Of a DNA stretch of 64,000 nt, positions 1-64,000 are shown piece by piece. Numbering within the stretch: position 1 is the stretch's first letter; the number at the start of each line of letters is the position of its first letter. The translations under genes and the position numbers were made by a program. Source of the DNA: Ruminococcaceae bacterium R-25 (GTDB taxonomy: Bacteria > Bacillota > Clostridia > Saccharofermentanales > Saccharofermentanaceae); assembly GCA_003149065.1 (NCBI GenBank), contig QGFZ01000002.1, positions 1 to 64,000 on the forward strand. The letters run 5' to 3'. Under the pieces are notes generated by a model. The model searched no databases, was not told the DNA's origin, and worked only from the letters and a program-made list of their open reading frames with translations.

Positions 1-215
1 AGCGGGGAACATCCCCGCTCTCGATGGACCCGGGTCTTACGACCAGCCCCAATCAGTTACCTGATCTTATTGATATTATATTCACCATGTATATCGATGT
101 CAATTAGAGTTAAGCCGAACTTAAAGCTCATTGGAATAACATTAAGGAAGTGTACTTTCTACAATAATTAATCAGCATGAAACACTCTGGATAAACACAG
201 GATTAGTATGTATTA
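1..215. other. Non-coding flank with a GC-rich hairpin
   Basis: No convincing gene is visible. Bases 1-19 form a perfect hairpin with 8-bp arms (AGCGGGGA / TCCCCGCT) around a 3-base loop, and a second small hairpin, GGTC-TTAC-GACC, lies near 33-44. The first has no U-tract on either side, so it is not a clear terminator. The rest, 60-215, is AT-rich and shows nothing recognisable. Confidence 0.4.
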
Positions 216-1394
216 TTACCTACGTGTTTCTTTCTTAACACAATCCACTACAAAAACTCCCTTATCAGTAACTAAGTACCACGACAGATTGTATCTGTCG
301 TCTCCGGTGACATAATTACTGTAGACAATATCGGCATATATAAGCACAGCAGAGTAATCGCAGGCCTTATTAGCGATCTTAAGAGCCTCATCTAAAGAAA
401 TCGGCTTTTGAACATCTGTACCGGCAGGTTCATAATTTGAGCAGTCTATCGTCATTTCCGAGATTCCGTTCACGCCGATGGTTACTTTGACACCGCCGTT
501 AAGAATAAATACTCCGTCATATATCTGACGTTCAAATACAAAGGTGTGTGAATCAGTCTCCCGGAAAGCAGTTTCATATTCAGCAGCAGAACTGCAAGAA
601 GCACGTAGGTATTTCATCCAGCTTTGACTGGGTATCGCAACACGTTCTGCACCCACTATCTCCGCAGCTTTCTTTTGAGCGATGGGCAGACTTTCTTCAG
701 GGAGCATGTTCATTTTCGGAGCCTGATATTCGCCGTCACGCTCACCTGTCACCATGGCATCATAGAACCATATGCTGCCATTCTTCTCATCAATTCTGAC
801 CGTTCTGTATGGTATAGAAGGATCCGTACTCTCATATTCGGTTGAACCATATGATTTATAGTTTTTACCCAACAGCGCAGTCAGCATTTTCTGCCGGAAC
901 TCCCTGTCAACAGTGCGGACAAGCGTAGCCGGATATCTGTTATTGATAACGGCATCATCCGGAATAACAGTATCCGGTCCTACGCTGATCTTATTTTCTA
1001 CATCTTCAGGACTCGAAACGACAACAGATTCAGGATTGATAGAAAGTCTTTGTGTCTCTCCTGTAGGTTCGATAGAACTGCAATTAACATATCCGTACAG
1101 TCCATCCTGGGTATATACAAGACTGAAAAAACTAAGTTCTTTCAAAACAACAACAGTAGAGCCATAATCAAGACCCGTAATCACGTTATAGCCAACTTCC
1201 GGCTCACTGCGAAGATATTCACCTTTGATCACTACCTTATAAATTGGGAAGTCCTGATCAACAGTACCAGTCGCAGGATTATCAGTGCTGAATTCTGTAG
1301 TGAAACCTATGCTGTCTATAGACTCATTAGAAACATCACATGCCGTCGTCAACAGCAGCGCAGCAGATAAAACTATAGCAAGGACATTTTTCAT
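216..1394 (-). CDS. Secreted lipoprotein with N-terminal SH3b-like domain
   Basis: Product of about 392 residues. It begins with a lipoprotein-type signal peptide: basic start, hydrophobic run, then TTAC with Cys at residue 19. Residues about 50-108 resemble a bacterial SH3 (SH3b) fold, with the phrases YLRSEP, GSTVVVL and YGYVN. The remaining 280 residues are not recognised and look like an extracellular beta-rich domain. The start is taken at 1394 because AAAGGA lies 8 bases upstream; the longer reading from 1445 lacks a ribosome site and would bury the signal peptide. SH3b domains usually bind cell-wall peptides, so a wall-associated role is inferred. It stands alone, downstream of a decayed region. 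Confidence 0.75.
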   Translation of the reverse strand: MKNVLAIVLSAALLLTTACDVSNESIDSIGFTTEFSTDNPATGTVDQDFPIYKVVIKGEYLRSEPEVGYNVITGLDYGSTVVVLKELSFFSLVYTQDGLYGYVNCSSIEPTGETQRLSINPESVVVSSPEDVENKISVGPDTVIPDDAVINNRYPATLVRTVDREFRQKMLTALLGKNYKSYGSTEYESTDPSIPYRTVRIDEKNGSIWFYDAMVTGERDGEYQAPKMNMLPEESLPIAQKKAAEIVGAERVAIPSQSWMKYLRASCSSAAEYETAFRETDSHTFVFERQIYDGVFILNGGVKVTIGVNGISEMTIDCSNYEPAGTDVQKPISLDEALKIANKACDYSAVLIYADIVYSNYVTGDDRYNLSWYLVTDKGVFVVDCVKKETRR

Positions 1395-1740
1395 TCTAAT
1401 TTTCCTTTGCAAGTATAATTCTAAAGATGATGGCATTTTCAACATAATAAAGAATGAATTTTCACTCTTGACTAATCTCCGAGCTGCTACTATATTACAG
1501 GATTCCGGCGATAACTGATCTCATCTATAACATAAATACTATTATCAATATTCTGAATATGCAATTCTAACCATCCGCTCTTCTCATCTTTAATGAAACT
1601 AGTATATTCTCTAAACGCATTAACAAATCGTCATATGTCATAATATCAACAACGTTTATATTTGTCCTTTAATCAGTTCAAAATGTCTCCTTGAAATCAG
1701 TAGTTAATCTATTAATCTTTCAATCCTTTTTATTAACCAC
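1395..1740. other. Gene-free, apparently decayed stretch
   Basis: About 350 bases with no intact gene. On the minus strand an ATG near 1640 opens a short reading frame that stops after about 24 codons, while the neighbouring frame stays open for about 45 codons without a start. This is consistent with a decayed small gene that followed the duplicated leader at 1741-1906. No other signal is seen. Confidence 0.3.
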
Positions 1741-1906
1741 ATTGGTCTGCACCTCCATAAATCTTGCGCTCCTTGCTCACACTGATCCGAAATACTATAC
1801 TCACAAATAAGAGAGCACTCGATCAGGTAAACGCCTACTCGATGTTTTCTTATGCTATTTAGTTAGTTGCCCCGCGGTCGCCAAACTACACGGGCAACTT
1901 TTTATT
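1741..1906 (-). repeat. Copy A of a duplicated structured leader/terminator element
   Basis: Read on the minus strand, this stretch matches 7909-8075 over most of its length. Shared blocks are a hairpin with arms TTGCCCG/CGGGGCAA around a GTTTGGCGACC loop, then GAAAACATCG, then CGAGTGCTCTCTTATTTG, and a final GGAGGTGCAGACCAATG. The hairpin arms differ between the copies but stay paired (TTGCCTG/CAGGCAA in the other copy), which indicates a conserved RNA structure. The final block is a ribosome site followed by an ATG that opens a 12-codon frame here and a 2-codon frame (Met-Trp) in the other copy. In both copies it directly follows the 3' end of the secreted-protein gene family. Function unknown; it could be a terminator plus leader or an uncharacterised regulatory RNA. 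Confidence 0.6.
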
Positions 1907-1911
1907 TGTTT

Positions 1912-2130
1912 TTATGAACTTGTAAGATTTCCAGATACATCACAATACAAGTATACTGAGTAGTATTGCGAATCAGATCCATGTGTAGCAGTTCCATACG
2001 CCCTTGCATAAGCATTGCTTCCACTCTTTCCGGAACTAACACTTGGTGAACTGCTCCAACCTAATAATGGTGTTGGTGTAAACGTTGCACTTGCTGAAGT
2101 TGTTAAACAAGTTCTACCATCCGGATGTAA
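1912..2130 (-). pseudogene. 3' fragment of a second copy of the secreted-protein gene
   Basis: Conceptual translation of the minus strand gives about 72 residues clearly related to the C-terminus of the protein at 8085-8688. Shared phrases include GWSSSPS, a GSG/SGK-SGS run, AYGTA and the ending LYCDV-x-GNL. An in-frame TAA at 2131-2133 precedes the fragment and there is no start or signal peptide. It is therefore a truncated paralogue whose 5' two thirds are lost. It shows that the secreted-protein locus was once duplicated together with its downstream element. Confidence 0.75.
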
Positions 2131-2168
2131 TTAGCACAAAATATACTTATTATTTGTTTATTCTTGAT

Positions 2169-2336
2169 TCAAATACCGAAGTCTTCCAATCTTAACGATT
2201 TCATCTTGCACTTAACACATCCATAATCAGAATGTGTTCCAAGATAATAAAGCTTTACCACTTCATGTGGCGGACATTTCGGACTTTTCTCGTTAATAAC
2301 AATAGCATCAAATTCTTCTTCCTGCATTTTGTACAT
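2169..2336 (-). CDS. Small protein with CPPH...CxxC zinc-ribbon-like pattern
   Basis: A 55-residue frame starting at the ATG at 2336, with AAGGAGG 8 bases upstream. It contains Cys21-Pro-Pro-His24 and Cys40-x-x-Cys43, a spacing suitable for one zinc ion, and is otherwise charged with no membrane segment. It lies 19 bases after the 64-residue gene at 2356-2550, so the two probably share a transcript. I do not recognise the family. The strong ribosome site and the cysteine pattern support a real gene. Confidence 0.6.
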   Translation of the reverse strand: MYKMQEEEFDAIVINEKSPKCPPHEVVKLYYLGTHSDYGCVKCKMKSLRLEDFGI

Positions 2337-2355
2337 AATAAATCCTCCTTATTAT

Positions 2356-2550
2356 TTATAAATGTGCTAGACACTGGTCAATCAAATGCTGAAGATGATT
2401 TATTGTTGTCTCATCCCAGCATTCGTATCGTTTTTTGTATTCAATGCATGCCATAAAATGATCATATGCAGATCTGTAATTCTCCATGTCAAACTGAACT
2501 TGTCCACCTGTGTAAACATTGTCATAATCCTTAGGGTTATAAACTGTCAT
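2356..2550 (-). CDS. Small helical hypothetical protein
   Basis: Product of 64 residues, with AAGGGGGG upstream of the ATG at a normal distance. The middle, around FDMENYRSAYDHFMAC, and the C-terminal part look like amphipathic helices, a little like a single TPR-type hairpin. No signal peptide or membrane segment is present. It is followed closely by the 55-residue Cys/His protein and preceded by the HAD hydrolase gene. Function unknown. Confidence 0.55.
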   Translation of the reverse strand: MTVYNPKDYDNVYTGGQVQFDMENYRSAYDHFMACIEYKKRYECWDETTINHLQHLIDQCLAHL

Positions 2551-2660
2551 ATCAATTCCCCCCTTTTTGTTCTATCTTTTATCGTTTTACAGCCAACAAT
2601 CTTCACTTTATTATCTTTGTCATTAACAGTATAAATGAGATATCAGAATAAGAGCACCCA

Positions 2661-3605
2661 TTACTCCACTATATGACCCGGTACTTTTCCAGCAGAATCA
2701 ATTACCTGCTTTAAACAATGGTTATATATTCTCTCTGCAATCTGCTTAACATTCTCTTGTAACCAGATATATGCCGTAGTTCCTTTTTGATAATCAGCTT
2801 CAGCATACATATCGATTCTGCCATCCTTTATTAATTCATTAACCTGATTAAACGCTTTAACATCACCTTTTGGATAAATAGCAAAAGTCTTTCCGCCATA
2901 TTGTTTAAGGATTGAGAATACGGGAATGTCACTAGGGCCGTCAGCAATATAAATCATATTTTCAAATGGCACACGCCTTTTGTCTCTGTCTATTTTGCTG
3001 TTGACATCAATGTTGAATTTGTTTGATCCTTTATTAATTTCAAAAATAGCTCTGGTTTTAGATGTATTATCTATCATGTAACCTATCTGATTCAAAACGC
3101 TATCTTTCTTTTCTTTCTCATTAATTCGGATATCTAGATTCGAACGTATTGGTTCTTCTATAAACTCACAACCCCATATTCCATCTACAAAATCATTTAT
3201 CTTTGAACCTTTGATCATTTCGGTGATTCCGGTACTAACAATATAATGTTCTACTTGAATAGAGAAGTTTTTATACTTTTGCTCTACCTCGACAATATGT
3301 TTTAAATCGCGAAATATATCCGGTACTCCAGGATAAAAAGAAAGCTGCTCGCCGAATTCATTCAGTTTTTTATTATTTAGGCCTTCAAATATTCCCTGAT
3401 TAACACATGTAATTATATGATTTAAATATATGGTGTCTTTATTAACGCGTATTCCTCTTTGGGAATATTCGTCAGGTAATTCATTGACTTCTTTCCAAAA
3501 GGTCTTTGCATCAACACCATATGCATTGAATATTGGCTCTTGCATATAACCAGGGATGAGGGTCTTATCAAAATCCCATATAATTGCGATTACATTCTGT
3601 TCCAT
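2661..3605 (-). CDS. HAD-superfamily hydrolase/phosphatase
   Basis: A 314-residue cytoplasmic protein. Motif I is DFDKT at residues 11-15, with the nucleophile Asp11 and acid/base Asp13. A motif II-like STG follows IVSTGITEM near residue 124, and motif IV is ADGPSDIPVF near 225. These are the standard catalytic elements of HAD phosphohydrolases; the substrate cannot be told. AGGAG precedes the ATG. It is separated by about 100 bases from the ABC-exporter operon upstream on the same strand and may be co-transcribed. It differs from common Cof or phosphoserine phosphatases in its insert between motifs I and II. Confidence 0.8.
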   Translation of the reverse strand: MEQNVIAIIWDFDKTLIPGYMQEPIFNAYGVDAKTFWKEVNELPDEYSQRGIRVNKDTIYLNHIITCVNQGIFEGLNNKKLNEFGEQLSFYPGVPDIFRDLKHIVEVEQKYKNFSIQVEHYIVSTGITEMIKGSKINDFVDGIWGCEFIEEPIRSNLDIRINEKEKKDSVLNQIGYMIDNTSKTRAIFEINKGSNKFNIDVNSKIDRDKRRVPFENMIYIADGPSDIPVFSILKQYGGKTFAIYPKGDVKAFNQVNELIKDGRIDMYAEADYQKGTTAYIWLQENVKQIAERIYNHCLKQVIDSAGKVPGHIVE

Positions 3606-3706
3606 ATAATTGATCTCCTAATGTTCACAGGAATTTATCCTCTGCCAAGTATACCTTTTGTCCAATAATAGATATAAGTTGGTTTTAACAGTAAACTTAT
3701 TTCCAT

Positions 3707-4537
3707 TTATGTAATATCTTTCCTCTCAAAATACCTCTTTCCCATCAGATATACTGCTATCACCATAAAACAGGCGATTATTAGTCCACTGAGCGGATTA
3801 ATACCCTGTTCATGGTAATATGAACTCCTTACCCACATAGTAAAACTTCCCGGGAGGAACCAAGCTGTATAATACGCCGATAGGACATACAATCCGCTAG
3901 TAATTGCAAAGCTCGTTACTGGAGAAAGAATAAAACTCAAAAGCAATTGAACAAGACATATACCAATGGTGATCAACACAGGAATCAGTAAAGCTATAAT
4001 AATGAGATCTGTACTACTAACATATGACATGTTATATCCAAAAATAAACTTTATGAATTCGTCCGTGACACCAAGTGAAAATTCGGCACCATGAAATAAA
4101 GCAAACACAATGCATGATAATATAGCAACTACATAATAGAACAGAACCGACAATATGCACCAAAGCATTTTGGAAAGCCACCAGGAGGCCCTGGATCTTC
4201 CTGCCAACATCACATTAACCCCGTTATCAGTGAAATCTTTTTCAGCATAATAAGCAATGATATAGGAAATACCTATCTGAAAGACAAACCATAACAGTGG
4301 AATTTGAAAACTGGCTACAGGATCAAAACGATAAAACTCCATACCTTTCATCGCAAAAAGGTAATAGTCTACTATCGTTCCATTAGTCCACATAAAATTC
4401 AGTTCTTTTATCCCACTCATCGCATCAGAACACTGATATGCCGAAACAAAAGAAAAAATAATCGCAATCGCAAACATATAAGAGCGATTTATTAATCCTA
4501 ACTTGAAATCACGTCTCAAGAACAGTAACGTTTTCAT
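3707..4537 (-). CDS. ABC transporter permease-like membrane protein
   Basis: Product of 276 residues with about six hydrophobic segments (near 20-35, 75-95, 125-150, 175-210, 215-235 and 250-268). The layout is that of ABC-2 type permeases of peptide or bacteriocin exporters. It overlaps the ATPase gene by 29 bases, with its ribosome site (AGGAAGG) inside that gene, so the two are translationally coupled. The two permeases and one ATPase probably form one exporter or a peptide self-protection pump. Confidence 0.8.
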   Translation of the reverse strand: MKTLLFLRRDFKLGLINRSYMFAIAIIFSFVSAYQCSDAMSGIKELNFMWTNGTIVDYYLFAMKGMEFYRFDPVASFQIPLLWFVFQIGISYIIAYYAEKDFTDNGVNVMLAGRSRASWWLSKMLWCILSVLFYYVVAILSCIVFALFHGAEFSLGVTDEFIKFIFGYNMSYVSSTDLIIIALLIPVLITIGICLVQLLLSFILSPVTSFAITSGLYVLSAYYTAWFLPGSFTMWVRSSYYHEQGINPLSGLIIACFMVIAVYLMGKRYFERKDIT

Positions 4538-5183
4538 CAGTTAATTCCTTCCTGTCGATTAAGCATCCGTCTTTAATCTCGTATATGATGTCGCTTAAAA
4601 ACTCGAGTTCTTCTTTGTCATGACATGCGATTATAATTAACTTATCCCTGTCTCTTATCTCAAGGAGGACCTTTTTTATATTATGAGCACTTTCCTCATC
4701 AAGGGCATTAATAGGCTCATCTAGAATGATGATATCAGGCTCACCCATTATTGCATTAGCAATTCCTAGCTTTTGTTTCATTCCCAGAGAGTATTTACGG
4801 AATGTTCTCTTATCTTCGGGATCCAATCCTACTCTTTGCAACGCTTTCTTGATATCCTCATCAGAAATATTACTTGATAAACTGGCAAGAAGTTTCAGAT
4901 TCTTTGTGCCCGTATATTGCGGAAGGAAAGACGGATTCTCAATAAGGACACCAATGCTTTTCGGAAATTGAATATCTCTATGAAGTATTCTCCCATCTAT
5001 TGATACCGTTCCGGAATCTGCAATAATTAGCCCGCATATAGCTCTCATAAGCATGGTCTTACCTGAACCGTTTTTTCCTTTAAAACCATATATCTTTCCT
5101 GATGTCATAGTCATGGAAATATCATTAAGAATCACAGCACCTTTAATGGACTTGTTTAGCTTGTCGATTTTTATCTCACTCAT
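4509..5183 (-). CDS. ABC transporter ATP-binding protein
   Basis: Product of 224 residues from the ATG at 5183, which overlaps the upstream stop in an ATGA arrangement; a longer reading to 5213 is possible but less likely. Walker A is GKNGSGKT at 36-43, the signature motif is the variant SLGMKQ at 132-137, Walker B is IIILDEP at 151-157, and the switch His is 188. The SLGM signature and short length are typical of ATPases paired with ABC-2 permeases in bacteriocin immunity/export clusters. It lies between the two permease genes. Confidence 0.9.
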   Translation of the reverse strand: MSEIKIDKLNKSIKGAVILNDISMTMTSGKIYGFKGKNGSGKTMLMRAICGLIIADSGTVSIDGRILHRDIQFPKSIGVLIENPSFLPQYTGTKNLKLLASLSSNISDEDIKKALQRVGLDPEDKRTFRKYSLGMKQKLGIANAIMGEPDIIILDEPINALDEESAHNIKKVLLEIRDRDKLIIIACHDKEELEFLSDIIYEIKDGCLIDRKELTDENVTVLET

Positions 5184-5977
5184 AAGACGTCTCGCTTTCT
5201 TGAAACTACCCATATAATCAAGGAATTAATTATCATAATAACAACATAAGCAATCATCATCTGCCACCACAAGGTAACAACATATTGTTGCGGATTAAGC
5301 ATTCCTAAAACCGACCAATTGCCATATTCATATCCTTCCATGGTCATAGCTGTAATAATGTAAATAACCATCGGTGTCACAACAGCCGTGAAATGACTTT
5401 TTACTACCTTAGATAGGCTGAGAGATGTAAGTGCTATGACGCCTGCAAACAAGCTGTCGATAGCAATATAAATCAGGCAATAGACTGCAGGATATGTACT
5501 GTATATTTCTGCGAACAGATTTCTTTCCATTATTCCAATACTCAATCCTTCCAGTCTTTCAGGAATAAAATTGGGAAAGATTCCGGCTGCAATGAATAAA
5601 TTCAAACATAGAGGTATCGCCACACATACTACTGCAGAAAGAAATACAGCAACACTTTTAGAAATAGCATAATTCAATCTTGATACTTTAACACATATAT
5701 TCTTGTCATATCCGGTTTTCATATCCATATAAAGGGATCCACCATATGGAAGACATGCAAGAACTGGAAGCAGTATATAGAACATCATGTTATATGCAAA
5801 TTGATAGTTTGTACCTATCCATGCCTGAATAAGATACATTTGCTTTATATTATTGATACCAAATTGAAAATAATAAGCAATCAGGTCAGCAAAACATATT
5901 ACAATTCCTATAAAAAAACTTATAAAAAATGTTCTACTATGGAATGCCCGATATAACTCAAATCTTAATAATTTCAT
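5180..5977 (-). CDS. ABC-2 type permease-like membrane protein
   Basis: Product of 265 residues with about six membrane segments. It opens with the positively charged start MKLLRFELYRAF common in ABC-2 type permeases of lantibiotic-type pumps (DUF2705-like; the assignment is by appearance only). It overlaps the next gene by ATGA and the previous surface-protein gene by 4 bases, so the whole set is one polycistron. It is probably the second permease of the exporter. Confidence 0.8.
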   Translation of the reverse strand: MKLLRFELYRAFHSRTFFISFFIGIVICFADLIAYYFQFGINNIKQMYLIQAWIGTNYQFAYNMMFYILLPVLACLPYGGSLYMDMKTGYDKNICVKVSRLNYAISKSVAVFLSAVVCVAIPLCLNLFIAAGIFPNFIPERLEGLSIGIMERNLFAEIYSTYPAVYCLIYIAIDSLFAGVIALTSLSLSKVVKSHFTAVVTPMVIYIITAMTMEGYEYGNWSVLGMLNPQQYVVTLWWQMMIAYVVIMIINSLIIWVVSRKRDVL

Positions 5978-6513
5978 AATTCAAGCCTTATAGCAATCTT
6001 TTGTGGAGAAGAAGGTAACATATAATAATATTGATAATCCGTTAAATGCTCCCAAGTTTTATGCTTAAAACACAAATCTGAAATCACAGTAGCTAACCAT
6101 ATTTTTTGCGACTTGCCTGAATCAAGACTTTCGTTGTCAAATTTATTTATCACTGGAAGCAATTCAACATTCGGTGCACTTCCCCATACTGTTGATTTAA
6201 AGCCTAATCCAATATATATAATTATGTCGTTCCAGTTTATGCTTTGCTCGGTTTTATTTGTAACTTCAATACATATAGAGATCATTTTGCACTTGCCTTT
6301 ATATTCATTTTCGTAATTACATCCAAACCGCATATTAAATTCACTCAGTTCGTCAAGATGAGATTCTGCAAAAAACAGTTCTAGATCCCCACAATCTACA
6401 GTGTCCCCTATAGAATAGTATGTAATGATTGGAGGATTCTGGTTAATACTTATTATCCTCCCCAACCAAAACACAACCAAACATAACAATAGAAGCACAA
6501 TAGCTTTTTTCAT
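5974..6513 (-). CDS. Single-pass surface protein, Ig-like extracellular domain
   Basis: Product of 179 residues. An N-terminal hydrophobic segment at about 4-22 is followed by an extracellular beta-rich domain with ITYYSIGDTVDCGDLEL and VTNKTEQSINW. These phrases resemble the DUF4352/DUF5028-type domains found beside peptide exporters. Three Cys residues are in the mature part. It lies 2 bases after the 285-residue gene and overlaps the permease gene. Inferred to be an anchored accessory or immunity protein of the exporter; the family assignment is tentative. Confidence 0.65.
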   Translation of the reverse strand: MKKAIVLLLLCLVVFWLGRIISINQNPPIITYYSIGDTVDCGDLELFFAESHLDELSEFNMRFGCNYENEYKGKCKMISICIEVTNKTEQSINWNDIIIYIGLGFKSTVWGSAPNVELLPVINKFDNESLDSGKSQKIWLATVISDLCFKHKTWEHLTDYQYYYMLPSSPQKIAIRLEL

Positions 6514-6515
6514 GT

Positions 6516-7373
6516 TCAGAACACCTCCTCCAAGGTATCCATTGCAACAAACCTTTTATCAGTCAAAAGATCTATTTGCGTTATATTATCAAGACTAAGT
6601 GGCTCAAAACCCAAATACAATGAATAATCTTTTGAAAAATCAATAGTGTCTTCGGTAATCTCAAACCCCACAACACAATCTATGGTCTCACCAGCTTTAT
6701 TAAATGAATAAATGAAAAACTCATTTCTATCATCTTCGCCCGTATGTTGAGGATGATCAAAATAACAATTCAGTTCTACTTCCCCAGTTGTTTGGTTATT
6801 ACACATAACAAATACTCTTAAATCATTAATCCCTTTTTCAAACCTTGCACCTCCTAAAAATGTAATTTTGCATCGTAGAAATATATATTTTGTCTTGGGA
6901 TGCTTGCTTGTTGAATATTCAGATACATGCTGCTCCCAAAAATTCAAATACTCTTCATCGGTCATCCCAGACATACCGAAACTGTCTTGATATTCTGCAA
7001 ATTCAGGATAATCCTGTCTCATAGAATCATAATCAATGTATACCGTTAGACTATTAGGGTCAGGTATTTCTCCTTCATAAAAAAATTCGGCAGGATACTT
7101 TGTCTGTTTTGCAATATCAATATCATCTATTATTTCATAGCTTATTAATTCGTATTGCAATGTATTTGTTGGATCTATGAGAAGCCTACTCGATTTGTCA
7201 ATACGTTCATCATTAGCTTCATAGTCTTTCGATATTTCAATTCCACTGTTCGAAGTATTCCTTTCACGAAATCTTTCCATAGGAGATTTGCTATTGTTCT
7301 CAACAATAGCAACAAATATTATCACAGCTATCGCAAGTATTATAATTGTAAAAGTATCAGCTTTTTCCCTCAT
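6516..7373 (-). CDS. Single-pass surface protein of the exporter operon
   Basis: Product of 285 residues. The N-terminal membrane anchor is at about 8-24, followed by a hydrophilic linker and a C-terminal beta-rich domain that opens with LQYELISYEIIDDIDIA. It has the same general plan as the 179-residue neighbour (anchor plus beta domain) but is longer. It resembles the DUF5027-type proteins seen in Firmicutes peptide clusters, by impression only. It is followed with a 2-base gap by the next gene of the operon and preceded by a hairpin that separates it from the small secreted protein. Confidence 0.6.
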   Translation of the reverse strand: MREKADTFTIIILAIAVIIFVAIVENNSKSPMERFRERNTSNSGIEISKDYEANDERIDKSSRLLIDPTNTLQYELISYEIIDDIDIAKQTKYPAEFFYEGEIPDPNSLTVYIDYDSMRQDYPEFAEYQDSFGMSGMTDEEYLNFWEQHVSEYSTSKHPKTKYIFLRCKITFLGGARFEKGINDLRVFVMCNNQTTGEVELNCYFDHPQHTGEDDRNEFFIYSFNKAGETIDCVVGFEITEDTIDFSKDYSLYLGFEPLSLDNITQIDLLTDKRFVAMDTLEEVF

Positions 7374-7389
7374 TTAAACTCCGTAGAAA

Positions 7390-7430
7390 TAGCGATATCA
7401 CTTTGTAATAACTACAAAATGATATCGCTA
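7390..7430 (-). terminator. Internal hairpin between secreted-protein gene and exporter genes
   Basis: Perfect inverted repeat TAGCGATATCA / TGATATCGCTA (11 bp), with an inner TTTGTA/TACAAA pairing. On the minus strand it is followed by only ATTTCT, so it should be a weak terminator or an RNA-stabilising structure. This position, after a small abundant secreted product and before its transport genes, is a common way to lower downstream expression. Confidence 0.65.
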
Positions 7431-7448
7431 ATTGTCACAAATGCAAAA

Positions 7449-7847
7449 TCAAGAGTGGTTAGAATTTGGACTCCACTTTCCGTATGTTGTATCATATGCA
7501 AGAGATACTCTTTCGTACCTTAATCTGGCATTTGAATTTGTTGAAACAGAGTTGTAAATCCATATCTCTTGACCGCTATAAACCTTATAAGTGAGTGAGC
7601 AGTCCTGCCAACCTGAACTGCCATCGCCTTGTATGGTATATTTCAACGCAGGTCCTGACACAGTTCTAACATGTGCCCTAGACGAATCCGTTTTTTTCCT
7701 TGCGGATGTATGCCCTGATGTATTGACATTGTAAAATGAAAAATCAGATAAATCCGTGCTCGCTGCATTTACAGTTGTTGAATAACCGGCTATTCCGGAC
7801 ATTGCAATCACAATAGTAGCCAGTAATGATAAATACTTATTTTTCAT
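7449..7847 (-). CDS. Small secreted protein, DUF2712/bacteriocin-like
   Basis: Product of 132 residues from the ATG at 7847, which has GGAGG 8 bases upstream. A Sec signal peptide ends near AVNAAS (about residue 29). The mature part of about 100 residues is rich in Ser, Thr and Tyr with one Cys and ends in GKWSPNSNHS. The phrases ARKKTDSS and ARLRYERV with a WSP ending recall the DUF2712 family of small secreted proteins that sit beside ABC exporters. A toxin or signalling role is inferred from context only. It is preceded by the structured leader element and followed by a hairpin. Confidence 0.7.
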   Translation of the reverse strand: MKNKYLSLLATIVIAMSGIAGYSTTVNAASTDLSDFSFYNVNTSGHTSARKKTDSSRAHVRTVSGPALKYTIQGDGSSGWQDCSLTYKVYSGQEIWIYNSVSTNSNARLRYERVSLAYDTTYGKWSPNSNHS

Positions 7848-7908
7848 ATTATTCCTCCAGTGATTGTGATCATCATATAGTCCAAATCCTACGTGTATGT
7901 TTTTACCA

Positions 7909-8075
7909 CATTGGTCTGCACCTCCATAATTCAAGCAAACGTTTCCTTGTTTATCCTGATCAGAGATGCTATACTCACAAATAAGAGAGCACTCGATTAG
8001 GATACTCCTGCCCGATGTTTTCTTGTGTTCTAATAAGTTGCCTGTAGGTCGCCAAACTTCGCAGGCAATTTTTTT
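7909..8075 (-). promoter_or_regulatory. Copy B of the duplicated structured leader/terminator element
   Basis: Lies between the secreted-protein gene and the DUF2712-like gene, and is closely similar to 1741-1906. On the minus strand it starts with a hairpin TTGCCTG/CAGGCAA. On the plus strand the same hairpin is followed by TTTTTTT, so it could also terminate plus-strand transcripts. Further conserved blocks end with GGAGGTGCAGACCAATG-TGG-TAA, a ribosome site with a Met-Trp mini-frame. The conserved length (about 165 bases), compensating changes in the hairpin and conserved loop sequences suggest a regulatory RNA. I could not match it to a riboswitch class I know. Confidence 0.55.
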
Positions 8076-8084
8076 GCAATCTTT

Positions 8085-8688
8085 TTATGCTTTCGTGCTT
8101 AGATTTCCATTTACATCACAATATAAGTATAATTCATAAGCATATGATGAACTTCCGTTTACTGCTGTTCCATAAGCTTTTGCATATGCTTTGCTTCCCT
8201 TTTTGCCTGAACCGGCACTCGGAGAACTGCTCCATCCCGATGCCGGGCTAGGAGTATAAGTAGCAGTGGCGGATGTAGTTGAACAAGTAGATCCATTATA
8301 ATAGTATTCTCCATCTACTTGAACAGTAAAAATAATGAAACCGGCACTACTACGATAGTTTTGAACAGCATATCCTGATGCAGTGCTGCGGGTAACATTG
8401 GTTTTATATACAGTCGTAGTAATCACATATTCATTTTCATAATCAATCGTCAACTCAAAAGAGACTACTTCGTCTGAATTATGATCCTCATTTGAATATG
8501 CATCTTCGGTGTTACAATAGTGTGTGTCCACAACATTTTGCAATTCTTCTTCGCTATGAACTTCATTAGCCTCGCAGAATTCAATAAGGTCGAAAGCATC
8601 TGTCCTATTAATGTCAGATGGACTATATGCCCCCCCCTCCAAAACAAACAAACGTTCCGCACAAGATGACAGATAATAGTTTTTCCAT
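8085..8688 (-). pseudogene. Secreted-protein gene, frame interrupted at a G8 tract in the signal peptide
   Basis: Translation from the ATG at 8688 (GGGAGG 7 bases upstream) gives a good signal peptide, MEKLLSVILCGTFVCFGGG, and then stops at TAG right after a run of eight G (8630-8637, as C on the plus strand). The other frame is open from there to 8085 (about 185 residues). With seven G the two parts join exactly, giving ...FGGGAYSPSD. The mature part has an acidic helical N-terminus, a Ser/Thr/Tyr-rich middle and the C-terminus LYCDVNGNLSTKA. Either this is a phase-variable OFF state or slippage-dependent expression, or the tract was miscounted in sequencing. A decayed paralogue lies at 1912-2130. 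Function unknown. Confidence 0.7.
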
Positions 8689-8703
8689 GTTGTTACCTCC
8701 CTG

Positions 8704-9282
8704 TTAATCAGTTTTTACAACCATTGGCTGATCTGCATATATTCCGTCAGCATTGGGCCCAAAATTAAAAGTTATCCAAAAGATGAAAGCTATTATGGCA
8801 ATTAAAATCAAAGACAAAACAATCAGGATTACATTACGAATTTTCCTTTGCCTCAATATTTCTTTTTGAACCGCATAATTCTTCTCATTGTTATTGATTT
8901 TCTCGATTAATTCCTTATTTTGCAGACGCAGCTCTTTAATCAATTCACTTTGTTTCTTACTGTATTCATCACGATTTATTGTTAGTGATTCATTTATTAT
9001 TTCTTGTCCAGTAACGAGATTATCCACACTATCGGATATTCTACCAAGAACATCTTGTTTCGGTTCATCAGATGATAAATCGATATCATCTTTGTCATTA
9101 AGCAACTCTTCCTCAGTAACACCTATAAGCTTAATAACCTTCTCAAGTTCTTCCGCACACGGCTTCGAACTATTCTGTTCCCACCTCACTATAGTACGCA
9201 CACTTACACCAAGGATGTTAGCTAAATCCTTTTGAGAATACTTATTCTTCTCTCTAAACTGTCTGATTCTCAATCCGGACAA
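8704..9282 (-). CDS. Membrane-anchored XRE-family transcription regulator
   Basis: Product of 192 residues from a TTG start with AAGGAG 6-7 bases upstream. Residues 4-58 are an HTH_3/XRE domain (SQKDLANILGVSVRTIVRWE). Residues about 105-148 are a charged coiled coil, 150-172 a membrane helix, and about 20 residues remain outside. XRE regulators with a C-terminal membrane anchor can sense an envelope or peptide signal. It is the first gene of the secreted-protein/exporter operon, 15 bases before the interrupted gene, and its own promoter region carries a perfect palindrome, so autoregulation is likely. Confidence 0.85.
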   Translation of the reverse strand: MSGLRIRQFREKNKYSQKDLANILGVSVRTIVRWEQNSSKPCAEELEKVIKLIGVTEEELLNDKDDIDLSSDEPKQDVLGRISDSVDNLVTGQEIINESLTINRDEYSKKQSELIKELRLQNKELIEKINNNEKNYAVQKEILRQRKIRNVILIVLSLILIAIIAFIFWITFNFGPNADGIYADQPMVVKTD

Positions 9283-9672
9283 GATAATTCTCCTTTTCGG
9301 GTGTGCTATTGATTTTAGTCTATGTTACGAGAAAGTGGTTTTCAAGTGACACTTTGCCTGTCACATATATGACAGGTTAAAATAAGAACTCCATTGTTTT
9401 CATGAGGTTTATGCACTTTTCTTATGTGACAAGCTATTTTGACATCAATTTATAATATTAGTCTTAATATCAAGTTTTACGGGGAAATTATACTTAAACA
9501 TGGCTAAACATATCCGTCACCGCATAATCATAAATACATCCTTCTTATTGATACTTTGTTGACCTTTCCACATTTTTCTCTCACTATAATTTCAATATCA
9601 AGGCTTTCACTATATATATCGTTAGTCATATTATTCCCGACGTCTGTATTGAACACCGGGGATTCTTCTCGT
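9283..9672. other. Promoter region of the XRE operon and end of the mobile element
   Basis: A gene-free stretch of 390 bases. It contains the palindromic operator at 9357-9376 and further GTGACA half-sites at about 9346-9351 and 9426-9431. A possible minus-strand promoter (TTGAAA, 17 bases, TAGACT) lies between the palindrome and the TTG start. Bases 9480-9672 show no gene or repeat I can recognise; the left end of the mobilizable element probably lies here. Confidence 0.45.
9357..9376. promoter_or_regulatory. Palindromic operator upstream of the XRE regulator
   Basis: Perfect inverted repeat CCTGTCA / TGACAGG with a 6-base spacer, CATATA. Similar half-sites (GTGACA/TGTCAC) recur on both sides within 80 bases. 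This fits binding of a dimeric XRE repressor to its own promoter. Confidence 0.65.
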
Positions 9673-11064
9673 TTAACGCACATGTGGATTGAATCTAAAC
9701 TTTGTAAACTCTTTTCTCTGTCGATGTTTCTCTTCCTCTCTGATACGCTGTTGTACAAGGTTGATCGATTGTACTCGAATCATAGGATCTGTCTGTATCA
9801 ATTCTTCACACATATGAACTTCCTTATACAGTTCCCGCAGAACCTTTGTCTTCTCCTGAGCGACCAGCCTATAAAGATTGGCATATGCCGGCACACCCTT
9901 TCTGTCCCAATAACGCTGTTGTTTACGGTCTTCATCTCTAGCCTTAGCAATATCAGATATCCTTTTCCGTAGCGCTTCCTTAAAGGCCTCGACCTGTTCC
10001 GGAGTGTCAAGCATATACTTCCTGCAAAATGACTGAAGCTCGCAGAATCGTTCCAGCTTTCGGATATCCTTTATCAACTGAGGAGAGTATTCACGGTACT
10101 TACGCTTATACTTGCATGATCTGAGCTGTAAACAGTGATAAGTGATGATCACGCGGAATCCTGCTTTCTCAAGCCTTCTGGTATATCTGTTAATCTTCTC
10201 CATCGAAGGCTGTTCTTCCAGTTCTCTGAACGGATCGGCAGCGATAACGGTATTCTCGATAACCCTCTTGTAAAAGTCATCCAGTCCGTAACCCGGGCCC
10301 AAAGAATCTAACCTGACGCATATGTCGGAATTAGGGAGCATGAGCTTCGGATGCTTAAGTTCTTTGCCTGTCTCGGTCACAAGGATAAACTTATAACCCA
10401 TATCCTTCATTTTGGAAGCAAACTCTTTCACGGTACGGCTGCTCTTAATGGTATCGTCTATGTCCTTCATGACCTTTCCTCTGAGTGTCGGATTACCGTC
10501 CCTGAGGTCTTTCCATTCACGATAATTCTTGCGCTTGATCTGATCGCTCTTTTTGGCACTCTCGATCGATAATCCATGTGCCCTGCAGATCGCGTCAGAA
10601 ACGTCTCTCATGCGCCGGATGTCTTCTTTAGTGTCGTGATACTTATAACCGTCCCGGAACGATACAGAGTTCAAACAGAAGTGATTATGGTAGTGCCCTG
10701 TGTTAAGGTGTGTCGCTACTACAACCTCAAACCTGTCACCCCACAATTCTTGTGCAAGTTCTACTCCGATCTTATGGGCGGTATCTGCATCAACTTCACC
10801 CTCGCGGAAAGACTGATAACCATGATATGCTACCCGGCCGCCCTCCTTTCCCCAGAGCTGCTTTGTCTGAATAAACTGTTTTGCTGCGATCTCAGGTTCA
10901 CAGTTGATCCCTGTCACATACATCATCTGCTCAGTCTTGTCAGCATCCGTGATATATGACATTACCTGCTGCATATCTCTCGGGGTTGTCTTCTCCGGGT
11001 TCTCGATATACTTAACGACTGAGGATACACTGCCTTTTACTGCCCACATATTCGTTACAGCCAT
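9673..11064 (-). CDS. Relaxase/mobilization nuclease (MOBP type)
   Basis: Product of 463 residues. The relaxase core is at residues 1-200. It contains the strand YHGYQSF near 80-86 and the metal-binding histidines H119, H124 and H126 in HLNTGHYHNHF; the nicking Tyr is probably among the N-terminal tyrosines. The C-terminal half is basic and helical. Relaxases nick oriT and pilot the strand through a conjugation pore. The mobC gene lies directly upstream with a 1-base gap. No type IV secretion or coupling-protein genes are present, so the element would depend on a helper. Confidence 0.92.
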   Translation of the reverse strand: MAVTNMWAVKGSVSSVVKYIENPEKTTPRDMQQVMSYITDADKTEQMMYVTGINCEPEIAAKQFIQTKQLWGKEGGRVAYHGYQSFREGEVDADTAHKIGVELAQELWGDRFEVVVATHLNTGHYHNHFCLNSVSFRDGYKYHDTKEDIRRMRDVSDAICRAHGLSIESAKKSDQIKRKNYREWKDLRDGNPTLRGKVMKDIDDTIKSSRTVKEFASKMKDMGYKFILVTETGKELKHPKLMLPNSDICVRLDSLGPGYGLDDFYKRVIENTVIAADPFRELEEQPSMEKINRYTRRLEKAGFRVIITYHCLQLRSCKYKRKYREYSPQLIKDIRKLERFCELQSFCRKYMLDTPEQVEAFKEALRKRISDIAKARDEDRKQQRYWDRKGVPAYANLYRLVAQEKTKVLRELYKEVHMCEELIQTDPMIRVQSINLVQQRIREEEKHRQRKEFTKFRFNPHVR

Positions 11065-11065
11065 A

Positions 11066-11389
11066 TCACTTCACCACCTTCCTGAAGGTATCGCACAACA
11101 TGTCACATACCTCATGGATCTCGTTTTGGTTTCTTTCAAGCTCAAGTCCGTGTACTATTCCCAAAACATTCAGCTTGCGAACAAGCTGGTTGAGATTACT
11201 GCCGACACGTCTGACCTCGAAGATCAGTGACACATAATCCGCATCCGGGGGAGCGTTGATCTGGGCACCAAGAAGAACCACCCTGCAGAACTTCTCTCTT
11301 GGCATTTTTGCCTTCTTCACCTTGTCATTTAGTGACCGCCATTCATCTTCGGTGAAGCGGATGACGACGGCTTTGTTTCTTCTGCTCAT
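11066..11389 (-). CDS. mobC: MobC-like relaxosome accessory protein
   Basis: Product of 107 residues. The N-terminus (KAVVIRFTEDEWRSLNDKVKKAKMP) is a ribbon-helix-helix-like DNA-binding start. The C-terminal half, with RRVGSNLNQLVRKLN, is the hallmark of the MobC family, which helps open oriT for the relaxase. It lies directly downstream of the putative oriT and directly upstream of the relaxase. Confidence 0.9.
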   Translation of the reverse strand: MSRRNKAVVIRFTEDEWRSLNDKVKKAKMPREKFCRVVLLGAQINAPPDADYVSLIFEVRRVGSNLNQLVRKLNVLGIVHGLELERNQNEIHEVCDMLCDTFRKVVK

Positions 11390-11399
11390 AGATTTATAT

Positions 11400-11510
11400 A
11401 CCTCGTGTTTTCATAAAAATAGCGCCCGGCCAGGGCGCATTAGGGGTCTCAGGGTTCTCCCTGAAATGTGCTTTTTGATATCAAAAAGCGTAGCCTGCTA
11501 CAAATTAAGA
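11400..11510. other. Putative oriT with a cluster of inverted repeats
   Basis: Four inverted repeats lie in 80 bases just upstream of mobC: GCGCCC/GGGCGC (11422-11438), TCAGGG/CCCTGA around TTCT (11449-11464), the perfect 18-base palindrome CTTTTTGATATCAAAAAG (11471-11488), and GTAGC/GCTAC (11490-11501). Position next to mobC/relaxase and the dense hairpins fit an origin of transfer. The nick position is not determined. Bases 11511-11660 contain no gene. Confidence 0.6.
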
Positions 11511-11662
11511 CAATTCTATGAGAACGTTTTCAGGAGATAGTCGGGAACCCGGGAGATGCGTAAGATCTCCAACATTCTCATTAGTTAGAGGCTTCCTAAA
11601 AAAGAAGAAACGAACACCAGACGTTTCTAATTCTGGTGTCGTTATCCTTCAGGCACGATTCT

Positions 11663-12010
11663 TCAATCTTCTTCCTGATTTGAAACAACTTCGAACTTTG
11701 ATAAGAAAACATATCCGCTTGTACTTGGCTCAAAGTACAGCTGCAAGGTTGATCCGATAGGAATTTTACCCATGGCAATGAGCTGTTCTTTTCTGAAAGG
11801 CTGGACTAAAGCAATAATCTTCCTTCCGTCCTCAAGATCAAAGAACGCTCTCATCGGTCTGCTGTTCCCGCTCACCTTCGATCTGGTTGCCCATGCCTTA
11901 AGCATGAGTGTTCCGAGAAACGCTCCGCTCTCTTTGTTGACCCTATAGTCATCGGTATCGATCTTCTTATCATAAAGTTCCTGCTGTGTATAAACTTTTG
12001 TATTTTCCAT
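11663..12010 (-). CDS. Mobile-element hypothetical protein
   Basis: Product of 115 residues with GGAGG 9 bases before the ATG. No membrane or signal segment. The phrases VNKESGAFLGTLMLKAW and GSTLQLYFEPSTSGYVFL suggest a small beta-barrel fold, possibly a DNA-binding OB-like protein. This is a weak impression. It lies between the putative oriT and the ribbon-helix-helix gene, so it is cargo or an accessory gene of the mobilizable element. Confidence 0.6.
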   Translation of the reverse strand: MENTKVYTQQELYDKKIDTDDYRVNKESGAFLGTLMLKAWATRSKVSGNSRPMRAFFDLEDGRKIIALVQPFRKEQLIAMGKIPIGSTLQLYFEPSTSGYVFLSKFEVVSNQEED

Positions 12011-12043
12011 TGATTTTTCCTCCTGGTTTGTTTGGAAATAATA

Positions 12044-12094
12044 AAGGAGAGTTACGTTCCTACTTATAGTAGAAACTACACTCTCCTTCTTTTT
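12044..12094. terminator. Hairpin upstream of the 115-residue gene
   Basis: Inverted repeat AAGGAGAGT / ACTCTCCTT with an inner GTAGTTTCTAC-type pairing. On the plus strand it is followed by CTTTTT, and on the minus strand by TATTATTT. It could terminate transcripts from either side, or hold the AAGGAG sequence in a stem. A second AT-rich palindrome (CTAGATA / TATCTAG) lies at about 12103-12126. Confidence 0.5.
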
Positions 12095-12123
12095 GGTTGC
12101 TTGCTAGATAGCTATATAGATAT

Positions 12124-12264
12124 CTAGCTAGTTAAATAATAAATAAGAACTTGTTTGTTGCTTATAGCGGATCTAACAGCTATAATTACGGTGTTGGAAA
12201 TATATGACTGTCCTTGAGCTGTTGCAGCAGCACGTGGGGCAGTTATTTTTTTGTCATCACTCAT
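12124..12264 (-). CDS. Possible 46-residue protein overlapping the ribbon-helix-helix gene
   Basis: An ATG at 12264 overlaps the stop of the upstream gene by 8 bases (AATGAGTGA), with GGGAG about 9 bases before it. The frame runs 46 codons to a TAG. The product is small and basic in the centre with a mildly hydrophobic C-terminal half. The overlap and ribosome site favour translation, but codon evidence is thin and I recognise no family. Confidence 0.35.
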   Translation of the reverse strand: MSDDKKITAPRAAATAQGQSYISNTVIIAVRSAISNKQVLIYYLTS

Positions 12265-12592
12265 TTGAAGTATCTCCCTTCATACCATTAAGTGTCGTGA
12301 CCAGGAGTTCCACAGTCGCCTTAAGTTCCGGATCTATCTTCTTGCCGGATCTGATAAGCTTCCCGAGTTCCGTAGCAAGATATTCCGTCTGTTCAATTAT
12401 CAGCTTATACAGTCTTGAATTCGGAACGACCACGATCTCCTGGTTCCTCAAACGCTTCAGGATATAGTCCTGCTTCTTCATACCGGAAAGCAGTGCTGCT
12501 CTGTGGACCTCATCTGCCTCCTGCGGCGTTACTCTGAATCCCACATTTACATTCCTGTATCTGTTGTGATCTTTATTTTCTTTCTGTTTCAT
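12257..12592 (-). CDS. Ribbon-helix-helix mobilization/regulatory protein
   Basis: Product of 111 residues. Residues about 13-50 (NVNVGFRVTPQEADEVHRAA...DYILKRL) are typical of ribbon-helix-helix proteins in mobilizable elements, where they bind oriT or regulate the int/xis region. The C-terminal half is a helical tail. It ends just before a possible 46-residue gene and follows the integrase stop by 2 bases, so it is co-transcribed with xis and int. Confidence 0.75.
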   Translation of the reverse strand: MKQKENKDHNRYRNVNVGFRVTPQEADEVHRAALLSGMKKQDYILKRLRNQEIVVVPNSRLYKLIIEQTEYLATELGKLIRSGKKIDPELKATVELLVTTLNGMKGDTSNE

Positions 12593-12594
12593 GC

Positions 12595-13668
12595 TCAGTA
12601 CTCCTTTACACTATTAAGTTTGTTAGCAAGTTCTCCTTGGACTGACGGGAAAAGGTGCGCATATCGGAAGGTTATATCAATGCTCTTATGTCCGACTCTT
12701 GCTGCAATCGCTACCGGCGTGAATCCCATATCGATAAGAAGACTTACATGACTGTGTCTTATATCGTGTATACGAATCCGCTTTACACCTGCAACTGCAC
12801 ATCCTCTTTTCATCTCATGGAGAAGAAAATACTTTGATACCGGGAAAATCCTCTCATTACCCTTTATACCGTCAATAAATTGCAGATACTCCTTCATCTC
12901 TTCGCAAAGAAAGTCCGGCATCGTTACCGTGCGGTTGCTGTTGGCCGTCTTAGGTGTTGTAATAAGCTCCTTGCCATTGATCTTCTGATACGTTTTTGAT
13001 ATCTTCACAGTCTTGGCTTCTAAGTCGAAATCGTCAGGTGTGAGCGCCAGGAGTTCCCCTTCACGCATCCCTGTCCAGTAAAGCATCTCAAACGCGTAAT
13101 AGGACATTGGTTTATCCATGATTGCTTGCGAGAATCTCGTATACTCATCTTTCGTCCAAAAAAGCATTTCCCTACCACCTTCTTTTCCCATGTTTCCTGC
13201 GATTGCTGCCGGATTCTTGGGAAGGTGATAAAACCTCACTGCGAAGTTAAACGATGCTGAAAGCTGATTGTGAATCGTCTTGAGAAACACTGAAGATAAC
13301 GGCTTGCCGTTAGCTCCCTCCTTTCTCATAATCTCCCTTTGCCAGTTAGCTACATCAATCGGCTCGATCTCATTAAGTTTTCGCTTCCCGAAGTACGGTA
13401 ATATGTGACACCTGAAAATATTCTTTTTCGTTATGATGCTATCTTCCTTCAAGTGAGGACTGATAGCATTCATATAGTTTTCTACGAATGTTTCATAGCG
13501 CATATCTGATTCCCCGCTGTCCGACTTAAGAAATTCAGATTCCCAATCAAGTGCTTGTCTCCTGGTCTTAAAACCTCTCTTACACTTCTGTTTGCGGTTA
13601 CCATAAATATCGTCGTAATAAACCATTGAGAACCATTTTCCAGTACGCTTGTCTATGTGTACTGACAT
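12595..13668 (-). CDS. int: Tyrosine recombinase/integrase
   Basis: Product of 357 residues from the ATG at 13668, where AAGGAGG is 8 bases upstream; the longer reading to 13704 overlaps the excisionase gene and lacks a ribosome site. The N-terminal region holds an AP2/arm-type DNA-binding segment (TGKWFSMVYYDDIYGN) and a SAM-like core-binding domain. The catalytic residues are all visible: Arg202 in GMREGELL, His301 and Arg304 in HDIRH, His327 in VGHKS, and Tyr336 in FRYAH. It integrates and excises the element. The transcript runs away from guaA. Confidence 0.93.
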   Translation of the reverse strand: MSVHIDKRTGKWFSMVYYDDIYGNRKQKCKRGFKTRRQALDWESEFLKSDSGESDMRYETFVENYMNAISPHLKEDSIITKKNIFRCHILPYFGKRKLNEIEPIDVANWQREIMRKEGANGKPLSSVFLKTIHNQLSASFNFAVRFYHLPKNPAAIAGNMGKEGGREMLFWTKDEYTRFSQAIMDKPMSYYAFEMLYWTGMREGELLALTPDDFDLEAKTVKISKTYQKINGKELITTPKTANSNRTVTMPDFLCEEMKEYLQFIDGIKGNERIFPVSKYFLLHEMKRGCAVAGVKRIRIHDIRHSHVSLLIDMGFTPVAIAARVGHKSIDITFRYAHLFPSVQGELANKLNSVKEY

Positions 13669-13669
13669 A

Positions 13670-13912
13670 TCAAATCCCTCCTTCTGATGCAATCTGACCA
13701 TCACCGGTAAACTCCATTCCGGATATGCCGTATCTGGCTTCGAAATAGCGTCTGTTTACTCTGCCGGTCTGTACAACGAAACCCTTTTTCTGAAGTTCCT
13801 TGTTAAGATCTCTTATGATCTTGTAACCTGTCTGAACGGATACATTTAATACCTGAGCGACTTCGTCTGCTCTGATAAAGATGTTGTTGTTTGTACTTAC
13901 ATTAGTTAACAT
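13670..13912 (-). CDS. Excisionase-like helix-turn-helix protein
   Basis: Product of 80 residues. FIRADEVAQVLNVSVQTGYKIIRDLNKEL is a MerR/excisionase-type winged helix start used by Xis-like directionality factors. It lies immediately upstream of the integrase (1-base gap) and should control excision together with it. The C-terminus is Gly-rich and unstructured. Confidence 0.8.
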   Translation of the reverse strand: MLTNVSTNNNIFIRADEVAQVLNVSVQTGYKIIRDLNKELQKKGFVVQTGRVNRRYFEARYGISGMEFTGDGQIASEGGI

Positions 13913-13943
13913 TTTTATTGCTCCTTATAATTGTTGTGATTTC

Positions 13944-14015
13944 AAGCATTTTCATGCTTCGGCCTAAGAGTTACTGATGTGTTTTCCGCTATGTCGGCGG
14001 TCTTGGTATGGTCAT
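13944..14015 (-). promoter_or_regulatory. Leader of xis-int: 8-codon peptide and hairpins
   Basis: On the minus strand a strong ribosome site, GGAGG, lies 8 bases before an ATG at 14015 that encodes only 8 residues (MTIPRPPT, stop at 13989). The end of this frame lies inside a hairpin CCGC/GCGG, and a second hairpin AAGCAT/ATGCTT (13944-13959) follows, about 30 bases before the excisionase start. This resembles a translational attenuator in which ribosome stalling at the Pro-Arg-Pro-Pro codons would change the RNA fold. Function is inferred only. Confidence 0.4.
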
Positions 14016-14245
14016 GTGTGATACCTCCTTGTTGTATTTCTGTAAAACCTTAAGACTCAAAAAAAGAACTACTTGTCTCTTCACCCTTAAGGAATGAGAG
14101 AGGGCAAAATTAAACCCTAAACTCAAAAGAAGTCTGAAATTCGACATAAACAGTCTGAAAATCAACACAGATAGCGAATGCTGTAGTTTTGCTCCACCTT
14201 CTCCAGATTAAAAAAGTTAAAACCGTAAGGCTCTCGCATTGCTGA

Positions 14246-14341
14246 CTACGAAAACATGGGAAGAGTATTGGAGAAACTCACCCCGGTGACTAATACGCCC
14301 CGCTGCTCATCACAGAAGTATCCCCACTTTGTATCTGTCAT
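14246..14341 (-). CDS. Doubtful 31-residue reading frame
   Basis: An ATG at 14341 preceded by GGGAGG (only 2 bases away) opens 31 codons. The composition is protein-like (MTDTKWGYFCDEQRG...). An overlapping frame upstream (about 33 codons from an ATG near 14433, ending DDRYKVGILL) also looks coding. Either these are remnants of a longer gene broken by frameshifts or the base composition of a structured region misleads. Low confidence. Confidence 0.25.
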   Translation of the reverse strand: MTDTKWGYFCDEQRGVLVTGVSFSNTLPMFS

Positions 14342-14545
14342 CGCCTCCCTCAGGTTGCAACCCTGATTCTGACTCATCCGCCTTATCGCTCTCGATCTTT
14401 CGACCGGTCATCGCGGGTTCGGAGTCAACTTGGCTTGGTATTTTAACGCCGATACAAGTGAACGTACCTCACGGTTTGCTATTCATTTGTCAATGTTCGC
14501 GAAGGATACTTATTCCTTCCTCTGAATCACCAACAAAGAGAGCAA

Positions 14546-14858
14546 TAAAAAAGCACCGTAGTAGCTGAGTAGATGGATCACATCTTCCAGTTCTATACAG
14601 TGCTTTACAGCTTTTCAGTCCTTGTAGAGGATCCTGTTCTGTTCGCACAAACTGAAAAGGAAAATGTCCTTCTCTCAACTATTACGGTGCTTGGTAGTCT
14701 TTACAGTCCTAATGGAGGGCCTGCTCCGCTTACTCGGTTTAAGTTGGTGGTTCTATTCTCTTGTAATATAGCTTTGTTTTAGATCGTTGAGCTCGATTCC
14801 ACAACTTTGCTCCGATGACTATCAATCCCTATGAGGAATATCTGTCGATCTGATGTTG
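14546..14858 (-). ncRNA. Candidate structured RNA of the mobile element
   Basis: A near-consensus promoter at 14866-14894 would start transcription near 14858. The transcript contains no sizeable frame and ends with TTTTTT (about 14546-14551) after a stem of 18 positions, CTCAGCTACTACGGTGCT (14552-14569), pairing with 14674-14691 with one mismatch and one G-U pair. Inside are two tandem related segments of about 41 bases, 14596-14636 and 14683-14723, sharing CTC-x-A-x-x-AGGACTG-x-AAAG and AGCAC-x-GTA. The repeats and closing stem support a folded RNA. I could not match it to 6S, tmRNA or RNase P RNA. Confidence 0.5.
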
Positions 14859-14865
14859 CAAGTGC

Positions 14866-14894
14866 ATATTATCATCGAACATTTGTTCTGTCAA
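14866..14894 (-). promoter_or_regulatory. Promoter with LexA-like (SOS) box in its spacer
   Basis: Minus strand: -35 TTGACA (14889-14894), a 17-base spacer, -10 TAATAT (14866-14871). The spacer contains GAACAAATGTTC (14877-14888), an inverted repeat that matches the Gram-positive LexA/DinR consensus CGAAC-N4-GTTCG except for one outer base. LexA bound there would block the promoter until DNA damage. It points toward the candidate RNA and then toward xis-int. Confidence 0.65.
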
Positions 14895-15032
14895 TATCTA
14901 TTTCATCCATTTTATGTAGTTTGCTTTTTCAGTCCGTATAAACGGTCTATACCATCTCAGCACCGTAGGTTTTATATTCATTTTTCAAGATCCGACCGAC
15001 AGAGGATCTTGTGTCCTGATTTATACAGACAA

Positions 15033-15066
15033 CAAAAAACACTGCCGATCTTGTAAACCGGCAGTG
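15033..15066 (-). terminator. Terminator downstream of guaA
   Basis: Minus strand: CACTGCCG (15059-15066) pairs with CGGCAGTG (15040-15047), followed by TTTTTTG. A strong intrinsic terminator about 130 bases after the guaA stop. It separates guaA from the mobile element. Confidence 0.85.
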
Positions 15067-15194
15067 CTTGTATAATCTGTTAACCTGTTGCTACTTGGAA
15101 TAATTGGTTATTCTTCCCTATTATCCAAATCTTATCCGAGATGAACTCAAATCTCTGAAATGCCTTATTTTATTGGCTTTCAGAACCTCGTCAA

Positions 15195-16736
15195 CTATTC
15201 AAGCTCGATCGTTGACGGCGGTTTGCCTGTGCAGTCGTAGAAGACGCGGCTGATGCCCTTAACTTCGTTTACGATCCTGTTCGTTACCTTGTTGATAAGT
15301 GACCAGGGAAGCTCTGCTGCTTCAGCTGTCATGAAGTCTGTGGTCGTAACTGCGCGGAGGAGGCATGCATAATCGTATGTTCTCTCGTCGCCCATGCAGC
15401 CTACGGAACGCATATTTGTGAGCGCTACGAAGTACTGGTTAGCGTACTTGTCGAAGCCTGCAAGCTGCATCTCTCTTCTGAAGATGGCGTCTGCATCCTG
15501 AACAAGCTTTACCTTCTCTGCAGTAACCTCGCCGATAATTCTGATTGCAAGTCCCGGACCAGGGAAAGGCTGACGGAATACTAAGTTTTCAGGGATGCCG
15601 AGCTCCAAGCCTGCTTTTCTAACTTCGTCCTTGAAAAGGAGTCTTAAAGGTTCGATGATCTCTTTGAAATCAACGCAGTCAGGAAGTCCGCCTACGTTGT
15701 GGTGTGACTTGATAACGGCGCTCTTGCCGAGGCCGGATTCGATTACGTCAGGATAGATCGTGCCCTGTACGAGGAAGTCGACAGCGCCGACCTTCTTTGC
15801 TTCTTCTTCGAATACTCTGATGAATTCCTCGCCGATGATCTTTCTCTTTGTCTCAGGATCGGAAACGCCTGCGAGCTTTGAATAGAAACGCTCCTGAGCG
15901 TTGACTCTGATGAAGTTAAGATCGTAAGGACCTTCAGGTCCGAAAACTGCTTCTACTTCGTCGCCTTCGTTCTTACGGAGAAGTCCGTGGTCGACGAATA
16001 CGCATGTGAGCTGCTTGCCTACTGCCTTTGAGAGGAGAACTGCTGCAACGGATGAATCTACGCCGCCTGAAAGAGCGCAGAGGACTTTGCCTGTGCCGAC
16101 CTTTTCGCGGATCTCCTTAATGGATGTCTCAACGAATGAATCCATCTTCCAGTCGCACTTGCACTTGCAGACGTCCTTAACGAAGTTTGCGAGCATTGTT
16201 GTGCCTTCGACTGTATGAACAACTTCCGGGTGGAACTGAACGCAGTAGAGATTATCTTCGACGTTCTCAGCAGCTGCAACAGGGCAAACCTCTGTGTGAG
16301 CTGTGATCTTAAATCCGGGAGCAGGTTTTGCGATATATACCGTGTGGCTCATCCAGCAGACTGTCTTAGGCAGAACGTCTTTGAAGAGCTTTGCGTTTGT
16401 ATCAACACTAACGTCTGTGTGTCCGTATTCTCTGACGGGAGCGGATTTAACTTCGCCGCCCAGGAGGTAGTTCATGAGCTGTGCGCCGTAGCAGATACCG
16501 AGTACAGGGATGCCGAGCTTAAAGAGCTCAGGAGAGCACTTCGGAGCATCGTCTTCGTAAACTGTGGAAGGACCGCCTGTGAGGATGATTCCGGAAGGAT
16601 TCAGTTCCTTTATCTCATCGATGCTCATCGTGTAAGGTCTTACTTCGCTGTAGACCGAGAGCTCTCTGACTCTTCTTGCGATCAACTGGTTATACTGTCC
16701 TCCGAAATCGAGGACGAGGATCATTTCCTTGGCCAT
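15195..16736 (-). CDS. guaA: GMP synthase (glutamine-hydrolysing)
   Basis: Product of 513 residues, the usual length. It converts XMP, ATP and glutamine to GMP in the cytoplasm. The N-terminal class I glutamine amidotransferase has GICYGAQ with the nucleophile Cys82 and FHPEV near 170. The ATP-pyrophosphatase P-loop LSGGVDSS is near 222-229. The C-terminal dimerisation domain ends [13 protein letters not shown] precedes the ATG. The 3' end of guaA is a known insertion hotspot for integrative elements, and here a mobilizable element lies just beyond it. The gene is not damaged. Confidence 0.97.
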
Positions 16737-16846
16737 GGGAATTCCTCCGGAATATATATCTTATTGGTTAATTATATTCTTGCTTAAGCCGTGCGAAAAC
16801 AAGAATTCTTTTGCTTATTAGCGAAAAACATAAGCCTTTATAAGTT

Positions 16847-18532
16847 TTATGTTTTGGTAAGTTTTACATACGCGATAACGTGCGCATGGCCCTTTTCCCA
16901 TAATCTGAACTCAGCAGTGTTTCCCGAATATAAGAGCTTTGCGGGAATGGTGAAGAAAAACTCGTCTGCACCGTCCTCAGGAACAACGAAAGGTACACCA
17001 TACTGCTGTGTGCTTCCGTTGATATCCCAGTCGAATTCAAGCTCTGTTCCCTTGGCAAACTTCTTATCGTATTTGACCATGACGGTAATGCCGTTATCGG
17101 AGATGTTGTATCCTGCCGTATTAAGCCAGCCCGGCTCCTTGCTGTAAAGCATGCTGATGCCGTTTTTGTCAGGATCTGATGTGCCGTAGATAAGATTACC
17201 GTTAGACCAGTCCGGAGTCTCCTCCTTGACGTTTACGGCCTGGTTCGGGTACCAGCCGGTGCCATTCCTTTTTGTGGTATTTGAAGTGGTGTCCGTTGTT
17301 GTTGGAGTGGGAGTTGGCCTGCCGGTATCGTTGCCGCCGTCGTTTCTGTATTCAGACATGTACTTGTCGTACTGAACCCTGGTAAGTTCACCGGCTTCGT
17401 AGAGTGCCTGGATCGCTTTTTTGCGGCAGGCTTTTTCCTTTGAATAATCGTATTTCGGAGCTGCAAAGATATCATCTGTCGTTATATTGAACAGACTGCC
17501 TCTTACAGTGATGCTGACTTTATCGCCTGTAGCGTTGACCTTCAATATTGCACTGTATTCTTCACCCATCAGATTAGGGATCTGCTTTGTAAGATCTGTG
17601 TAGATCTCAGCAATGTAAGCATCCCAGACAGCCTGACGGGCCTGGTCATTTTTAGCGATCTCCGCTCTTATGGTTGCCTTGCAGGTCGTAATGGTATATT
17701 CGTCGCTCGCCAAGTAGCTCAGGAGAGCCTCTTTTGAAGGAGCATAACCGGTAACCTTATACTGCATGGTGTTTTTCGTCTCCTCGACCGTCAGACCGTT
17801 AGAGACAATGAAAGAGAAATATTCTTTCGCAAAATCTGTTACGGCATCCATAATGACGGGTTCTGTCCTTCCCCAGGTATTGAATGCCATAAGTTCGTCT
17901 GTGTTATATGTAAAACTTTGCTGCTTGAATTCGCCCTTTGCGAGCTTATCGAAAACATCAAGGCAGGCTTTCTTTGCCTGATCCTTGCTGATCAGCTGAA
18001 CCGACAGAGAGTAAGGGCGATTGAAAAGTTTCTCATATCTCTCGGCCGTGATATCTTTTATAAGCCAGTCTCCGTCATCCAGCACGAAATTGAATGTAAA
18101 ATGCGCCGTGCTTCTTTCTTTGTAAGAGTCGATCTTTTCGAGATATTCTTCTTTGGTAAGATTCCTGTTCTCTTTATCCCTGCCGAATTTTCCGATCTCG
18201 ATATATGAGATCTTCGCCCTTACCTTTGCCTTGCCGGCTTTCCGGTCTATCTCAAAATTCTCATATTCTTCTATTCCGGATTTTGAAGCGATCTTTAAAA
18301 GGAGCTCGCTGTTTTTAGCAGAAGAGATCTGATAGTCGAATCTGCCGTCAACAAGATCTTTTACAGTATCAGCATCTCCTGAAGAGAACTTATCCATGAA
18401 CTCTTCGATCCTGGACTGAAGAGCCGTCATGTCTTTGTTTTTCCTGCTGGCGCAGCCTGTGGGCAAAAGTGAAGTCAGCAACAAAGCCGCAGTCATAAGA
18501 ACGACTACAGCTTTATTATTTCTGGTTTTCAT
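16847..18532 (-). CDS. Large lipoprotein of unknown function
   Basis: Product of 561 residues with a lipoprotein signal peptide (LLPTGC, lipid-bearing Cys27). Residues about 35-400 look like repeated alpha/beta units of the DUF4878/NTF2-like or DUF5105-like type (FMDKFSSGDADTVKDLV, then CLDVFDKLAKGEF). A Thr/Pro-rich linker at about 408-425 precedes a C-terminal beta domain of about 130 residues. GGAGGTAATTCACG precedes the ATG. It follows purA by 31 bases on the same strand. A hairpin (AAAACATAA/TTATGTTTT, about 16825-16856) overlaps the stop and may terminate the transcript. Confidence 0.75.
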   Translation of the reverse strand: MKTRNNKAVVVLMTAALLLTSLLPTGCASRKNKDMTALQSRIEEFMDKFSSGDADTVKDLVDGRFDYQISSAKNSELLLKIASKSGIEEYENFEIDRKAGKAKVRAKISYIEIGKFGRDKENRNLTKEEYLEKIDSYKERSTAHFTFNFVLDDGDWLIKDITAERYEKLFNRPYSLSVQLISKDQAKKACLDVFDKLAKGEFKQQSFTYNTDELMAFNTWGRTEPVIMDAVTDFAKEYFSFIVSNGLTVEETKNTMQYKVTGYAPSKEALLSYLASDEYTITTCKATIRAEIAKNDQARQAVWDAYIAEIYTDLTKQIPNLMGEEYSAILKVNATGDKVSITVRGSLFNITTDDIFAAPKYDYSKEKACRKKAIQALYEAGELTRVQYDKYMSEYRNDGGNDTGRPTPTPTTTDTTSNTTKRNGTGWYPNQAVNVKEETPDWSNGNLIYGTSDPDKNGISMLYSKEPGWLNTAGYNISDNGITVMVKYDKKFAKGTELEFDWDINGSTQQYGVPFVVPEDGADEFFFTIPAKLLYSGNTAEFRLWEKGHAHVIAYVKLTKT

Positions 18533-18563
18533 CGTGAATTACCTCCTTATGAGGGAAGGAAAA

Positions 18564-19844
18564 TTACCTGCGGATGATCTCTTCTCTGACGGGTCCTGTC
18601 GATACGATCGAGATGTGGACGCCGATCTCCTTTTCGATGAATTCGACATAATCCTGGGCTTCCTTAGGGAGCTTATCGTATTCGGTAAGTCCTCTGATCT
18701 CGCCCTTGCCCTTCCATGAAGGCAGGTATTCGATAACAGGCTTGCATCTGTCGAGAAGTGTGGGATTAGGGAAATCCTTTGTAACAACACCGTCGATCTC
18801 ATATCCTGTGCAAACCGGGATCTTATCCAGGTAACCGAGTACGTCGAGGTTTGTGAGGGCAACATCTGTACCGCCCTGGAGTCTTACGCCGTAACGTGTA
18901 GCTACGCAGTCAAACCAGCCGACTCTTCTCGGACGTCCTGTTGTAGCGCCGTACTCACCCTTGTCGCCGCCGCGGTCTCTTAATTCCTTGGCAACTGCTT
19001 CATCAAGGATCTCGGAAACGAATGCGCCGCCGCCGACTGCTGAAGAATAAGCCTTTGTAACAACAACGATCTTCTTGATCTCATAAGGCGGGATGCCTGC
19101 GCCTACGCAGCCGTAGCCTGCCAGTGTGGAAGAAGATGTAACCATCGGATAGATACCCATGTCAGGATCCTTCATTGTTCCGAGCTGGCCTTCCAAAAGG
19201 ATCTTCTTGCCGTTCTTGATTGCTTCATAGAGATAAGCCTGAGTATTTGTAACGAAAGGCTTGATAAGTCTTCCCTGCTCGAGCATCTCAGCTAAAAGCT
19301 CATCAGCATTGATGGGATCTTTGTGATAGAGATTTACGAGAAGTGCGTTCTTGATCTCAAGAACTCTGTTGATCTTTTCCTTCAATGTCTCTTCGTCGAA
19401 AAGCTCGGAAACCTGGAAACCGATCTTTGCATATTTATCAGAGAAGAAAGGTGCGATACCTGACTTTGTGGAACCGAAAGCCTTGCCGCCGAGTCTTTCC
19501 TCTTCGAACTTATCGAAATCAACGTGGTAAGGCATAACGACCTGAACTCTGTCAGATACGAGGAGCTGGGGATTCAAGCCCTGCTCTTTGATCGAATTAT
19601 ATTCGTTGATGAATTTTCTGATATCCAAAGCAACACCGTTGCCGATGATGTTTACGATGTTTTCATGGCAAACACCTGAAGGCATGAGGTGAAGAGCGAA
19701 TCTTCCGTGGTCATTGATAATGGTGTGTCCTGCATTTGCTCCGCCCTGAAATCTGATTACGATGTCAGATTCACTTGCGAGAAGGTCTGTGATCTTGCCC
19801 TTTCCTTCGTCGCCCCAGTTAGCGCCAACGATTGCCGTTACCAT
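18564..19844 (-). CDS. purA: Adenylosuccinate synthetase
   Basis: Product of 426 residues, the normal length, from the ATG at 19844 with GGAGG 7 bases upstream; the ATG at 19865 would lie before the ribosome site. It joins IMP and aspartate using GTP in the first step from IMP to AMP. The signature GANWGDEGKGK is at residues 5-15, and the GAN-GHT, PYHVDFD and GRPRRVGWFD motifs follow. Together with guaA it covers both branches of purine nucleotide synthesis in this region. Confidence 0.97.
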   Translation of the reverse strand: MVTAIVGANWGDEGKGKITDLLASESDIVIRFQGGANAGHTIINDHGRFALHLMPSGVCHENIVNIIGNGVALDIRKFINEYNSIKEQGLNPQLLVSDRVQVVMPYHVDFDKFEEERLGGKAFGSTKSGIAPFFSDKYAKIGFQVSELFDEETLKEKINRVLEIKNALLVNLYHKDPINADELLAEMLEQGRLIKPFVTNTQAYLYEAIKNGKKILLEGQLGTMKDPDMGIYPMVTSSSTLAGYGCVGAGIPPYEIKKIVVVTKAYSSAVGGGAFVSEILDEAVAKELRDRGGDKGEYGATTGRPRRVGWFDCVATRYGVRLQGGTDVALTNLDVLGYLDKIPVCTGYEIDGVVTKDFPNPTLLDRCKPVIEYLPSWKGKGEIRGLTEYDKLPKEAQDYVEFIEKEIGVHISIVSTGPVREEIIRR

Positions 19845-19942
19845 ATTAATTCCTCCAAAAATCAAATCGTTTTAATGAGTTTTATTATTTCCGCGCAAAT
19901 TATAACAGAAATATAAGAATTGTGGGGGATTTTATGAAGTTG

Positions 19943-20713
19943 TTACTGCTTCTTGCAGATAACTACCCTTCTCCAGCCTTTTCTACCGTATTCGTAAGTG
20001 CATGTTACAAGCGTAAGCTGGGGATCAGAGGAAACATCTGCTCCGATATATTTATTCAGGTCGTCCGCGCTTATTATCTTGGATTCTTCGACAACGAAGG
20101 TTATTTCCTTGCCGTTTTTGGACTTAAAGACCACCTTGTCGCCCTTTTTGAGCTTGCCCAGATTATGGAACATGGTGCCGTTCTTGTAGTTATGTCCCAG
20201 TATTGTCGCATTTCCGGCTTCTCCCGGCATGACAGAGGCCGGATAATGGCCGAGACCGTATCTTAAGGACACCTTTGTGGCCTCGTCCCAGACAGAATAG
20301 TTTACGCCGATAGCATTTATCTTAAGGATACCTATGGAATTTAATGTGACATATGCGCTAGTATCGGGACTTTCTTCCAAAACCCCGGCTTCTTCGGACT
20401 CTTCACCGCCGATATCGTAGCCTTCTTCTTCACCAGGCACTTCATTACCTGTAGCAGGCACAGTATAGGTGATCTTGACCTCTTCAGTGGAATCAACAGT
20501 TTCAGATGTTTCAATGGAATCGATCTTCTCGGATACCGCCGCAAGAGCTTCGCTCGCTATCTTCTGCCTGTTATAACGCTTGATCGGTTCGATCATGAGA
20601 AAGACCAGACCAACAACAAGAAGAATTACACAGGCAATTATGAGAACCGTGGTCTTCTTCTTATTATTTGTTTTCGTTTTTATTATTTCTTTATTCCGGT
20701 CTATGCGTTTCAT
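19943..20713 (-). CDS. Class D-like sortase (membrane transpeptidase)
   Basis: Product of about 256 residues from the ATG at 20713 (AGGATA before it); a start at 20761 is possible. A short basic cytoplasmic tail and a membrane helix at about 24-44 are followed by an acidic linker (DIGGEESEEAG) and a sortase barrel. The catalytic His is in ILGHNYKNG, Cys in LVTCTYEYG and Arg in GWRRVVI. No LPXTG substrate is seen in the window, so the partner lies elsewhere. It ends next to purA on the same strand and is divergent from dnaA. Confidence 0.9.
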   Translation of the reverse strand: MKRIDRNKEIIKTKTNNKKKTTVLIIACVILLVVGLVFLMIEPIKRYNRQKIASEALAAVSEKIDSIETSETVDSTEEVKITYTVPATGNEVPGEEEGYDIGGEESEEAGVLEESPDTSAYVTLNSIGILKINAIGVNYSVWDEATKVSLRYGLGHYPASVMPGEAGNATILGHNYKNGTMFHNLGKLKKGDKVVFKSKNGKEITFVVEESKIISADDLNKYIGADVSSDPQLTLVTCTYEYGRKGWRRVVICKKQ

Positions 20714-20821
20714 TATCCTGCCCGATTTTTCTAAGAAATTTAATATAAATTGCTGATACATTATACCTTTAAACCATGATATTATGTTAACCGCACGTCA
20801 TTTTTGTTACGGAGGGGTTAC

Positions 20822-22156
20822 ATGGAGAGTTCTGTTTGGAACAAGGCGCTCAGTCTTCTTAAGTATGATCCGAATATAGATTCAGTCACTTATGATTCCA
20901 TCCTCTGCAAGATGAGCGTTGCTCACTGCGACAATGACTTGCTTGTTTTAGCTGCAAGAGATGACTTTTCGCTTGGCCTTGTTAAAGGACAGAAGCTTGG
21001 AAAGATCATTGAGAACGCGATCAAGACCGTAAATGACGATAAGCCTTTATCGGTAAATTTCGTTAAGCAGGATGACATTCCTTCCCTTGAATCCACTATA
21101 AATGCCGGCAAGAAGGCTGCAAGACAGGCTAAGACTGAGGTCGTAACTCCGACAGGTCTTAACGGCGAGTTTACTTTCGCGAACTTCGTCGTAGGCGACT
21201 GTAACCGTTTTGCACATGCTTCGGCTGTATCCGTTGCTGCAAAGCCCGGCCAGAAGCAGAGAAACCCTTTCTTCCTCTGGGGCAATTCAGGACTCGGAAA
21301 GACCCACTTGATGAAGGCCATCGGCAATGCCGTTATCGAGCAGCATCCCGAGAAGAAAGTTATCTACACTACATGCGAAGCCTTTACAAATGCTTTTATC
21401 GCATGCATCCAGAACAAGAATTACACGGAATTCCGTAATAAATACAGAACAGTAGATGTCCTCCTTATCGATGACATCCAGTTCCTTATCGGCAAGGACA
21501 GTGTCCAGACCGAGTTCTTTAATACTTTTGAGGCTTTGATCGAATCAGGCAAGCAGATCGTCATTACATGCGATAAGGCACCTGCTAACCTTACAGAGCT
21601 CAACAGCAGACTTACTTCCCGTTTCCAGGACGGTATCATGTTCGATGTCCAGCCGCCGGATTTTGAGACCCGTAAGGCTATTTTCTTAAGCAAGCTCGAA
21701 AATGAGAACTTTACCCTGTCCGACGAGATAGTAAATTACGTCTGCGAAAACGTAACTACTAATATCAGACAGCTTAACGGCGCATTTAATACTATTTCTT
21801 CTTATGTAACCCTTGCCAACGGTGATCTTTCCCTGGATGACATCAGAAAGATCGTTGACCCTCTGGTAACAGGAAATAAGAAGTATCTGACACCTGATAT
21901 CGTTATCAATGCAGTTGCAAATTATTATGATCTGACACCTGATAAGCTCACTTCAAAGCTCAGAAGTGCCGAGATCTCTACTGCCCGTAATGTCGCTATG
22001 TTTATCTGCCGCGATTATCTTGAACTCAAATATGAGAAAATCGGCCAGATCTTCGGCGGCCGTAAACATACCACTGTCATGCACGGCTGTGACAACGTAG
22101 ATGAGGACAAAGACCTCAAAAAGCAGGCTGATGAAATATATAAGCTCATTACCTGA
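20822..22156 (+). CDS. dnaA: Chromosomal replication initiator protein DnaA
   Basis: Product of 444 residues from the ATG at 20822, with GGAGGGG 6 bases before it. The N-terminal domain I (about 1-80) is followed by a short linker, the AAA+ domain with Walker A GNSGLGKTH and Walker B LLIDDIQFL, and a C-terminal DnaA-box-binding helix-turn-helix with GGRKHTTVMHG. It binds and opens oriC, located directly downstream. The gene is divergent from the sortase and opens the origin cluster. Confidence 0.98.
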   Translation: MESSVWNKALSLLKYDPNIDSVTYDSILCKMSVAHCDNDLLVLAARDDFSLGLVKGQKLGKIIENAIKTVNDDKPLSVNFVKQDDIPSLESTINAGKKAARQAKTEVVTPTGLNGEFTFANFVVGDCNRFAHASAVSVAAKPGQKQRNPFFLWGNSGLGKTHLMKAIGNAVIEQHPEKKVIYTTCEAFTNAFIACIQNKNYTEFRNKYRTVDVLLIDDIQFLIGKDSVQTEFFNTFEALIESGKQIVITCDKAPANLTELNSRLTSRFQDGIMFDVQPPDFETRKAIFLSKLENENFTLSDEIVNYVCENVTTNIRQLNGAFNTISSYVTLANGDLSLDDIRKIVDPLVTGNKKYLTPDIVINAVANYYDLTPDKLTSKLRSAEISTARNVAMFICRDYLELKYEKIGQIFGGRKHTTVMHGCDNVDEDKDLKKQADEIYKLIT

Positions 22157-22517
22157 TTTGAACAATAATTGTTCTTATGTTCAAAACTTGCTGTAGATTT
22201 CCTGTAGACGGGTTGTGCACAAATGTAACAATGTTCAAAAGGGCATTTTTCTCTACATGAAAAGATCAGGTTTTATACACTCTTTTGTTTGGCAGAATCC
22301 TTGAAAACAACGCATTTTCTTATAGTTTTGAACATTTAGACAGAACATAATAAGGCTAATACGAGCTAACTTTAAATACTACAAAGGGCGGCCTTGTATT
22401 TTTCGAAAATGTCCTAAAAATCGAGTTCTGTAACACCGTTAAACTATATATTTTTAGTATTATAGAGTGTATAATATTTGAGATATTTGATTATTAATGA
22501 AAGGCGGCTCCCTTCAT
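22157..22517. other. Replication origin region (oriC)
   Basis: Gap between dnaA and dnaN. DnaA-box-like 9-mers are TTGTGCACA (22213-22221), TTATACACT on the plus strand (22273-22281) and the same site inverted (22466-22474), close to the TTATNCACA consensus. The last lies in an AT-rich stretch, 22440-22497, that could be the unwinding element. A second motif, TGTTCAAAA, occurs at 22178-22186 and 22232-22240, and inverted at 22326-22334; its binder is unknown. Genes diverge from here on both sides. Confidence 0.8.
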
Positions 22518-23633
22518 ATGAAGTTCACATGCAGCAGAGATGACTTGGTAAATAATGTATCCATAGTTCAAAGAGCTGTTACTACTAACAGTACAGTAAA
22601 TATCCTTAACGGCATTCTCATTGAAGCGTCAGATGACGATAAGATCAAACTTACAGGTTATGATCTCCAGACAGGCATTGAGGCTGATGTAGAAGCAAGT
22701 GTTACTGAGAAGGGCGCAGTTGTTATCGATTCAAAGTTCTTCGGTGATATCATCAGAAAACTTCCTGAGCCTGAAGTAGATATCATTTCCGACAGCAATT
22801 TCCAGACAACGATCAAGTGCGGACAGGCTGAATTCAAGATCGCAGGTCTTGATCCCGAGCCGTTCCCGAAGATCCCTGAGATCGATGAGACAGGTGCTGA
22901 GAAGATCGTTATGGGTCAGAAGATCCTTAAGAATATGATCAATCACACGATCTTTGCAGTATCCCGTGACAATTCACGTCCTGTTCTTACCGGTTCCAAT
23001 ATTGTATCTGACGGTTCTGTTCTTTCCGTTGTTTCAATCGACGGTTTCAGAATGGCTATCAACCGTGAAGATATGGGCAATGACTTCCCTAAGATCAACT
23101 ACATCGTTCCCGGTAAGGCTCTTACTGAGATGAGCAAAATCTTAAGTGATGACGAAGATGCTGAGATCAATATCTACACATCAATGCAGAATCTCTTGTT
23201 CGATATCGGCAACGTAAGAATGGTTTCACGTCTTATCGAAGGCCAGTTCATCAATTTCGATTCCATCATCACAAAGAATCCTAAGACAGTTATCACTATC
23301 AACCGTAAGCAGTTCCTTGATGCTGTCGACAGAGCTTCATTGATCATCATGACTGACGACCGTAAGTGCCCTGTTAGATTCCTTTCAAATAATCCTTCAG
23401 AGCTCACAGTTCAGGCTACATCTGCAAGAGGTAATCTCCAGGAGAATATCTCAATCAGCCTCGAGGGCGATCTCATCGACGTAGATTTCAATTCCAGATA
23501 TGTTCTTGATGTACTTAAGAATATTGATGATGAAGAGATCAAGGTTGAAGTTAACGGCGGTCAGGGACCCTGCATTATCAAGCCTGTTGAGGGTGAAAAG
23601 TACATTTATCTTATTCTTCCTATCAGAAGATAA
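22518..23633 (+). CDS. dnaN: DNA polymerase III beta subunit (sliding clamp)
   Basis: Product of 371 residues from the ATG at 22518; the ATG at 22497 has no ribosome site and its codons contain the AAAGG used by the second. It has three clamp domains, with typical phrases MKFTCSRDDLV, SRDNSRPVLTG near the middle and the C-terminal YLILPIRR. It forms the ring that tethers polymerase to DNA. The stop overlaps the recF start in TAATG. Confidence 0.97.
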   Translation: MKFTCSRDDLVNNVSIVQRAVTTNSTVNILNGILIEASDDDKIKLTGYDLQTGIEADVEASVTEKGAVVIDSKFFGDIIRKLPEPEVDIISDSNFQTTIKCGQAEFKIAGLDPEPFPKIPEIDETGAEKIVMGQKILKNMINHTIFAVSRDNSRPVLTGSNIVSDGSVLSVVSIDGFRMAINREDMGNDFPKINYIVPGKALTEMSKILSDDEDAEINIYTSMQNLLFDIGNVRMVSRLIEGQFINFDSIITKNPKTVITINRKQFLDAVDRASLIIMTDDRKCPVRFLSNNPSELTVQATSARGNLQENISISLEGDLIDVDFNSRYVLDVLKNIDDEEIKVEVNGGQGPCIIKPVEGEKYIYLILPIRR

Positions 23634-24880
23634 TGTTCATAAGAAGCATACATTTAGAAAACTTCAGAAATTACGGAAGGCTCGATTTAGATGTCGGGCC
23701 TTCTGTTAATATCTTTTACGGTAATAACGCCCAGGGAAAGACAAATCTCGTTGAAGGCATCTATGTAGCTTCCAGTATTGCTTCACACCGTACGAGCAAG
23801 GATCAGGATCTTATCAGATTCGGCGAAAATGAATATAAAACATCATTAGAACTTACTGATGATGATGGCAGCAATGTGCAGTTATCATCCTGCTTCTATA
23901 CTGAAAAATCAGCTTTAAGCAGAAATGGAAGAACCGGAAGAATGCTTATCGTGGATAATGCTCCGGCAGATAAGATTTCCGATTATATCGGTATCTGTAA
24001 CATTGTTATCTTCGCTCCAGAAGACTTAAATATCGTCAAAAATGCCCCTGCTTACAGGAGAAAGTTCTTAAACACACTGATATCGAAGATCTCCCCTTCA
24101 TATTTCAATCTCTTAAGCAATTATAGCAGGCTTCTGGCACAGAAAAATGCCCTCTTAAAGAGCATTAAGAACACAGAAAATGTATCTGACGCTTATAACG
24201 ATCAGCTGGATTTCTGGGATTTCTCATTAGCTGAGCTCTCAGCAGAGATCATTTTGAAGAGATTCAGGTTCGCAAAGCTGATATCTGACATCGCTTCAAG
24301 GCATCATGGAAGCATTTCAGGAGGCAAAGAAAACCTCTCTATTGAGTACAACACCATATTTGGCGTTGTAGGGGCCCTAGAAACGTTTCTGACAAAAAAC
24401 AGTAAATATGACGACTACATGGGTAAAGGCCTCTCAGAAGGCGATTATGGGCGTATAAAGGGCATTATCTCGGATCTGGTACTTGCCAAGCTCAAATCAG
24501 TAAGAAATTACGACATAGATAAGCACATTTCATCCATCGGAATCCACAGGGATGACATCATAATCAAATTGGATGATCTGGAGATGAAAAAATTCTCATC
24601 ACAGGGCCAGCAGAGGACTGCTGCGCTCGCTTTAAAGCTCTCTGAACTTGAGATCATTAAGATGTTCGTCTCCTCTACCCCGATACTCATCCTGGACGAT
24701 GTTTTCTCCGAACTCGACAAGACCAGGAGAATGAGCCTTGTATCGGCCATGAAAGGCGCCCAGATCTTCATCACATGTACGGACAAGAATATGATCGGCG
24801 AAGAGATAGACGTCATGGAAGGCGCAGATAAAGCCGAATTTTACCGTGTAGATAGCGGCAATATCACAAAAGAAGCGTGA
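23633..24880 (+). CDS. recF: DNA replication/repair protein RecF
   Basis: Product of 415 residues, slightly longer than the usual 360-370. SMC-like ATPase with Walker A GNNAQGKTN near 30, signature motif FSSQGQQRT near 322 and Walker B LILDDVFSELD. It loads RecA at gaps. Its start overlaps the dnaN stop by one base, so translation is coupled. Confidence 0.96.
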   Translation: MFIRSIHLENFRNYGRLDLDVGPSVNIFYGNNAQGKTNLVEGIYVASSIASHRTSKDQDLIRFGENEYKTSLELTDDDGSNVQLSSCFYTEKSALSRNGRTGRMLIVDNAPADKISDYIGICNIVIFAPEDLNIVKNAPAYRRKFLNTLISKISPSYFNLLSNYSRLLAQKNALLKSIKNTENVSDAYNDQLDFWDFSLAELSAEIILKRFRFAKLISDIASRHHGSISGGKENLSIEYNTIFGVVGALETFLTKNSKYDDYMGKGLSEGDYGRIKGIISDLVLAKLKSVRNYDIDKHISSIGIHRDDIIIKLDDLEMKKFSSQGQQRTAALALKLSELEIIKMFVSSTPILILDDVFSELDKTRRMSLVSAMKGAQIFITCTDKNMIGEEIDVMEGADKAEFYRVDSGNITKEA

Positions 24881-25012
24881 TTTTAGGACAATTTATGCTA
24901 AAAACCGGGTAAAACTGCCCTATTCTTATATTATAATAAACATATTATTCTTCCCTTTTATGTTATAATTTATAGGTTAGAAGAGGATTTTAGGACGATC
25001 CGGAGGCCCAAA

Positions 25013-25264
25013 ATGTTCATACATATCGGCAATGATCTGTCAGTGCTCAAATCTTCTGTTACATGCGTGGTCAATCTTGAGACAGTCTCCCCTTCCCAGA
25101 AGGACGTGACTGAATTCATCAACAGCGAGGATGAACAAGGAAGGCTCCAGTACGTTACGGAAGAAATACCCAAGTCACTGGTCATAACAGATGATAAAAC
25201 ATATGTTTGTTCACTCTCCGCAAATCTGCTATTAAACAGACTGATGTCTTCCGAAAGCTTCTGA
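25013..25264 (+). CDS. RemB-like (DUF370) regulator
   Basis: Product of 83 residues with CGGAGG before the ATG. MFIHIGNDLSVLKSSVTCVVNLE is the start typical of DUF370/RemA-RemB proteins, and the position between recF and gyrB is the conserved place of this gene in Firmicutes. Bacillus RemA/RemB control matrix genes; here the role is inferred by homology. Confidence 0.85.
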   Translation: MFIHIGNDLSVLKSSVTCVVNLETVSPSQKDVTEFINSEDEQGRLQYVTEEIPKSLVITDDKTYVCSLSANLLLNRLMSSESF

Positions 25265-25348
25265 AAACAGTCCATTAACGGTGTTACAAATACAGCAATA
25301 TCAGGCCTTTGACCGGATTTGCCGTCAAGAATAGGAGTTTTTACATTT

Positions 25349-27487
25349 ATGAAGGAAAACGACGAGAAGAATTTCAATTTTGAGGAGACTACACCTGCTC
25401 CTGAGGCTTCATCCCGCCCTTCCGGCGCTGTAGACCTTTACTTTCAGCCTGTGGAAGAAGATGACGATGACGAGCTTAAGAATCTTGCCGAGAATCCCAG
25501 AGCATTAACTGAGGATTTTAAGGAAGAATCAATTGCTGAAGTTTTAGCTGCAGAAGGAGATCAGGACAGCTTTGATACATCCAACAGCAGCGAATACAGC
25601 GAAGAAGATATCCAGGTCCTCGAAGGATTGGAAGCTGTTAGAAAGCGTCCGGGTATGTATATCGGTGATACGACATTAAGAGGTCTTCATCACTTGATCT
25701 ATGAGATCGTTGCGAATTCAGTCGATGAGGCTCTTGCAGGACGCTGCGATACGATCGATGTAGTACTTGAAAAGGACGGATCTGTTACAGTTACGGATAA
25801 CGGTTCGGGAATCCCTGTAGGTAAGCATCCTAAGCTTGGTATTCCTACTGTTGAAGTTGTTCATACAGTGCTTCATGCAGGCGGTAAATTCGGCGGCGGA
25901 GCATACAGTATTTCAGGCGGTCTGCACGGCGTAGGCGCATCAGTTGTAAACGCTCTGTCAGATCACATGAAGGTCCAGGTACGCCGTGAAGGCAACATCT
26001 ATGAGATCGAATTCGAAAAGGGTAAGACAACTGTTCCGCTTCATATTGTAGGAACATGTGAAAAGGATGATACAGGTACGAAGACAAATTTCATTCCTGA
26101 TAATTCCATCTTCCCTGACATCGTATTTGACTTTGATTCAATGATCACACGTTACCGTGAAATGGCATTCCTTAACAAGGAAGTCACGATCGATCTTACA
26201 GATGACAGAGGCGCAGAACCTGTTAAAAAGCATCTCCATTACGACGGCGGTATCATCTCATTCGTTGAGTATCTGAACAGACATAAGGAACCTATCAACA
26301 CACCTCCTATTTACTTTGCTACCAAGCAGGGAGATAACTTCGTTGAGATCGCTCTCCAGTATAACGACTCCTATCAGGAGACTGTTTATACATATGCAAA
26401 TAATATTGCTACACCTGAAGGCGGTACGCACCTTGTAGGCTTCCGTGCAGCCATGACAAGAGCGATCAATGACTATGCTAAAAAGTATAAGTTCATCAAG
26501 GATGGCGACGTTAAGCTCCAGGGCGAAGATACCAGAGAAGGTCTCGCAGCAATTATCTCAGTAAAACTTCCTGATCCTCAGTTCGAAGGTCAGACAAAGA
26601 GTAAGCTCGGTAATGCTGAGATCAGACCTATGGTAGACAGTGCCGTTTATGAGAAGCTCGAGATCTATCTTGAAGAGCATCCTGATATTGCAAAGCTCAT
26701 CATGGATAAGTGCCTTTCTGCTTCAAGAGCAAGAGATGCTGCTAAGAGAGCAAGAGAACTCACAAGAAGAAAGACAGTATTTGAGAACAATGCATTGCCC
26801 GGTAAGCTTGCTGACTGCCAGAGTGACGAAGCAGAGTTCTGCGAGATATTCATCGTAGAGGGTGACTCCGCAGGCGGATCCGCAAAGCAGGGCAGAGAGC
26901 GTAAGTATCAGGCTATCCTCCCTCTCTGGGGTAAGATGCTCAACGTAGAGAAGGCAAGAATCGATAAGGTTTATTCCAATGAAAAGCTCCAGCCTGTCGT
27001 TATGGCATTAGGTGCAGGAATCGGTGATGAATTTGATGAGACAAAGCTCAGATACCACAAGGTAATCATCATGGCTGATGCCGATGTCGACGGTTCACAC
27101 ATCAGAACACTCCTTCTCACATTCTTCTTCAGATACTTAAAGCCTCTCGTAGAAGGCGGATATGTTTATATCGCTTGCCCGCCGCTCTATAAGGTCTATA
27201 AGGGTGATGAAGCATATTATGCTTATGACGATAAGGAGATCGAAGAGATCAAGATCGCTCATAAGTGGGACAATCCTCTTATCCAGCGATTCAAGGGTCT
27301 CGGCGAGATGAGCTCTGAGCAGCTCTGGGATACGACTATGAATCCTGTTACAAGAAAGCTCTTAAGAGTCACACTCAAGGATGCTCAGGAAGCCGATGAG
27401 ACATTTAACCTTCTCATGGGCGACCAGGTTGAACCCCGTAAGGAATTCATCCAGGAGAACGCTAAGCTCGCTAACATTGATAACTGA
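25349..27487 (+). CDS. gyrB: DNA gyrase subunit B with acidic N-terminal extension
   Basis: Product of 712 residues, about 70-75 more than a usual Firmicutes GyrB. The GHKL ATPase domain starts near residue 86 with DIQVLEGLEAVRKRPGMYIG, preceded by about 85 acidic, Pro/Ser-rich residues. EGDSAGGSAKQGR and the TOPRIM DxD (MADADVDGSH) are intact, and the C-terminus is normal. AGGAG lies 12 bases before the ATG at 25349, a slightly long spacing, but the extension is uninterrupted in frame and no ATG with a ribosome site lies near residue 86. gyrA is not adjacent. Confidence 0.96.
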   Translation: MKENDEKNFNFEETTPAPEASSRPSGAVDLYFQPVEEDDDDELKNLAENPRALTEDFKEESIAEVLAAEGDQDSFDTSNSSEYSEEDIQVLEGLEAVRKRPGMYIGDTTLRGLHHLIYEIVANSVDEALAGRCDTIDVVLEKDGSVTVTDNGSGIPVGKHPKLGIPTVEVVHTVLHAGGKFGGGAYSISGGLHGVGASVVNALSDHMKVQVRREGNIYEIEFEKGKTTVPLHIVGTCEKDDTGTKTNFIPDNSIFPDIVFDFDSMITRYREMAFLNKEVTIDLTDDRGAEPVKKHLHYDGGIISFVEYLNRHKEPINTPPIYFATKQGDNFVEIALQYNDSYQETVYTYANNIATPEGGTHLVGFRAAMTRAINDYAKKYKFIKDGDVKLQGEDTREGLAAIISVKLPDPQFEGQTKSKLGNAEIRPMVDSAVYEKLEIYLEEHPDIAKLIMDKCLSASRARDAAKRARELTRRKTVFENNALPGKLADCQSDEAEFCEIFIVEGDSAGGSAKQGRERKYQAILPLWGKMLNVEKARIDKVYSNEKLQPVVMALGAGIGDEFDETKLRYHKVIIMADADVDGSHIRTLLLTFFFRYLKPLVEGGYVYIACPPLYKVYKGDEAYYAYDDKEIEEIKIAHKWDNPLIQRFKGLGEMSSEQLWDTTMNPVTRKLLRVTLKDAQEADETFNLLMGDQVEPRKEFIQENAKLANIDN

Positions 27488-27514
27488 TAGCAGATATCTT
27501 ATTTAAACTGATAG

Positions 27515-27550
27515 AACGGGTTCCGGATCAAACCGGGGCCCGTTTTCTTT
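27515..27550 (+). terminator. gyrB terminator
   Basis: AACGGGTTCCGG pairs with CCGGGGCCCGTT across ATCAAA, allowing G-T pairs, and is followed by TTCTTTT. It lies 28 bases after the gyrB stop. Confidence 0.85.
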
Positions 27551-27554
27551 TGAA

Positions 27555-27675
27555 TGTTCCACGTGGAACATTCGGGGGAGACAGACCGTTCCGGTTGGAT
27601 TGTTCCACGTGGAACAATTCCAAGTTATGAACAATTTCTCTAACGTGACAAAAATAAGATGTTCCACGTGGAACA
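27555..27675. promoter_or_regulatory. parS cluster (three sites)
   Basis: The perfect palindrome TGTTCCACGTGGAACA occurs three times, at 27555-27570, 27601-27616 and 27660-27675. It differs from the Bacillus parS consensus (TGTTNCACGTGAAACA) at one position. ParB should load here and spread for origin segregation. The sites lie directly upstream of parA-parB. A fourth, imperfect copy is at 48856-48871. Confidence 0.93.
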
Positions 27676-27773
27676 TTTAGAGTAAATTGTATTAAATATG
27701 ACATATATTATTCTTATTTATAATGATAAAATTAGCATATGTGAATAGGAATACTTATTAAAAGGAGTTACAT

Positions 27774-28535
27774 ATGGCGACAGTAATTGCACTTGTAAAC
27801 CAAAAAGGCGGTGTAGGAAAGACTACAACTGCTGTCAATCTTGCCGCTTTCCTTGGTAAGAAAAAGAAGAAGGTTCTCCTTATCGATATGGACCCCCAGG
27901 CTAATGCTACAAGCGGCCTTGGAATTGATAAGCGTGAACTCGAACTGACAGTTTACGATGTTCTTATCAATGAGACACCGATCTCTGAAGTTATCTATGA
28001 GACCAATGCAGATAACGTAGACATCTGCCCTACCAACATCAATCTGGCTGGCGCTGAGGTCGAACTCGTTACAGTCATTTCAAGAGAACAGATCCTCAAA
28101 AATGCTATCAAACCTGTAAGAGATCTGTATGATTTCATAATCCTGGACAGCCCGCCGTCATTGGGTTTGCTGACTATCAATGCACTCACGGCAGCAGACA
28201 GACTGGTCATCCCGATCCAGGGCGAGTACTATGCTCTCGAGGGCCTCTCACAGCTCATGGATACGATCAATATCGTTAAGAAGAAACTCAATCCGGATCT
28301 TGAGATCCTGGGAGTTGTACTTACCATGTTCAATATGAGAACACAGCTCTCCAGACAGGTTAAAGAAGAAACAGACAAGTACTTCGGCACAAAAGTCTTT
28401 AAGACAGTTATTCCCAGAAATGTCAGACTCGCAGAAGCTCCAAGCCACGGCCTTGCAATCTGCGACTATGATAAGAACTCCAAGGGTGCAAAGGCTTATG
28501 AGTCTTTGGTCAAAGAAGTAATCAAGCGAGTATAA
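27774..28535 (+). CDS. parA: Chromosome partitioning ATPase ParA/Soj
   Basis: Product of 253 residues. Deviant Walker A NQKGGVGKTT near 9-18, Walker A' DMDPQANAT, and Walker B FIILDSPPS. AAAAGGAG precedes the ATG. In Firmicutes the Soj/ParA ATPase works with ParB-parS to separate origins and to tune DnaA. The gene is followed by parB after 10 bases. Confidence 0.96.
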   Translation: MATVIALVNQKGGVGKTTTAVNLAAFLGKKKKKVLLIDMDPQANATSGLGIDKRELELTVYDVLINETPISEVIYETNADNVDICPTNINLAGAEVELVTVISREQILKNAIKPVRDLYDFIILDSPPSLGLLTINALTAADRLVIPIQGEYYALEGLSQLMDTINIVKKKLNPDLEILGVVLTMFNMRTQLSRQVKEETDKYFGTKVFKTVIPRNVRLAEAPSHGLAICDYDKNSKGAKAYESLVKEVIKRV

Positions 28536-28545
28536 GGAGAACGAT

Positions 28546-29676
28546 ATGGCTAATACAAAGAAAAAGATAACCGCTAAGGCAGCAGCAAAGAAGACACCTG
28601 CAAAGGCTGCAGCAAAGAAAGCTCCTGCAAAAAAGGCTGCACCCGCTAAAAAGACAGCTGCAAAGAAACCTGCAGCAAAGGCTGCTCCTAAAAAGATTGC
28701 AGCAAAGCCCGTAGCAAAGAAGGCTCCTATGAAGGCTGCAACTCCTGTCAAGAAGGCTACAGCAGCACGTTCTATTGCTAACGTTAAAGCTGTATCTGAG
28801 AGCAAGTCTGCAATGGGCAGAGGCCTTGGAGCCCTTCTCTCATCTGACGGTATTCCTGAGAATAAGAGAGATTCTGTTGTTGAACTTAAGATCAATGACA
28901 TCTCCCCCAACAACGGCCAGCCCAGAAAGATCTTTGATGATGAATCATTAAACGAGCTCGCAAATTCCATCCAGGAGATCGGTGTCATCCAGCCTATCAT
29001 CGTTCAGCGCAAGGGCGACAGCTACAGGATCGTAGCAGGTGAGCGCCGCTGGAGAGCAGCACGTATTGCAGGCCTTTCTGTTATCCCTGCGATTGTTAGG
29101 GATCTTACAGACAGAGAGACAATGGAACAGGCTCTTATCGAGAACATCCAGAGAGAAGACTTAAATCCTATTGAAGAGGCTGCAGCTATGCAGAATCTCC
29201 TTAAGGTTCACAAGCTCACACAGGACCAGCTCGCTAAGAGACTTGGTAAGCCGAGAGCAACTATCGCTAACACGATCCGTATTCTTAACCTTGATGAATC
29301 CCTCCAGGAATTCGTAAGCCGCGGAGATCTCTCAGAAGGTCATGCAAAGGCTATCCTCGGTCTCAAGGAGAAGGAGGATCAGCGCAAGGTAGCTGACGTC
29401 ATCATGACAAGAGACCTCAATGTCCGTCAGGCTGAAGCTCTTGTTAAGAAGTACATTGAAGCACAGGATAACCCTGCAAAGAAGAAGGTCATCGAGCAGC
29501 CTGACATCAGGTTTACTCTGAGCATTAAGGATGTCGAGACGAGGCTTAAGAAGGAACTCGGTGCCAAGACCAAGATCAAGGTCCTTGATAACGCTACCGG
29601 CCGCGGCCGTATCGTGATCGACTATAAGAACAACGAAGACTTAGACAGACTTATTGAGATCCTCTGCGGTCAGTAA
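28546..29676 (+). CDS. parB: ParB/Spo0J with histone-H1-like N-terminal tail
   Basis: Product of 376 residues; a usual ParB is about 280-300. Residues 1 to about 78 are almost only Lys, Ala, Pro and Thr in repeats of the AAKKAPAKK type, like histone H1 tails. The normal start, GRGLGALLS (91-99, the ParA-stimulating motif), follows. The ParB/Srx CTP-binding domain has GERRWRA at 165-171 and the ENIQRE box, then the helix-turn-helix and dimerisation domains. The tail is in frame with an optimal start (AGGAG) and is likely to bind DNA without sequence preference. Confidence 0.95.
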   Translation: MANTKKKITAKAAAKKTPAKAAAKKAPAKKAAPAKKTAAKKPAAKAAPKKIAAKPVAKKAPMKAATPVKKATAARSIANVKAVSESKSAMGRGLGALLSSDGIPENKRDSVVELKINDISPNNGQPRKIFDDESLNELANSIQEIGVIQPIIVQRKGDSYRIVAGERRWRAARIAGLSVIPAIVRDLTDRETMEQALIENIQREDLNPIEEAAAMQNLLKVHKLTQDQLAKRLGKPRATIANTIRILNLDESLQEFVSRGDLSEGHAKAILGLKEKEDQRKVADVIMTRDLNVRQAEALVKKYIEAQDNPAKKKVIEQPDIRFTLSIKDVETRLKKELGAKTKIKVLDNATGRGRIVIDYKNNEDLDRLIEILCGQ

Positions 29677-29777
29677 GACTGTCTGCCAAAGGCCTTGAAA
29701 CGCATATAAACAGGGCATTTCAAGTAGATACTTGCAAACTGGTTCTGATGTATGTATAATTAAGTGCCTTTAAGTAT

Positions 29778-29866
29778 GGAGCTGTATCGAAGCGGTCATA
29801 ACGAGGCGGTCTTGAAAACCGTTTGCCTTCACGGGCACCAGGGTTCGAATCCCTGCGGCTCCGCCA
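29778..29866 (+). tRNA. tRNA-Ser (UGA)
   Basis: The acceptor arm GGAGCTG pairs with CGGCTCC, the anticodon stem GCGGT/ACCGT holds the loop CTTGAAA with anticodon TGA (29813-29815), a long variable arm follows, the T-arm contains GGTTCGAATCC, and CCA is encoded. Length and long variable arm are those of a class II tRNA-Ser. Confidence 0.95.
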
Positions 29867-29876
29867 AAAGTAAAAG

Positions 29877-29905
29877 AGCCTTCCCTTAAACCGGGAAGGC
29901 TTTTT
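29877..29905 (+). terminator. tRNA-Ser terminator
   Basis: AGCCTTCCC pairs with GGGAAGGCT across a 7-base loop and is followed by TTTTC. On the minus strand it lies just after the kinase stop without a strong U-tract. Confidence 0.85.
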
Positions 29906-29937
29906 CATTTGTTCTTTTGTAGTAGAACTAATGTTTG

Positions 29938-31314
29938 TTATTCGTATAACACAACCGATACGGTAAAAATACCGTCTTCGTGATTAAATGTTCCGGCTCC
30001 GCCGTACTTTTCCGTAATGTTCTTTACTGAGCTGATACCGATGCCGTCACCGGGATGCTTTGTAGAGTGGAATATGCCGCTCTCATTCTCGGACGGCTCT
30101 GTTTTATAGTTGTTCTTTATTATAAGAGAGAGGGAGTGGGATCCTCGTGCTGTCGAAGCATATGTGGCAGTGAGGTTAATGAATCTTTCTTCTGCTACTT
30201 CTTTGCATGCATCCGTGGCGTTTTCCAATATGTTTCCGAACAATACCGCCAGATCTTTCTTGTCGACAAATATATCTTTCGGAATATCGGCTTTTACGGA
30301 GAAGAGGATATTGTTCTTGTAAGCTGATTCTGAATAAAGCGCAAGGATTACGTTGACCGTCTCGTTTTCGCAGTAGACGAGCTGCTGGTCAAGAAGGTTC
30401 TGCTCTGTGTATGTGTTTATCAGGTCATCTAAGGCTGTGATATCGCCGCTGTCTCTTATCTGCTTTAAGAGAGCTGCGTAATGGCGCAGATCGTGCCTTG
30501 TGCGGCGCATGTTTTCGAGACGCTCGTTAAGACTGTCATACTGGAGACGCTGGATAGAGAGGACATGGTTTTCGTCGAGCAGGGCAGTGTTTGCTTCGTA
30601 CATCTTCACCATCTGTATGATGGTCCTGTAAATAAGGATCGAACCTGCATCTATAGCCAGAAGATAGAGAGCGTTGGCGGGTTCCATATAGTTTTCGATT
30701 GAGGAGCGGTCACCATAGAACGAATAGTGCAGCCAGATAAGGTAAAAGACGGCAGGGATAAGCCAGAGATAGTTCCACATATAATTGCTTGCATTACTGT
30801 TCGTAAGAGACCCGCTCTGCGGATCTGAATCAGGTGAATCAATGTCCTTAAAGACGAAGATATACATAGCCGGGATGATGGCCGCGAGCATCAGGATCGT
30901 GAGCAGCTGATAAGTATAGTGATATTTATATATGATCAGATCAGGGAAGAAGATACCTTCAAGACATCTGGCGCAGACTACGACCAGAGTACCCAGATTG
31001 GTAAGAACAAGAACGGAGAATATCAGCTTGCCTATATTCGCCTTTACTGCAGTGAAAAAGAAAGCAATATGGATCGCAGAAATCAGTATACGGAAGATGG
31101 GGTTGTCTGAATTACCTGAAAGTAATACGAGCGGAACGATTACCATCTGTGCAGCTACAGCTATAAAGAGGAGCGTCAGGGTGACGCCTTTTTTGAACCT
31201 CCAGTGCCTTCTGTACGCATACAAAGCCAACACCATATACGGAAAAGAATTTAAGAATGCATGTAATACGGTTTCCCAAACCTGAAAATCAGCAGCACTG
31301 CCAGTCATGTTCAC
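29938..31314 (-). CDS. GHKL-type sensor histidine kinase (AgrC-like)
   Basis: Product of 458 residues. About six membrane segments (20-35, 45-65, 75-90, 98-115, 136-155 and 183-198, with a possible seventh near 214-230) lead into a dimerisation helix with His274 in RHDLRHYAALL. The ATP domain has FGNILENATDAC (N-box) and GDGIGISSV (G-box). This HPK10-type layout senses peptides in AgrC/ComD relatives. It is divergent from the LytTR response regulator, its likely partner, with a 192-base shared promoter region. The inducing peptide gene is not recognisable next to it. Confidence 0.92.
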   Translation of the reverse strand: MNMTGSAADFQVWETVLHAFLNSFPYMVLALYAYRRHWRFKKGVTLTLLFIAVAAQMVIVPLVLLSGNSDNPIFRILISAIHIAFFFTAVKANIGKLIFSVLVLTNLGTLVVVCARCLEGIFFPDLIIYKYHYTYQLLTILMLAAIIPAMYIFVFKDIDSPDSDPQSGSLTNSNASNYMWNYLWLIPAVFYLIWLHYSFYGDRSSIENYMEPANALYLLAIDAGSILIYRTIIQMVKMYEANTALLDENHVLSIQRLQYDSLNERLENMRRTRHDLRHYAALLKQIRDSGDITALDDLINTYTEQNLLDQQLVYCENETVNVILALYSESAYKNNILFSVKADIPKDIFVDKKDLAVLFGNILENATDACKEVAEERFINLTATYASTARGSHSLSLIIKNNYKTEPSENESGIFHSTKHPGDGIGISSVKNITEKYGGAGTFNHEDGIFTVSVVLYE

Positions 31315-31421
31315 TTCACCTTTGTCTTTTAAGAACCCGAGCCGGACCGGTATCGGTTCCGGTGCGGCCGGATATGTCTTTTATATTAGCATACTGAAAA
31401 ATGACACCTTTTTAACATTTC

Positions 31422-31449
31422 GTGCATAATATTATACAGTTGGTGCATA
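31422..31449. promoter_or_regulatory. Direct repeats in the kinase/regulator promoter, likely LytTR sites
   Basis: GTGCATA occurs at 31422-31428 and again at 31443-31449, exactly 21 bases apart. LytTR regulators bind two direct half-sites with about two helical turns between them, so this fits the adjacent regulator acting on the divergent promoters. An AT-rich element follows (ATTTTATAATATC). Confidence 0.6.
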
Positions 31450-31506
31450 TTTTCGATTTTATAATATCAAATGTGGTACAAGTTTGGTGATGAAAGGACG
31501 GTTCTA

Positions 31507-32208
31507 ATGCTGATAGCTATTTGTGACGATAACAGCGCCGATGCCGAAAAGATCAGGTTTTCTTTAATGGATATTACTCAAGACCTTGAAATGAAATGTT
31601 TTAGTACAGGAACAGAGCTGATCGAAAGCGTGAAGAGCGGAAATAACTATTCCGTTCTGTTTCAGGATGTTTATCTTGAAAACGAAAGCGGCATAGAAGT
31701 AGCAAAGAGCGTTAAAGAATTGTCTCCTGACACGCAGGTCATATTTGTTACCTCAAGTCTTGACCATGCTATCGATGCATTTAAGGTACAGGCAACGGAT
31801 TACCTGGTAAAGCCCTGTTCCGAAGCAGATATCGTAAAAGCATTTGCGCGTGTAAGCGTAAAGATGAACACGAAATATTCAGTACCCGTAGTTATTAATA
31901 CGGGCAAAGAGATACATGTTTTCCACACCGAGAAGGTGATCAAGATAGAAAGCGACAGGCACTATACCGTTATTTGCTGTTCAAATAACAGAACAGAGCG
32001 CCTGCTCATCAATTTCTCATACGTTGCCGAACTGTTTGGCAACAAGTTTATCGAGATCAGAAGGGGGCTTCTCGTTAATCCCGGATTTATAGAGAAGATC
32101 AGCGGTGTGAACGTAATCTTAGCCGACGGCAGTTCTTATATCCTTCCTAAGGCAAAGAAGGATGCTGTTACGGCAAAGTATATCGAGTATATTACCGAGA
32201 AAAATTAA
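31507..32208 (+). CDS. LytTR-family response regulator
   Basis: Product of 233 residues from the ATG at 31507, preceded by AAAGGA. The receiver domain has Asp7/Asp8 and the phospho-acceptor Asp54 (LFQDVYLE), the switch Thr/Ser in FVTSS and Lys in LVKPC. The C-terminal LytTR DNA-binding domain (about 130-230) has IKIESDRHYTVI and EIRRGLLVNPGFIEKI. It probably controls its own promoter and the two CPBP protease genes downstream, which follow after 19 bases. Confidence 0.92.
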   Translation: MLIAICDDNSADAEKIRFSLMDITQDLEMKCFSTGTELIESVKSGNNYSVLFQDVYLENESGIEVAKSVKELSPDTQVIFVTSSLDHAIDAFKVQATDYLVKPCSEADIVKAFARVSVKMNTKYSVPVVINTGKEIHVFHTEKVIKIESDRHYTVICCSNNRTERLLINFSYVAELFGNKFIEIRRGLLVNPGFIEKISGVNVILADGSSYILPKAKKDAVTAKYIEYITEKN

Positions 32209-32227
32209 TTCCTGGGAGGGAAGGACT

Positions 32228-33058
32228 TTGACTAAGTTCATAGAAGTTTTGAAGAAGGTTCCGTTATTAACGGCTTTCATTGGTTTTTTGTTTGCGGTTG
32301 GAGGTATAAAACTGCTGCATACTGACAATAACTTTGCAATGGGTGTGCACCGTTATTTGTTGGCTCTGGCAATGTGCGTATTTCTTATTCTCATTTCGGG
32401 AGAGAAGACATTTAAGAAATGCGAAAAAACGACAGCTTATGTACTTAAAATGTCCATAGGCGTCTTTATCTTTGCAGGCTTGTTATGCGGGCTTGGCGTT
32501 TTGAGCAACATATCTGCGGAGCTCCCCATAGCAAAGGACTGGCCTTTGCAGACGTTATTGCTGCTGTTCGCAATTATGGGCGTCGGAATGTTTGAGGAAA
32601 TTGCTTTCAGGGCTGTAATAAGCGACGCGATAATCTATCAGTTCCGCAACAAGAAATGGGTATTTGCCGTAAGCGCGATCGTAGGTTCACTTATCTTCGG
32701 CTATGTTCATGTTATGAGTGATGATGCATCAACACCTTTAGCGCTTGCACAGGTCATTATGAAAACCGTAAGCACAGGCCTTTGGGGAATGTCCTTGCTC
32801 TTCCTTTACTGGAAAACACGCAATATCTTTGCATGCGGCATTGCGCACGGTATTTATGATTTTATCCTGATGGTAAAAGACGTACCGTTCGTAACTGAAA
32901 AGGATAATTCGCACAGTTATGTCCACGAAGGATTTTTAGGCGGCGTGTCGGTAGGAATATACGTGTTTGAGTCTATCGTCATGATCGTGATCCTTCTTAT
33001 CTTCTGGAAGAAGGTCGTAAAGACGATCGATTTTGAAGATATGCGTAAGAACTGGTAA
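32228..33058 (+). CDS. CPBP-family intramembrane metalloprotease (1)
   Basis: Product of 276 residues from a TTG at 32228 with GGGAGGG 7 bases before it; ATG-initiated readings further upstream overlap the regulator gene. It has about eight membrane segments. CPBP (Abi/Rce1-like) motifs are present: FEEIAFR with the paired glutamates, FGYVHV, and GIAHGIYDF. In bacteria such proteins process or give immunity to peptides. It is the first of two adjacent relatives behind the LytTR regulator. Confidence 0.88.
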   Translation: MTKFIEVLKKVPLLTAFIGFLFAVGGIKLLHTDNNFAMGVHRYLLALAMCVFLILISGEKTFKKCEKTTAYVLKMSIGVFIFAGLLCGLGVLSNISAELPIAKDWPLQTLLLLFAIMGVGMFEEIAFRAVISDAIIYQFRNKKWVFAVSAIVGSLIFGYVHVMSDDASTPLALAQVIMKTVSTGLWGMSLLFLYWKTRNIFACGIAHGIYDFILMVKDVPFVTEKDNSHSYVHEGFLGGVSVGIYVFESIVMIVILLIFWKKVVKTIDFEDMRKNW

Positions 33059-33101
33059 GGCAATATAAATAATTACTTCGAACAAATATGAGGAGGCATA
33101 T

Positions 33102-33959
33102 ATGAAGAAGTTTTTGGCATTATTGAAGAAGTATCCTTTATTGAACATGATACTTACGGTAGCAGTCTGTTATTTAGGTATTCAGTTTTTTGACAGAGCC
33201 TGCGACAACCTGGCTCAATGCGCATTATTGAGGGTTATTCTGGCTGTTGTCTGCGGAGCTTCCATTTTTGCGATCTCCGGATCAAAGTCATTCGAAAAGC
33301 TTGATAAGGACATCGGATATGTACAGCTCAAATACATCGGTTTTCTTATCTTTGGTGTAATTGTCGGACTGGTGGGATTTGTTCCTGCTCTTAAGGGCGG
33401 CGTAAAGCTGGTAGATAAATGGCCGCTCGAACTGTTTTTCGACATTCTTTTGGTAGTATCTGTCGGAATATACGAAGAGCTCTGCTTCCGTGTGATCATA
33501 AACGATGCTTTGCTCTATCAGTTCAGAAATAATAAGTACATCTTTGTCTGGATCGCGATCATCTCATCACTGATATTCGGTTTGGTCCACATTATCGGTG
33601 CATCGATAGAAACACCTATTGCATTAACACAGGCTATACTTAAGACTCTTACGAGCGCCCTGATGGGATTCGGCCTTTTGATCCTTTACTGGAAAACTCA
33701 CAATTTCTGGGCTATTGCGATCTCTCATGCGATCTACGATTCGCTCCCGCTCATTGCCGGCCAGATCTTTGACACAGGAGCTTCGGTTGGCAGCTATATA
33801 TCTGAGGAAACAATCGTTTCTGATGGTTTTACATTCAACAAGGGCTATTTCCTTATCGGCCTTTATGCCATCCAGCTGATCATCCACATCGTTCTGGTCC
33901 TTGGCCTGCTTAAGGTCTTAAAGAGCATTGATTTCAAGAAGATCCGCCAAGAGTGGTAA
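33102..33959 (+). CDS. CPBP-family intramembrane metalloprotease (2)
   Basis: Product of 285 residues with AGGAGG before the ATG. It is a tandem paralogue of the preceding protein, with similar start (KKYPLLNMILTVA against KKVPLLTAFIGFL), YEELCFR, FGLVHII and AISHAIYDS, and the shared ending LKSIDF/VKTIDF. The C-terminal third has diverged. Likely co-transcribed with the regulator and the first protease. Confidence 0.88.
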   Translation: MKKFLALLKKYPLLNMILTVAVCYLGIQFFDRACDNLAQCALLRVILAVVCGASIFAISGSKSFEKLDKDIGYVQLKYIGFLIFGVIVGLVGFVPALKGGVKLVDKWPLELFFDILLVVSVGIYEELCFRVIINDALLYQFRNNKYIFVWIAIISSLIFGLVHIIGASIETPIALTQAILKTLTSALMGFGLLILYWKTHNFWAIAISHAIYDSLPLIAGQIFDTGASVGSYISEETIVSDGFTFNKGYFLIGLYAIQLIIHIVLVLGLLKVLKSIDFKKIRQEW

Positions 33960-33991
33960 TGCTTTAAAGCGCAATCAAAGAAGCTATTATG

Positions 33992-34026
33992 TGCCGGTAC
34001 ACTTTTAGAAGTACCGGCATATTGCT
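33992..34026 (+). terminator. Terminator of the LytTR/CPBP operon
   Basis: TGCCGGTAC pairs with GTACCGGCA across a 10-base loop; the tail is TATTGCTTTT, only moderately U-rich. Confidence 0.7.
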
Positions 34027-34053
34027 TTTAAATAAGTATTTTTTCATTATTTG

Positions 34054-34092
34054 TGATACAATCTTCTTCTATCTGCACAGCGGTTCTGTGCA
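34054..34092 (+). promoter_or_regulatory. thrS promoter -10 and leader hairpin
   Basis: An extended -10, TGATACAAT (34054-34062), lies about 60 bases before thrS. A hairpin TGCACAG/CTGTGCA follows at about 34074-34092, just before the ribosome site. No T-box leader is present: neither the GGTGG-containing antiterminator box nor space for one is seen. Confidence 0.5.
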
Positions 34093-34118
34093 TAAAACTC
34101 TAGAGGAGGAATTTAAAA

Positions 34119-35945
34119 ATGGAAAAAGAAGAAGTATTGAAGGTGTACCGTCACTCTCTTGCTCACATCATGGCTAAGGCCGTAATCGAGCTTTATGGTA
34201 AAGAGGTACAGTACGCAATCGGACCTGAGATCGACGACGGATGTTATTACGATTTCGTCCTTCCCAGAACAGTAACTGAGGAAGATTTCCCGGCAATCGA
34301 AGAGAAGATGCATGAGATCATCAAGCGCAGGGAAGACTGGACACGCAAAGAGATCTCTAAGGAAGAAGCATTGGAGCTTTTCAAGGACCAGAAGTTCAAG
34401 ACAGAGCTCATTATCGATCTGCCCGCAGACGAAGTAATCTCGATCTATTACACAGGTGATGACTATGTCGACCTTTGCCGTGGTCCTCACGTAGACAATT
34501 CACAGGAATTATTCAGCGCAGCATTCAAGATCAAGAATGTATCAGGCGCTTACTGGAGAGGTGACGAGAAGAGAGACCAGCTCCAGAGAATATATCTTTT
34601 CGCATTCCCTTCAAAGGACGAGCTCAAGGCTCACCTTGCATGGCTTAAGGAAGCACAGGAGAGAGACCACAAGAAGATCGGTACAGCTCTTGACCTCTTT
34701 ATGTTCCGTGAGACAGCTCCGGGTATGGCTTACTGGCTTCCCCGTGGTTGGATCCTCTATCAGGAGCTCATGAAGTACTCCAGAGAGATCCAGGGTGCAC
34801 ATGGATACACAGAGATCTCTGCACCTTTGATCAACAATAAGAAGCTCTGGCTCATTTCCGGACACTGGGCACACTATCAGAACAACATGTTCATCGTTCC
34901 CGGTATCACAAAGGGTGTTAACGCTACAGACGCTGTTAAGGGCGAGGAAGCTCCCGAGCAGTATTCCGTAGACGCTGAAGACACAATGGCAGCAAAGCCT
35001 ATGAACTGCCCTAACGCAATGATGTCCTATAAGCGCACAATGCACTCTTATAAGGAACTTCCTATCCGTTACAGCGAGTATGACGTTCTCCACCGTAAGG
35101 AGAAGTCAGGCCAGATGAACGGTCTCTTCAGAGTACAGGAATTCCGTCAGGACGATGACCATACATTCGTTACACCTGAGCAGATCAAGGACGAGATCAA
35201 GGACGTAATCGCTATTGCAGACGAGATCTACAAGACATTCGGTATCACATACAGAGCAGAGTTCTCCACAAGACCTGACGACTTCATGGGTGATATCGAG
35301 TCCTGGAACGCTGCTGAGGCTTCTCTCAAGGCCATCCTCGACGAGAAGTATGGTGACGGTAACTACGAGATCAACGAAGGCGACGGCGCGTTCTACGGCC
35401 CGAAGATCGACCTTCAGATCAAGGACGCTCTCGGACGTGAGTGGCAGTGCGGTACAGTCCAGCTCGACTTCCAGCTCCCTCATAACTTCGAGCTCACATA
35501 TGTCGACAAGGACGGCATTCAGAAGATGCCTATCGTTATCCACAGAGCCATCTTCGGTTCTTTCGAGCGTTTTATCGGCATCATCACAGAGCACTTCAAG
35601 GGCGCATTCCCGTTCTGGCTCAACCCTTATCAGGTAGCAGTTGTACCGATCAGACCTGAGCACAACGAATACGCTCAGAAGGTTGCAGAAGCCCTCACAA
35701 AGGTTGGTGTAAGAGTCGAGTCCGACTTAACAGACGTCAACATGAGAGACAAGATCAAGAGATTCAAGCAGATGAAGGATCCTTATATCCTCGTTGTAGG
35801 CGATAAGGAAGCTGCTGAGAATACAGTATCTGTCAACGTCAGAGGCTCTAACAAGCAGCTCCAGGGCGTTGCACTCGATAAGTTCGTTGAACTCTGTGCA
35901 AAGCTCAATGCAGAGAGAACATTGGAGCTCCCTCAGGAGATCTGA
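34119..35945 (+). CDS. thrS: Threonyl-tRNA synthetase lacking the TGS domain
   Basis: Product of 608 residues, about 35 shorter than usual. It begins directly at the editing domain (YRHSLAHIMAKAV, with HxxxH near residues 11-15) and has no N-terminal TGS domain. The editing motif CRGPH is intact. The class II core has motif 1, motif 2 (FRVQEFRQDDDH) and motif 3, zinc ligands Cys in NCPN and His in QDDDHTF, and the anticodon-binding domain at the C-terminus. AGGAGG lies 9 bases before the ATG and the upstream bases contain no further coding frame, so the short form is native. Confidence 0.96.
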   Translation: MEKEEVLKVYRHSLAHIMAKAVIELYGKEVQYAIGPEIDDGCYYDFVLPRTVTEEDFPAIEEKMHEIIKRREDWTRKEISKEEALELFKDQKFKTELIIDLPADEVISIYYTGDDYVDLCRGPHVDNSQELFSAAFKIKNVSGAYWRGDEKRDQLQRIYLFAFPSKDELKAHLAWLKEAQERDHKKIGTALDLFMFRETAPGMAYWLPRGWILYQELMKYSREIQGAHGYTEISAPLINNKKLWLISGHWAHYQNNMFIVPGITKGVNATDAVKGEEAPEQYSVDAEDTMAAKPMNCPNAMMSYKRTMHSYKELPIRYSEYDVLHRKEKSGQMNGLFRVQEFRQDDDHTFVTPEQIKDEIKDVIAIADEIYKTFGITYRAEFSTRPDDFMGDIESWNAAEASLKAILDEKYGDGNYEINEGDGAFYGPKIDLQIKDALGREWQCGTVQLDFQLPHNFELTYVDKDGIQKMPIVIHRAIFGSFERFIGIITEHFKGAFPFWLNPYQVAVVPIRPEHNEYAQKVAEALTKVGVRVESDLTDVNMRDKIKRFKQMKDPYILVVGDKEAAENTVSVNVRGSNKQLQGVALDKFVELCAKLNAERTLELPQEI

Positions 35946-35973
35946 GTCATTAAAGATTGAACAAGCATTTATA

Positions 35974-36009
35974 GCGGCGTGAGACCTATCCGGTCTTGCG
36001 CCGTTTTTT
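35974..36009 (+). terminator. thrS terminator
   Basis: GCGGCGTGAGACC pairs with GGTCTTGCGCCG across TATCC and is followed by TTTTTT. It lies about 30 bases after the stop. Confidence 0.93.
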
Positions 36010-36121
36010 ATGAAAGAATAAAACCCCGTTTTTGGGACAAGTGTGATTGGTTGAGTCTGTAGAAACAGGGATAGTCCCATTAAAGCAACGATTTAGTGCT
36101 TGTTACCCCTTAAACTGTATA

Positions 36122-36387
36122 TGAGGCATTACCTTAAGCGGTAATTCGTAACAATTTTATTGTTTAGGCGGTTGTTCTCCTTAAACCCATGACCCTGGTT
36201 ATGGTGAAAGGAGGTGCAATATGACTGATTATGAAATGCTCATCGTGATATTAACGATAGGTATGTTAATAGTTTCAATTATTGCTCTTTGTATAACAAC
36301 AAAGAAATAAGCCGCCCGTAGCCTTGGAAACTGGGGCGGCATTTCAAACCATTTTCTGAGGACAACCGCCTATGTGGTAGTGCCTCA
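36122..36387 (+). repeat. Nested long-range inverted repeats around the toxin gene
   Basis: TGAGGCATTACC (36122-36133) pairs with GGTAGTGCCTCA (36376-36387; one G-U), and inside this AGGCGGTTGT (36166-36175) pairs exactly with ACAACCGCCT (36362-36371). The toxin frame lies between. Pairing of the 5' and 3' ends of the mRNA is typical of type I toxin messages, where it keeps the ribosome site closed until processing. Confidence 0.75.
36221..36310 (+). CDS. Holin-like type I toxin (29 residues)
   Basis: A 29-codon frame with a perfect AAAGGAGGTG ribosome site. The peptide is MTDYEMLIVILTIGML... with one membrane helix at about 7-24 and the ending CITTKK. This matches the pattern of the putative holin-like toxin family (Hol_Tox, TxpA-like; typical starts are M-x-x-YE-x-L). 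Such peptides damage the membrane. The message is flanked by nested inverted repeats and faced by an antisense promoter, which makes a type I toxin-antitoxin pair very likely. It is too short to be called by usual gene finders. Confidence 0.8.
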   Translation: MTDYEMLIVILTIGMLIVSIIALCITTKK

Positions 36388-36397
36388 TTTATAAGTT
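36311..36397 (-). ncRNA. Candidate antisense RNA antitoxin
   Basis: The strong minus-strand promoter at 36399-36427 would start an RNA near 36392-36397. It would cover the whole 3' untranslated part of the toxin message and end at the hairpin GCCGCCC/GGGCGGC (36311-36340), followed on the minus strand by TTATTTCTTT. Length about 80-90 bases, as in RatA-like antitoxins. Inferred; no expression data. Confidence 0.65.
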
Positions 36398-36398
36398 C

Positions 36399-36427
36399 AT
36401 TATATCGGCTCTAGTAAAAACCGTCAA
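36399..36427 (-). promoter_or_regulatory. Promoter of the antisense RNA
   Basis: Minus strand: -35 TTGACG (36422-36427), a 17-base spacer, -10 TATAAT (36399-36404). Nearly the consensus sigma-A promoter, with no gene on that strand other than the antisense RNA. Bases 36430-36600 hold nothing else recognisable before the ldh ribosome site. Confidence 0.8.
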
Positions 36428-36623
36428 TTCGATTAAAAGGACTCTAAAAGCCCTGAAAACCCAGCAAAATCAAGGAAAAACTTTGATTATCAAATTATCA
36501 AATTACACTTCCATACGAGTTCCCGAGTGCAAATTTTAGGTAATTTTTGCAACGAATAATGACTTTATTTGAAAGTTGGTTCTTGATATCATTCATACTG
36601 CTACAAAAGGGGGCATATGAGAC

Positions 36624-37577
36624 ATGTATAAACAAGAAGGAACTAAAGTCGCCATCATCGGCGCAGGTGCAGTAGGATCAACTACAGCTTTCGCAATCGC
36701 TATGCAGCAGCTCTGCTCTGAGCTCGTACTTATTGACGTCAATAAGGAAAAGGCTCTTGGTGAAGCTCTTGATATCAGCCACGGACTTCCGTTCATCGGC
36801 GATATGTACATTCACTCCGGCGACTACAGTGACGTTAAGGATGCAGACTGCATTATCATCACAGCAGGTATCCCGAGGAAAGAAGGCGAGACAAGACTTG
36901 ACCTTGCAAAGAAGAACGTCAAGCTCGCTCACACCATCACAGACAGCATCATGGAGCACTACAACAAGGGTGTTATCATGGTAATCTCCAATCCTTGCGA
37001 CCTCGTTACATATAAGGTTGCTGAATGGTCCGGACTTCCTTCAAACAAGATCATCGGTTCCGGTACGAACCTTGACTCTGCACGTTTCAGAGTCCTCATC
37101 TCAAGAAAGCTCGGCGTTGACGTCAGAAACGTTCACGGTTATATCCTCGGCGAGCACGGTGAGACACAGTTCCCTTGCTGGAGCCACACGCACGTTGCAG
37201 GTATGGGTATCGACGAGTATGCAGAAGCTATCGGCGTACCTTTCGGCCAGGATGTTAAGGATGAGATCGCACAGCAGACAAAGTCTTCCGGCGCTCAGAT
37301 CATCAAGCTCAAGGGCGCTACATTCAACGGTATCGCTGTAAGTGCTGCTACACTTTTGAGATCCATCACAGAAGACGAGCACACGATCAGAACAGTTTCT
37401 ACAAGACTTAACGGCGAATACGGCATCTCCGGTGTTACTTTGGACGTTCCTGCACTCATCGGTGCAAACGGCGTTGATAAGATCATCGACATGCGTCTTA
37501 CAGATGAAGAGTACCAGCTCCTCAAGAAATCTGAGGCAAATATGCGTGAGGCAATCGCTTCCGTTGAGGGTCTCTGA
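36624..37577 (+). CDS. ldh: L-lactate dehydrogenase
   Basis: Product of 317 residues. It reduces pyruvate to L-lactate with NADH. The Rossmann motif GAGAVGSTTAF is near residues 11-21, the NAD-binding Asp in LIDVN, the substrate loop Arg in GIPRKEGETR, DSARFR, and the active-site His in GEHGETQF. AAAAGGGGG precedes the start. It stands alone between the toxin locus and glmU. Malate dehydrogenase is less likely, because the loop residue after the catalytic Arg region fits the lactate type. Confidence 0.95.
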   Translation: MYKQEGTKVAIIGAGAVGSTTAFAIAMQQLCSELVLIDVNKEKALGEALDISHGLPFIGDMYIHSGDYSDVKDADCIIITAGIPRKEGETRLDLAKKNVKLAHTITDSIMEHYNKGVIMVISNPCDLVTYKVAEWSGLPSNKIIGSGTNLDSARFRVLISRKLGVDVRNVHGYILGEHGETQFPCWSHTHVAGMGIDEYAEAIGVPFGQDVKDEIAQQTKSSGAQIIKLKGATFNGIAVSAATLLRSITEDEHTIRTVSTRLNGEYGISGVTLDVPALIGANGVDKIIDMRLTDEEYQLLKKSEANMREAIASVEGL

Positions 37578-37632
37578 TAACCGGAAAGCTTATTTTTCGC
37601 TCTAAGGGCTCGAAAAAAAAGAAAATTTCAGT

Positions 37633-37666
37633 CCTGCACTTTGTCCCATAAAGTGCAGGGCTTTTC
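37633..37666 (+). terminator. ldh terminator
   Basis: CCTGCACTTT pairs with AAAGTGCAGG across GTCCCAT and is followed by GCTTTTC. A strong stem with a short U-tract. Confidence 0.88.
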
Positions 37667-37687
37667 ATTTAATAAGGGCTAAAGATT

Positions 37688-37696
37688 TGCTATAAT
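37688..37696 (+). promoter_or_regulatory. glmU promoter, extended -10
   Basis: TTGCTATAAT (ending at 37696) gives an extended -10 about 45 bases before glmU. The -35 is weak (TTTAAT), as expected with an extended -10. Confidence 0.5.
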
Positions 37697-37740
37697 GTCG
37701 GGGGTAATCCCAATTTTTTAAATGAATAAGAGGTTCTAAT

Positions 37741-39156
37741 ATGGAAATCAGTGCGGTTGTTATGGCGGCAGGAAAAAGCACGAGAATGAAGTCCAAGCAT
37801 TCAAAGGTCGTGTTCCAGGTGTCGGGCAAACCGATTATCCAATGGGTAGCTGATGCTCTTTTCGAGTCAGGCTGCCAGGATCAGGTATATATTGTAGGCG
37901 AACAGCAGGCAGAGATCAGAAGCGTATTAGGCGAGAATGTCGCTTACGTGCTTCAGGAAGAGCAGAGAGGTACAGGCCACGCAGTCATGCAGGCAGCTCC
38001 TTTCCTTGAAGGCAGAGACGGTCTTACGATAGTTCTTCCGGGTGACTGCCCGATGGTATCTGCAGATACTATCAAGAAGGCTCTGGAAGCTTTCAGTTCA
38101 GCTAATTCAAATTGCGCAGCTATCCTCATTACAGCTGAGGCTGACGATCCGACAGGATACGGCAGAATCATCAGAGGCAAGGACGGCAATGTTACAAAGA
38201 TCGTCGAGCACAAGGACTGCACACCTGAAGAGCTCAAGGTAAAAGAGATCAACTCTTCAATGTATGTTTTCAAGACTCCTCTGCTCCTTTCCGCATTGGG
38301 AAGGATCGGTGCAAATAACGCCCAGAAGGAGTATTACCTTACAGATACTATCGGAATCCTGATCGACGACGGCTACACCGTAGGCGCTGTTGTATGCGAT
38401 TTCGACGATACAAGGGGAGTTAACGACAGAAAGCAGCTTGCCCAGGTAAGAGACATCATGAATCACAGGATCCTTGACCGCCACATGAGAAACGGCGTCG
38501 AGATCGTTGATCCCAATGCCACATGGATCCATCATGCAGTTGAGATCGGACAGGATACGGTTATCCTTCCCGGCACGACACTTTTGGGCAACACAAATAT
38601 CGGTGAGGACTGCATCATCGGTGAGAATACCAGAATCGACTGCTCCGACATCGGTGACGGTACTGTTGTAGATAATTCAATCGTTTCTTCAAGCACGATC
38701 GGCAAGGACTGCCGTATCGGACCTTATACGCATATCAGACCTGATTCAAAGATCGACGATCATGTTACGCTCGGCGCTTACGTTGAAGTCAAGGGTTCTG
38801 ACATTGGCGAATATACGAGAGCACGTCACCTTACTTACATCGGTGACTCAAAGGTCGGCAGAAACGTTAATTTCGGATGCGGTACAGTTACATGTAACTT
38901 CGACGGCCAGGACAAGATCGGCTGCACTATCGAAGATAACGTATTTATCGGAGGCAACTCCAATATCGTATCTTCTGTTGTTTTGGGCAAGGATTGCTAC
39001 ATCGCTGCAGGTTCCACGATCACATCTGACGTTCCTGCTCTGTCACTCGGTATCGGCAGATCCAAGCAGCTTAACAAAGACAACTGGGTCGCAAATAAGA
39101 GCCGTATGAGAGGCGAGAACTATATCAGACTTGACGACAGACGTTCTGAGGTCTGA
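37741..39156 (+). CDS. glmU: Bifunctional UDP-GlcNAc pyrophosphorylase / GlcN-1-P acetyltransferase
   Basis: Product of 471 residues. The N-terminal nucleotidyltransferase has MAAGKSTRMKS and EQRGTGHAV. The C-terminal left-handed beta-helix has many hexapeptide repeats (IGENTRID, IGPYTHIR, IGDSKVG). It makes UDP-GlcNAc for peptidoglycan. It heads a glmU-pth-mfd gene order common in Firmicutes, 18 bases before pth. Confidence 0.97.
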   Translation: MEISAVVMAAGKSTRMKSKHSKVVFQVSGKPIIQWVADALFESGCQDQVYIVGEQQAEIRSVLGENVAYVLQEEQRGTGHAVMQAAPFLEGRDGLTIVLPGDCPMVSADTIKKALEAFSSANSNCAAILITAEADDPTGYGRIIRGKDGNVTKIVEHKDCTPEELKVKEINSSMYVFKTPLLLSALGRIGANNAQKEYYLTDTIGILIDDGYTVGAVVCDFDDTRGVNDRKQLAQVRDIMNHRILDRHMRNGVEIVDPNATWIHHAVEIGQDTVILPGTTLLGNTNIGEDCIIGENTRIDCSDIGDGTVVDNSIVSSSTIGKDCRIGPYTHIRPDSKIDDHVTLGAYVEVKGSDIGEYTRARHLTYIGDSKVGRNVNFGCGTVTCNFDGQDKIGCTIEDNVFIGGNSNIVSSVVLGKDCYIAAGSTITSDVPALSLGIGRSKQLNKDNWVANKSRMRGENYIRLDDRRSEV

Positions 39157-39174
39157 TCTCTCGAAAGGTTTGAT

Positions 39175-39705
39175 ATGTGGATAATCGCCGGGCTTGGTAA
39201 TCCGGGAAAGCAGTATATGTATACCTGGCACAACATGGGCTATCTCGCTGTGGATATGCTCGCGGATAAGCATGGCATTTTTCTCGGAAAAGAAAAGTAT
39301 AAGGGCCTCTGGGGCAAGGGCAAGATAGGCGGACAGGATGTCATCATCATCAAGCCTACGACCTACATGAACAACTCAGGCGAGTGCCTGGCCGAGATCT
39401 CCAAGTTCTATAAGGTTCCGCCCAAGAACATAATCACCGTTTACGACGATATCGATATCGCAAAAGGCACTATCAGAGTAAGGCCGAAGGGCAGTGCAGG
39501 CACACATAACGGCATGAGATCGGTTATTCAGCTTCTGGGTACTCAAGAGTTCCCGCGTGTCCGTATCGGCACAGGTCCTGTTCCTGAGAACTGGGAGCTC
39601 GTAAATTACGTTCTCTCCGAAGTTCCGAAAGACGAGCGGCCGATGTTGAACGACGCTTTCGTTAAGGCCTGCGAGGCCGTTGAGGAGATCATCTCCAATG
39701 GATAA
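39175..39705 (+). CDS. pth: Peptidyl-tRNA hydrolase
   Basis: Product of 176 residues. MWIIAGLGNPGKQY, catalytic His in WHNMGY, KPTTYMNNSGE, YDDIDIAKGTIR and GSAGTHNGMRS are the Pth family motifs. It recycles tRNA from peptidyl-tRNA that drops off ribosomes. It overlaps mfd by 8 bases. Confidence 0.96.
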   Translation: MWIIAGLGNPGKQYMYTWHNMGYLAVDMLADKHGIFLGKEKYKGLWGKGKIGGQDVIIIKPTTYMNNSGECLAEISKFYKVPPKNIITVYDDIDIAKGTIRVRPKGSAGTHNGMRSVIQLLGTQEFPRVRIGTGPVPENWELVNYVLSEVPKDERPMLNDAFVKACEAVEEIISNG

Positions 39706-42700
39706 GGGACTTTTAGAGCTCCTCGGAAAGATCAGTTCCGATAAAGAGCTCGTATCTGTTTTTTCCGACAGTCTCAAGTCAGGAAAACATCTTAACATCA
39801 CAGGCCTCTGCACCGAGCAGAAGGTCTATGTTGCCATGGCTTTGGCACGCCTCAATAAGAGAAAAGCTGTCTTCATCGAACCTGATGCTGCAAGGGCCAG
39901 GAGCACCGCATCTTACTGCGCTGCATTTACAGACCTTCCGGTACCCCTCCTGATGCCCTCAGAATTGTCTCTCGTAAGCGCTGAGGCTTCTTCAAGGGAA
40001 TTAGAGCTTACGAGGTCACAGGCCCTCTCAGAGCTCGTCAAAGGGGATTTCGGGGCTGCCGTAATAACATCCGGCGCACTTTTAAATAAGCTTGAACCTA
40101 AAAACGTTTTCGCGAAAAGGATATTGGATCTTAAAGTCGGTCAGGAATTAGAGCGCGACGAGCTGGTATCCATGCTCCTTCTTAACGGCTACGAGAATGT
40201 TCCGCAGGTCATGGAAAAAGGCGAGTTCTCAGTAAGAGGCGACATCGTCGATATCTATTCGCCTTCCTACACGGAGCCTGTCAGAATCAGCTTTTTTGAC
40301 ACCGAGATAGATCAGATCAAGACTTTCGACAGGGAAACCCAGAGATCGACAGGGCAGCTCGAAGAGACCATCGCCGTTCCTGCGTCCATCTATGCTTTCC
40401 CGGAAGATAAGCGTAATGAAACAGCTGATGCGATCCTTAAGCAAGTTCAGGAAGACCTCGCGAAAATGAACACCGCGACAAGGGAAGTAAGGCGCGCAGC
40501 CGAGCTCCTTTCCAGAACTGCCACGGGTGACGCGGAAAAGATCAGAAACGGCATTGAGCCTTCGGGCATTGCAAGGTGGCTCGGCCTTATCCTTAAAGAT
40601 TTCAATACAGTCATAGACTATGTTAACGGCAAAGACGTTGTCTTTTTCGTTGACGAGATGGTCGACTGTGATGCCAGAATGAATGCTTATGCAGGCGAAT
40701 ATGCGCAGAGATGCCGTGACTCTTTCGAGATCGGTATCGCTCCCACGTGCTCTCCGTCTGCAATGCCCAACATCAGCAAGGTCATGGTGGCCTTAGACAG
40801 CCTCAATAACATTGTTACATTGTCGATGTTCCAGTCTTCGGGCAACGGTCTGCCTGGCGGCGTAACGCATACGGTGTCGGGCTTTCCGGCCGATAACTTT
40901 TCGGGCAAGGCAGAAGATCTGGCATTGCTCCTTCGAAAGAACCCTGACGTATATCTTGTCGCCCATCACGGCAGGCGCTACGAGCAGTTAAAAGAGCGTT
41001 TGACCGAATATGACTGCTTCGCAAACATAATTGACGCGCCCCTTCCGGCAGGATTTACTTATCCGATGCTCGGGATCACGATCCTTGGCGAGCAGGAGCT
41101 CTATGGTGCCGAACAGAAGCAGGCGCCGAAGAAAAAGGGCGGCAACAGGATCAATTTCTTCAGCGAGATCAATCCCGGCGATTATGTAGTTCACGATAAG
41201 CACGGTGTCGGCCGCTACGAAGGCCTCGTCAACATGAAGGTCGGCGAGATCAGAAAAGACTATCTTAAGCTCACTTATGCAAAGGGTGAGACGCTTTATA
41301 TCCTGCCCGAAAACCTGGATTCGCTGCAAAAATACGTCGGTCCGGGCGAGAAGGAGCCGAAGCTCTCAAGGCTTGGCGGCGACGAGTGGAAAAAGTCCGT
41401 TTCGCGTGCGAGGGAAGCAATCAAGAAAGTCGCTTACGACCTTCTTAAGATCTACGCCGCAAGAAGCGTAAATAAAGGCTTTGCGTGCGCTCCTGACGAA
41501 GAGCAGCAAAAGCTCTTCGAAGATAAATTCCCATATGTTGAGACTGACGACCAGCTCCGCGCTGTACACGAGATAAAAGCAGACATGGAATCCGAAAAGC
41601 CAATGGACAGGCTCCTTTGCGGCGACGTCGGATTCGGCAAGACCGAAGTCGCATTCAGGGCGATGTTCAAAGCGGTAATGAACGGCAGGCAGGTAATAAT
41701 GCTCGCGCCGACGACGCTTCTTGCCCAGCAGCATTATGAGAATTTCATGTCCAGAGTAAAGGACTTTCCGGTAAACGTCTGCCTGCTCTCGAGATTCGTT
41801 CCTCAGGCACAGATCAGGCAGAGCTTAATTGACATCAAGAACGGCAAGATAGATGTTATCATCGGCACGCACAGAGTGCTCTCAAACGACGTAAAACCGC
41901 CTCACTTAGGGCTCCTCGTCGTCGATGAAGAGCAGCGTTTCGGCGTCAATCACAAAGAGAAGATCAAGTCCATGAAGACCGATGTCGATGTTCTCTCTTT
42001 ATCGGCAACACCGATCCCGAGAACGCTTCATATGTCGCTTTCCGGCATCCGCGATATCTCGGTCCTCGAAGAAGCGCCCTTCAACAGACGTGCCGTCCAG
42101 ACCTATGTTCTGGGCTACGACGACCAGATAATCATCCAGGCATGCATGCGTGAGATCGCTCGTGGCGGCCAGATCTTCTATCTTTATAACCGCACGTCAG
42201 ATATCGATAAAGTCGCAGATCTCCTCGCAAAATCAATGCCCGGCGTCCGCGTCACATATGCGCACGGCCAGATGCCCGAAAACGGCCTGGAAGCAGTAGT
42301 TTCCGACTTCGTAGAAGGCAAGTACGACATTCTTGTTTGCACGACCATCATCGAAAACGGTGTCGACATGCCTAACGTAAATACGCTTATCGTCGAAAAC
42401 GCCGACCGCTTCGGCCTCTCGCAGCTCTATCAGATCAAGGGCCGTGTCGGCAGATCCGACAGGCAGGCTTATGCATACATCACTTACGATGCAGACGCTC
42501 CTCTTAACGAGGAAGCTTCGAAAAGACTTAACGCCCTGCGTGAATTTACCGAATTAGGTTCCGGTGTCCGTATTGCAATGCGCGACCTGGAAGTCCGTGG
42601 CGCAGGAAGCCTTTTGGGCGCTGAACAGCACGGCCAGATGGACGTTATCGGTTATGAACTTTACTGCAGATTATTGGATGAAGAAGTACGTCTCCTCAAA

Positions 42701-43255
42701 TCCGGTAAAGACGAAGTTCTTGATACCGATCTCATTACAGGACACGCAGATGCTTCCACTGACGGCTTCTCGGTCGAAGTCGATTACGATGCTTATATTC
42801 CTTCTTCATATATCCAGGATGAAGCAGCTAGAATGAGCTGCTACAGGCGTATCGGCGACATCTCTGATTATGAATCCTACAGCGACTTCCTTGACGAAGT
42901 TACTGACCGTTACGGCGATGCTCCGCCTGAAGTCTATATCCTTTCGGGTGTATCTCTCATTAGATCTGTCGCACGCCCCTTAGGCTTTACAAAAGCATCG
43001 ATCAGGAACACCGGCGTAAGGCTTTATCTTAACCAGAATCTTCAGATCGACATGCAGGCATTTGGCGCTCTGATGCGTGACAGTTTCTATGGCGCACGCG
43101 TAAACATCAATGCCACAGGTTCAATGCCTTACATGCTTTTCAAGCCTTCATCGGTTAAGCAGGACAAGACTGTTTTAGAGATCGTGGGGCTCCTTAAGAT
43201 CCTTAACGACAACCGGTCTGTTGCTGACAATACTCCGGAAGATAAGTATAATTAG
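39698..43255 (+). CDS. mfd: Transcription-repair coupling factor Mfd
   Basis: Product of 1185 residues from the ATG at 39698 (GAGGAG within pth). The N-terminal UvrB-like region is followed by the RNA polymerase-interacting domain (NPGDYVVHDKHGVGRYEGL), then a RecG-like helicase with Walker A GDVGFGKTEVA, DEEQ box and SATPIPRTL, and the C-terminal TRCF domain. It removes stalled RNA polymerase and recruits UvrA. Length is normal. Confidence 0.97.
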   Translation: MDKGLLELLGKISSDKELVSVFSDSLKSGKHLNITGLCTEQKVYVAMALARLNKRKAVFIEPDAARARSTASYCAAFTDLPVPLLMPSELSLVSAEASSRELELTRSQALSELVKGDFGAAVITSGALLNKLEPKNVFAKRILDLKVGQELERDELVSMLLLNGYENVPQVMEKGEFSVRGDIVDIYSPSYTEPVRISFFDTEIDQIKTFDRETQRSTGQLEETIAVPASIYAFPEDKRNETADAILKQVQEDLAKMNTATREVRRAAELLSRTATGDAEKIRNGIEPSGIARWLGLILKDFNTVIDYVNGKDVVFFVDEMVDCDARMNAYAGEYAQRCRDSFEIGIAPTCSPSAMPNISKVMVALDSLNNIVTLSMFQSSGNGLPGGVTHTVSGFPADNFSGKAEDLALLLRKNPDVYLVAHHGRRYEQLKERLTEYDCFANIIDAPLPAGFTYPMLGITILGEQELYGAEQKQAPKKKGGNRINFFSEINPGDYVVHDKHGVGRYEGLVNMKVGEIRKDYLKLTYAKGETLYILPENLDSLQKYVGPGEKEPKLSRLGGDEWKKSVSRAREAIKKVAYDLLKIYAARSVNKGFACAPDEEQQKLFEDKFPYVETDDQLRAVHEIKADMESEKPMDRLLCGDVGFGKTEVAFRAMFKAVMNGRQVIMLAPTTLLAQQHYENFMSRVKDFPVNVCLLSRFVPQAQIRQSLIDIKNGKIDVIIGTHRVLSNDVKPPHLGLLVVDEEQRFGVNHKEKIKSMKTDVDVLSLSATPIPRTLHMSLSGIRDISVLEEAPFNRRAVQTYVLGYDDQIIIQACMREIARGGQIFYLYNRTSDIDKVADLLAKSMPGVRVTYAHGQMPENGLEAVVSDFVEGKYDILVCTTIIENGVDMPNVNTLIVENADRFGLSQLYQIKGRVGRSDRQAYAYITYDADAPLNEEASKRLNALREFTELGSGVRIAMRDLEVRGAGSLLGAEQHGQMDVIGYELYCRLLDEEVRLLKSGKDEVLDTDLITGHADASTDGFSVEVDYDAYIPSSYIQDEAARMSCYRRIGDISDYESYSDFLDEVTDRYGDAPPEVYILSGVSLIRSVARPLGFTKASIRNTGVRLYLNQNLQIDMQAFGALMRDSFYGARVNINATGSMPYMLFKPSSVKQDKTVLEIVGLLKILNDNRSVADNTPEDKYN

Positions 43256-43265
43256 TCCGAAAAAT

Positions 43266-43340
43266 GCTCCAATAGTCTAACGGATAGAATAGCGGTTTCC
43301 GGTACCGTAGATGCGGGTTCGACTCCTGCTTGGAGCGCCA
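43266..43340 (+). tRNA. tRNA-Arg (CCG)
   Basis: Acceptor GCTCCAA/TTGGAGC, anticodon stem GCGGT/ACCGT with loop TTCCGGT and anticodon CCG (43299-43301), T-arm with GGGTTCGACTCC, and encoded CCA. It lies 10 bases after mfd and may be in the same transcript. Confidence 0.94.
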
Positions 43341-43348
43341 ACAAAATA

Positions 43349-43417
43349 ACACCTTGCTGCTTCAGACAGTCCTCGGCGCTGTGCGCCTGCGGAACTCGCA
43401 GCTAAGGTGTTTTTTTG
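43349..43417 (+). terminator. Terminator after tRNA-Arg
   Basis: ACACCTT-x-GCTGC and GCAGC-TAAGGTGT pair around an inner GC-rich stem and are followed by TTTTTTT. Confidence 0.85.
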
Positions 43418-43465
43418 TTGGCATCGTAAACGTCGTACGGAAACCTGGACTTGTAAATCGTTTCT

Positions 43466-43651
43466 ACTGAAATTAATAATTCTTTCAATTTCAGTCAAGG
43501 AAACCACTTCATTCTTGACTGAAATCTCTTTTTTCGCATGTTTCAGTCAAACTTTCTCGAAAAACTTGACTGAAAGTTTCATTTTTCAAAATTCCAGTCA
43601 AGATTTTGTCTCTAATCTTGACTGAAATGCCTTTATTTTAAAATTTCAGTA
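43466..43651. repeat. Array of four hairpins built from TTTCAGTCAAG
   Basis: Consecutive inverted repeats: ACTGAAATT/AATTTCAGT (43466-43495), TTTCAGTCAAG/CTTGACTGAAA (43489-43524), TTTCAGTCAA/TTGACTGAAA (43541-43575) and TTCCAGTCAAGATT/AATCTTGACTGAAA (43592-43627, one mismatch), plus a final TTTCAGT at 43644. The loops differ while the arms are conserved. Repeats alternate in direction, unlike CRISPR. Nothing else is seen in 43418-43811 apart from a possible -10 (TAGAAT) near 43733. Confidence 0.8.
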
Positions 43652-43811
43652 GGACATGTAGTCAATGAAACAGAACATCGCTTGAACAACTAAGTGATTC
43701 CCAAGCTTACCGTGAAGAACCATCAATTATGATAGAATATGAACCGCAAAGGGGTTGATTATGGTGATAATCGATACCTTCCTTTGCACATTGATTATGG
43801 GGAGATCTGAC

Positions 43812-45128
43812 GTGAATTTGCGCAAAGCTTTTGTGAGCATGGCTGCGGTCTTGATGGCAGGATTACTGCCGTTTTCGGCATTTCAAAAAACTCTCTGCGC
43901 AGAATCAGGCGATAATGACAATTCCTGCAAAGCGATCATGAGCGGAACGGCCCATATCCAGGGCGCGATGGAGAGCAATATCTATTTCGGAAACTACTGG
44001 CAGTCCGTCAAAAGTGAAGATGCGACAGACAGCAACAAGGAGCCCGTAAAATGGAGAGTCCTCGCAAATGACGGCAGCCTTTTCGTCGTGTCAGACCAGA
44101 ACCTTGACTGCATCGAATACAATACCTCAGCTGAAACAGTCACCTGGGAAAATTGTTCCCTAAGAAAGTGGCTCAACAGCAAATTCCTTGATAAGGCATT
44201 CACCACAGAGGAGCAGGGCGCTGTACTTGAATCCTATGTCGTAAATGAGGACGGTGCGAAGGGCTCTGAAGCAGGTGCCGATACCTATGACAAGGTTTAT
44301 CTTTTATCCATTTATGAAGTAATCGATCCGGATCTGGGGTTCCCGACTGACTGGAAGGCCAAAGGCGGCACGCGCGTCGCGCTCAACACCGAATACACCA
44401 AGAGCAAGCGTGCCATGACGGGTGCCGACATGTCGGGCGCGTGGTGGCTCAGGACCCCCGGTGACGCCAAAAATGCGGCGAATGTCTTTAATGCCGGCAA
44501 CGTATTCGTAAGAGGCGGTAACGTTAATAACTTTATTTTCGCAGTGCGTCCCGCGATGAATATCGACATTTCAAAAGTGCTTTTCACATCACCGGCAGAG
44601 GGCGGCAAAACTTCGGGCGTGCCCGGCGCAGATGCAATGAAAACAGTCGGTTCTTATACCGGCAGCGATTGGAAGCTCACTATAAAAGACGATACAAGAC
44701 CTGTTTTCGAAGCATCCGTTTCAGGCTCTAAAACGATCCTCAAAGATGGCGCGGTAAAGGTCAAATACAAGGGCGCTTTGGCAGGCGCAAATGAATATGT
44801 CTCGGCGATGATAGAAGACTCTGAAGGCAACATTCTTTACTACGGAAATATCGTGGATAACACCTCTGCAGATGCAAAAGATTCTGGCAAAGCCGCAATC
44901 AATGTTCCGGCAGATCTGATGCCCGGGAATTACAAGATCAAAGTCTTTTCCGAACAGTGTAACGGAGACTTTAAGACGGATCCGGCAAGCAACATCGTGA
45001 CGCTCGACATCACCATTTCGAATTATAAGACGGCAGACAGGAACCTCTCTGCCGGTATTGGCTCTGCAATTTTTTTAGCAGCAATAGTTATCACAGTTTT
45101 CGCTGTCAGGAAAAAGAAGAAAGCTTAA
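43812..45128 (+). CDS. Exported DUF6273-like protein with C-terminal membrane anchor
   Basis: Product of 438 residues from the GTG at 43812 (GGGGAG 7 bases before), giving a clean signal peptide; an ATG at 43761 with AAAGGGG is a possible alternative. The domain at about 50-240 has IYFGNYWQS, PVKWRVLA, WENCSLRKWLN and GAWWLRTPGD, the pattern of the DUF6273 (formylglycine-enzyme-like fold) proteins abundant in gut Clostridia. A beta domain follows, then a membrane helix and KKKK tail. There is no LPXTG. Surface role inferred. Confidence 0.75.
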   Translation: MNLRKAFVSMAAVLMAGLLPFSAFQKTLCAESGDNDNSCKAIMSGTAHIQGAMESNIYFGNYWQSVKSEDATDSNKEPVKWRVLANDGSLFVVSDQNLDCIEYNTSAETVTWENCSLRKWLNSKFLDKAFTTEEQGAVLESYVVNEDGAKGSEAGADTYDKVYLLSIYEVIDPDLGFPTDWKAKGGTRVALNTEYTKSKRAMTGADMSGAWWLRTPGDAKNAANVFNAGNVFVRGGNVNNFIFAVRPAMNIDISKVLFTSPAEGGKTSGVPGADAMKTVGSYTGSDWKLTIKDDTRPVFEASVSGSKTILKDGAVKVKYKGALAGANEYVSAMIEDSEGNILYYGNIVDNTSADAKDSGKAAINVPADLMPGNYKIKVFSEQCNGDFKTDPASNIVTLDITISNYKTADRNLSAGIGSAIFLAAIVITVFAVRKKKKA

Positions 45129-45275
45129 AAGATGCCCGCCTATTTTTCGAAAAACTTTCATACATGTTTTGGGACTCACACTGCCGATATTGTAACCTGT
45201 TTGGCATGTTTTAACGGTTGAACACTATAAAAATATAAATTATTATATCTTGGAATTTTATTTTGGAGATAATGC

Positions 45276-47009
45276 ATGTCTAAAGCAAACAACACTAAAG
45301 CCATTATATTTACGGTTGCGCTGCTGTCATTCATGGTGGTGCTGATCGCAAGCACGATAGTTTATGTCTATAAGGATCCTGTTCCGACAGAGACGGAAAC
45401 TTCTACGGAACAGACCTTTGAGTCTTCTTCCGAGACAAAGACGCTGACGGAAAAAAGGATCTCGGTTTACGAGACGAGCGATATCCACGGAAAGCTCGTT
45501 GATATTTCCAGCGGCGATAAGAGTACATACCAGTACAGGCTCGCTTATATGGCAAAGATCTTCAATGATGCGAGAACTTCAGGCGATTATGCTGACGTTC
45601 TGCTCGTTGACGGCGGAGACATATATCAGGGCGACGTCGTATCAAACCTCACACAGGGCGCGGCTCTCAGGGCTGCAATGGATTCGATGGGATACGACGC
45701 AGTAACTCTGGGCAGCCACGATTTTGACTGGGATGCTTCAAAATACGCGATGGACGGTACCGCCACAGTTCCTTCTTACGAGCTTGGCGAATATACCGGG
45801 AATCCGACGATCCCGGTCCTTGCTTCTAACCTTTACAACACGACAAACCAGAGAAGAACGCTCACTACAAAGGATTATGTCATCGTTGAAAAGGCCGGCT
45901 GCCGCATTGCGCTGATTGGTTACATTCCCAACTATGCTTCAGAGATCCCGGCATCAAAGTTCGAGATGTTTGAGATCCACGATGATCTCGCTGAATTCTC
46001 AAAGCGTGTAAAAGAGATCAACGCTGCCGAGCATCCTGATGCAACTATCGTTGTTGCACACTGCGCTGCAGATGAGATGGCAAACTCATTAGATCCCAAT
46101 GATGTCCTTCTTGTTATGGGCGGCCGTACACACAAGGGAATGACAGGAACAGCTGACAACGGCATTTACTATATGCAGGCTGAGAGCGAGGCACAGGGCT
46201 ACGCTCATGCAACACTTGTTTTCAAGACTGACGGAACAGTAAAGGTCGATTATCTTACTTACATTTCGATCATGGAATCTCCGGAAGATCTTTATGAGAA
46301 TTCTGCCAATGCCGAAAACTTCGACCAGAATGTTCTGGCGATCACTCACGCTGCTTTAGACAAGATCGCCGATACGCTCAATGAAGCTTTGGGCTACATC
46401 GAAACCAGTGTTGAGAGAGAAGGCCATATCAGCGGACCGACTACTACCGCAGGCAACTTTATCACAGGCCTGATGCTCGAATACTACAAGAGCAGCGGTG
46501 TTGTTGCTGCTTTCCATAGCGGCGGCGGTATCGGCAAGGATCTTGTTGTTGCTGAATCAGGCATGTACCAGCTCTCCGCAGCAGATATCTATGCCATGAC
46601 AAATCTCAATTACTCTTTGATGGTCTATGAACTCACTGGACAGGAACTCGCCCAGCAGATCGCAAAGGCTTATGCCAACGTCGAATACGGCGGCCAGATG
46701 TCCGGTTTTACCTTTGAATACAGGAATAACGGAACTGACACTGAGCCCGTTTATGAGATCGTCAGCATTACATTAAGCGACGGCACAAAGGTCGATCTTA
46801 CAGACCAGACCACCAAGTATAAGGTCGTCATCACGAACTACTGTGCCGGACTTGAAGGAAGCATTTTCTCCGGCAAGAAGCCTCTGAAGGCAGAGAGTGA
46901 AGCTCCTGTCGACAGTGATGCTTTCATCTCAGTCCTCAGAAAGAAAGTTAAGAACGGTGAGGTCCATATTGCGACCGACAACACTCCGAGAGGCACCAAG
47001 GCAGTCTGA
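45276..47009 (+). CDS. Membrane-anchored 5'-nucleotidase/metallophosphoesterase
   Basis: Product of 577 residues. An N-terminal membrane helix (10-32) and a Thr/Glu-rich spacer precede a calcineurin-like domain with TSDIHGK, DGGDIYQG and GSHDFDW (usually GNHEFDW; the usual Asn and Glu are Ser and Asp here). The C-terminal 5'-nucleotidase domain contains SGGGIGKDL and a substrate-binding YxLTG-type motif (YELTGQEL). It probably releases nucleosides and phosphate outside the cell. The changed metal-site Asn may lower activity. Confidence 0.87.
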   Translation: MSKANNTKAIIFTVALLSFMVVLIASTIVYVYKDPVPTETETSTEQTFESSSETKTLTEKRISVYETSDIHGKLVDISSGDKSTYQYRLAYMAKIFNDARTSGDYADVLLVDGGDIYQGDVVSNLTQGAALRAAMDSMGYDAVTLGSHDFDWDASKYAMDGTATVPSYELGEYTGNPTIPVLASNLYNTTNQRRTLTTKDYVIVEKAGCRIALIGYIPNYASEIPASKFEMFEIHDDLAEFSKRVKEINAAEHPDATIVVAHCAADEMANSLDPNDVLLVMGGRTHKGMTGTADNGIYYMQAESEAQGYAHATLVFKTDGTVKVDYLTYISIMESPEDLYENSANAENFDQNVLAITHAALDKIADTLNEALGYIETSVEREGHISGPTTTAGNFITGLMLEYYKSSGVVAAFHSGGGIGKDLVVAESGMYQLSAADIYAMTNLNYSLMVYELTGQELAQQIAKAYANVEYGGQMSGFTFEYRNNGTDTEPVYEIVSITLSDGTKVDLTDQTTKYKVVITNYCAGLEGSIFSGKKPLKAESEAPVDSDAFISVLRKKVKNGEVHIATDNTPRGTKAV

Positions 47010-47030
47010 TCGAAGTTTTGATCAAAAAAT

Positions 47031-47098
47031 CAGTGCCGGCATCCCATGCAGAGCGGAAAACAGTAAATCGCTAAACTTGCATGAATGCCGGCACTTTT
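47031..47098 (+). terminator. Terminator after the 5'-nucleotidase
   Basis: AGTGCCGGCAT pairs with ATGCCGGCACT over an inner partly paired stretch and is followed by TTTATG. It separates two convergent genes. Confidence 0.75.
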
Positions 47099-47127
47099 AT
47101 GTCAAAAGGCTGTACCTTATTATCAGA

Positions 47128-47778
47128 TTAAGCTTCCTTTTCTTCGGACTTTGACTTGTTTGTGATCATGGTAAAGCTTCCGACAAAGCAGATCGCAAAG
47201 CAGATTCCTAATGCAATGTTCTTGAAAGCTACGCTCCAGAGAATGAGCATCGTGATGAACAGTGCAAACCTTGTGACGGTGATTCCGAGCACTTTCTTAT
47301 ACTTGACTCTGGAGATGATCTTTTCCTGGTATTCAGCTTCGTGCGCCTGTCCGGAACCTACTGAATTTCTCAAATGGTCGATTACGGAATGGTCAAAATA
47401 AGCCATTTCCTTTTCGAATCCTTCTGCGAAAAATCTTCTGCCTTCTTTAAGAAGGTCTCTTGAATCTTCCAACCAGCGTGCGATGCCCGTCTTATCTGAA
47501 GGTGTGCCTGCAAATCTCCTGATCTCGGTAAGGCCGATGATGTACTTTTTCTTGTCGATTTTCTTTGTCATGACTAAGATCTCTGCCTGGGGCATATCCT
47601 TGATGAGCTTGCCTTCTTCATTTACGAAGCCCTGCTTTGCTTCAGTTAACATATCGCTCAAGATCTCATATGAGAGTTCGTCCCTTAAGCTCTCGTGGAT
47701 CTCGATCTTTCCGTATGCGACTCTCTTCAAAAAGAACTTTGAAAGTGAATTAATGTCTGTGCCTCTTACGTATTCCAT
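47128..47778 (-). CDS. Hypothetical protein with two C-terminal membrane helices
   Basis: Product of 216 residues. Residues 1-155 are soluble and charged, and two hydrophobic segments at about 165-205 form a hairpin that ends in a Lys/Glu tail. I recognise no family. It is alone on the minus strand between convergent and divergent neighbours. Confidence 0.65.
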   Translation of the reverse strand: MEYVRGTDINSLSKFFLKRVAYGKIEIHESLRDELSYEILSDMLTEAKQGFVNEEGKLIKDMPQAEILVMTKKIDKKKYIIGLTEIRRFAGTPSDKTGIARWLEDSRDLLKEGRRFFAEGFEKEMAYFDHSVIDHLRNSVGSGQAHEAEYQEKIISRVKYKKVLGITVTRFALFITMLILWSVAFKNIALGICFAICFVGSFTMITNKSKSEEKEA

Positions 47779-47934
47779 ACTGTTTTCCTCGCTTTTCGAT
47801 TTGGTTTTGCTTTTGACAACGTAATACTACCAAGCGGAAAGGCGTCAAAATCAGAAGTGTCGCGAATGGCACTTTTGTTGTCGCGAAATGCAAAGTTTGT
47901 TCCGGTTTTCCCGGAAAAAACCGTCTCTTGAAGA

Positions 47935-48687
47935 TCAGGAAGACTTTTTTGCGCTCAAACCGTAGTATGCGCGGTAGAGGATTATCCGGCCGCTGACGGT
48001 GTTCCCGGCTATGTACTTTTCGAGCTTTTCTTCGTCTAAGATGCCGCCTTCAATCGCCACGCCGTCCAATATCGGAACGGTCTCCAAAAAGCGCTTGAAT
48101 ACTTCTTTGTCTTTGAAGTATTCGCGCGTGTGGATCGGTACGAGTTCGACCTCTGAAAAGCCTGCTTTGAGGACATTCTCATAATCGGCAATCGAGACCG
48201 GCACCGGATCTTGCCAACCCTGGCCACCGCCCATTATGAGCTTTAAGTTCCAGCAGTCGTACTTGTCGACACCCCTTATGAGAAGGGTTCCGCCGGGCTT
48301 TAGGCACTCATAGATCTGTACAGGATCAGTGCAGGTGTGGCGCGCAACGACGATGTCAAAGTAACCGGAAGGAACATCCATGTTGAGGTTGTCCATTACC
48401 TTGAACGAGATGTTTTTCCGGCCGCTCTTTGCAAGGTTTTCTTTCGCCGTTTCGATCATGGCAGGGGAGTAGTCCGTGCCGAGTATTAGGGCACAGTCAG
48501 GGAAGAACTCCAGGATCTTTTCGCCGCCGGCGGTGCCAAGGTCCAGGATCCTGGAATCCTCTTTTGCAGCAGCATTCAAAAGACCATAAAGATCCCAATC
48601 CGTCAGACACTCCTCGTGAATGCCGAATTCGTCGAAGCTCCAGTGAGCCATCTTCTCGAAATATTCAAAATCGCTATCGTGAGACAT
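47935..48687 (-). CDS. SAM-dependent methyltransferase
   Basis: Product of 250 residues from the ATG at 48687, where AAAGGAGG is 9 bases upstream. A class I methyltransferase with motif I ILDLGTAGGEK, motif II TDYSPAMIE, motif III region FDIVVARHTC and LKPGGTLLIRG. The substrate is unknown. It is divergent from the MarR/flavodoxin operon. Confidence 0.87.
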   Translation of the reverse strand: MSHDSDFEYFEKMAHWSFDEFGIHEECLTDWDLYGLLNAAAKEDSRILDLGTAGGEKILEFFPDCALILGTDYSPAMIETAKENLAKSGRKNISFKVMDNLNMDVPSGYFDIVVARHTCTDPVQIYECLKPGGTLLIRGVDKYDCWNLKLIMGGGQGWQDPVPVSIADYENVLKAGFSEVELVPIHTREYFKDKEVFKRFLETVPILDGVAIEGGILDEEKLEKYIAGNTVSGRIILYRAYYGLSAKKSS

Positions 48688-48855
48688 AAAAAAGAACCTC
48701 CTTTCACGAACAGCAAAACCTACGGGAAATTCCCGTCCTACTTTGTCATTCATGATGAGATTCTAAGGTTCTTATCATTGGTAACCCCGCTCTTTTGAGC
48801 GTCGCGGCTGCAGAACGCGAATAACTAATTATCCTGCAACATATTTATTATACCA

Positions 48856-48871
48856 TGTTCCACGTGGCACA
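48856..48871. promoter_or_regulatory. Imperfect parS-like site
   Basis: TGTTCCACGTGGCACA matches the three origin parS sites at 15 of 16 positions (A to C at position 13). It lies about 21 kb from the cluster, within the usual parS range around the origin. It also lies near the MarR promoter, where ParB spreading could matter. Confidence 0.7.
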
Positions 48872-48893
48872 AAAAGACCCTTTACATCAAACA

Positions 48894-48927
48894 GGTAACA
48901 TGTTACCATATCGGGTAATATATTACC
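48894..48927. promoter_or_regulatory. Two MarR operators
   Basis: Perfect palindromes GGTAACATGTTACC (48894-48907) and GGTAATATATTACC (48914-48927), 20 bases centre to centre, end 17 bases before the MarR start. Two helically phased sites suggest cooperative self-repression. Confidence 0.85.
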
Positions 48928-48944
48928 TATTGTGGAGAAGCACC

Positions 48945-49418
48945 ATGAATATTGAAGATACAGTAAAGAGCAACACATTGGATTTCGAAGGAATACCCTC
49001 CAGCTATTACCTCCTGGGCCTTTTAAGCGCGTTCGAAAACCGCTTTCAGGCGATGGCGGACAGCATGATGAAGGAGATCAGCTGGAAACAGTTTTTCGCG
49101 ATCATATGCATAAACATGTGCAAGGAAGCACCGACGATAAGAGAGCTCTCGGAGGTCCTGGGAAGCTCCCACCAGAACGTTAAGCAGATCCTCTTAAAGC
49201 TCGAGAGCAAGGGCTTTGTCGAGTTCCAGGAGGACAAGGAAGACAAGAGAAAGCAGCGCATCGTCCTTACAAAGAAGTGCATGAAGTTCTGCGAAAAGAA
49301 CAACGAGATGAGCATCAAAGTCATGGAAAAGATGTTCGAAGGCATTCCTGAAAAAGATATCAAGACAACTATAAAGACGATCACGAAGATCGAGAAGAAC
49401 CTTACGGAGGCAGTTTAA
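48945..49418 (+). CDS. MarR-family transcription regulator
   Basis: Product of 157 residues from the ATG at 48945 (GGAGAAG before it); the longer reading covers the operators and is rejected. It has a winged helix with TIRELSEVLGSSHQNVKQILLKLE and the wing EDKEDKRKQRIVLT. It is followed without a gap by the flavodoxin gene, which it should repress. Confidence 0.9.
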   Translation: MNIEDTVKSNTLDFEGIPSSYYLLGLLSAFENRFQAMADSMMKEISWKQFFAIICINMCKEAPTIRELSEVLGSSHQNVKQILLKLESKGFVEFQEDKEDKRKQRIVLTKKCMKFCEKNNEMSIKVMEKMFEGIPEKDIKTTIKTITKIEKNLTEAV

Positions 49419-49946
49419 ATGACAGGAATTATCATCTATAAATCAAAATACGGTGCGGTAAAGAAGTACGCGGAGTGGCTCTCTGAAGCAACCGGATTTC
49501 CCTGCGTAACCACCAAGGAAGCCGACATTAATGAGGTCGCCAAATGCGATGTTGTAATAGCAGGGGGCGGTGTATATGCGTCCGGCATCTCCTGCACTTC
49601 ATATATTAAGAAGAACATTGGAAAGATCAAGGGTAAGAAGCTCCTTGTTTTCATGTGCGGCGCATCACCCTACGACAAGGAATCTGTTGATGCCGTAATA
49701 GAAATGAACATGAAGGACGAACTCAAGGGCATCCCGGTTTTCTACTGCAGGGGAGCTTTCGATCTTAAGAGCATGTCATTTGTCGACAGAAACCTTTGCA
49801 CAATGCTCCGCAAATCACTTTTGAAAAAGGATCCCGCGCAAATGGCCGTCTGGGAAAAAGCTCTTGTCGAAGCAACCGATAATGAGGCACATGACTGGAC
49901 AGACAAGACCTATTTAGATCCTGTTTTGGAGGCAATAAAAGCTTAA
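49419..49946 (+). CDS. Flavodoxin-domain protein
   Basis: Product of 175 residues. The FMN phosphate loop is YKSKYGAVKKYA at 6-17 (in place of the T/S-x-T-G-x-T loop), followed by AGGGVYASGI. The layout is that of HemG-like or general flavodoxin-domain proteins. It may reduce quinone-type or nitro substrates sensed by MarR; this is inferred from the operon. Confidence 0.83.
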   Translation: MTGIIIYKSKYGAVKKYAEWLSEATGFPCVTTKEADINEVAKCDVVIAGGGVYASGISCTSYIKKNIGKIKGKKLLVFMCGASPYDKESVDAVIEMNMKDELKGIPVFYCRGAFDLKSMSFVDRNLCTMLRKSLLKKDPAQMAVWEKALVEATDNEAHDWTDKTYLDPVLEAIKA

Positions 49947-50046
49947 ATTGCCTCAATTAAGAAACGGCTAAGTCTTAATCTTGTAATGAAGTTGCCGGAA
50001 AATTCTGATACAATGCTAAAATCACTAATTGTATATGGTAGGGTGC

Positions 50047-51534
50047 ATGCGATTACAAGACTTATTAAGATTTAAGAACATCGTTATTCAGTGTCACGAT
50101 AATCCTGACGCGGATGCTATTGCATCCGGCTTTGCGCTGAAGTGGTTTTTCGAGAAGAATGGAAGAGACGTCAAGTTCATCTACAGAGGCCGCAATGAGA
50201 TCAAAAAGAGCAATCTTACCATCATGGTAAAGAAGCTCGAGATCCCGATCGAATACATGCCTTTTATCAGTACTGAAGAGCAGCCCGACCTCCTGATCAC
50301 GGTCGACTGCCAGTATGGCGAAAAGAATGTCACCAAGACTGAAGCGAAAAAAGTCGCAATCATCGACCACCACAGAAAACTCGTTGAAACTGACGATAAG
50401 CTTTCAAATATCAACAGCGAACTCGGCAGCTGCGCCACAGTAATCTGGAAGATGCTGAAGGATGAAGGGTACGACCCGAACGAGAATAAGTTTGTCGCAA
50501 CAGCCCTTTACTACGGCCTTTATACCGACACCAACAGGCTGTCGGAAGTCTCGCACCCTATTGACCGAGACATGCTCGATTCCCTGAACTTCAATAAGGC
50601 CATCGTTACCGAGATGAGCAACTCCAACATCTCCTTGAACGAACTGCAGATCACGGGAAAAGCAATCCTTAACTATGAATATTACGACAGCAACAAATAT
50701 CTGGTAATCGAGGCAGAGCCCTGCGATCCTTCAATCCTGGGTGTCATCAGTGATTTCGCACTCGAGACAGAAGGCGTTGACGTCTGCGTCGCTTTTTACG
50801 TAGGTGCTTACGAAGTTAAATTCTCCGTAAGAAGCTGTTCCAAGGAAGTTTATGCAAATGAGCTCGCAGCGTTCCTCGCTGACGGGATCGGTGGCGGCGG
50901 CGGTCACATCTTAAAGGCCGGCGGCACTATCAAACCTGAACTTTTGACCAAGCCCGCCAAGGAGATCATCAGGGAAAGACTCGCGCTCTATTATGATACA
51001 TACATAGTCATCTATGCCAAGGATACTACTCTCGACACCACGAAGATGAGACGTTACAAGAAGATCCAGCAGACGATGGGCACTGTAAGGCTCGCTGATG
51101 TTTTCCCCGTCGGAACACACGTAAATATCAGAACCCTTGAAGGCGACGTAGATACCGTCATCGACGAAGAGGCATATCTCATGATCGGCGTCGAAGGCGA
51201 GATCTACCCAATTAAGGAACAAAAGCTCCTGAGCAGCTATGAGTTTACGAATTTCATCTACACAAGAGAATTCGAGTACGAGCCAAGGATCAGGAATTCA
51301 AGCACGGGCGAGATCAAGTATGTTCTCCCGTTTGCGAAAACGATCAGAGCCATCAGCAGCGCGATCATATACGCAAAGCCCCTGGAGCAGCCCGTAAAGC
51401 TCTTCACGGCATGGACTGAGGATAAGTACTATTCGGGCAGGGTAGGCGATTATATCGCAGTCAGATCCGACGACGAGCACGATATCTATATCATCAACAA
51501 AGATATCATGGACAAGTCATATCAGATGATCTAA
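50047..51534 (+). CDS. DHH/DHHA1 phosphoesterase with C-terminal extension
   Basis: Product of 495 residues from the ATG at 50047. The DHH domain has HDNPDADAIASG, VDCQYGE and IDHHRK; the DHHA1 domain has GGGGGHILKAGG near 285. Both are the metal and substrate motifs of NrnA/GdpP-like phosphoesterases that cut nanoRNA or cyclic dinucleotides. A further 170 residues form an unusual C-terminal domain of unknown role. An extended -10, TGATACAAT, lies at about 50006-50014. Confidence 0.87.
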   Translation: MRLQDLLRFKNIVIQCHDNPDADAIASGFALKWFFEKNGRDVKFIYRGRNEIKKSNLTIMVKKLEIPIEYMPFISTEEQPDLLITVDCQYGEKNVTKTEAKKVAIIDHHRKLVETDDKLSNINSELGSCATVIWKMLKDEGYDPNENKFVATALYYGLYTDTNRLSEVSHPIDRDMLDSLNFNKAIVTEMSNSNISLNELQITGKAILNYEYYDSNKYLVIEAEPCDPSILGVISDFALETEGVDVCVAFYVGAYEVKFSVRSCSKEVYANELAAFLADGIGGGGGHILKAGGTIKPELLTKPAKEIIRERLALYYDTYIVIYAKDTTLDTTKMRRYKKIQQTMGTVRLADVFPVGTHVNIRTLEGDVDTVIDEEAYLMIGVEGEIYPIKEQKLLSSYEFTNFIYTREFEYEPRIRNSSTGEIKYVLPFAKTIRAISSAIIYAKPLEQPVKLFTAWTEDKYYSGRVGDYIAVRSDDEHDIYIINKDIMDKSYQMI

Positions 51535-51564
51535 AGACTGATATAAATTTTATTGCACACGAAG

Positions 51565-51591
51565 CAGGTTGCCAGGAGCAGCCTGTTTTTT
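51565..51591 (+). terminator. Terminator of the DHH gene
   Basis: CAGGTTGC pairs with GCAGCCTG across CAGGA (one G-T pair) and is followed by TTTTTT. Confidence 0.85.
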
Positions 51592-51604
51592 GTTCCGCAT
51601 TCCG

Positions 51605-51865
51605 CGTGTTCAACTTTTTGTCACCGAATTTCCGGTTTTCGTGAAACAACTTCAGCAGTCGATGGTTGGGTGAAGGGTGTTCGTGCAACATGACGTGAAA
51701 ACCCTGGGTTGCTCGTTTTGTAGACGGATTTTCATTTTTCGTCAACAGAATGTGCAAAAACGCGTTGATTTGCACGTTTTGCAGACGATTTTTCGATTTT
51801 CGTCAACAGAATGTGCAAAGCACTGGAATTTGAACCTTTTGTCGGCGGTTTTCCGTTTTTGGTGG
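51605..51865. repeat. Diverged tandem repeat, period about 61 bases
   Basis: About four imperfect copies. The two central ones share an identical core starting TTTTCGTCAACAGAATG (51736-51758 and 51797-51819), 61 bases apart. Outer copies keep only TTTTGTC and TTTTCCG-like parts. No coding capacity. Together with the flanking terminators it fills the gap between the convergent DHH and TIR genes. Confidence 0.75.
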
Positions 51866-51890
51866 TCTCGAAAAAAAGTCTCTCAACCAC

Positions 51891-51926
51891 AAAAAGGGTT
51901 ACCTCATATCGAGATAACCCTTTTTT
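51891..51926. terminator. Bidirectional terminator between DHH and TIR genes
   Basis: AAAAAGGGTTA pairs with TAACCCTTTTTT, with an inner CTC/GAG pairing. Both strands carry U-tracts, so it can end both convergent transcripts. It lies 27 bases after the TIR gene stop. Confidence 0.88.
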
Positions 51927-51952
51927 CGCGGTGTCAGATGTTAACTTAAGTA

Positions 51953-54900
51953 TCACAGTCCGTACTTTGACTTTGTGGCATCATCAAGAGGCGTGTCGCC
52001 GATCAGGCCCTTGGCTTTTTCGATCAGGTCTTTAACACTGTAATGCTTGATGTATCCCGGAATCACCTCGCTGGAGCCGAGGTAAGAGAAACAATAGAAC
52101 CTGTCGGTAGCCTTGTGATAGCAATAGACGCTTTCGATGCAGGCTAATTCATACATTGAATCCAGATCGAAGATATAGAGGACGGGTTCGGCCTGGATGT
52201 AGAGATGGTTTTCTTTTTCGTCGAACCATGCCTTTGTCTCGTATCCTTTAGTGAAATACTTCATCTCACACTTGTTTACGAGATCGCCGGTATTGCTGTC
52301 GTATGCGTAGAGGTAACCGTTGCCGACAATGTAGATGCGGTCATTTCTGAAGACTGCACACTCTGTGGTGCCGCCGTTGATGTTGATCGTGAACAGTTCC
52401 TTCAATGAACCGTCAGTAACAATTACTGTGTTTCCGTCAGTGAAAAAGACGCGGGAACCGTCATCTGATGAGGTTACGTAGAAATTGCGGATATTGGCGA
52501 AGTCCCAGTTATCCGGGAGGTCGACTTCCTCATAATCCATGGACTTCATGTCAACGGCGTATAACGTGTCAACGATGAAGAGGAAGGCTTTGTTCATGTT
52601 CTTCATGTAGAAAGCATTGAAATTGGTGTAACCTACATAACTTTCCTCAATATCCGGAATTGTAAGATCATCCTTGTCAGAACCGTCATAATTGCAGATA
52701 TTTACGGTCAGCTCATCTGATGTGTAATCCGACTCGCAGAAGAACAGCTTGCCGTTAGATCTCATCGTACCGAATTCGAGCTCCAGATTGGAAGGAGTGA
52801 TCTTGTCCTTATCAGGATCGATCAGATAGGTGTCATTTTCGGTCAAGAGGTAAAATTTGCCGTCGATATAATCCATATCGAAGTTGGTCAAGCTGGCATT
52901 CGTATCCTTAAGATCCTCTGTATAAGAGAGCTTTCCGGAATTAAGGTCAATTACGCTTACCCTGATATAACTCTTGTCATCTGATGAGATGATCGATGCA
53001 GTGACGAGATATTCTTCATTCGAGTCAAATACCTGTGCAGTAGAACCGGTCGAAAAACCTGAAGGAGCCTTTACAGCCTTCCACTCGTCATCCTGGATCG
53101 TGCGGTTATAGCTGATGATGTCGGTACTGTACCTGGATACTGCATAGATGACATTTCCGATAGCGCCTGAAGTAATGTTATTGCAGAGCACATTGAAAGA
53201 TGCCAGATTGTTGGCCGTTGTGCTTCTGGCAGCAACATATTCACCGTGTCTTAAAATGAATTCAGGGAGTCCGTCTTTGTTAAAGTCGCCGGCTGTAATG
53301 ACTGAGCTGCTGGTCGTGTATCTGTTCAGTTCATTTCCGTTTGTAAGATCGAAAACAGCGACTGCATTTCCTACATAACAGAGTACGGCATTTCTTGAAG
53401 GCAGGGCCTTAACGCCTACACCCATTGAGACATCAGTATAGACCAGATCCTGTGACCAATGCTTATCTTCATTGATTCTGTAGAACGTGAATGTCTTGGT
53501 TCCGGGCTTAAGCTCATCGTAAGCAAGGCTGTATGAAACAGATGTATTGACGAAATCCATTGTGGAGACAGCACAAAGGGTATCGTTATCTATAAAGACC
53601 AGATCTTCCATATACTTGGTCTTGATCTTGTGAGTTATATCCTTTTTGGTCTCAGTATTGTAGATATGTATAGTTGTGGAATCAGAACCGTCAAAGACCA
53701 TATTATCGTCAGAATAAGCAATCTTCTTACCATCAGGAGATACTGCAGGATTGAAAACACCGTTCAGGATGGAATCCTGTTTGAACGCGTAAGTCTCCCT
53801 GACAGTACCGTCTCTCAAAGAAAACTGTACGATCTTAGAATCGCCGATATTAGCGAAAACATCGCTTACGGTGAACTGTATATGATCCTTCATGAACGAA
53901 GTGGTGGTGTCAGGCTTATATGTCCACATGAGTTTTCCGGACGGTATGTTATATGCCTCGATCTTATGGGCGTAAGTGATAACAAATGTCTCAACGTTCG
54001 GCATATCAATTCTTACGGGTTCTTCAAAGCTGGCTTTCTCGAAAACAAGTGCCGTTGTCGTTGTATCCCAACAGTAGATATTGCCTGAAGAATCAAGAGC
54101 GCCGAGATAAGACAGGTCATCAGATGTGACAGTGGACTTAACGTCGTACTTACACTTAAAGTTCCATGCCGGCTTGATATCCAGACCATGGTTGGTGGTA
54201 TATGCTCCCGTTGCATCAGTGATCGCACGGATAGCCTGAGCCGTCTCGGGAGTCTTGTCTTTCTTGTCGGCAGGGAGAGCTGCCAATGCCAGCTGGATCG
54301 AATCGGCCCTCTTGCCGTCTTCTAAGAGCTGTCTTGATTCATTTGCGAGATATACTGATCTGGCGCGCAAAGATTCGATATAAGCTTTATTGATCTCGAT
54401 CCTGCTGTACAGCATGTAGCCGCCGAATGCCATTACGCCTGCAAATGCCGCAGCAACAACTGCCGCAGCGCGCCTCATTTTGTACTGTCTTCTTCTTCTC
54501 TGGAGTTCATCGTAAGAGCAGCCTAAGATTCCTGCTGCGAGTCTCGGGAGCTCTTCTTTATCAGCTCTGGACTTAGGCATCCTGTAGTCGCATGACAAAG
54601 GCTCGACCGGAACATTGATCCTGTGCGTGCAGCCAAATGCGTCGACGATCTCTTTTTCGCCTGTCAGGAGCTCTTCGGGAATTACATCCTGGGGCTCACC
54701 GTCGCAGAGGACCGTAAAGATCTGGTCCTTGGTATGTGTCTTAAGGAAGGTCTGGATCTCCCTTTTGACCCACATTGATTCCTTGGTGTTGGTCGAGCAG
54801 ATAACGATCAGGTACTCGGAATTTTCGAGCGCATTAGTGATCGTTTCGGTAAGATCGCTCGTGATAGGGAGCTCGTCCTTATCGCGGAAGATCCTTGTGA

Positions 54901-55036
54901 TCCTGTCATGCTTGATCTCACCCTTGAGCTTATGCGGAACATGGAAATGCTCGAGCTGCTTCTGGATGTGCTCGGCGATCTTTATGTCCAGCGGCGCGTG
55001 TCTGTAAGAGATAAATGCGTTATAAAAATCGATCAT
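51953..55036 (-). CDS. TIR domain - membrane helix - extracellular beta-propeller protein
   Basis: Product of 1027 residues from the ATG at 55036 (GGGAGAGG before it). Residues about 1-145 are a TIR domain: NAFISYRHAPLD, RDKDELP near 51-57, LIVICSTNTKESMWVKREI with Glu93 at the place of the NADase catalytic glutamate. A single membrane helix lies at about 190-210. A helical linker leads to about 780 residues of beta-propeller-like repeats (LGALDSSGNIYCWD, WTYKPD, LYAYDSNTGDLV). The TIR part would be cytoplasmic and the propeller outside. It could be a sensor that switches on NAD cleavage or signalling; it stands alone, without a known defence partner. Confidence 0.85.
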   Translation of the reverse strand: MIDFYNAFISYRHAPLDIKIAEHIQKQLEHFHVPHKLKGEIKHDRITRIFRDKDELPITSDLTETITNALENSEYLIVICSTNTKESMWVKREIQTFLKTHTKDQIFTVLCDGEPQDVIPEELLTGEKEIVDAFGCTHRINVPVEPLSCDYRMPKSRADKEELPRLAAGILGCSYDELQRRRRQYKMRRAAAVVAAAFAGVMAFGGYMLYSRIEINKAYIESLRARSVYLANESRQLLEDGKRADSIQLALAALPADKKDKTPETAQAIRAITDATGAYTTNHGLDIKPAWNFKCKYDVKSTVTSDDLSYLGALDSSGNIYCWDTTTTALVFEKASFEEPVRIDMPNVETFVITYAHKIEAYNIPSGKLMWTYKPDTTTSFMKDHIQFTVSDVFANIGDSKIVQFSLRDGTVRETYAFKQDSILNGVFNPAVSPDGKKIAYSDDNMVFDGSDSTTIHIYNTETKKDITHKIKTKYMEDLVFIDNDTLCAVSTMDFVNTSVSYSLAYDELKPGTKTFTFYRINEDKHWSQDLVYTDVSMGVGVKALPSRNAVLCYVGNAVAVFDLTNGNELNRYTTSSSVITAGDFNKDGLPEFILRHGEYVAARSTTANNLASFNVLCNNITSGAIGNVIYAVSRYSTDIISYNRTIQDDEWKAVKAPSGFSTGSTAQVFDSNEEYLVTASIISSDDKSYIRVSVIDLNSGKLSYTEDLKDTNASLTNFDMDYIDGKFYLLTENDTYLIDPDKDKITPSNLELEFGTMRSNGKLFFCESDYTSDELTVNICNYDGSDKDDLTIPDIEESYVGYTNFNAFYMKNMNKAFLFIVDTLYAVDMKSMDYEEVDLPDNWDFANIRNFYVTSSDDGSRVFFTDGNTVIVTDGSLKELFTININGGTTECAVFRNDRIYIVGNGYLYAYDSNTGDLVNKCEMKYFTKGYETKAWFDEKENHLYIQAEPVLYIFDLDSMYELACIESVYCYHKATDRFYCFSYLGSSEVIPGYIKHYSVKDLIEKAKGLIGDTPLDDATKSKYGL

Positions 55037-55342
55037 GGAGTACCTCTCCCTTATTTTTCCTTCAAATAATAGTAGCATAAAACTCTTTTGAGTTTCTATA
55101 TACCTCTAATACAGGCAGGAGGGGGAGATTGTTGCAGTGTGGCGACTGTCTTTCCGGCCGTCACTATCGCATTTGCCCGAAAAAAGTGCCTTTACGATAG
55201 AAAATCGCGATTTTCTATCGTTTTTGCCCTAAAAAAAGGCCGTTTGCGATAGCGGAGTGATTCACTTTGCGATAGTGGACTGGTTCCCATTGCGATAGTG
55301 GAATGATTCACCCGGCGCTGCGATCAACAATCGTCACCGCGG
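55037..55342. repeat. Intergenic region with 23-base tandem repeats and a 28-base palindrome
   Basis: GCGATAG begins three consecutive 23-base units at 55246, 55269 and 55292, each continuing with GGA-x-TG-x-TTC. The same word is inverted at about 55162-55170 (CACTATCGC). A perfect 28-base palindrome with arms ACGATAGAAAATCG / CGATTTTCTATCGT spans 55194-55221 and is followed by TTTTTG. No gene fits in the gap. Confidence 0.8.
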
Positions 55343-57679
55343 TTAATGACCGTCACCGTGATCAACGACCGTTACCGTGCCTTTTTCGCCGTCGACTGTA
55401 ACAACGTCGCCTGTCTTAAGCACCGTGGTCGCATTAGAACACCCGACGACTGCCGGGATGCCGAATTCCCTTGCGACTATTGCGGCATGGGATAAGGGCG
55501 CGCCGATGTCCGTGACGATCGCGGAAACCTTGTGGAATGCGACTGTCCAGCCGATATTCGTGGCGCGGGTGACGAGGATCTCGCCCTGCTGTAACTCGTC
55601 GATCCTGCTCACGTCATCTATCACGCGGACTGTTCCTGTTACAACGCCGGAAGCGCCTGCAAAGCCTTTGACGTCGGAGGTAAGATCTTCTGAAGACGGA
55701 CGGTCCTTGATGAAATAGTCGTAGCGCCTGGCGGGATCTTCCAGCCATTTTTCGGGATCGAACCTGCCGATTATGAGGTTCGGAAAGCCCGGATAGGAAA
55801 GATACTTTGCAAAAGTCTCTTTGCGGGCGGGAATATAGGAGACTGAGGTCTTATCGCCCTTCAAAAGAGCGAACATTTCCTTATAGCCCAGCATGAAAAT
55901 ATCGTCGCCCAAGCCGTTAAGTTCGCCTGCTTTGAGGCAGTACTGCCTGAATACGCAGAAGATCCTTACGCCTTTGCTCCTGATATCTTCCCTGAAAACA
56001 TTTGCGCGGACGAATTTCTTCATCTCCTTGTCGATCCATCTGCGCTTCGAAGGATATTTTTCCTTGAATTCGGCAAGAGCCTCTTCGTACGAAGCTTTCT
56101 GTTTAGCCTGCATTTCACGGAGGCTTGCCGTGGTGACGGCGCGGTCTTTGAGGAGATCGTCGATAAACGAAGGATCTTCGTAGGGGCGGGGAGACATGAG
56201 CTCCATCTCATCGGCTGACCTGTGGCCGCATTCGCGGATATAGTCTTCGCGGGTAAGTTTTCCTGAAGCGACATCGTCTAAGAGCAGCGTCGGCTTCATG
56301 CATTCGATAATGCCCAAAGAGCCGGTGCAAAGGCGGTTTGCCATGTCTTCACCGGCAATTTCAGTAATCTTTTTGCGCAGACTGAAAAGCGGTACCAGAG
56401 ATGTTCCGCTCTCTGCCAGTATCGAAGCCAGGCCGTCGTTAAGCTTTGGCTGCAGGACTTCATCCCAGAAAGCCTTGAGATCGGAATTGTTATCGATTTT
56501 CCTGATACGCTCTATCAGCTCTTCTGAAATAACATGCAGATCAGCGACCATCTCGTGCTTCTGCTTTTTCGTAAGCTTCGATCTGTCTTTAGGGAAGAGG
56601 AGTCCCCAGATGTGCTTTTTGAAAGCCTTTTTGTCAAAAGGTGATATCGGGATCTCGCAGCCTTCCGGTATGCCGCCGACTAAGTCTTTTACGTTCTCGT
56701 AAGCCTTTTCGCGCGACATGCCGAGGCTTACCATCAAAGAGCACATGACGGACACGTTCATGTAGGCCTGGCCGCAGACGTTTTCGAGCCAACAGGGGAG
56801 CCCGACAAATTCGTTGATCTTCTCCAAAACGCTGAAGGTCATGGGACTTACGGGCTTCATGAAGATCTCGCCGACATTGGTCTTGGTCAGGAGCTTTGCG
56901 CCTGATCTCGTGCCGTTGATGTCGTAGTTTTTGGTGTTGAGCCTTGTAAGTGTAGTTATCGGGCGCGCCTGAAGGATATAGACTTTGCGGCCTTTAACGG
57001 CCCATTCGATATCCATCGGAACGCCGTAGAAATAGCGTATTGCGAGGCAGTATTTGCGGAGCGTTTTTGCATAAGGCGCAAGCTCGGGATTGCCTTCGTA
57101 GGAAAACCGGAGCGCGCCTATCCTGAATTCTTCGGCATTCTCCGAGCCTGACACGAGTTTTTCGCCTTCGCCGCGGACATAGTTTCCGACGAGTTTTTCG
57201 TCATTTCCGGAGATTGCATCGGAGGTGAAGATAACGCCCGCAAAATCAGCCTTTATGAACTTCTGGATAATGACGCCGATGCCTTCGGAGGCGATGTCAT
57301 TTTGCGATCTGTAGTTCTCGACGCGCGCATTTTGGGCAGAGGCGGCGACTTGATTAACAGCGTCCCTGATCGCGGGGACCATCAGATCGGTCAATGTCTC
57401 ATACTGTCCTGCAAATGAATTGCCCGCGCCGTCTTCGCCGATCGCAGAAGATCTTACAGCGTAGGTCTTGAGGCGGTCCAGTGTTGCAAGCAGCGCATTC
57501 AGCTCCACGTTAGCTTCCTCTGTTATTTTTCCGTCGCGAAAAGCATCCGCGGTGATGACGTATCCTGACGGAATATTCATCTTAAGGTTCTGCATCATCA
57601 AAGACAGCGACGTTGCTTTGCCGCCGCACTTTTCGAGCTCTGAAGAAGGTATGGATCTTAAGTCAAAAATGTATTTCAT
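55343..57679 (-). CDS. PEP synthase/rifampin phosphotransferase-like enzyme
   Basis: Product of 778 residues. The N-terminal ATP-grasp domain of the PPDK type (GGKATSLSLM, AVRSSAIGEDGAGNSFAGQ, IEWAVKGRKVYILQARPIT) is followed by a middle helical region and the phospho-His swivel domain (GAPLSHAAIVAREFGIPAVVG). The PEP-binding TIM barrel of true PEP synthase is missing. This ATP-grasp/middle/His order is that of rifampin phosphotransferase (RPH) and related drug- or metabolite-phosphorylating enzymes. The substrate is not known. It overlaps the TetR gene upstream by ATGA, so expression is probably inducible. Confidence 0.82.
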   Translation of the reverse strand: MKYIFDLRSIPSSELEKCGGKATSLSLMMQNLKMNIPSGYVITADAFRDGKITEEANVELNALLATLDRLKTYAVRSSAIGEDGAGNSFAGQYETLTDLMVPAIRDAVNQVAASAQNARVENYRSQNDIASEGIGVIIQKFIKADFAGVIFTSDAISGNDEKLVGNYVRGEGEKLVSGSENAEEFRIGALRFSYEGNPELAPYAKTLRKYCLAIRYFYGVPMDIEWAVKGRKVYILQARPITTLTRLNTKNYDINGTRSGAKLLTKTNVGEIFMKPVSPMTFSVLEKINEFVGLPCWLENVCGQAYMNVSVMCSLMVSLGMSREKAYENVKDLVGGIPEGCEIPISPFDKKAFKKHIWGLLFPKDRSKLTKKQKHEMVADLHVISEELIERIRKIDNNSDLKAFWDEVLQPKLNDGLASILAESGTSLVPLFSLRKKITEIAGEDMANRLCTGSLGIIECMKPTLLLDDVASGKLTREDYIRECGHRSADEMELMSPRPYEDPSFIDDLLKDRAVTTASLREMQAKQKASYEEALAEFKEKYPSKRRWIDKEMKKFVRANVFREDIRSKGVRIFCVFRQYCLKAGELNGLGDDIFMLGYKEMFALLKGDKTSVSYIPARKETFAKYLSYPGFPNLIIGRFDPEKWLEDPARRYDYFIKDRPSSEDLTSDVKGFAGASGVVTGTVRVIDDVSRIDELQQGEILVTRATNIGWTVAFHKVSAIVTDIGAPLSHAAIVAREFGIPAVVGCSNATTVLKTGDVVTVDGEKGTVTVVDHGDGH

Positions 57680-58251
57680 GCCAGCAGGAGGTCGACCCTC
57701 ATATCGATATATTTCTGAAGTTCTTCGTCGTTGTTAAGGTCTATGCCGAATGACTCCCTGATGTCGTCCTTGCGGAACACGATCAGCTGCATCATGGCAG
57801 ATAATTCGTAAGCGATCAGGCGGCACTCCTCATCGGTCTTTTTGCCGGAATAGTGCTTTTTCACGTAGGGAAAACTGAACGACTCCTGCGAAAGGTCCCT
57901 GTTAAATAGCACGTAGCCCGTGATCGCCTTGGTAAACTTGGGGTTTTCCACGAGGCACTTGGCAACGACGAAATGAAGCTTTTTCAAAAGGTCTTTGGGC
58001 GCTATGTCCGACGCGATCAGCTTTTCGACATCTTTATCTTTGAGAAAACCCATGTACTGCTTCTGGAATGTCTGATAGATGAGGTTTTCACGCGAGCCAA
58101 AGCAGTAGTTGATCATGGAGGGCTTAACGCCGGCACGCTCCGCGATCTGCCTTGATGTCACGTTGAGCGGATCGTCTGCTTCTTCCATCAGCGCGAAAGT
58201 AGCGTCTATCAGTTTCTCCTTTGTGATGCCCAGTTTTACGTCCTTTTGCAT
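57676..58251 (-). CDS. TetR-family transcription regulator
   Basis: Product of 191 residues from the ATG at 58251, with GAGGT before it. The helix-turn-helix is TSRQIAERAGVKPSMINYCFGSRENLI at about 33-59, followed by a ligand-binding helical domain. It is translationally coupled to the phosphotransferase-like gene and should control it in response to a ligand. Confidence 0.9.
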   Translation of the reverse strand: MQKDVKLGITKEKLIDATFALMEEADDPLNVTSRQIAERAGVKPSMINYCFGSRENLIYQTFQKQYMGFLKDKDVEKLIASDIAPKDLLKKLHFVVAKCLVENPKFTKAITGYVLFNRDLSQESFSFPYVKKHYSGKKTDEECRLIAYELSAMMQLIVFRKDDIRESFGIDLNNDEELQKYIDMRVDLLLA

Positions 58252-58385
58252 ATTTTGACCTCGATTATTGTACGCGTTCAATAATGATATTACCACGCTT
58301 CATTTCTCTGTGCAACATTTAGGCCCCTCTATCTGTATATAAGGGCAAAGGAACAATTTTGAAGAAACCAAAAGGAGACCGGCAC

Positions 58386-58856
58386 ATGAAAACACCTATG
58401 GCTTTGTGGAAGAAGATCTACATTTTTCTGGCAGTTACGATAATCCTCGCACTCAATATCTTTGTCTTAGTCTATGCCGTGCGCGCCGAGATGCCTTCAT
58501 ATCAAAGAAGGAACGACCCTCACTATGTTGAGGCTGTTAATGTTGAGATCGACCGCGTATTGGGCATCAAAGAGGACAAGCTGGACGAAGTGAAAAAGGC
58601 TCTTCCCGCAGGCCTTGCTGAATTTGCAGTCACTATGGTAATCCCGGATATTCTCATTATCGGCCTTGCAGCCAGCATCTATAAGACCAAGTCATACAGG
58701 GATGCCGGCGAAGACGATAAGGCCAGAAAGCATAAGATCACGGCGATTGTATTCGGATGTGCCGCTCTGCTTTTTGTCCTTGCCTTTGCAGGCATCTTCT
58801 GGTTCGGTTATCTCCCGAAAGCAAGCTCCGCCGTTTCATCGATCCAATGCCACTGA
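58386..58856 (+). CDS. Membrane protein of unknown function
   Basis: Product of 156 residues from the ATG at 58386 (AAAGGAG before it). Three hydrophobic segments, about 10-32, 75-98 and 118-140, with a short extracellular loop between the first two. Divergent from the TetR gene. No family recognised. Confidence 0.65.
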   Translation: MKTPMALWKKIYIFLAVTIILALNIFVLVYAVRAEMPSYQRRNDPHYVEAVNVEIDRVLGIKEDKLDEVKKALPAGLAEFAVTMVIPDILIIGLAASIYKTKSYRDAGEDDKARKHKITAIVFGCAALLFVLAFAGIFWFGYLPKASSAVSSIQCH

Positions 58857-58888
58857 CGTCAAACCCCTTGGAGAAAGTGCACCATACA

Positions 58889-58929
58889 AGCAGGGGCTGT
58901 CGGAACTTATAGTTTCCGGCAGCCCTTGT
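58889..58929 (+). terminator. Terminator-like hairpin
   Basis: CAGGGGCTGTCGGAAC pairs with GTTTCCGGCAGCCCTTG around TTATA, with small mismatches; the tail is TGTTTG, so termination may be weak. Confidence 0.6.
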
Positions 58930-58998
58930 GTTTGTCCCCTAAGCCTTGAAGCCTAAATGATATAATTACGGTAGTTTTCCCTAATGGAGGAACAGATC

Positions 58999-59301
58999 AT
59001 GGTCAGACACGTAATAGTTTGGACGCTCAAGGACGAATTTTCCGACAGTGAAAAAGAAGAGATCAAGGCAGGCATCAAGGCAGGTCTTGAAGGCCTCGCG
59101 GGCAAGATCCCGGGCCTGATCGAGATAAAGGTAAACACGGATAAGCTCGCAAGTTCATCAGGTGATGCGATGCTCGATTCACTTTTCGAAAACGAGGATG
59201 CATTGAAGAATTATTCTTCGAATCCTCTGCATGTTGAGGTCGCTACAACGAAGGTAAGACCGTTCGTTAAGGTCAGAAGCAGCTTCGATTACATGATATA
59301 A
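58999..59301 (+). CDS. Dabb (stress-responsive alpha/beta barrel) domain protein
   Basis: Product of 100 residues from the ATG at 58999 (GGAGG before it). VRHVIVWTLKDEFSD at the start, the helix KEEIKAGIKAGLEGL, and the conserved HVEV near the end are typical of Dabb proteins. The dimeric barrel family has varied, often unknown, roles. An extended -10, TGATATAAT, lies at 58958-58966. Confidence 0.85.
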   Translation: MVRHVIVWTLKDEFSDSEKEEIKAGIKAGLEGLAGKIPGLIEIKVNTDKLASSSGDAMLDSLFENEDALKNYSSNPLHVEVATTKVRPFVKVRSSFDYMI

Positions 59302-59333
59302 TTGTTTTAAATTCCAAGAAAGGAAGTAGGATT

Positions 59334-59741
59334 ATGGAAGGATTAGAAAAAGTTTGCGCATTTTTGGAAAAGACAAAGACTTATTATCTTGCAACAGTTG
59401 AAGGCGACCAGCCGAGAGTAAGACCTTTTGGCACAGTTCTCGTTTTCGACGGCAAGCTCTACATCCAGACCGGTAAGGTTAAGCCCGTTTCAAAGCAGCT
59501 CGCTGCAAATCCCAAAGCTGAGATCTGCGCTTTCGACGGCGAGACAGGCACATGGCTCCGCGTATCAGGCGAGCTCATCAACGACGACAACAGAGACGTT
59601 AAGGTCGCTATGCTCGACAAGCATCCTGAACTCAAGTTCATGTACAGTGCTGACGACGACAACACACAGGTTCTTTACTTCAAGAACGCTACTGCTGTTT
59701 TCAGCTCATTCACAGCTGCTCCTGAGACGATCACTCTCTGA
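59334..59741 (+). CDS. Pyridoxamine 5'-phosphate oxidase-like flavin protein
   Basis: Product of 135 residues. The split-barrel fold shows YYLATVEGDQPRVRPFG at the start and the TGTWLRVSGEL strand. These small proteins bind FMN or F420 and reduce small molecules. It follows the Dabb gene by 32 bases with its own AGGAAG site, and may be co-transcribed. Confidence 0.88.
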   Translation: MEGLEKVCAFLEKTKTYYLATVEGDQPRVRPFGTVLVFDGKLYIQTGKVKPVSKQLAANPKAEICAFDGETGTWLRVSGELINDDNRDVKVAMLDKHPELKFMYSADDDNTQVLYFKNATAVFSSFTAAPETITL

Positions 59742-59764
59742 CAGCTTTTTTTAACCGATCTTCC

Positions 59765-59812
59765 TACCGTCCCAAATGCGAAAAAATGCCGCTTGGGACG
59801 GTATTTATTTTC
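59765..59812 (+). terminator. Terminator after the PNPOx-like gene
   Basis: TACCGTCCCAA pairs with TTGGGACGGTA across a 17-base loop and is followed by TTTATTTT. Confidence 0.85.
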
Positions 59813-59821
59813 CGGTTCTAC

Positions 59822-59830
59822 TGATACAAT
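59822..59830 (+). promoter_or_regulatory. nudC promoter, extended -10
   Basis: TGATACAAT about 28 bases before the nudC ATG; the same extended -10 precedes thrS and the DHH gene. A clear -35 is not visible. Confidence 0.5.
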
Positions 59831-59858
59831 CTTGAAAAACATCTAAAAGGACACAAAT

Positions 59859-60683
59859 ATGATCCAGGATATAGCACCTCATAAGCTTGATAATCACTTC
59901 TACCCGGACAGGAAACCTGCTGCCGGCAGTTTTGTAATGGCATTCAGACATCAGGACATTCTGGTTAAAGGCGAGGAATTTCCCCGTGTATCCCAGCTGT
60001 CTGAAGAAAGCCGTGAGAAGCTTATCTATCTTTTCGCTATCGATGAAGACTGCTACTTCTTCCTCGACGCAAGAGACGAGAGCATGACACTTCCCGAAGG
60101 CTATGAATTCGTTAATGTCAGGTCTTTCAGGCGCTCGGGAATTGCCGAGAAGAAGAACGTATTCCTCGCTTTCACAGCCCTGCAGCTCGCAAACTGGTAC
60201 AGGGGAAATAAGTACTGCGGTATCTGCGGCAGGGAGACACGCATTGATGATAAAGAGCGTGCTCTGCGCTGTGAGTGCGGCAACGTGATATATCCCAGAA
60301 TCGTGCCTGCGGTCATAGTCGGCATTACGAACGGTGACAGGATCCTTGTGACCAAATATAAGACGGGCTTTGCGCATTTTGCGCTCGTTGCAGGATTTAC
60401 CGAGATCGGTGAGACTTTGGAAGAGACCGTTGCCAGAGAAGCGATGGAGGAGACCGGCCTTAAGGTCAAGAATATCCGTTACTACAAGTCACAGCCGTGG
60501 GGCATCGTTGACGATATCCTGGTGGGCTTTTACTGCGATGTTGACGGTGACGATACGATCAAAATGGACGAGGGCGAGCTCAAGGTTGCCGAGTGGCGCA
60601 CGCGTGAAGAGATCGAGCTCCAGCCCGATGATTACAGCCTTACAAATGAGATGATGAGGATGTTTAAAGAAGGAAAAGCTTAA
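59859..60683 (+). CDS. nudC: NAD(+) diphosphatase (NudC-type Nudix hydrolase)
   Basis: Product of 274 residues. A zinc ribbon CGICGRE...CECGN near 119-148 precedes a Nudix box GFTEIGETLEETVAREAMEETGL and the NudC signature SQPWG-type strand. NudC cuts NAD(H) and removes NAD caps from RNA. It ends convergently with, and overlaps by 4 bases, the permease gene. Confidence 0.92.
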   Translation: MIQDIAPHKLDNHFYPDRKPAAGSFVMAFRHQDILVKGEEFPRVSQLSEESREKLIYLFAIDEDCYFFLDARDESMTLPEGYEFVNVRSFRRSGIAEKKNVFLAFTALQLANWYRGNKYCGICGRETRIDDKERALRCECGNVIYPRIVPAVIVGITNGDRILVTKYKTGFAHFALVAGFTEIGETLEETVAREAMEETGLKVKNIRYYKSQPWGIVDDILVGFYCDVDGDDTIKMDEGELKVAEWRTREEIELQPDDYSLTNEMMRMFKEGKA

Positions 60684-61516
60684 TTTTTCCTTACAGCGCC
60701 AATTCCGTAGCAGATTCCGAATGCAACGATATCCGTAATTACGATCGTTGATCCGACGGGCGTGTTGAACAGGATCGAGAGCACGATTCCTGTGAGCGCA
60801 CAGAATACGGAAAGTATTGCCGAGAAGATCGTAACCGACTTAAAACTCTTGAAGATCCTCATTGCGGATAATGCAGGGAAGATGACGAGCGCGGATACGA
60901 GGAGCGAACCTACGAGGTTCATTGCAAGAACGATGATGACTGCGATAACCGTTGCGATAATGAAGTTCAGAAAACCTGCCTTCGTGCCGACGGCCTTTGC
61001 AAAACTCTCGTCGAACGTTACAGCGAAAAATCTGTTATAGAGTGCGACAAACGCGATTACCACAACGATCGACAAAACAATGCAGAGGATGACCTCCGAT
61101 TTTGTGAGCGTCAGGATCTTTGTCGATCCAAAAAGGGACGAGCAAACATCACCTGCGACATTGGAAGATGTCGGGAAAACATTCATCAGGAGATAACCGA
61201 AGGCAAGTGCTCCGACGGATATCATCGCTATAGCCGCATCGCCCTTAATTTTAGCGTTCTGGCCTGACCACAAGAGCAGGATCGCGCAAAGGATCGTAAC
61301 AGGCAGTGTCAGTACCATCTGATCCGCAAGGCCGACTACCGCAGCGATTGCCATCGCACCGAATGCGACATGTGACAAGCCGTCGCCGATATATGAGAAT
61401 CTCTTGAGCACGAGGATGACACCGAGCAAAGATGAGCACAGCGCGATCAAGACGCCTACGATCAGGGCATATCTTACGAAGGGGTACGCCAGGGAATTAA
61501 TAAGGATATCAACCAT
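60680..61516 (-). CDS. znuB: Metal ABC transporter permease (ZnuB-like)
   Basis: Product of 278 residues with about eight or nine membrane segments. LVLKRFSYIGDGLSHVAFGAMAIA is the typical start of the ZnuB/MntB family (ABC-3). It overlaps the ATPase gene by 8 bases. The substrate is inferred to be zinc, but manganese is possible. Confidence 0.9.
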   Translation of the reverse strand: MVDILINSLAYPFVRYALIVGVLIALCSSLLGVILVLKRFSYIGDGLSHVAFGAMAIAAVVGLADQMVLTLPVTILCAILLLWSGQNAKIKGDAAIAMISVGALAFGYLLMNVFPTSSNVAGDVCSSLFGSTKILTLTKSEVILCIVLSIVVVIAFVALYNRFFAVTFDESFAKAVGTKAGFLNFIIATVIAVIIVLAMNLVGSLLVSALVIFPALSAMRIFKSFKSVTIFSAILSVFCALTGIVLSILFNTPVGSTIVITDIVAFGICYGIGAVRKN

Positions 61517-62225
61517 GATGGTGGTGGTGACCTCCTTCCCCGAGATACTTGCTTCCGGCAGGAGATTTCTTATAGTCCTCTACTGTGCCGAAAAAGAATT
61601 CATTTCCGATATGAAGAACGTGCTTAGCGTATTTGACCGAGCACGCGATGTCGTGAGAGATCATGATGACCGTGATGCCTTCGTCATTGAGCTTTTCGAT
61701 GAGGGAATACATCTCGCTCGTAACGAGGGGGTCAAGGCCTGCGACAGGCTCATCTAAAAGGAGCATCTTCTCAGTGGCGCAAAGAGCTCTTGCGAGGAGC
61801 ACTCTCTGCTGCTGGCCGCCGGAAAGCTCCCTATAGCACCTCTTGGCAAGGTCGCTGATCCCTAAGCGCTCCATGTTTTTACGGGCTCTTGCTTTCGCTT
61901 CTTTCGAATAGAAAAGGTGGAAGCCCAGGCTGTTCTGGCAGCCTGAGAGAACGACTTCATATACTGAAGCCGGGAAATCCTTCTGGACTATTGTCTGCTG
62001 GGGGAGATAACCGATCGAGGATGCGGTCAGTTCATCGTGGTATTCAATGGTGCCGCCCAGGGGCTTCTGGAGGCGGAGGAGCGTTCTCATGAGCGTGGAC
62101 TTGCCCGCGCCGTTTTCGCCGACGATGCAAAGATAATCGCCCGCTTCGACAGAAAAGCTCAGGTCTTCTGCCAGGGTGATGTTCTCGTAGCCGAGTTTTA
62201 AGTTTTTGCAGATCAGCTGCTCCAT
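61509..62225 (-). CDS. znuC: Metal ABC transporter ATPase with His-rich tail (ZnuC-like)
   Basis: Product of 238 residues. Walker A GENGAGKST at 36-44, signature LSGGQQQ, Walker B MLLLDEP, switch His in ISHD. The protein ends GEGGHHHHHG, a native poly-His tail that could bind zinc. A Fur/Zur-like box lies about 65-85 bases upstream. No solute-binding protein gene (znuA) is next to it. Confidence 0.92.
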   Translation of the reverse strand: MEQLICKNLKLGYENITLAEDLSFSVEAGDYLCIVGENGAGKSTLMRTLLRLQKPLGGTIEYHDELTASSIGYLPQQTIVQKDFPASVYEVVLSGCQNSLGFHLFYSKEAKARARKNMERLGISDLAKRCYRELSGGQQQRVLLARALCATEKMLLLDEPVAGLDPLVTSEMYSLIEKLNDEGITVIMISHDIACSVKYAKHVLHIGNEFFFGTVEDYKKSPAGSKYLGEGGHHHHHG

Positions 62226-62290
62226 AAAGCCTCTTTTATATAATAGGGTACGGAAGGCTATTATAGGAGCGGGGCGTTACAGTGTCAATA

Positions 62291-62311
62291 TGAAATTGAT
62301 TATCAGTTTCA
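62291..62311. promoter_or_regulatory. Fur/Zur-type operator
   Basis: A 21-base inverted repeat with outer arms TGAAA/TTTCA and inner arms TGAT/ATCA around a single central T; only one pair mismatches. It contains the Fur-family half-site ATTATCA. Upstream of znuC on its promoter side, it suggests zinc repression by Zur. Confidence 0.7.
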
Positions 62312-62319
62312 ACAAACAA

Positions 62320-62455
62320 ATGCCGCTTGAATTCGTCTTGCCGGCATTTTTGCAGCTCCGCTGTAATACATGCCTTTTTTTAGGGGCAACAATTATATAA
62401 AAAAGCCGTTTTATATAATTGCCGGCCTGTTTTTACCCCCGTGTATTACAGCCGG
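62320..62455. repeat. Nested inverted repeats between znuC and the response regulator
   Basis: ATGCCG/CGGCAT (62320-62347, followed by TTTTTG) could be a terminator. CTGTAATACA (62361-62370) pairs with TGTATTACAG (62442-62451), enclosing AATTATATAAAA/TTTTATATAATT (62391-62420). The two-layer symmetry could form a long hairpin or cruciform. Confidence 0.65.
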
Positions 62456-62478
62456 GGTCTGACGTCCCCATTTTCAAA

Positions 62479-62499
62479 ACGATACACTAACGATACACT
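62479..62499 (+). promoter_or_regulatory. Direct repeats before the OmpR-type regulator
   Basis: ACGATACACT occurs at 62479-62488 and 62490-62499, 11 bases apart, the spacing used by OmpR/PhoB dimers in tandem. It probably serves autoregulation. Confidence 0.65.
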
Positions 62500-62533
62500 G
62501 AACGTGTAACATCACTCTTGACGGAGGAGATTC

Positions 62534-63202
62534 ATGTACAGCGTTCTGCTCGTGGAAGATGACGCACAGATAAGAGAGGTCATTGGCGATTATTTCGGAA
62601 GGCGCGACAAGATCGCGCTCGAGTTTGCCGAGGACGGAAATATCGGCCTTAGCAAGATCCTGAATAACAGCTACGATCTCATTGTTCTGGACATCATGAT
62701 GCCTGGTCTGGACGGGTTTGAGCTCTGCAAGATCATCAGGAAAAAGTCGAACGTGCCGGTCGTTTTCCTCACCGGAAAAGTCAGGGAAGAAGACGTCCTT
62801 TACGGCTACGAATTAGGCGCTGACGATTACATCGTAAAGCCTTTTTCGATCGCGATCCTGTACAGCAAGCTCTTAGCGCTTTTAGAGAGAACGGGTTCGG
62901 AACCGGTAAAGCCCAAGATCTTGGAGAGCGGCGAGATCACGATAGATCCTGAGAAGTTTGAAGTAAAACTCTCAGGCGAAGTCATTGACCTCCCGCCCAA
63001 GGAGTACCAGATCTTAAAGTACATGCTCGAGCACCCCGGTGTGGCCATCACGAGAAAGCTCCTGCTCGCGGTTGCCTGGGGCGATGACATGTACATCACA
63101 GAACGCGTTATCGATAACCGCGTGAAGAATCTCCGCAAAAAGCTTCGAAAAGAAGGAACCCGCATCAAGACCCTTATAGGTGTCGGGTACAGGTTCGATT
63201 AA
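62534..63202 (+). CDS. OmpR/PhoB-family response regulator
   Basis: Product of 222 residues with GGAGGAG before the ATG. The receiver has the acidic pair Glu8/Asp9, phospho-acceptor Asp53 (IVLDIMMPG), Thr in LTGK and Lys in VKPF. The winged helix has LPPKEYQILKYM and RVIDNRVKNLRKKL with ending GVGYRF. The kinase gene follows after 15 bases. Confidence 0.95.
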   Translation: MYSVLLVEDDAQIREVIGDYFGRRDKIALEFAEDGNIGLSKILNNSYDLIVLDIMMPGLDGFELCKIIRKKSNVPVVFLTGKVREEDVLYGYELGADDYIVKPFSIAILYSKLLALLERTGSEPVKPKILESGEITIDPEKFEVKLSGEVIDLPPKEYQILKYMLEHPGVAITRKLLLAVAWGDDMYITERVIDNRVKNLRKKLRKEGTRIKTLIGVGYRFD

Positions 63203-63217
63203 GGAGGGTGATACTTC

Positions 63218-64000
63218 ATGAAAAAGAAGACATATCTGCACTTTGCATTGCCGAGGATAATCTGCCTTTTAGTCATCGGTGCCATAGCTTTCAGTGTTAC
63301 GGACGGCTATCTGAAAAGAACTTTTTCCGATTCCCGTGACTCCGGCTTTAAAAAACTCGGTACACGTTACAGGGATCTCGTCAGACAATATGACGAAGGC
63401 AATATAGACGCAAATTTTATGAGAGTTATCCTTGCTTTCTATTCGTCTGACTACTTCAGGTTTGCAAAGGTTAATGAAGACGGTGATTTCGAGACCATCA
63501 CCGAGAGCGAATATGATGTTATCGCGGTCGAAAAGAATATCCATAACTGGTACCTTGTAACCAAGGATGAGGATCGTCTTTCCAAGGGAACGATGAAATC
63601 CACTACAAATCCCACACACGGCGAACCTTCTGACTGGTATTTCACCTATATAAGATGTGATGAGCTTTTTGACCTGGAGCACGAGAATGATCTCTGCACT
63701 CAAAATACCTGGAACATGATAGAGCTGTCGGACTTTTACTATTCGACCGGTCCGCTTTTTCAGTATGGTGACATGTGGTGCGGAATGAACTCATATAGAG
63801 AGCTTGCTCTTGAGACTTATTACATTGACGGTGACACGCTTTATCCCGGCAGGATCATTGATACAAACGGCTGGATCGAGGGTACGTACGGGATCAAAAA
63901 GAACTATAACAAATGGGATTTTACTGACCCTTCCAAAGCAGACCGTTACCAGACAGTGGATATCACATTTGACGGCTTCGCGGTCTTTGACAGATATGCT
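63218..64000 (+). CDS. Sensor histidine kinase, N-terminal part (runs off the window)
   Basis: Starts at the ATG at 63218 with AAGGAGGGTG before it and stays open for 261 codons to the last base, so it is truncated by the window. Residues about 8-25 are a membrane helix (start MKKKTYLHFALPRIICLL). The rest is an extracellular sensor region rich in aromatic and acidic residues. The catalytic part lies beyond the window. Pairing with the regulator makes it a kinase by context. Confidence 0.8.
   Translation, partial: MKKKTYLHFALPRIICLLVIGAIAFSVTDGYLKRTFSDSRDSGFKKLGTRYRDLVRQYDEGNIDANFMRVILAFYSSDYFRFAKVNEDGDFETITESEYDVIAVEKNIHNWYLVTKDEDRLSKGTMKSTTNPTHGEPSDWYFTYIRCDELFDLEHENDLCTQNTWNMIELSDFYYSTGPLFQYGDMWCGMNSYRELALETYYIDGDTLYPGRIIDTNGWIEGTYGIKKNYNKWDFTDPSKADRYQTVDITFDGFAVFDRYA

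Follow-up and report, generated by a model that had tools for sequence, protein, structure and literature searches.

A candidate poly-G phase switch in the signal peptide of a secreted protein encoded beside a membrane regulator in gut Clostridia

A secreted-protein gene in two reading frames

The window, meaning the whole stretch of 64,000 nucleotides that was analyzed, carries on its minus strand a gene for an XRE-type regulator (HTH_3; 8704..9282), then a gene for a secreted protein, a conserved two-hairpin leader element that we call R1 (7943..8075), and a set of cargo genes. The first cargo gene (7449..7847) encodes a small protein in which a signal peptide is recognizable by eye, and two more (5974-6513 and 6516-7373) encode proteins with an N-terminal hydrophobic segment; none of the three has a convincing family. 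They are followed by an ABC exporter (3707..5977) made up of an ATPase (4509-5213) and, by eye, two membrane proteins. The ATPase is nearest to the lantibiotic-protection type, below the curated cut-off. On the same strand there are also a second copy of R1 (1769..1904) and the remnant of a second secreted-protein gene (1915..2124), which holds the C-terminal 69 or so amino acids alone. We considered the six G at 2558-2563 as the mark of a second switched copy and rejected them: they precede another ORF in the manner of a Shine-Dalgarno sequence, and of the second copy no more than a C-terminal remnant is left. A DUF3800-XI RNA (Rfam RF02975, 60.4 bits) lies at 4-50.

The secreted-protein gene is split between a start frame (8623..8688) and a body (8085..8627). 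A strong Shine-Dalgarno sequence, cagGGAGGtaacaacATG, precedes the ATG at 8688, with the stop codon of the upstream gene 15 nt away. The first 17 codons from this ATG resemble a signal peptide and are followed, inside the ORF, by exactly eight G (8630..8637; ORF nucleotides 52-59), where the hydrophobic core of the signal peptide ends. A TAG stands directly 3' of the run, and the peptide read from the ATG has 21 residues, MEKLLSVILCGTFVCFGGGGI. The body lies in the other frame and codes for 180 amino acids and a stop, with no internal stop. In homologues with seven G at the tract, start and body share one frame. The first-pass annotation had described the signal peptide from 8688 and a body of 185 residues as separate frames that seven G would join, which holds except for the length; the body has 180 to 188 residues depending on the choice of its start. 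A TTG at 8651, within the signal peptide, was rejected as an alternative start, since the ATG at 8688 has the Shine-Dalgarno sequence and the signal peptide of the relatives.

The 3.07-Mb genome contains six runs of at least seven G, both strands counted, and two of these are G8. Scaled up to the genome, a first-order Markov model of the window predicts about 69 runs of at least seven G and about 14 of G8. As the observed numbers are far below this expectation, the tract is not explained by chance.

Tract length and frame in relatives

Homologues of the body were found in 13 of 85 genomes of the same genus, at 20 places. Three of the 20 are truncated copies (L013, L014, and L017) and were excluded from alignment A1 and the tree. 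One sister genus has homologues at 11 places in seven genomes. In an order-wide search of 188 genomes, the family was present in two of 30 genera. The nine named loci, eight full matches and one partial, come from MAGs labeled Clostridiales or Clostridia bacterium, Mageeibacillus sp., and Saccharofermentans sp., with a buffalo or sheep source (rumen, reticulum, omasum, or rectum) given in five of the nine titles. The genus of the window, one of uncultured gut and rumen Clostridia, is probably Saccharofermentans. Neither the window body nor alignment A2 found a relative among viral contigs; plasmids searched with the window DNA and with the L015 body gave no match, nor did phages searched with the L015 body.

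We read the 5' ends of the 17 intact homologues of the genus, the window included. A run of six to eight G starting at nucleotides 49-52 of the ORF is present in nine. Three of these run carriers are in frame, each with seven G (L010, L015, and L018). The other six are out of frame, with eight G in the window, L003, L008, and L009, and six G in L004 and L016. L006 (GGAGGA) and L020 (four G) have the same site with no long run and are in frame, as are the six further homologues, which have ordinary signal peptides. In the sister genus 10 of the 11 places were read, G102:C54 being left out for want of a locus; all 10 are in frame and none has six or more consecutive G. A second frame break was found in none of these 27 homologues, 17 from the genus and 10 from the sister genus. 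The first-pass annotation had weighed phase variation against an assembly error, in which relatives would share a fixed length of seven, and against a pseudogene, in which relatives would show many other frame breaks. Six, seven, and eight G all occur at one conserved site, the differing lengths flip the frame, and no other breaks accompany them, a combination that supports phase variation.

On the tree the run appears in three places: in the window, in the pair L003 and L004, and in a group of eight rows that includes L006, L015, and L020. The position of the window is unsure because its branch is long (1.12 for the protein). The sister pair differs in tract length, with eight G in L003 and six in L004.

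Within the genus, six of nine genes with the run are out of frame versus none of eight without it (p 0.009); with the sister genus added, the comparison is six of nine versus none of 18 (p 0.0003). When two near-identical pairs are merged, five of seven carriers are out of frame and the values are p 0.007 for the genus and 0.0004 with the sister genus, all of these p values being a guide only, as the homologue rows are related. Eleven genes share the GG motif, and 12 of the 124 glycine codons in their bodies are GGG, so codon habit does not account for the two successive GGG that most of them have at one place.

Homopolymers are error-prone, and if the lengths were sequencing or assembly miscounts, the window and every out-of-frame relative would in truth carry an in-frame run. 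That would take six errors in nine loci, some gaining a base (G8) and some losing one (G6), and would involve five assemblies besides that of the window. As a control, we collected the exact G7 runs of six other run-bearing genomes, 41 in total, of which 30 had loci and 28 were placed; the 11 runs lacking a locus were excluded together with L132 and L138, which are near contig edges. Two of the 28 are members of the family. Among the 26 placed outside it, 12 are in frame in long continuous ORFs and none is clearly frame-broken, the three unclear cases being a ribosome site, a gene end, and a terminator-like stretch. Seven G in coding genes of the same assemblies are thus in frame where this can be judged. 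Also counting against a miscount, 24 of 101 rows with runs of at least eight G are labeled in frame, by a permissive label. We regard a miscount at all six loci as very improbable; one in the window assembly alone is possible.

The secreted protein might also be in the course of being lost, with the run merely the point at which its frame broke. The remnant in the window, truncated copies of the gene in genomes G003 and G023, and the long branch of the window row fit such decay. However, no second frame break or stop is found in the six out-of-frame genes, the break is always on the same run, and in-frame relatives retain the run. L008 and L009, both G8 and out of frame, differ at 24 nucleotides and three residues (dN 0.0079, dS 0.203; dN/dS about 0.04), and a dN this low against dS indicates that these two out-of-frame genes are under purifying selection, maintained and not decaying. 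There is in our judgment very little chance that these are plain pseudogenes. The window row keeps 16 of 18 nearly invariant columns, counted without the near duplicates L009 and L018, and its two losses equal those of the worst other rows, L010 and L012. It is possible that constraint on the window lineage has relaxed, with a recent loss of function in the window gene.

Runs of G can cause transcriptional slippage. If slippage of polymerase or ribosome gave some full-length protein from alleles with eight or six G, the length in the DNA would hardly matter, and such programmed recoding would account equally well for the conserved bodies of the out-of-frame alleles. Recoding alone leaves the lengths of six, seven, and eight at one site unexplained. 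Moreover, random drift in length would leave two thirds of alleles OFF, and the observed mix of frames is near this expectation, at six of nine here and six of seven in agrB (see below). We consider recoding improbable.

The gene is, in our view, likely to be a contingency (phase-variable) gene switched by the poly-G run of its signal peptide, a reading drawn from comparison of the sequences. Slipped-strand mispairing at replication would alter the run by one base. With seven G, the full signal peptide is in frame with the body and the protein would be exported (ON). With six or eight, the frame read from the start codon is cut short at 20-21 residues (at 68 in one relative), so that the protein would be lost (OFF), which would be the state of the window assembly. 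The changes in length would be frequent and reversible. The switch may decide whether the regulator can sense or be held, and in this way the expression of the adjacent secreted-peptide clusters. Seven or eight G is short for a contingency tract by the measure of a Neisseria survey, which uses at least nine (PMC5953494); Campylobacter work uses at least seven (PMC4965091).

The regulator, its proposed secreted partner, and the leader

The regulator of the window has, by eye, one transmembrane helix and an outer tail of about 20 residues. Its output domain, when scanned, is of the HTH_3/XRE type and not a CadC-like winged HTH. An HTH regulator gene lies immediately upstream on the same strand in all 17 intact loci of the genus, and a regulator is encoded within about 0.7 kb of the secreted-protein gene in all 10 sister-genus loci read. 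The three truncated copies gave no regulator hit. By eye, the regulators have a single membrane helix and no folded outer domain; their tails mostly extend about 20-30 residues after the helix, at most about 20-40, and a few sister-genus regulators have almost no tail after the membrane helix.

The cargo, in turn, differs among the six named loci read. It consists either of small signal-peptide proteins followed by MacB-like or unclassified membrane proteins, or of large secreted proteins, one of which carries a CBM2. Since the gene keeps to the regulator and the cargo varies, we think, from this gene order, that the secreted protein is the extracellular partner of the upstream HTH-membrane regulator. 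The earlier description of the product as the surface-exposed part of a peptide/export cluster can be refined to a gene that neighbors a regulator with an HTH and a membrane anchor and that fronts variable cargo.

Structure prediction used the window and eight named loci (L052-L059). The window model (pLDDT 85, pTM 0.81) is a compact alpha+beta fold of two helices and eight strands. Pfam and NCBIfam contain no family for the body, the best chance hit being Asp2 (E 0.095). A sequence-profile search of the PDB gave a best E of 0.53, and Foldseek against the PDB gave a best E of 0.069, with none at or below 0.001. The best fold match is the Listeria hypothetical protein lmo2686 (4k15), with Z 7.5 and 8.9 for two models, and is not a confident one. 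Compared with VtrC, the window model scored Z 6.3 (93 aligned, 3.7 Å) and the less certain L052 model (pTM 0.54) Z 3.2 (77 aligned, 4.4 Å). The match to VtrC is weak and was not reproduced by the second, less certain model, and we set homology by fold aside; a lipocalin-like fold, as in partners of the VtrA/VtrC type, is possible for the secreted protein.

Phase-variable genes usually encode surface factors. The switch could therefore be real and yet act on an ordinary secreted effector, adhesin, or immunity factor in place of a regulator's partner, a reading to which the lack of a confident fold match lends some room. It is at odds with the pairing of gene and regulator at every intact genus locus while the cargo varies between the loci read. 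We take an ordinary effector to be possible and lean against it.

A covariance model of the R1 leader element, which in the window lies between the secreted-protein gene and the cargo, found 11 strong copies in six genomes and two weak ones (L106-L118). Nine of the strong copies were in the alignment from which the model was built and two are new finds. Eight strong copies are directly behind run-bearing genes, that is, behind eight of the nine, L016 being the exception; at the strong threshold there is none behind the eight genus genes without the run. The other three strong copies are about 4-6 kb further on, and two of them precede a secreted-looking ORF. Two-sided changes in three of 24 pairs suggest, and do not prove, a structure for R1. 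A search of window positions 1-16500 against Rfam, with E up to 1, gave no match at the leader.

By eye, the leader of the window also contains a mini-ORF, ATG-TGG-TAA (7903..7911, minus strand), behind GGAGGTGCAGACCA, with similar ones in several relatives. Secreted-protein genes are also preceded by tiny ORFs, among them Met-Trp-stop and Met-Cys-stop, that follow a strong ribosome site such as GGAGGTGCAGACC. The tiny leader ORF is perhaps a form of leader-peptide control.

The window contains two copies, about 6.17 kb apart, of the leader together with the 3' end of the secreted-protein gene (1769-2124 and 7943-8131), as if recombination had inserted the cargo there. Positions 9673-13912 encode a relaxase, a NikA/MobC-like protein, and a phage-type integrase, with a guaA-like ORF (15195-16736, by eye) not far away. 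L056 and L057 likewise have relatives of the integrase close by. An integrated mobilizable element may carry the cluster.

agrB, other G runs of the genus, and known systems

We surveyed runs of at least eight G, as well as R1 and agrB, in 83 of the 85 genus genomes (about 200 Mb). There are 104 distinct runs of at least eight G. Four are in the signal peptide of the secreted protein, where an even spread would place 0.005, though two of these four are in close homologues. The other 100 runs were classified by a simple rule in 101 rows (L097 and L204 are the same run). Some are ribosome sites before starts, some are in frame within coding sequence, and many are neither. Most of them were rejected as switches, as they lie 3-14 nt before a start codon, are in frame, or belong to neither class. 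The rule labels 16 of the 101 rows as split. Six of these are in agrB and two look convincing (L191 and L202); the remaining eight were rejected by eye as non-genes or ribosome sites.

The six agrB runs split the membrane protein of Agr quorum sensing. In genome G040 the pieces on either side of a G8 (L096/L149; G040:C7, 14887-14894) match positions 3-88 and 114-183 of the AgrB profile. With the first agrB piece as query, the 83 genomes gave 30 places in 25 genomes, and seven of the 30 have a run of at least seven G at apparently the same site (L096/L149, L150, L152, L154, L158, L159, and L166). G025 has seven G and is in frame. G034, G040, G057, and G058 have eight and G068 and G069 nine, and all six are out of frame. 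The agrB genes of G057 and G058 are identical over the fetched stretch, leaving six distinct genes among the seven run carriers. In each of the six split genes, 106-125 open codons lie between a start codon and the run. At 14 of the 30 places the matched stretch contains stops, which are taken to lie 5' of the agrB genes, as the query began 47 codons before the first Met.

An AgrD-like short ORF stands behind agrB in all seven run carriers (by eye), followed by secreted-looking ORFs. The leader motif GACC(A/C)ATGTG(G/C), like that of the window locus, lies behind four of the seven and not behind the other three. On this sequence pattern, agrB is probably a second phase-variable signaling gene of the genus. 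With the pattern present in another gene, a one-off error becomes a much less likely account of the window.

Both modules, the XRE regulator with its proposed secreted partner and the unrelated AgrBD quorum-sensing pair, front clusters of secreted proteins, and in each a run of six to nine G is found at a fixed place in one gene. We suggest that poly-G phase variation in this genus targets the input of signaling, so that cells would draw lots over sensing and over secreted peptides. This falls a little short of what we would call probable. If true, it would mean a hard-wired division of labor, or an evasion of cheating or attack, in the gut.

Several other runs of the census deserve mention. 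One of at least eight G is found some 10 nt past the stop codon of the family gene L019. L202 is a run of eight C (G034:C30, 5849-5856) in the signal-peptide region of a gene for a large secreted protein, at least 333 codons long, whose start and body are in different frames; the body is like the CBM2 protein found as cargo elsewhere (by eye). L191 (G016:C12, 69438-69445) is a G8 between frames of about 200 and at least 332 codons of what resembles a large surface protein. Runs of seven to nine G also act as Shine-Dalgarno sequences just before the starts of a number of genes, in the window's own genome and in the genus. Their length could tune translation too.

Homopolymer phase variation is best documented for host-adapted pathogens and their surface factors, and the run of Neisseria pilC is located in the signal-peptide region. 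As here, pilC has a poly-G run in the frame of an exported protein, its length setting on or off, and the survey lists it as known to be phase-variable, with G(9-20) (PMC5953494). In contrast, pilC acts on the pili of Gram-negative pathogens and has longer tracts, whereas here six to eight G lie in a regulator's neighbor in gut Clostridia. Listeria inlA is a surface-protein gene of a Firmicute, with a short run at its 5' end in which a one-base change truncates the product. A7 is in frame, A6 is out of frame (truncated after eight amino acids), and A2GA4 is in frame and stable (PMC2831843). This interrupted in-frame allele parallels L006, with GGAGGA at the site. The inlA run is of A and not G, and an internalin is not a gene paired with a regulator.

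In another Firmicute, Group A Streptococcus, a run of eight or seven C leads to the loss and restoration of a regulatory gene, mga, for which reversion is reported to have been seen only in infected animals (PMC11868660). There the regulator itself is changed, not a secreted companion. In gene order the locus resembles VtrA/VtrC and ToxR/ToxS, in which the gene of a membrane-anchored HTH regulator precedes that of an exported partner (PMC9214523). The term 'phase variation' is absent from the text of that paper. Here, however, the HTH is of the XRE type and not CadC-like, the outer tail is short, and the fold similarity to VtrC is weak and unstable. With no folded outer domain and another type of HTH, we do not file the window system in the VtrA/VtrC family.

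A literature search pairing Saccharofermentans with phase variation found no paper in the library searched. The mechanism is of a known kind; what seems to be new is its target gene family, its coupling to signaling modules, and the group of organisms. Several species of these uncultured gut and rumen Clostridia share the candidate switch, which acts on a gene linked to a membrane regulator, and genes of this sort will be annotated as pseudogenes or as two small ORFs.
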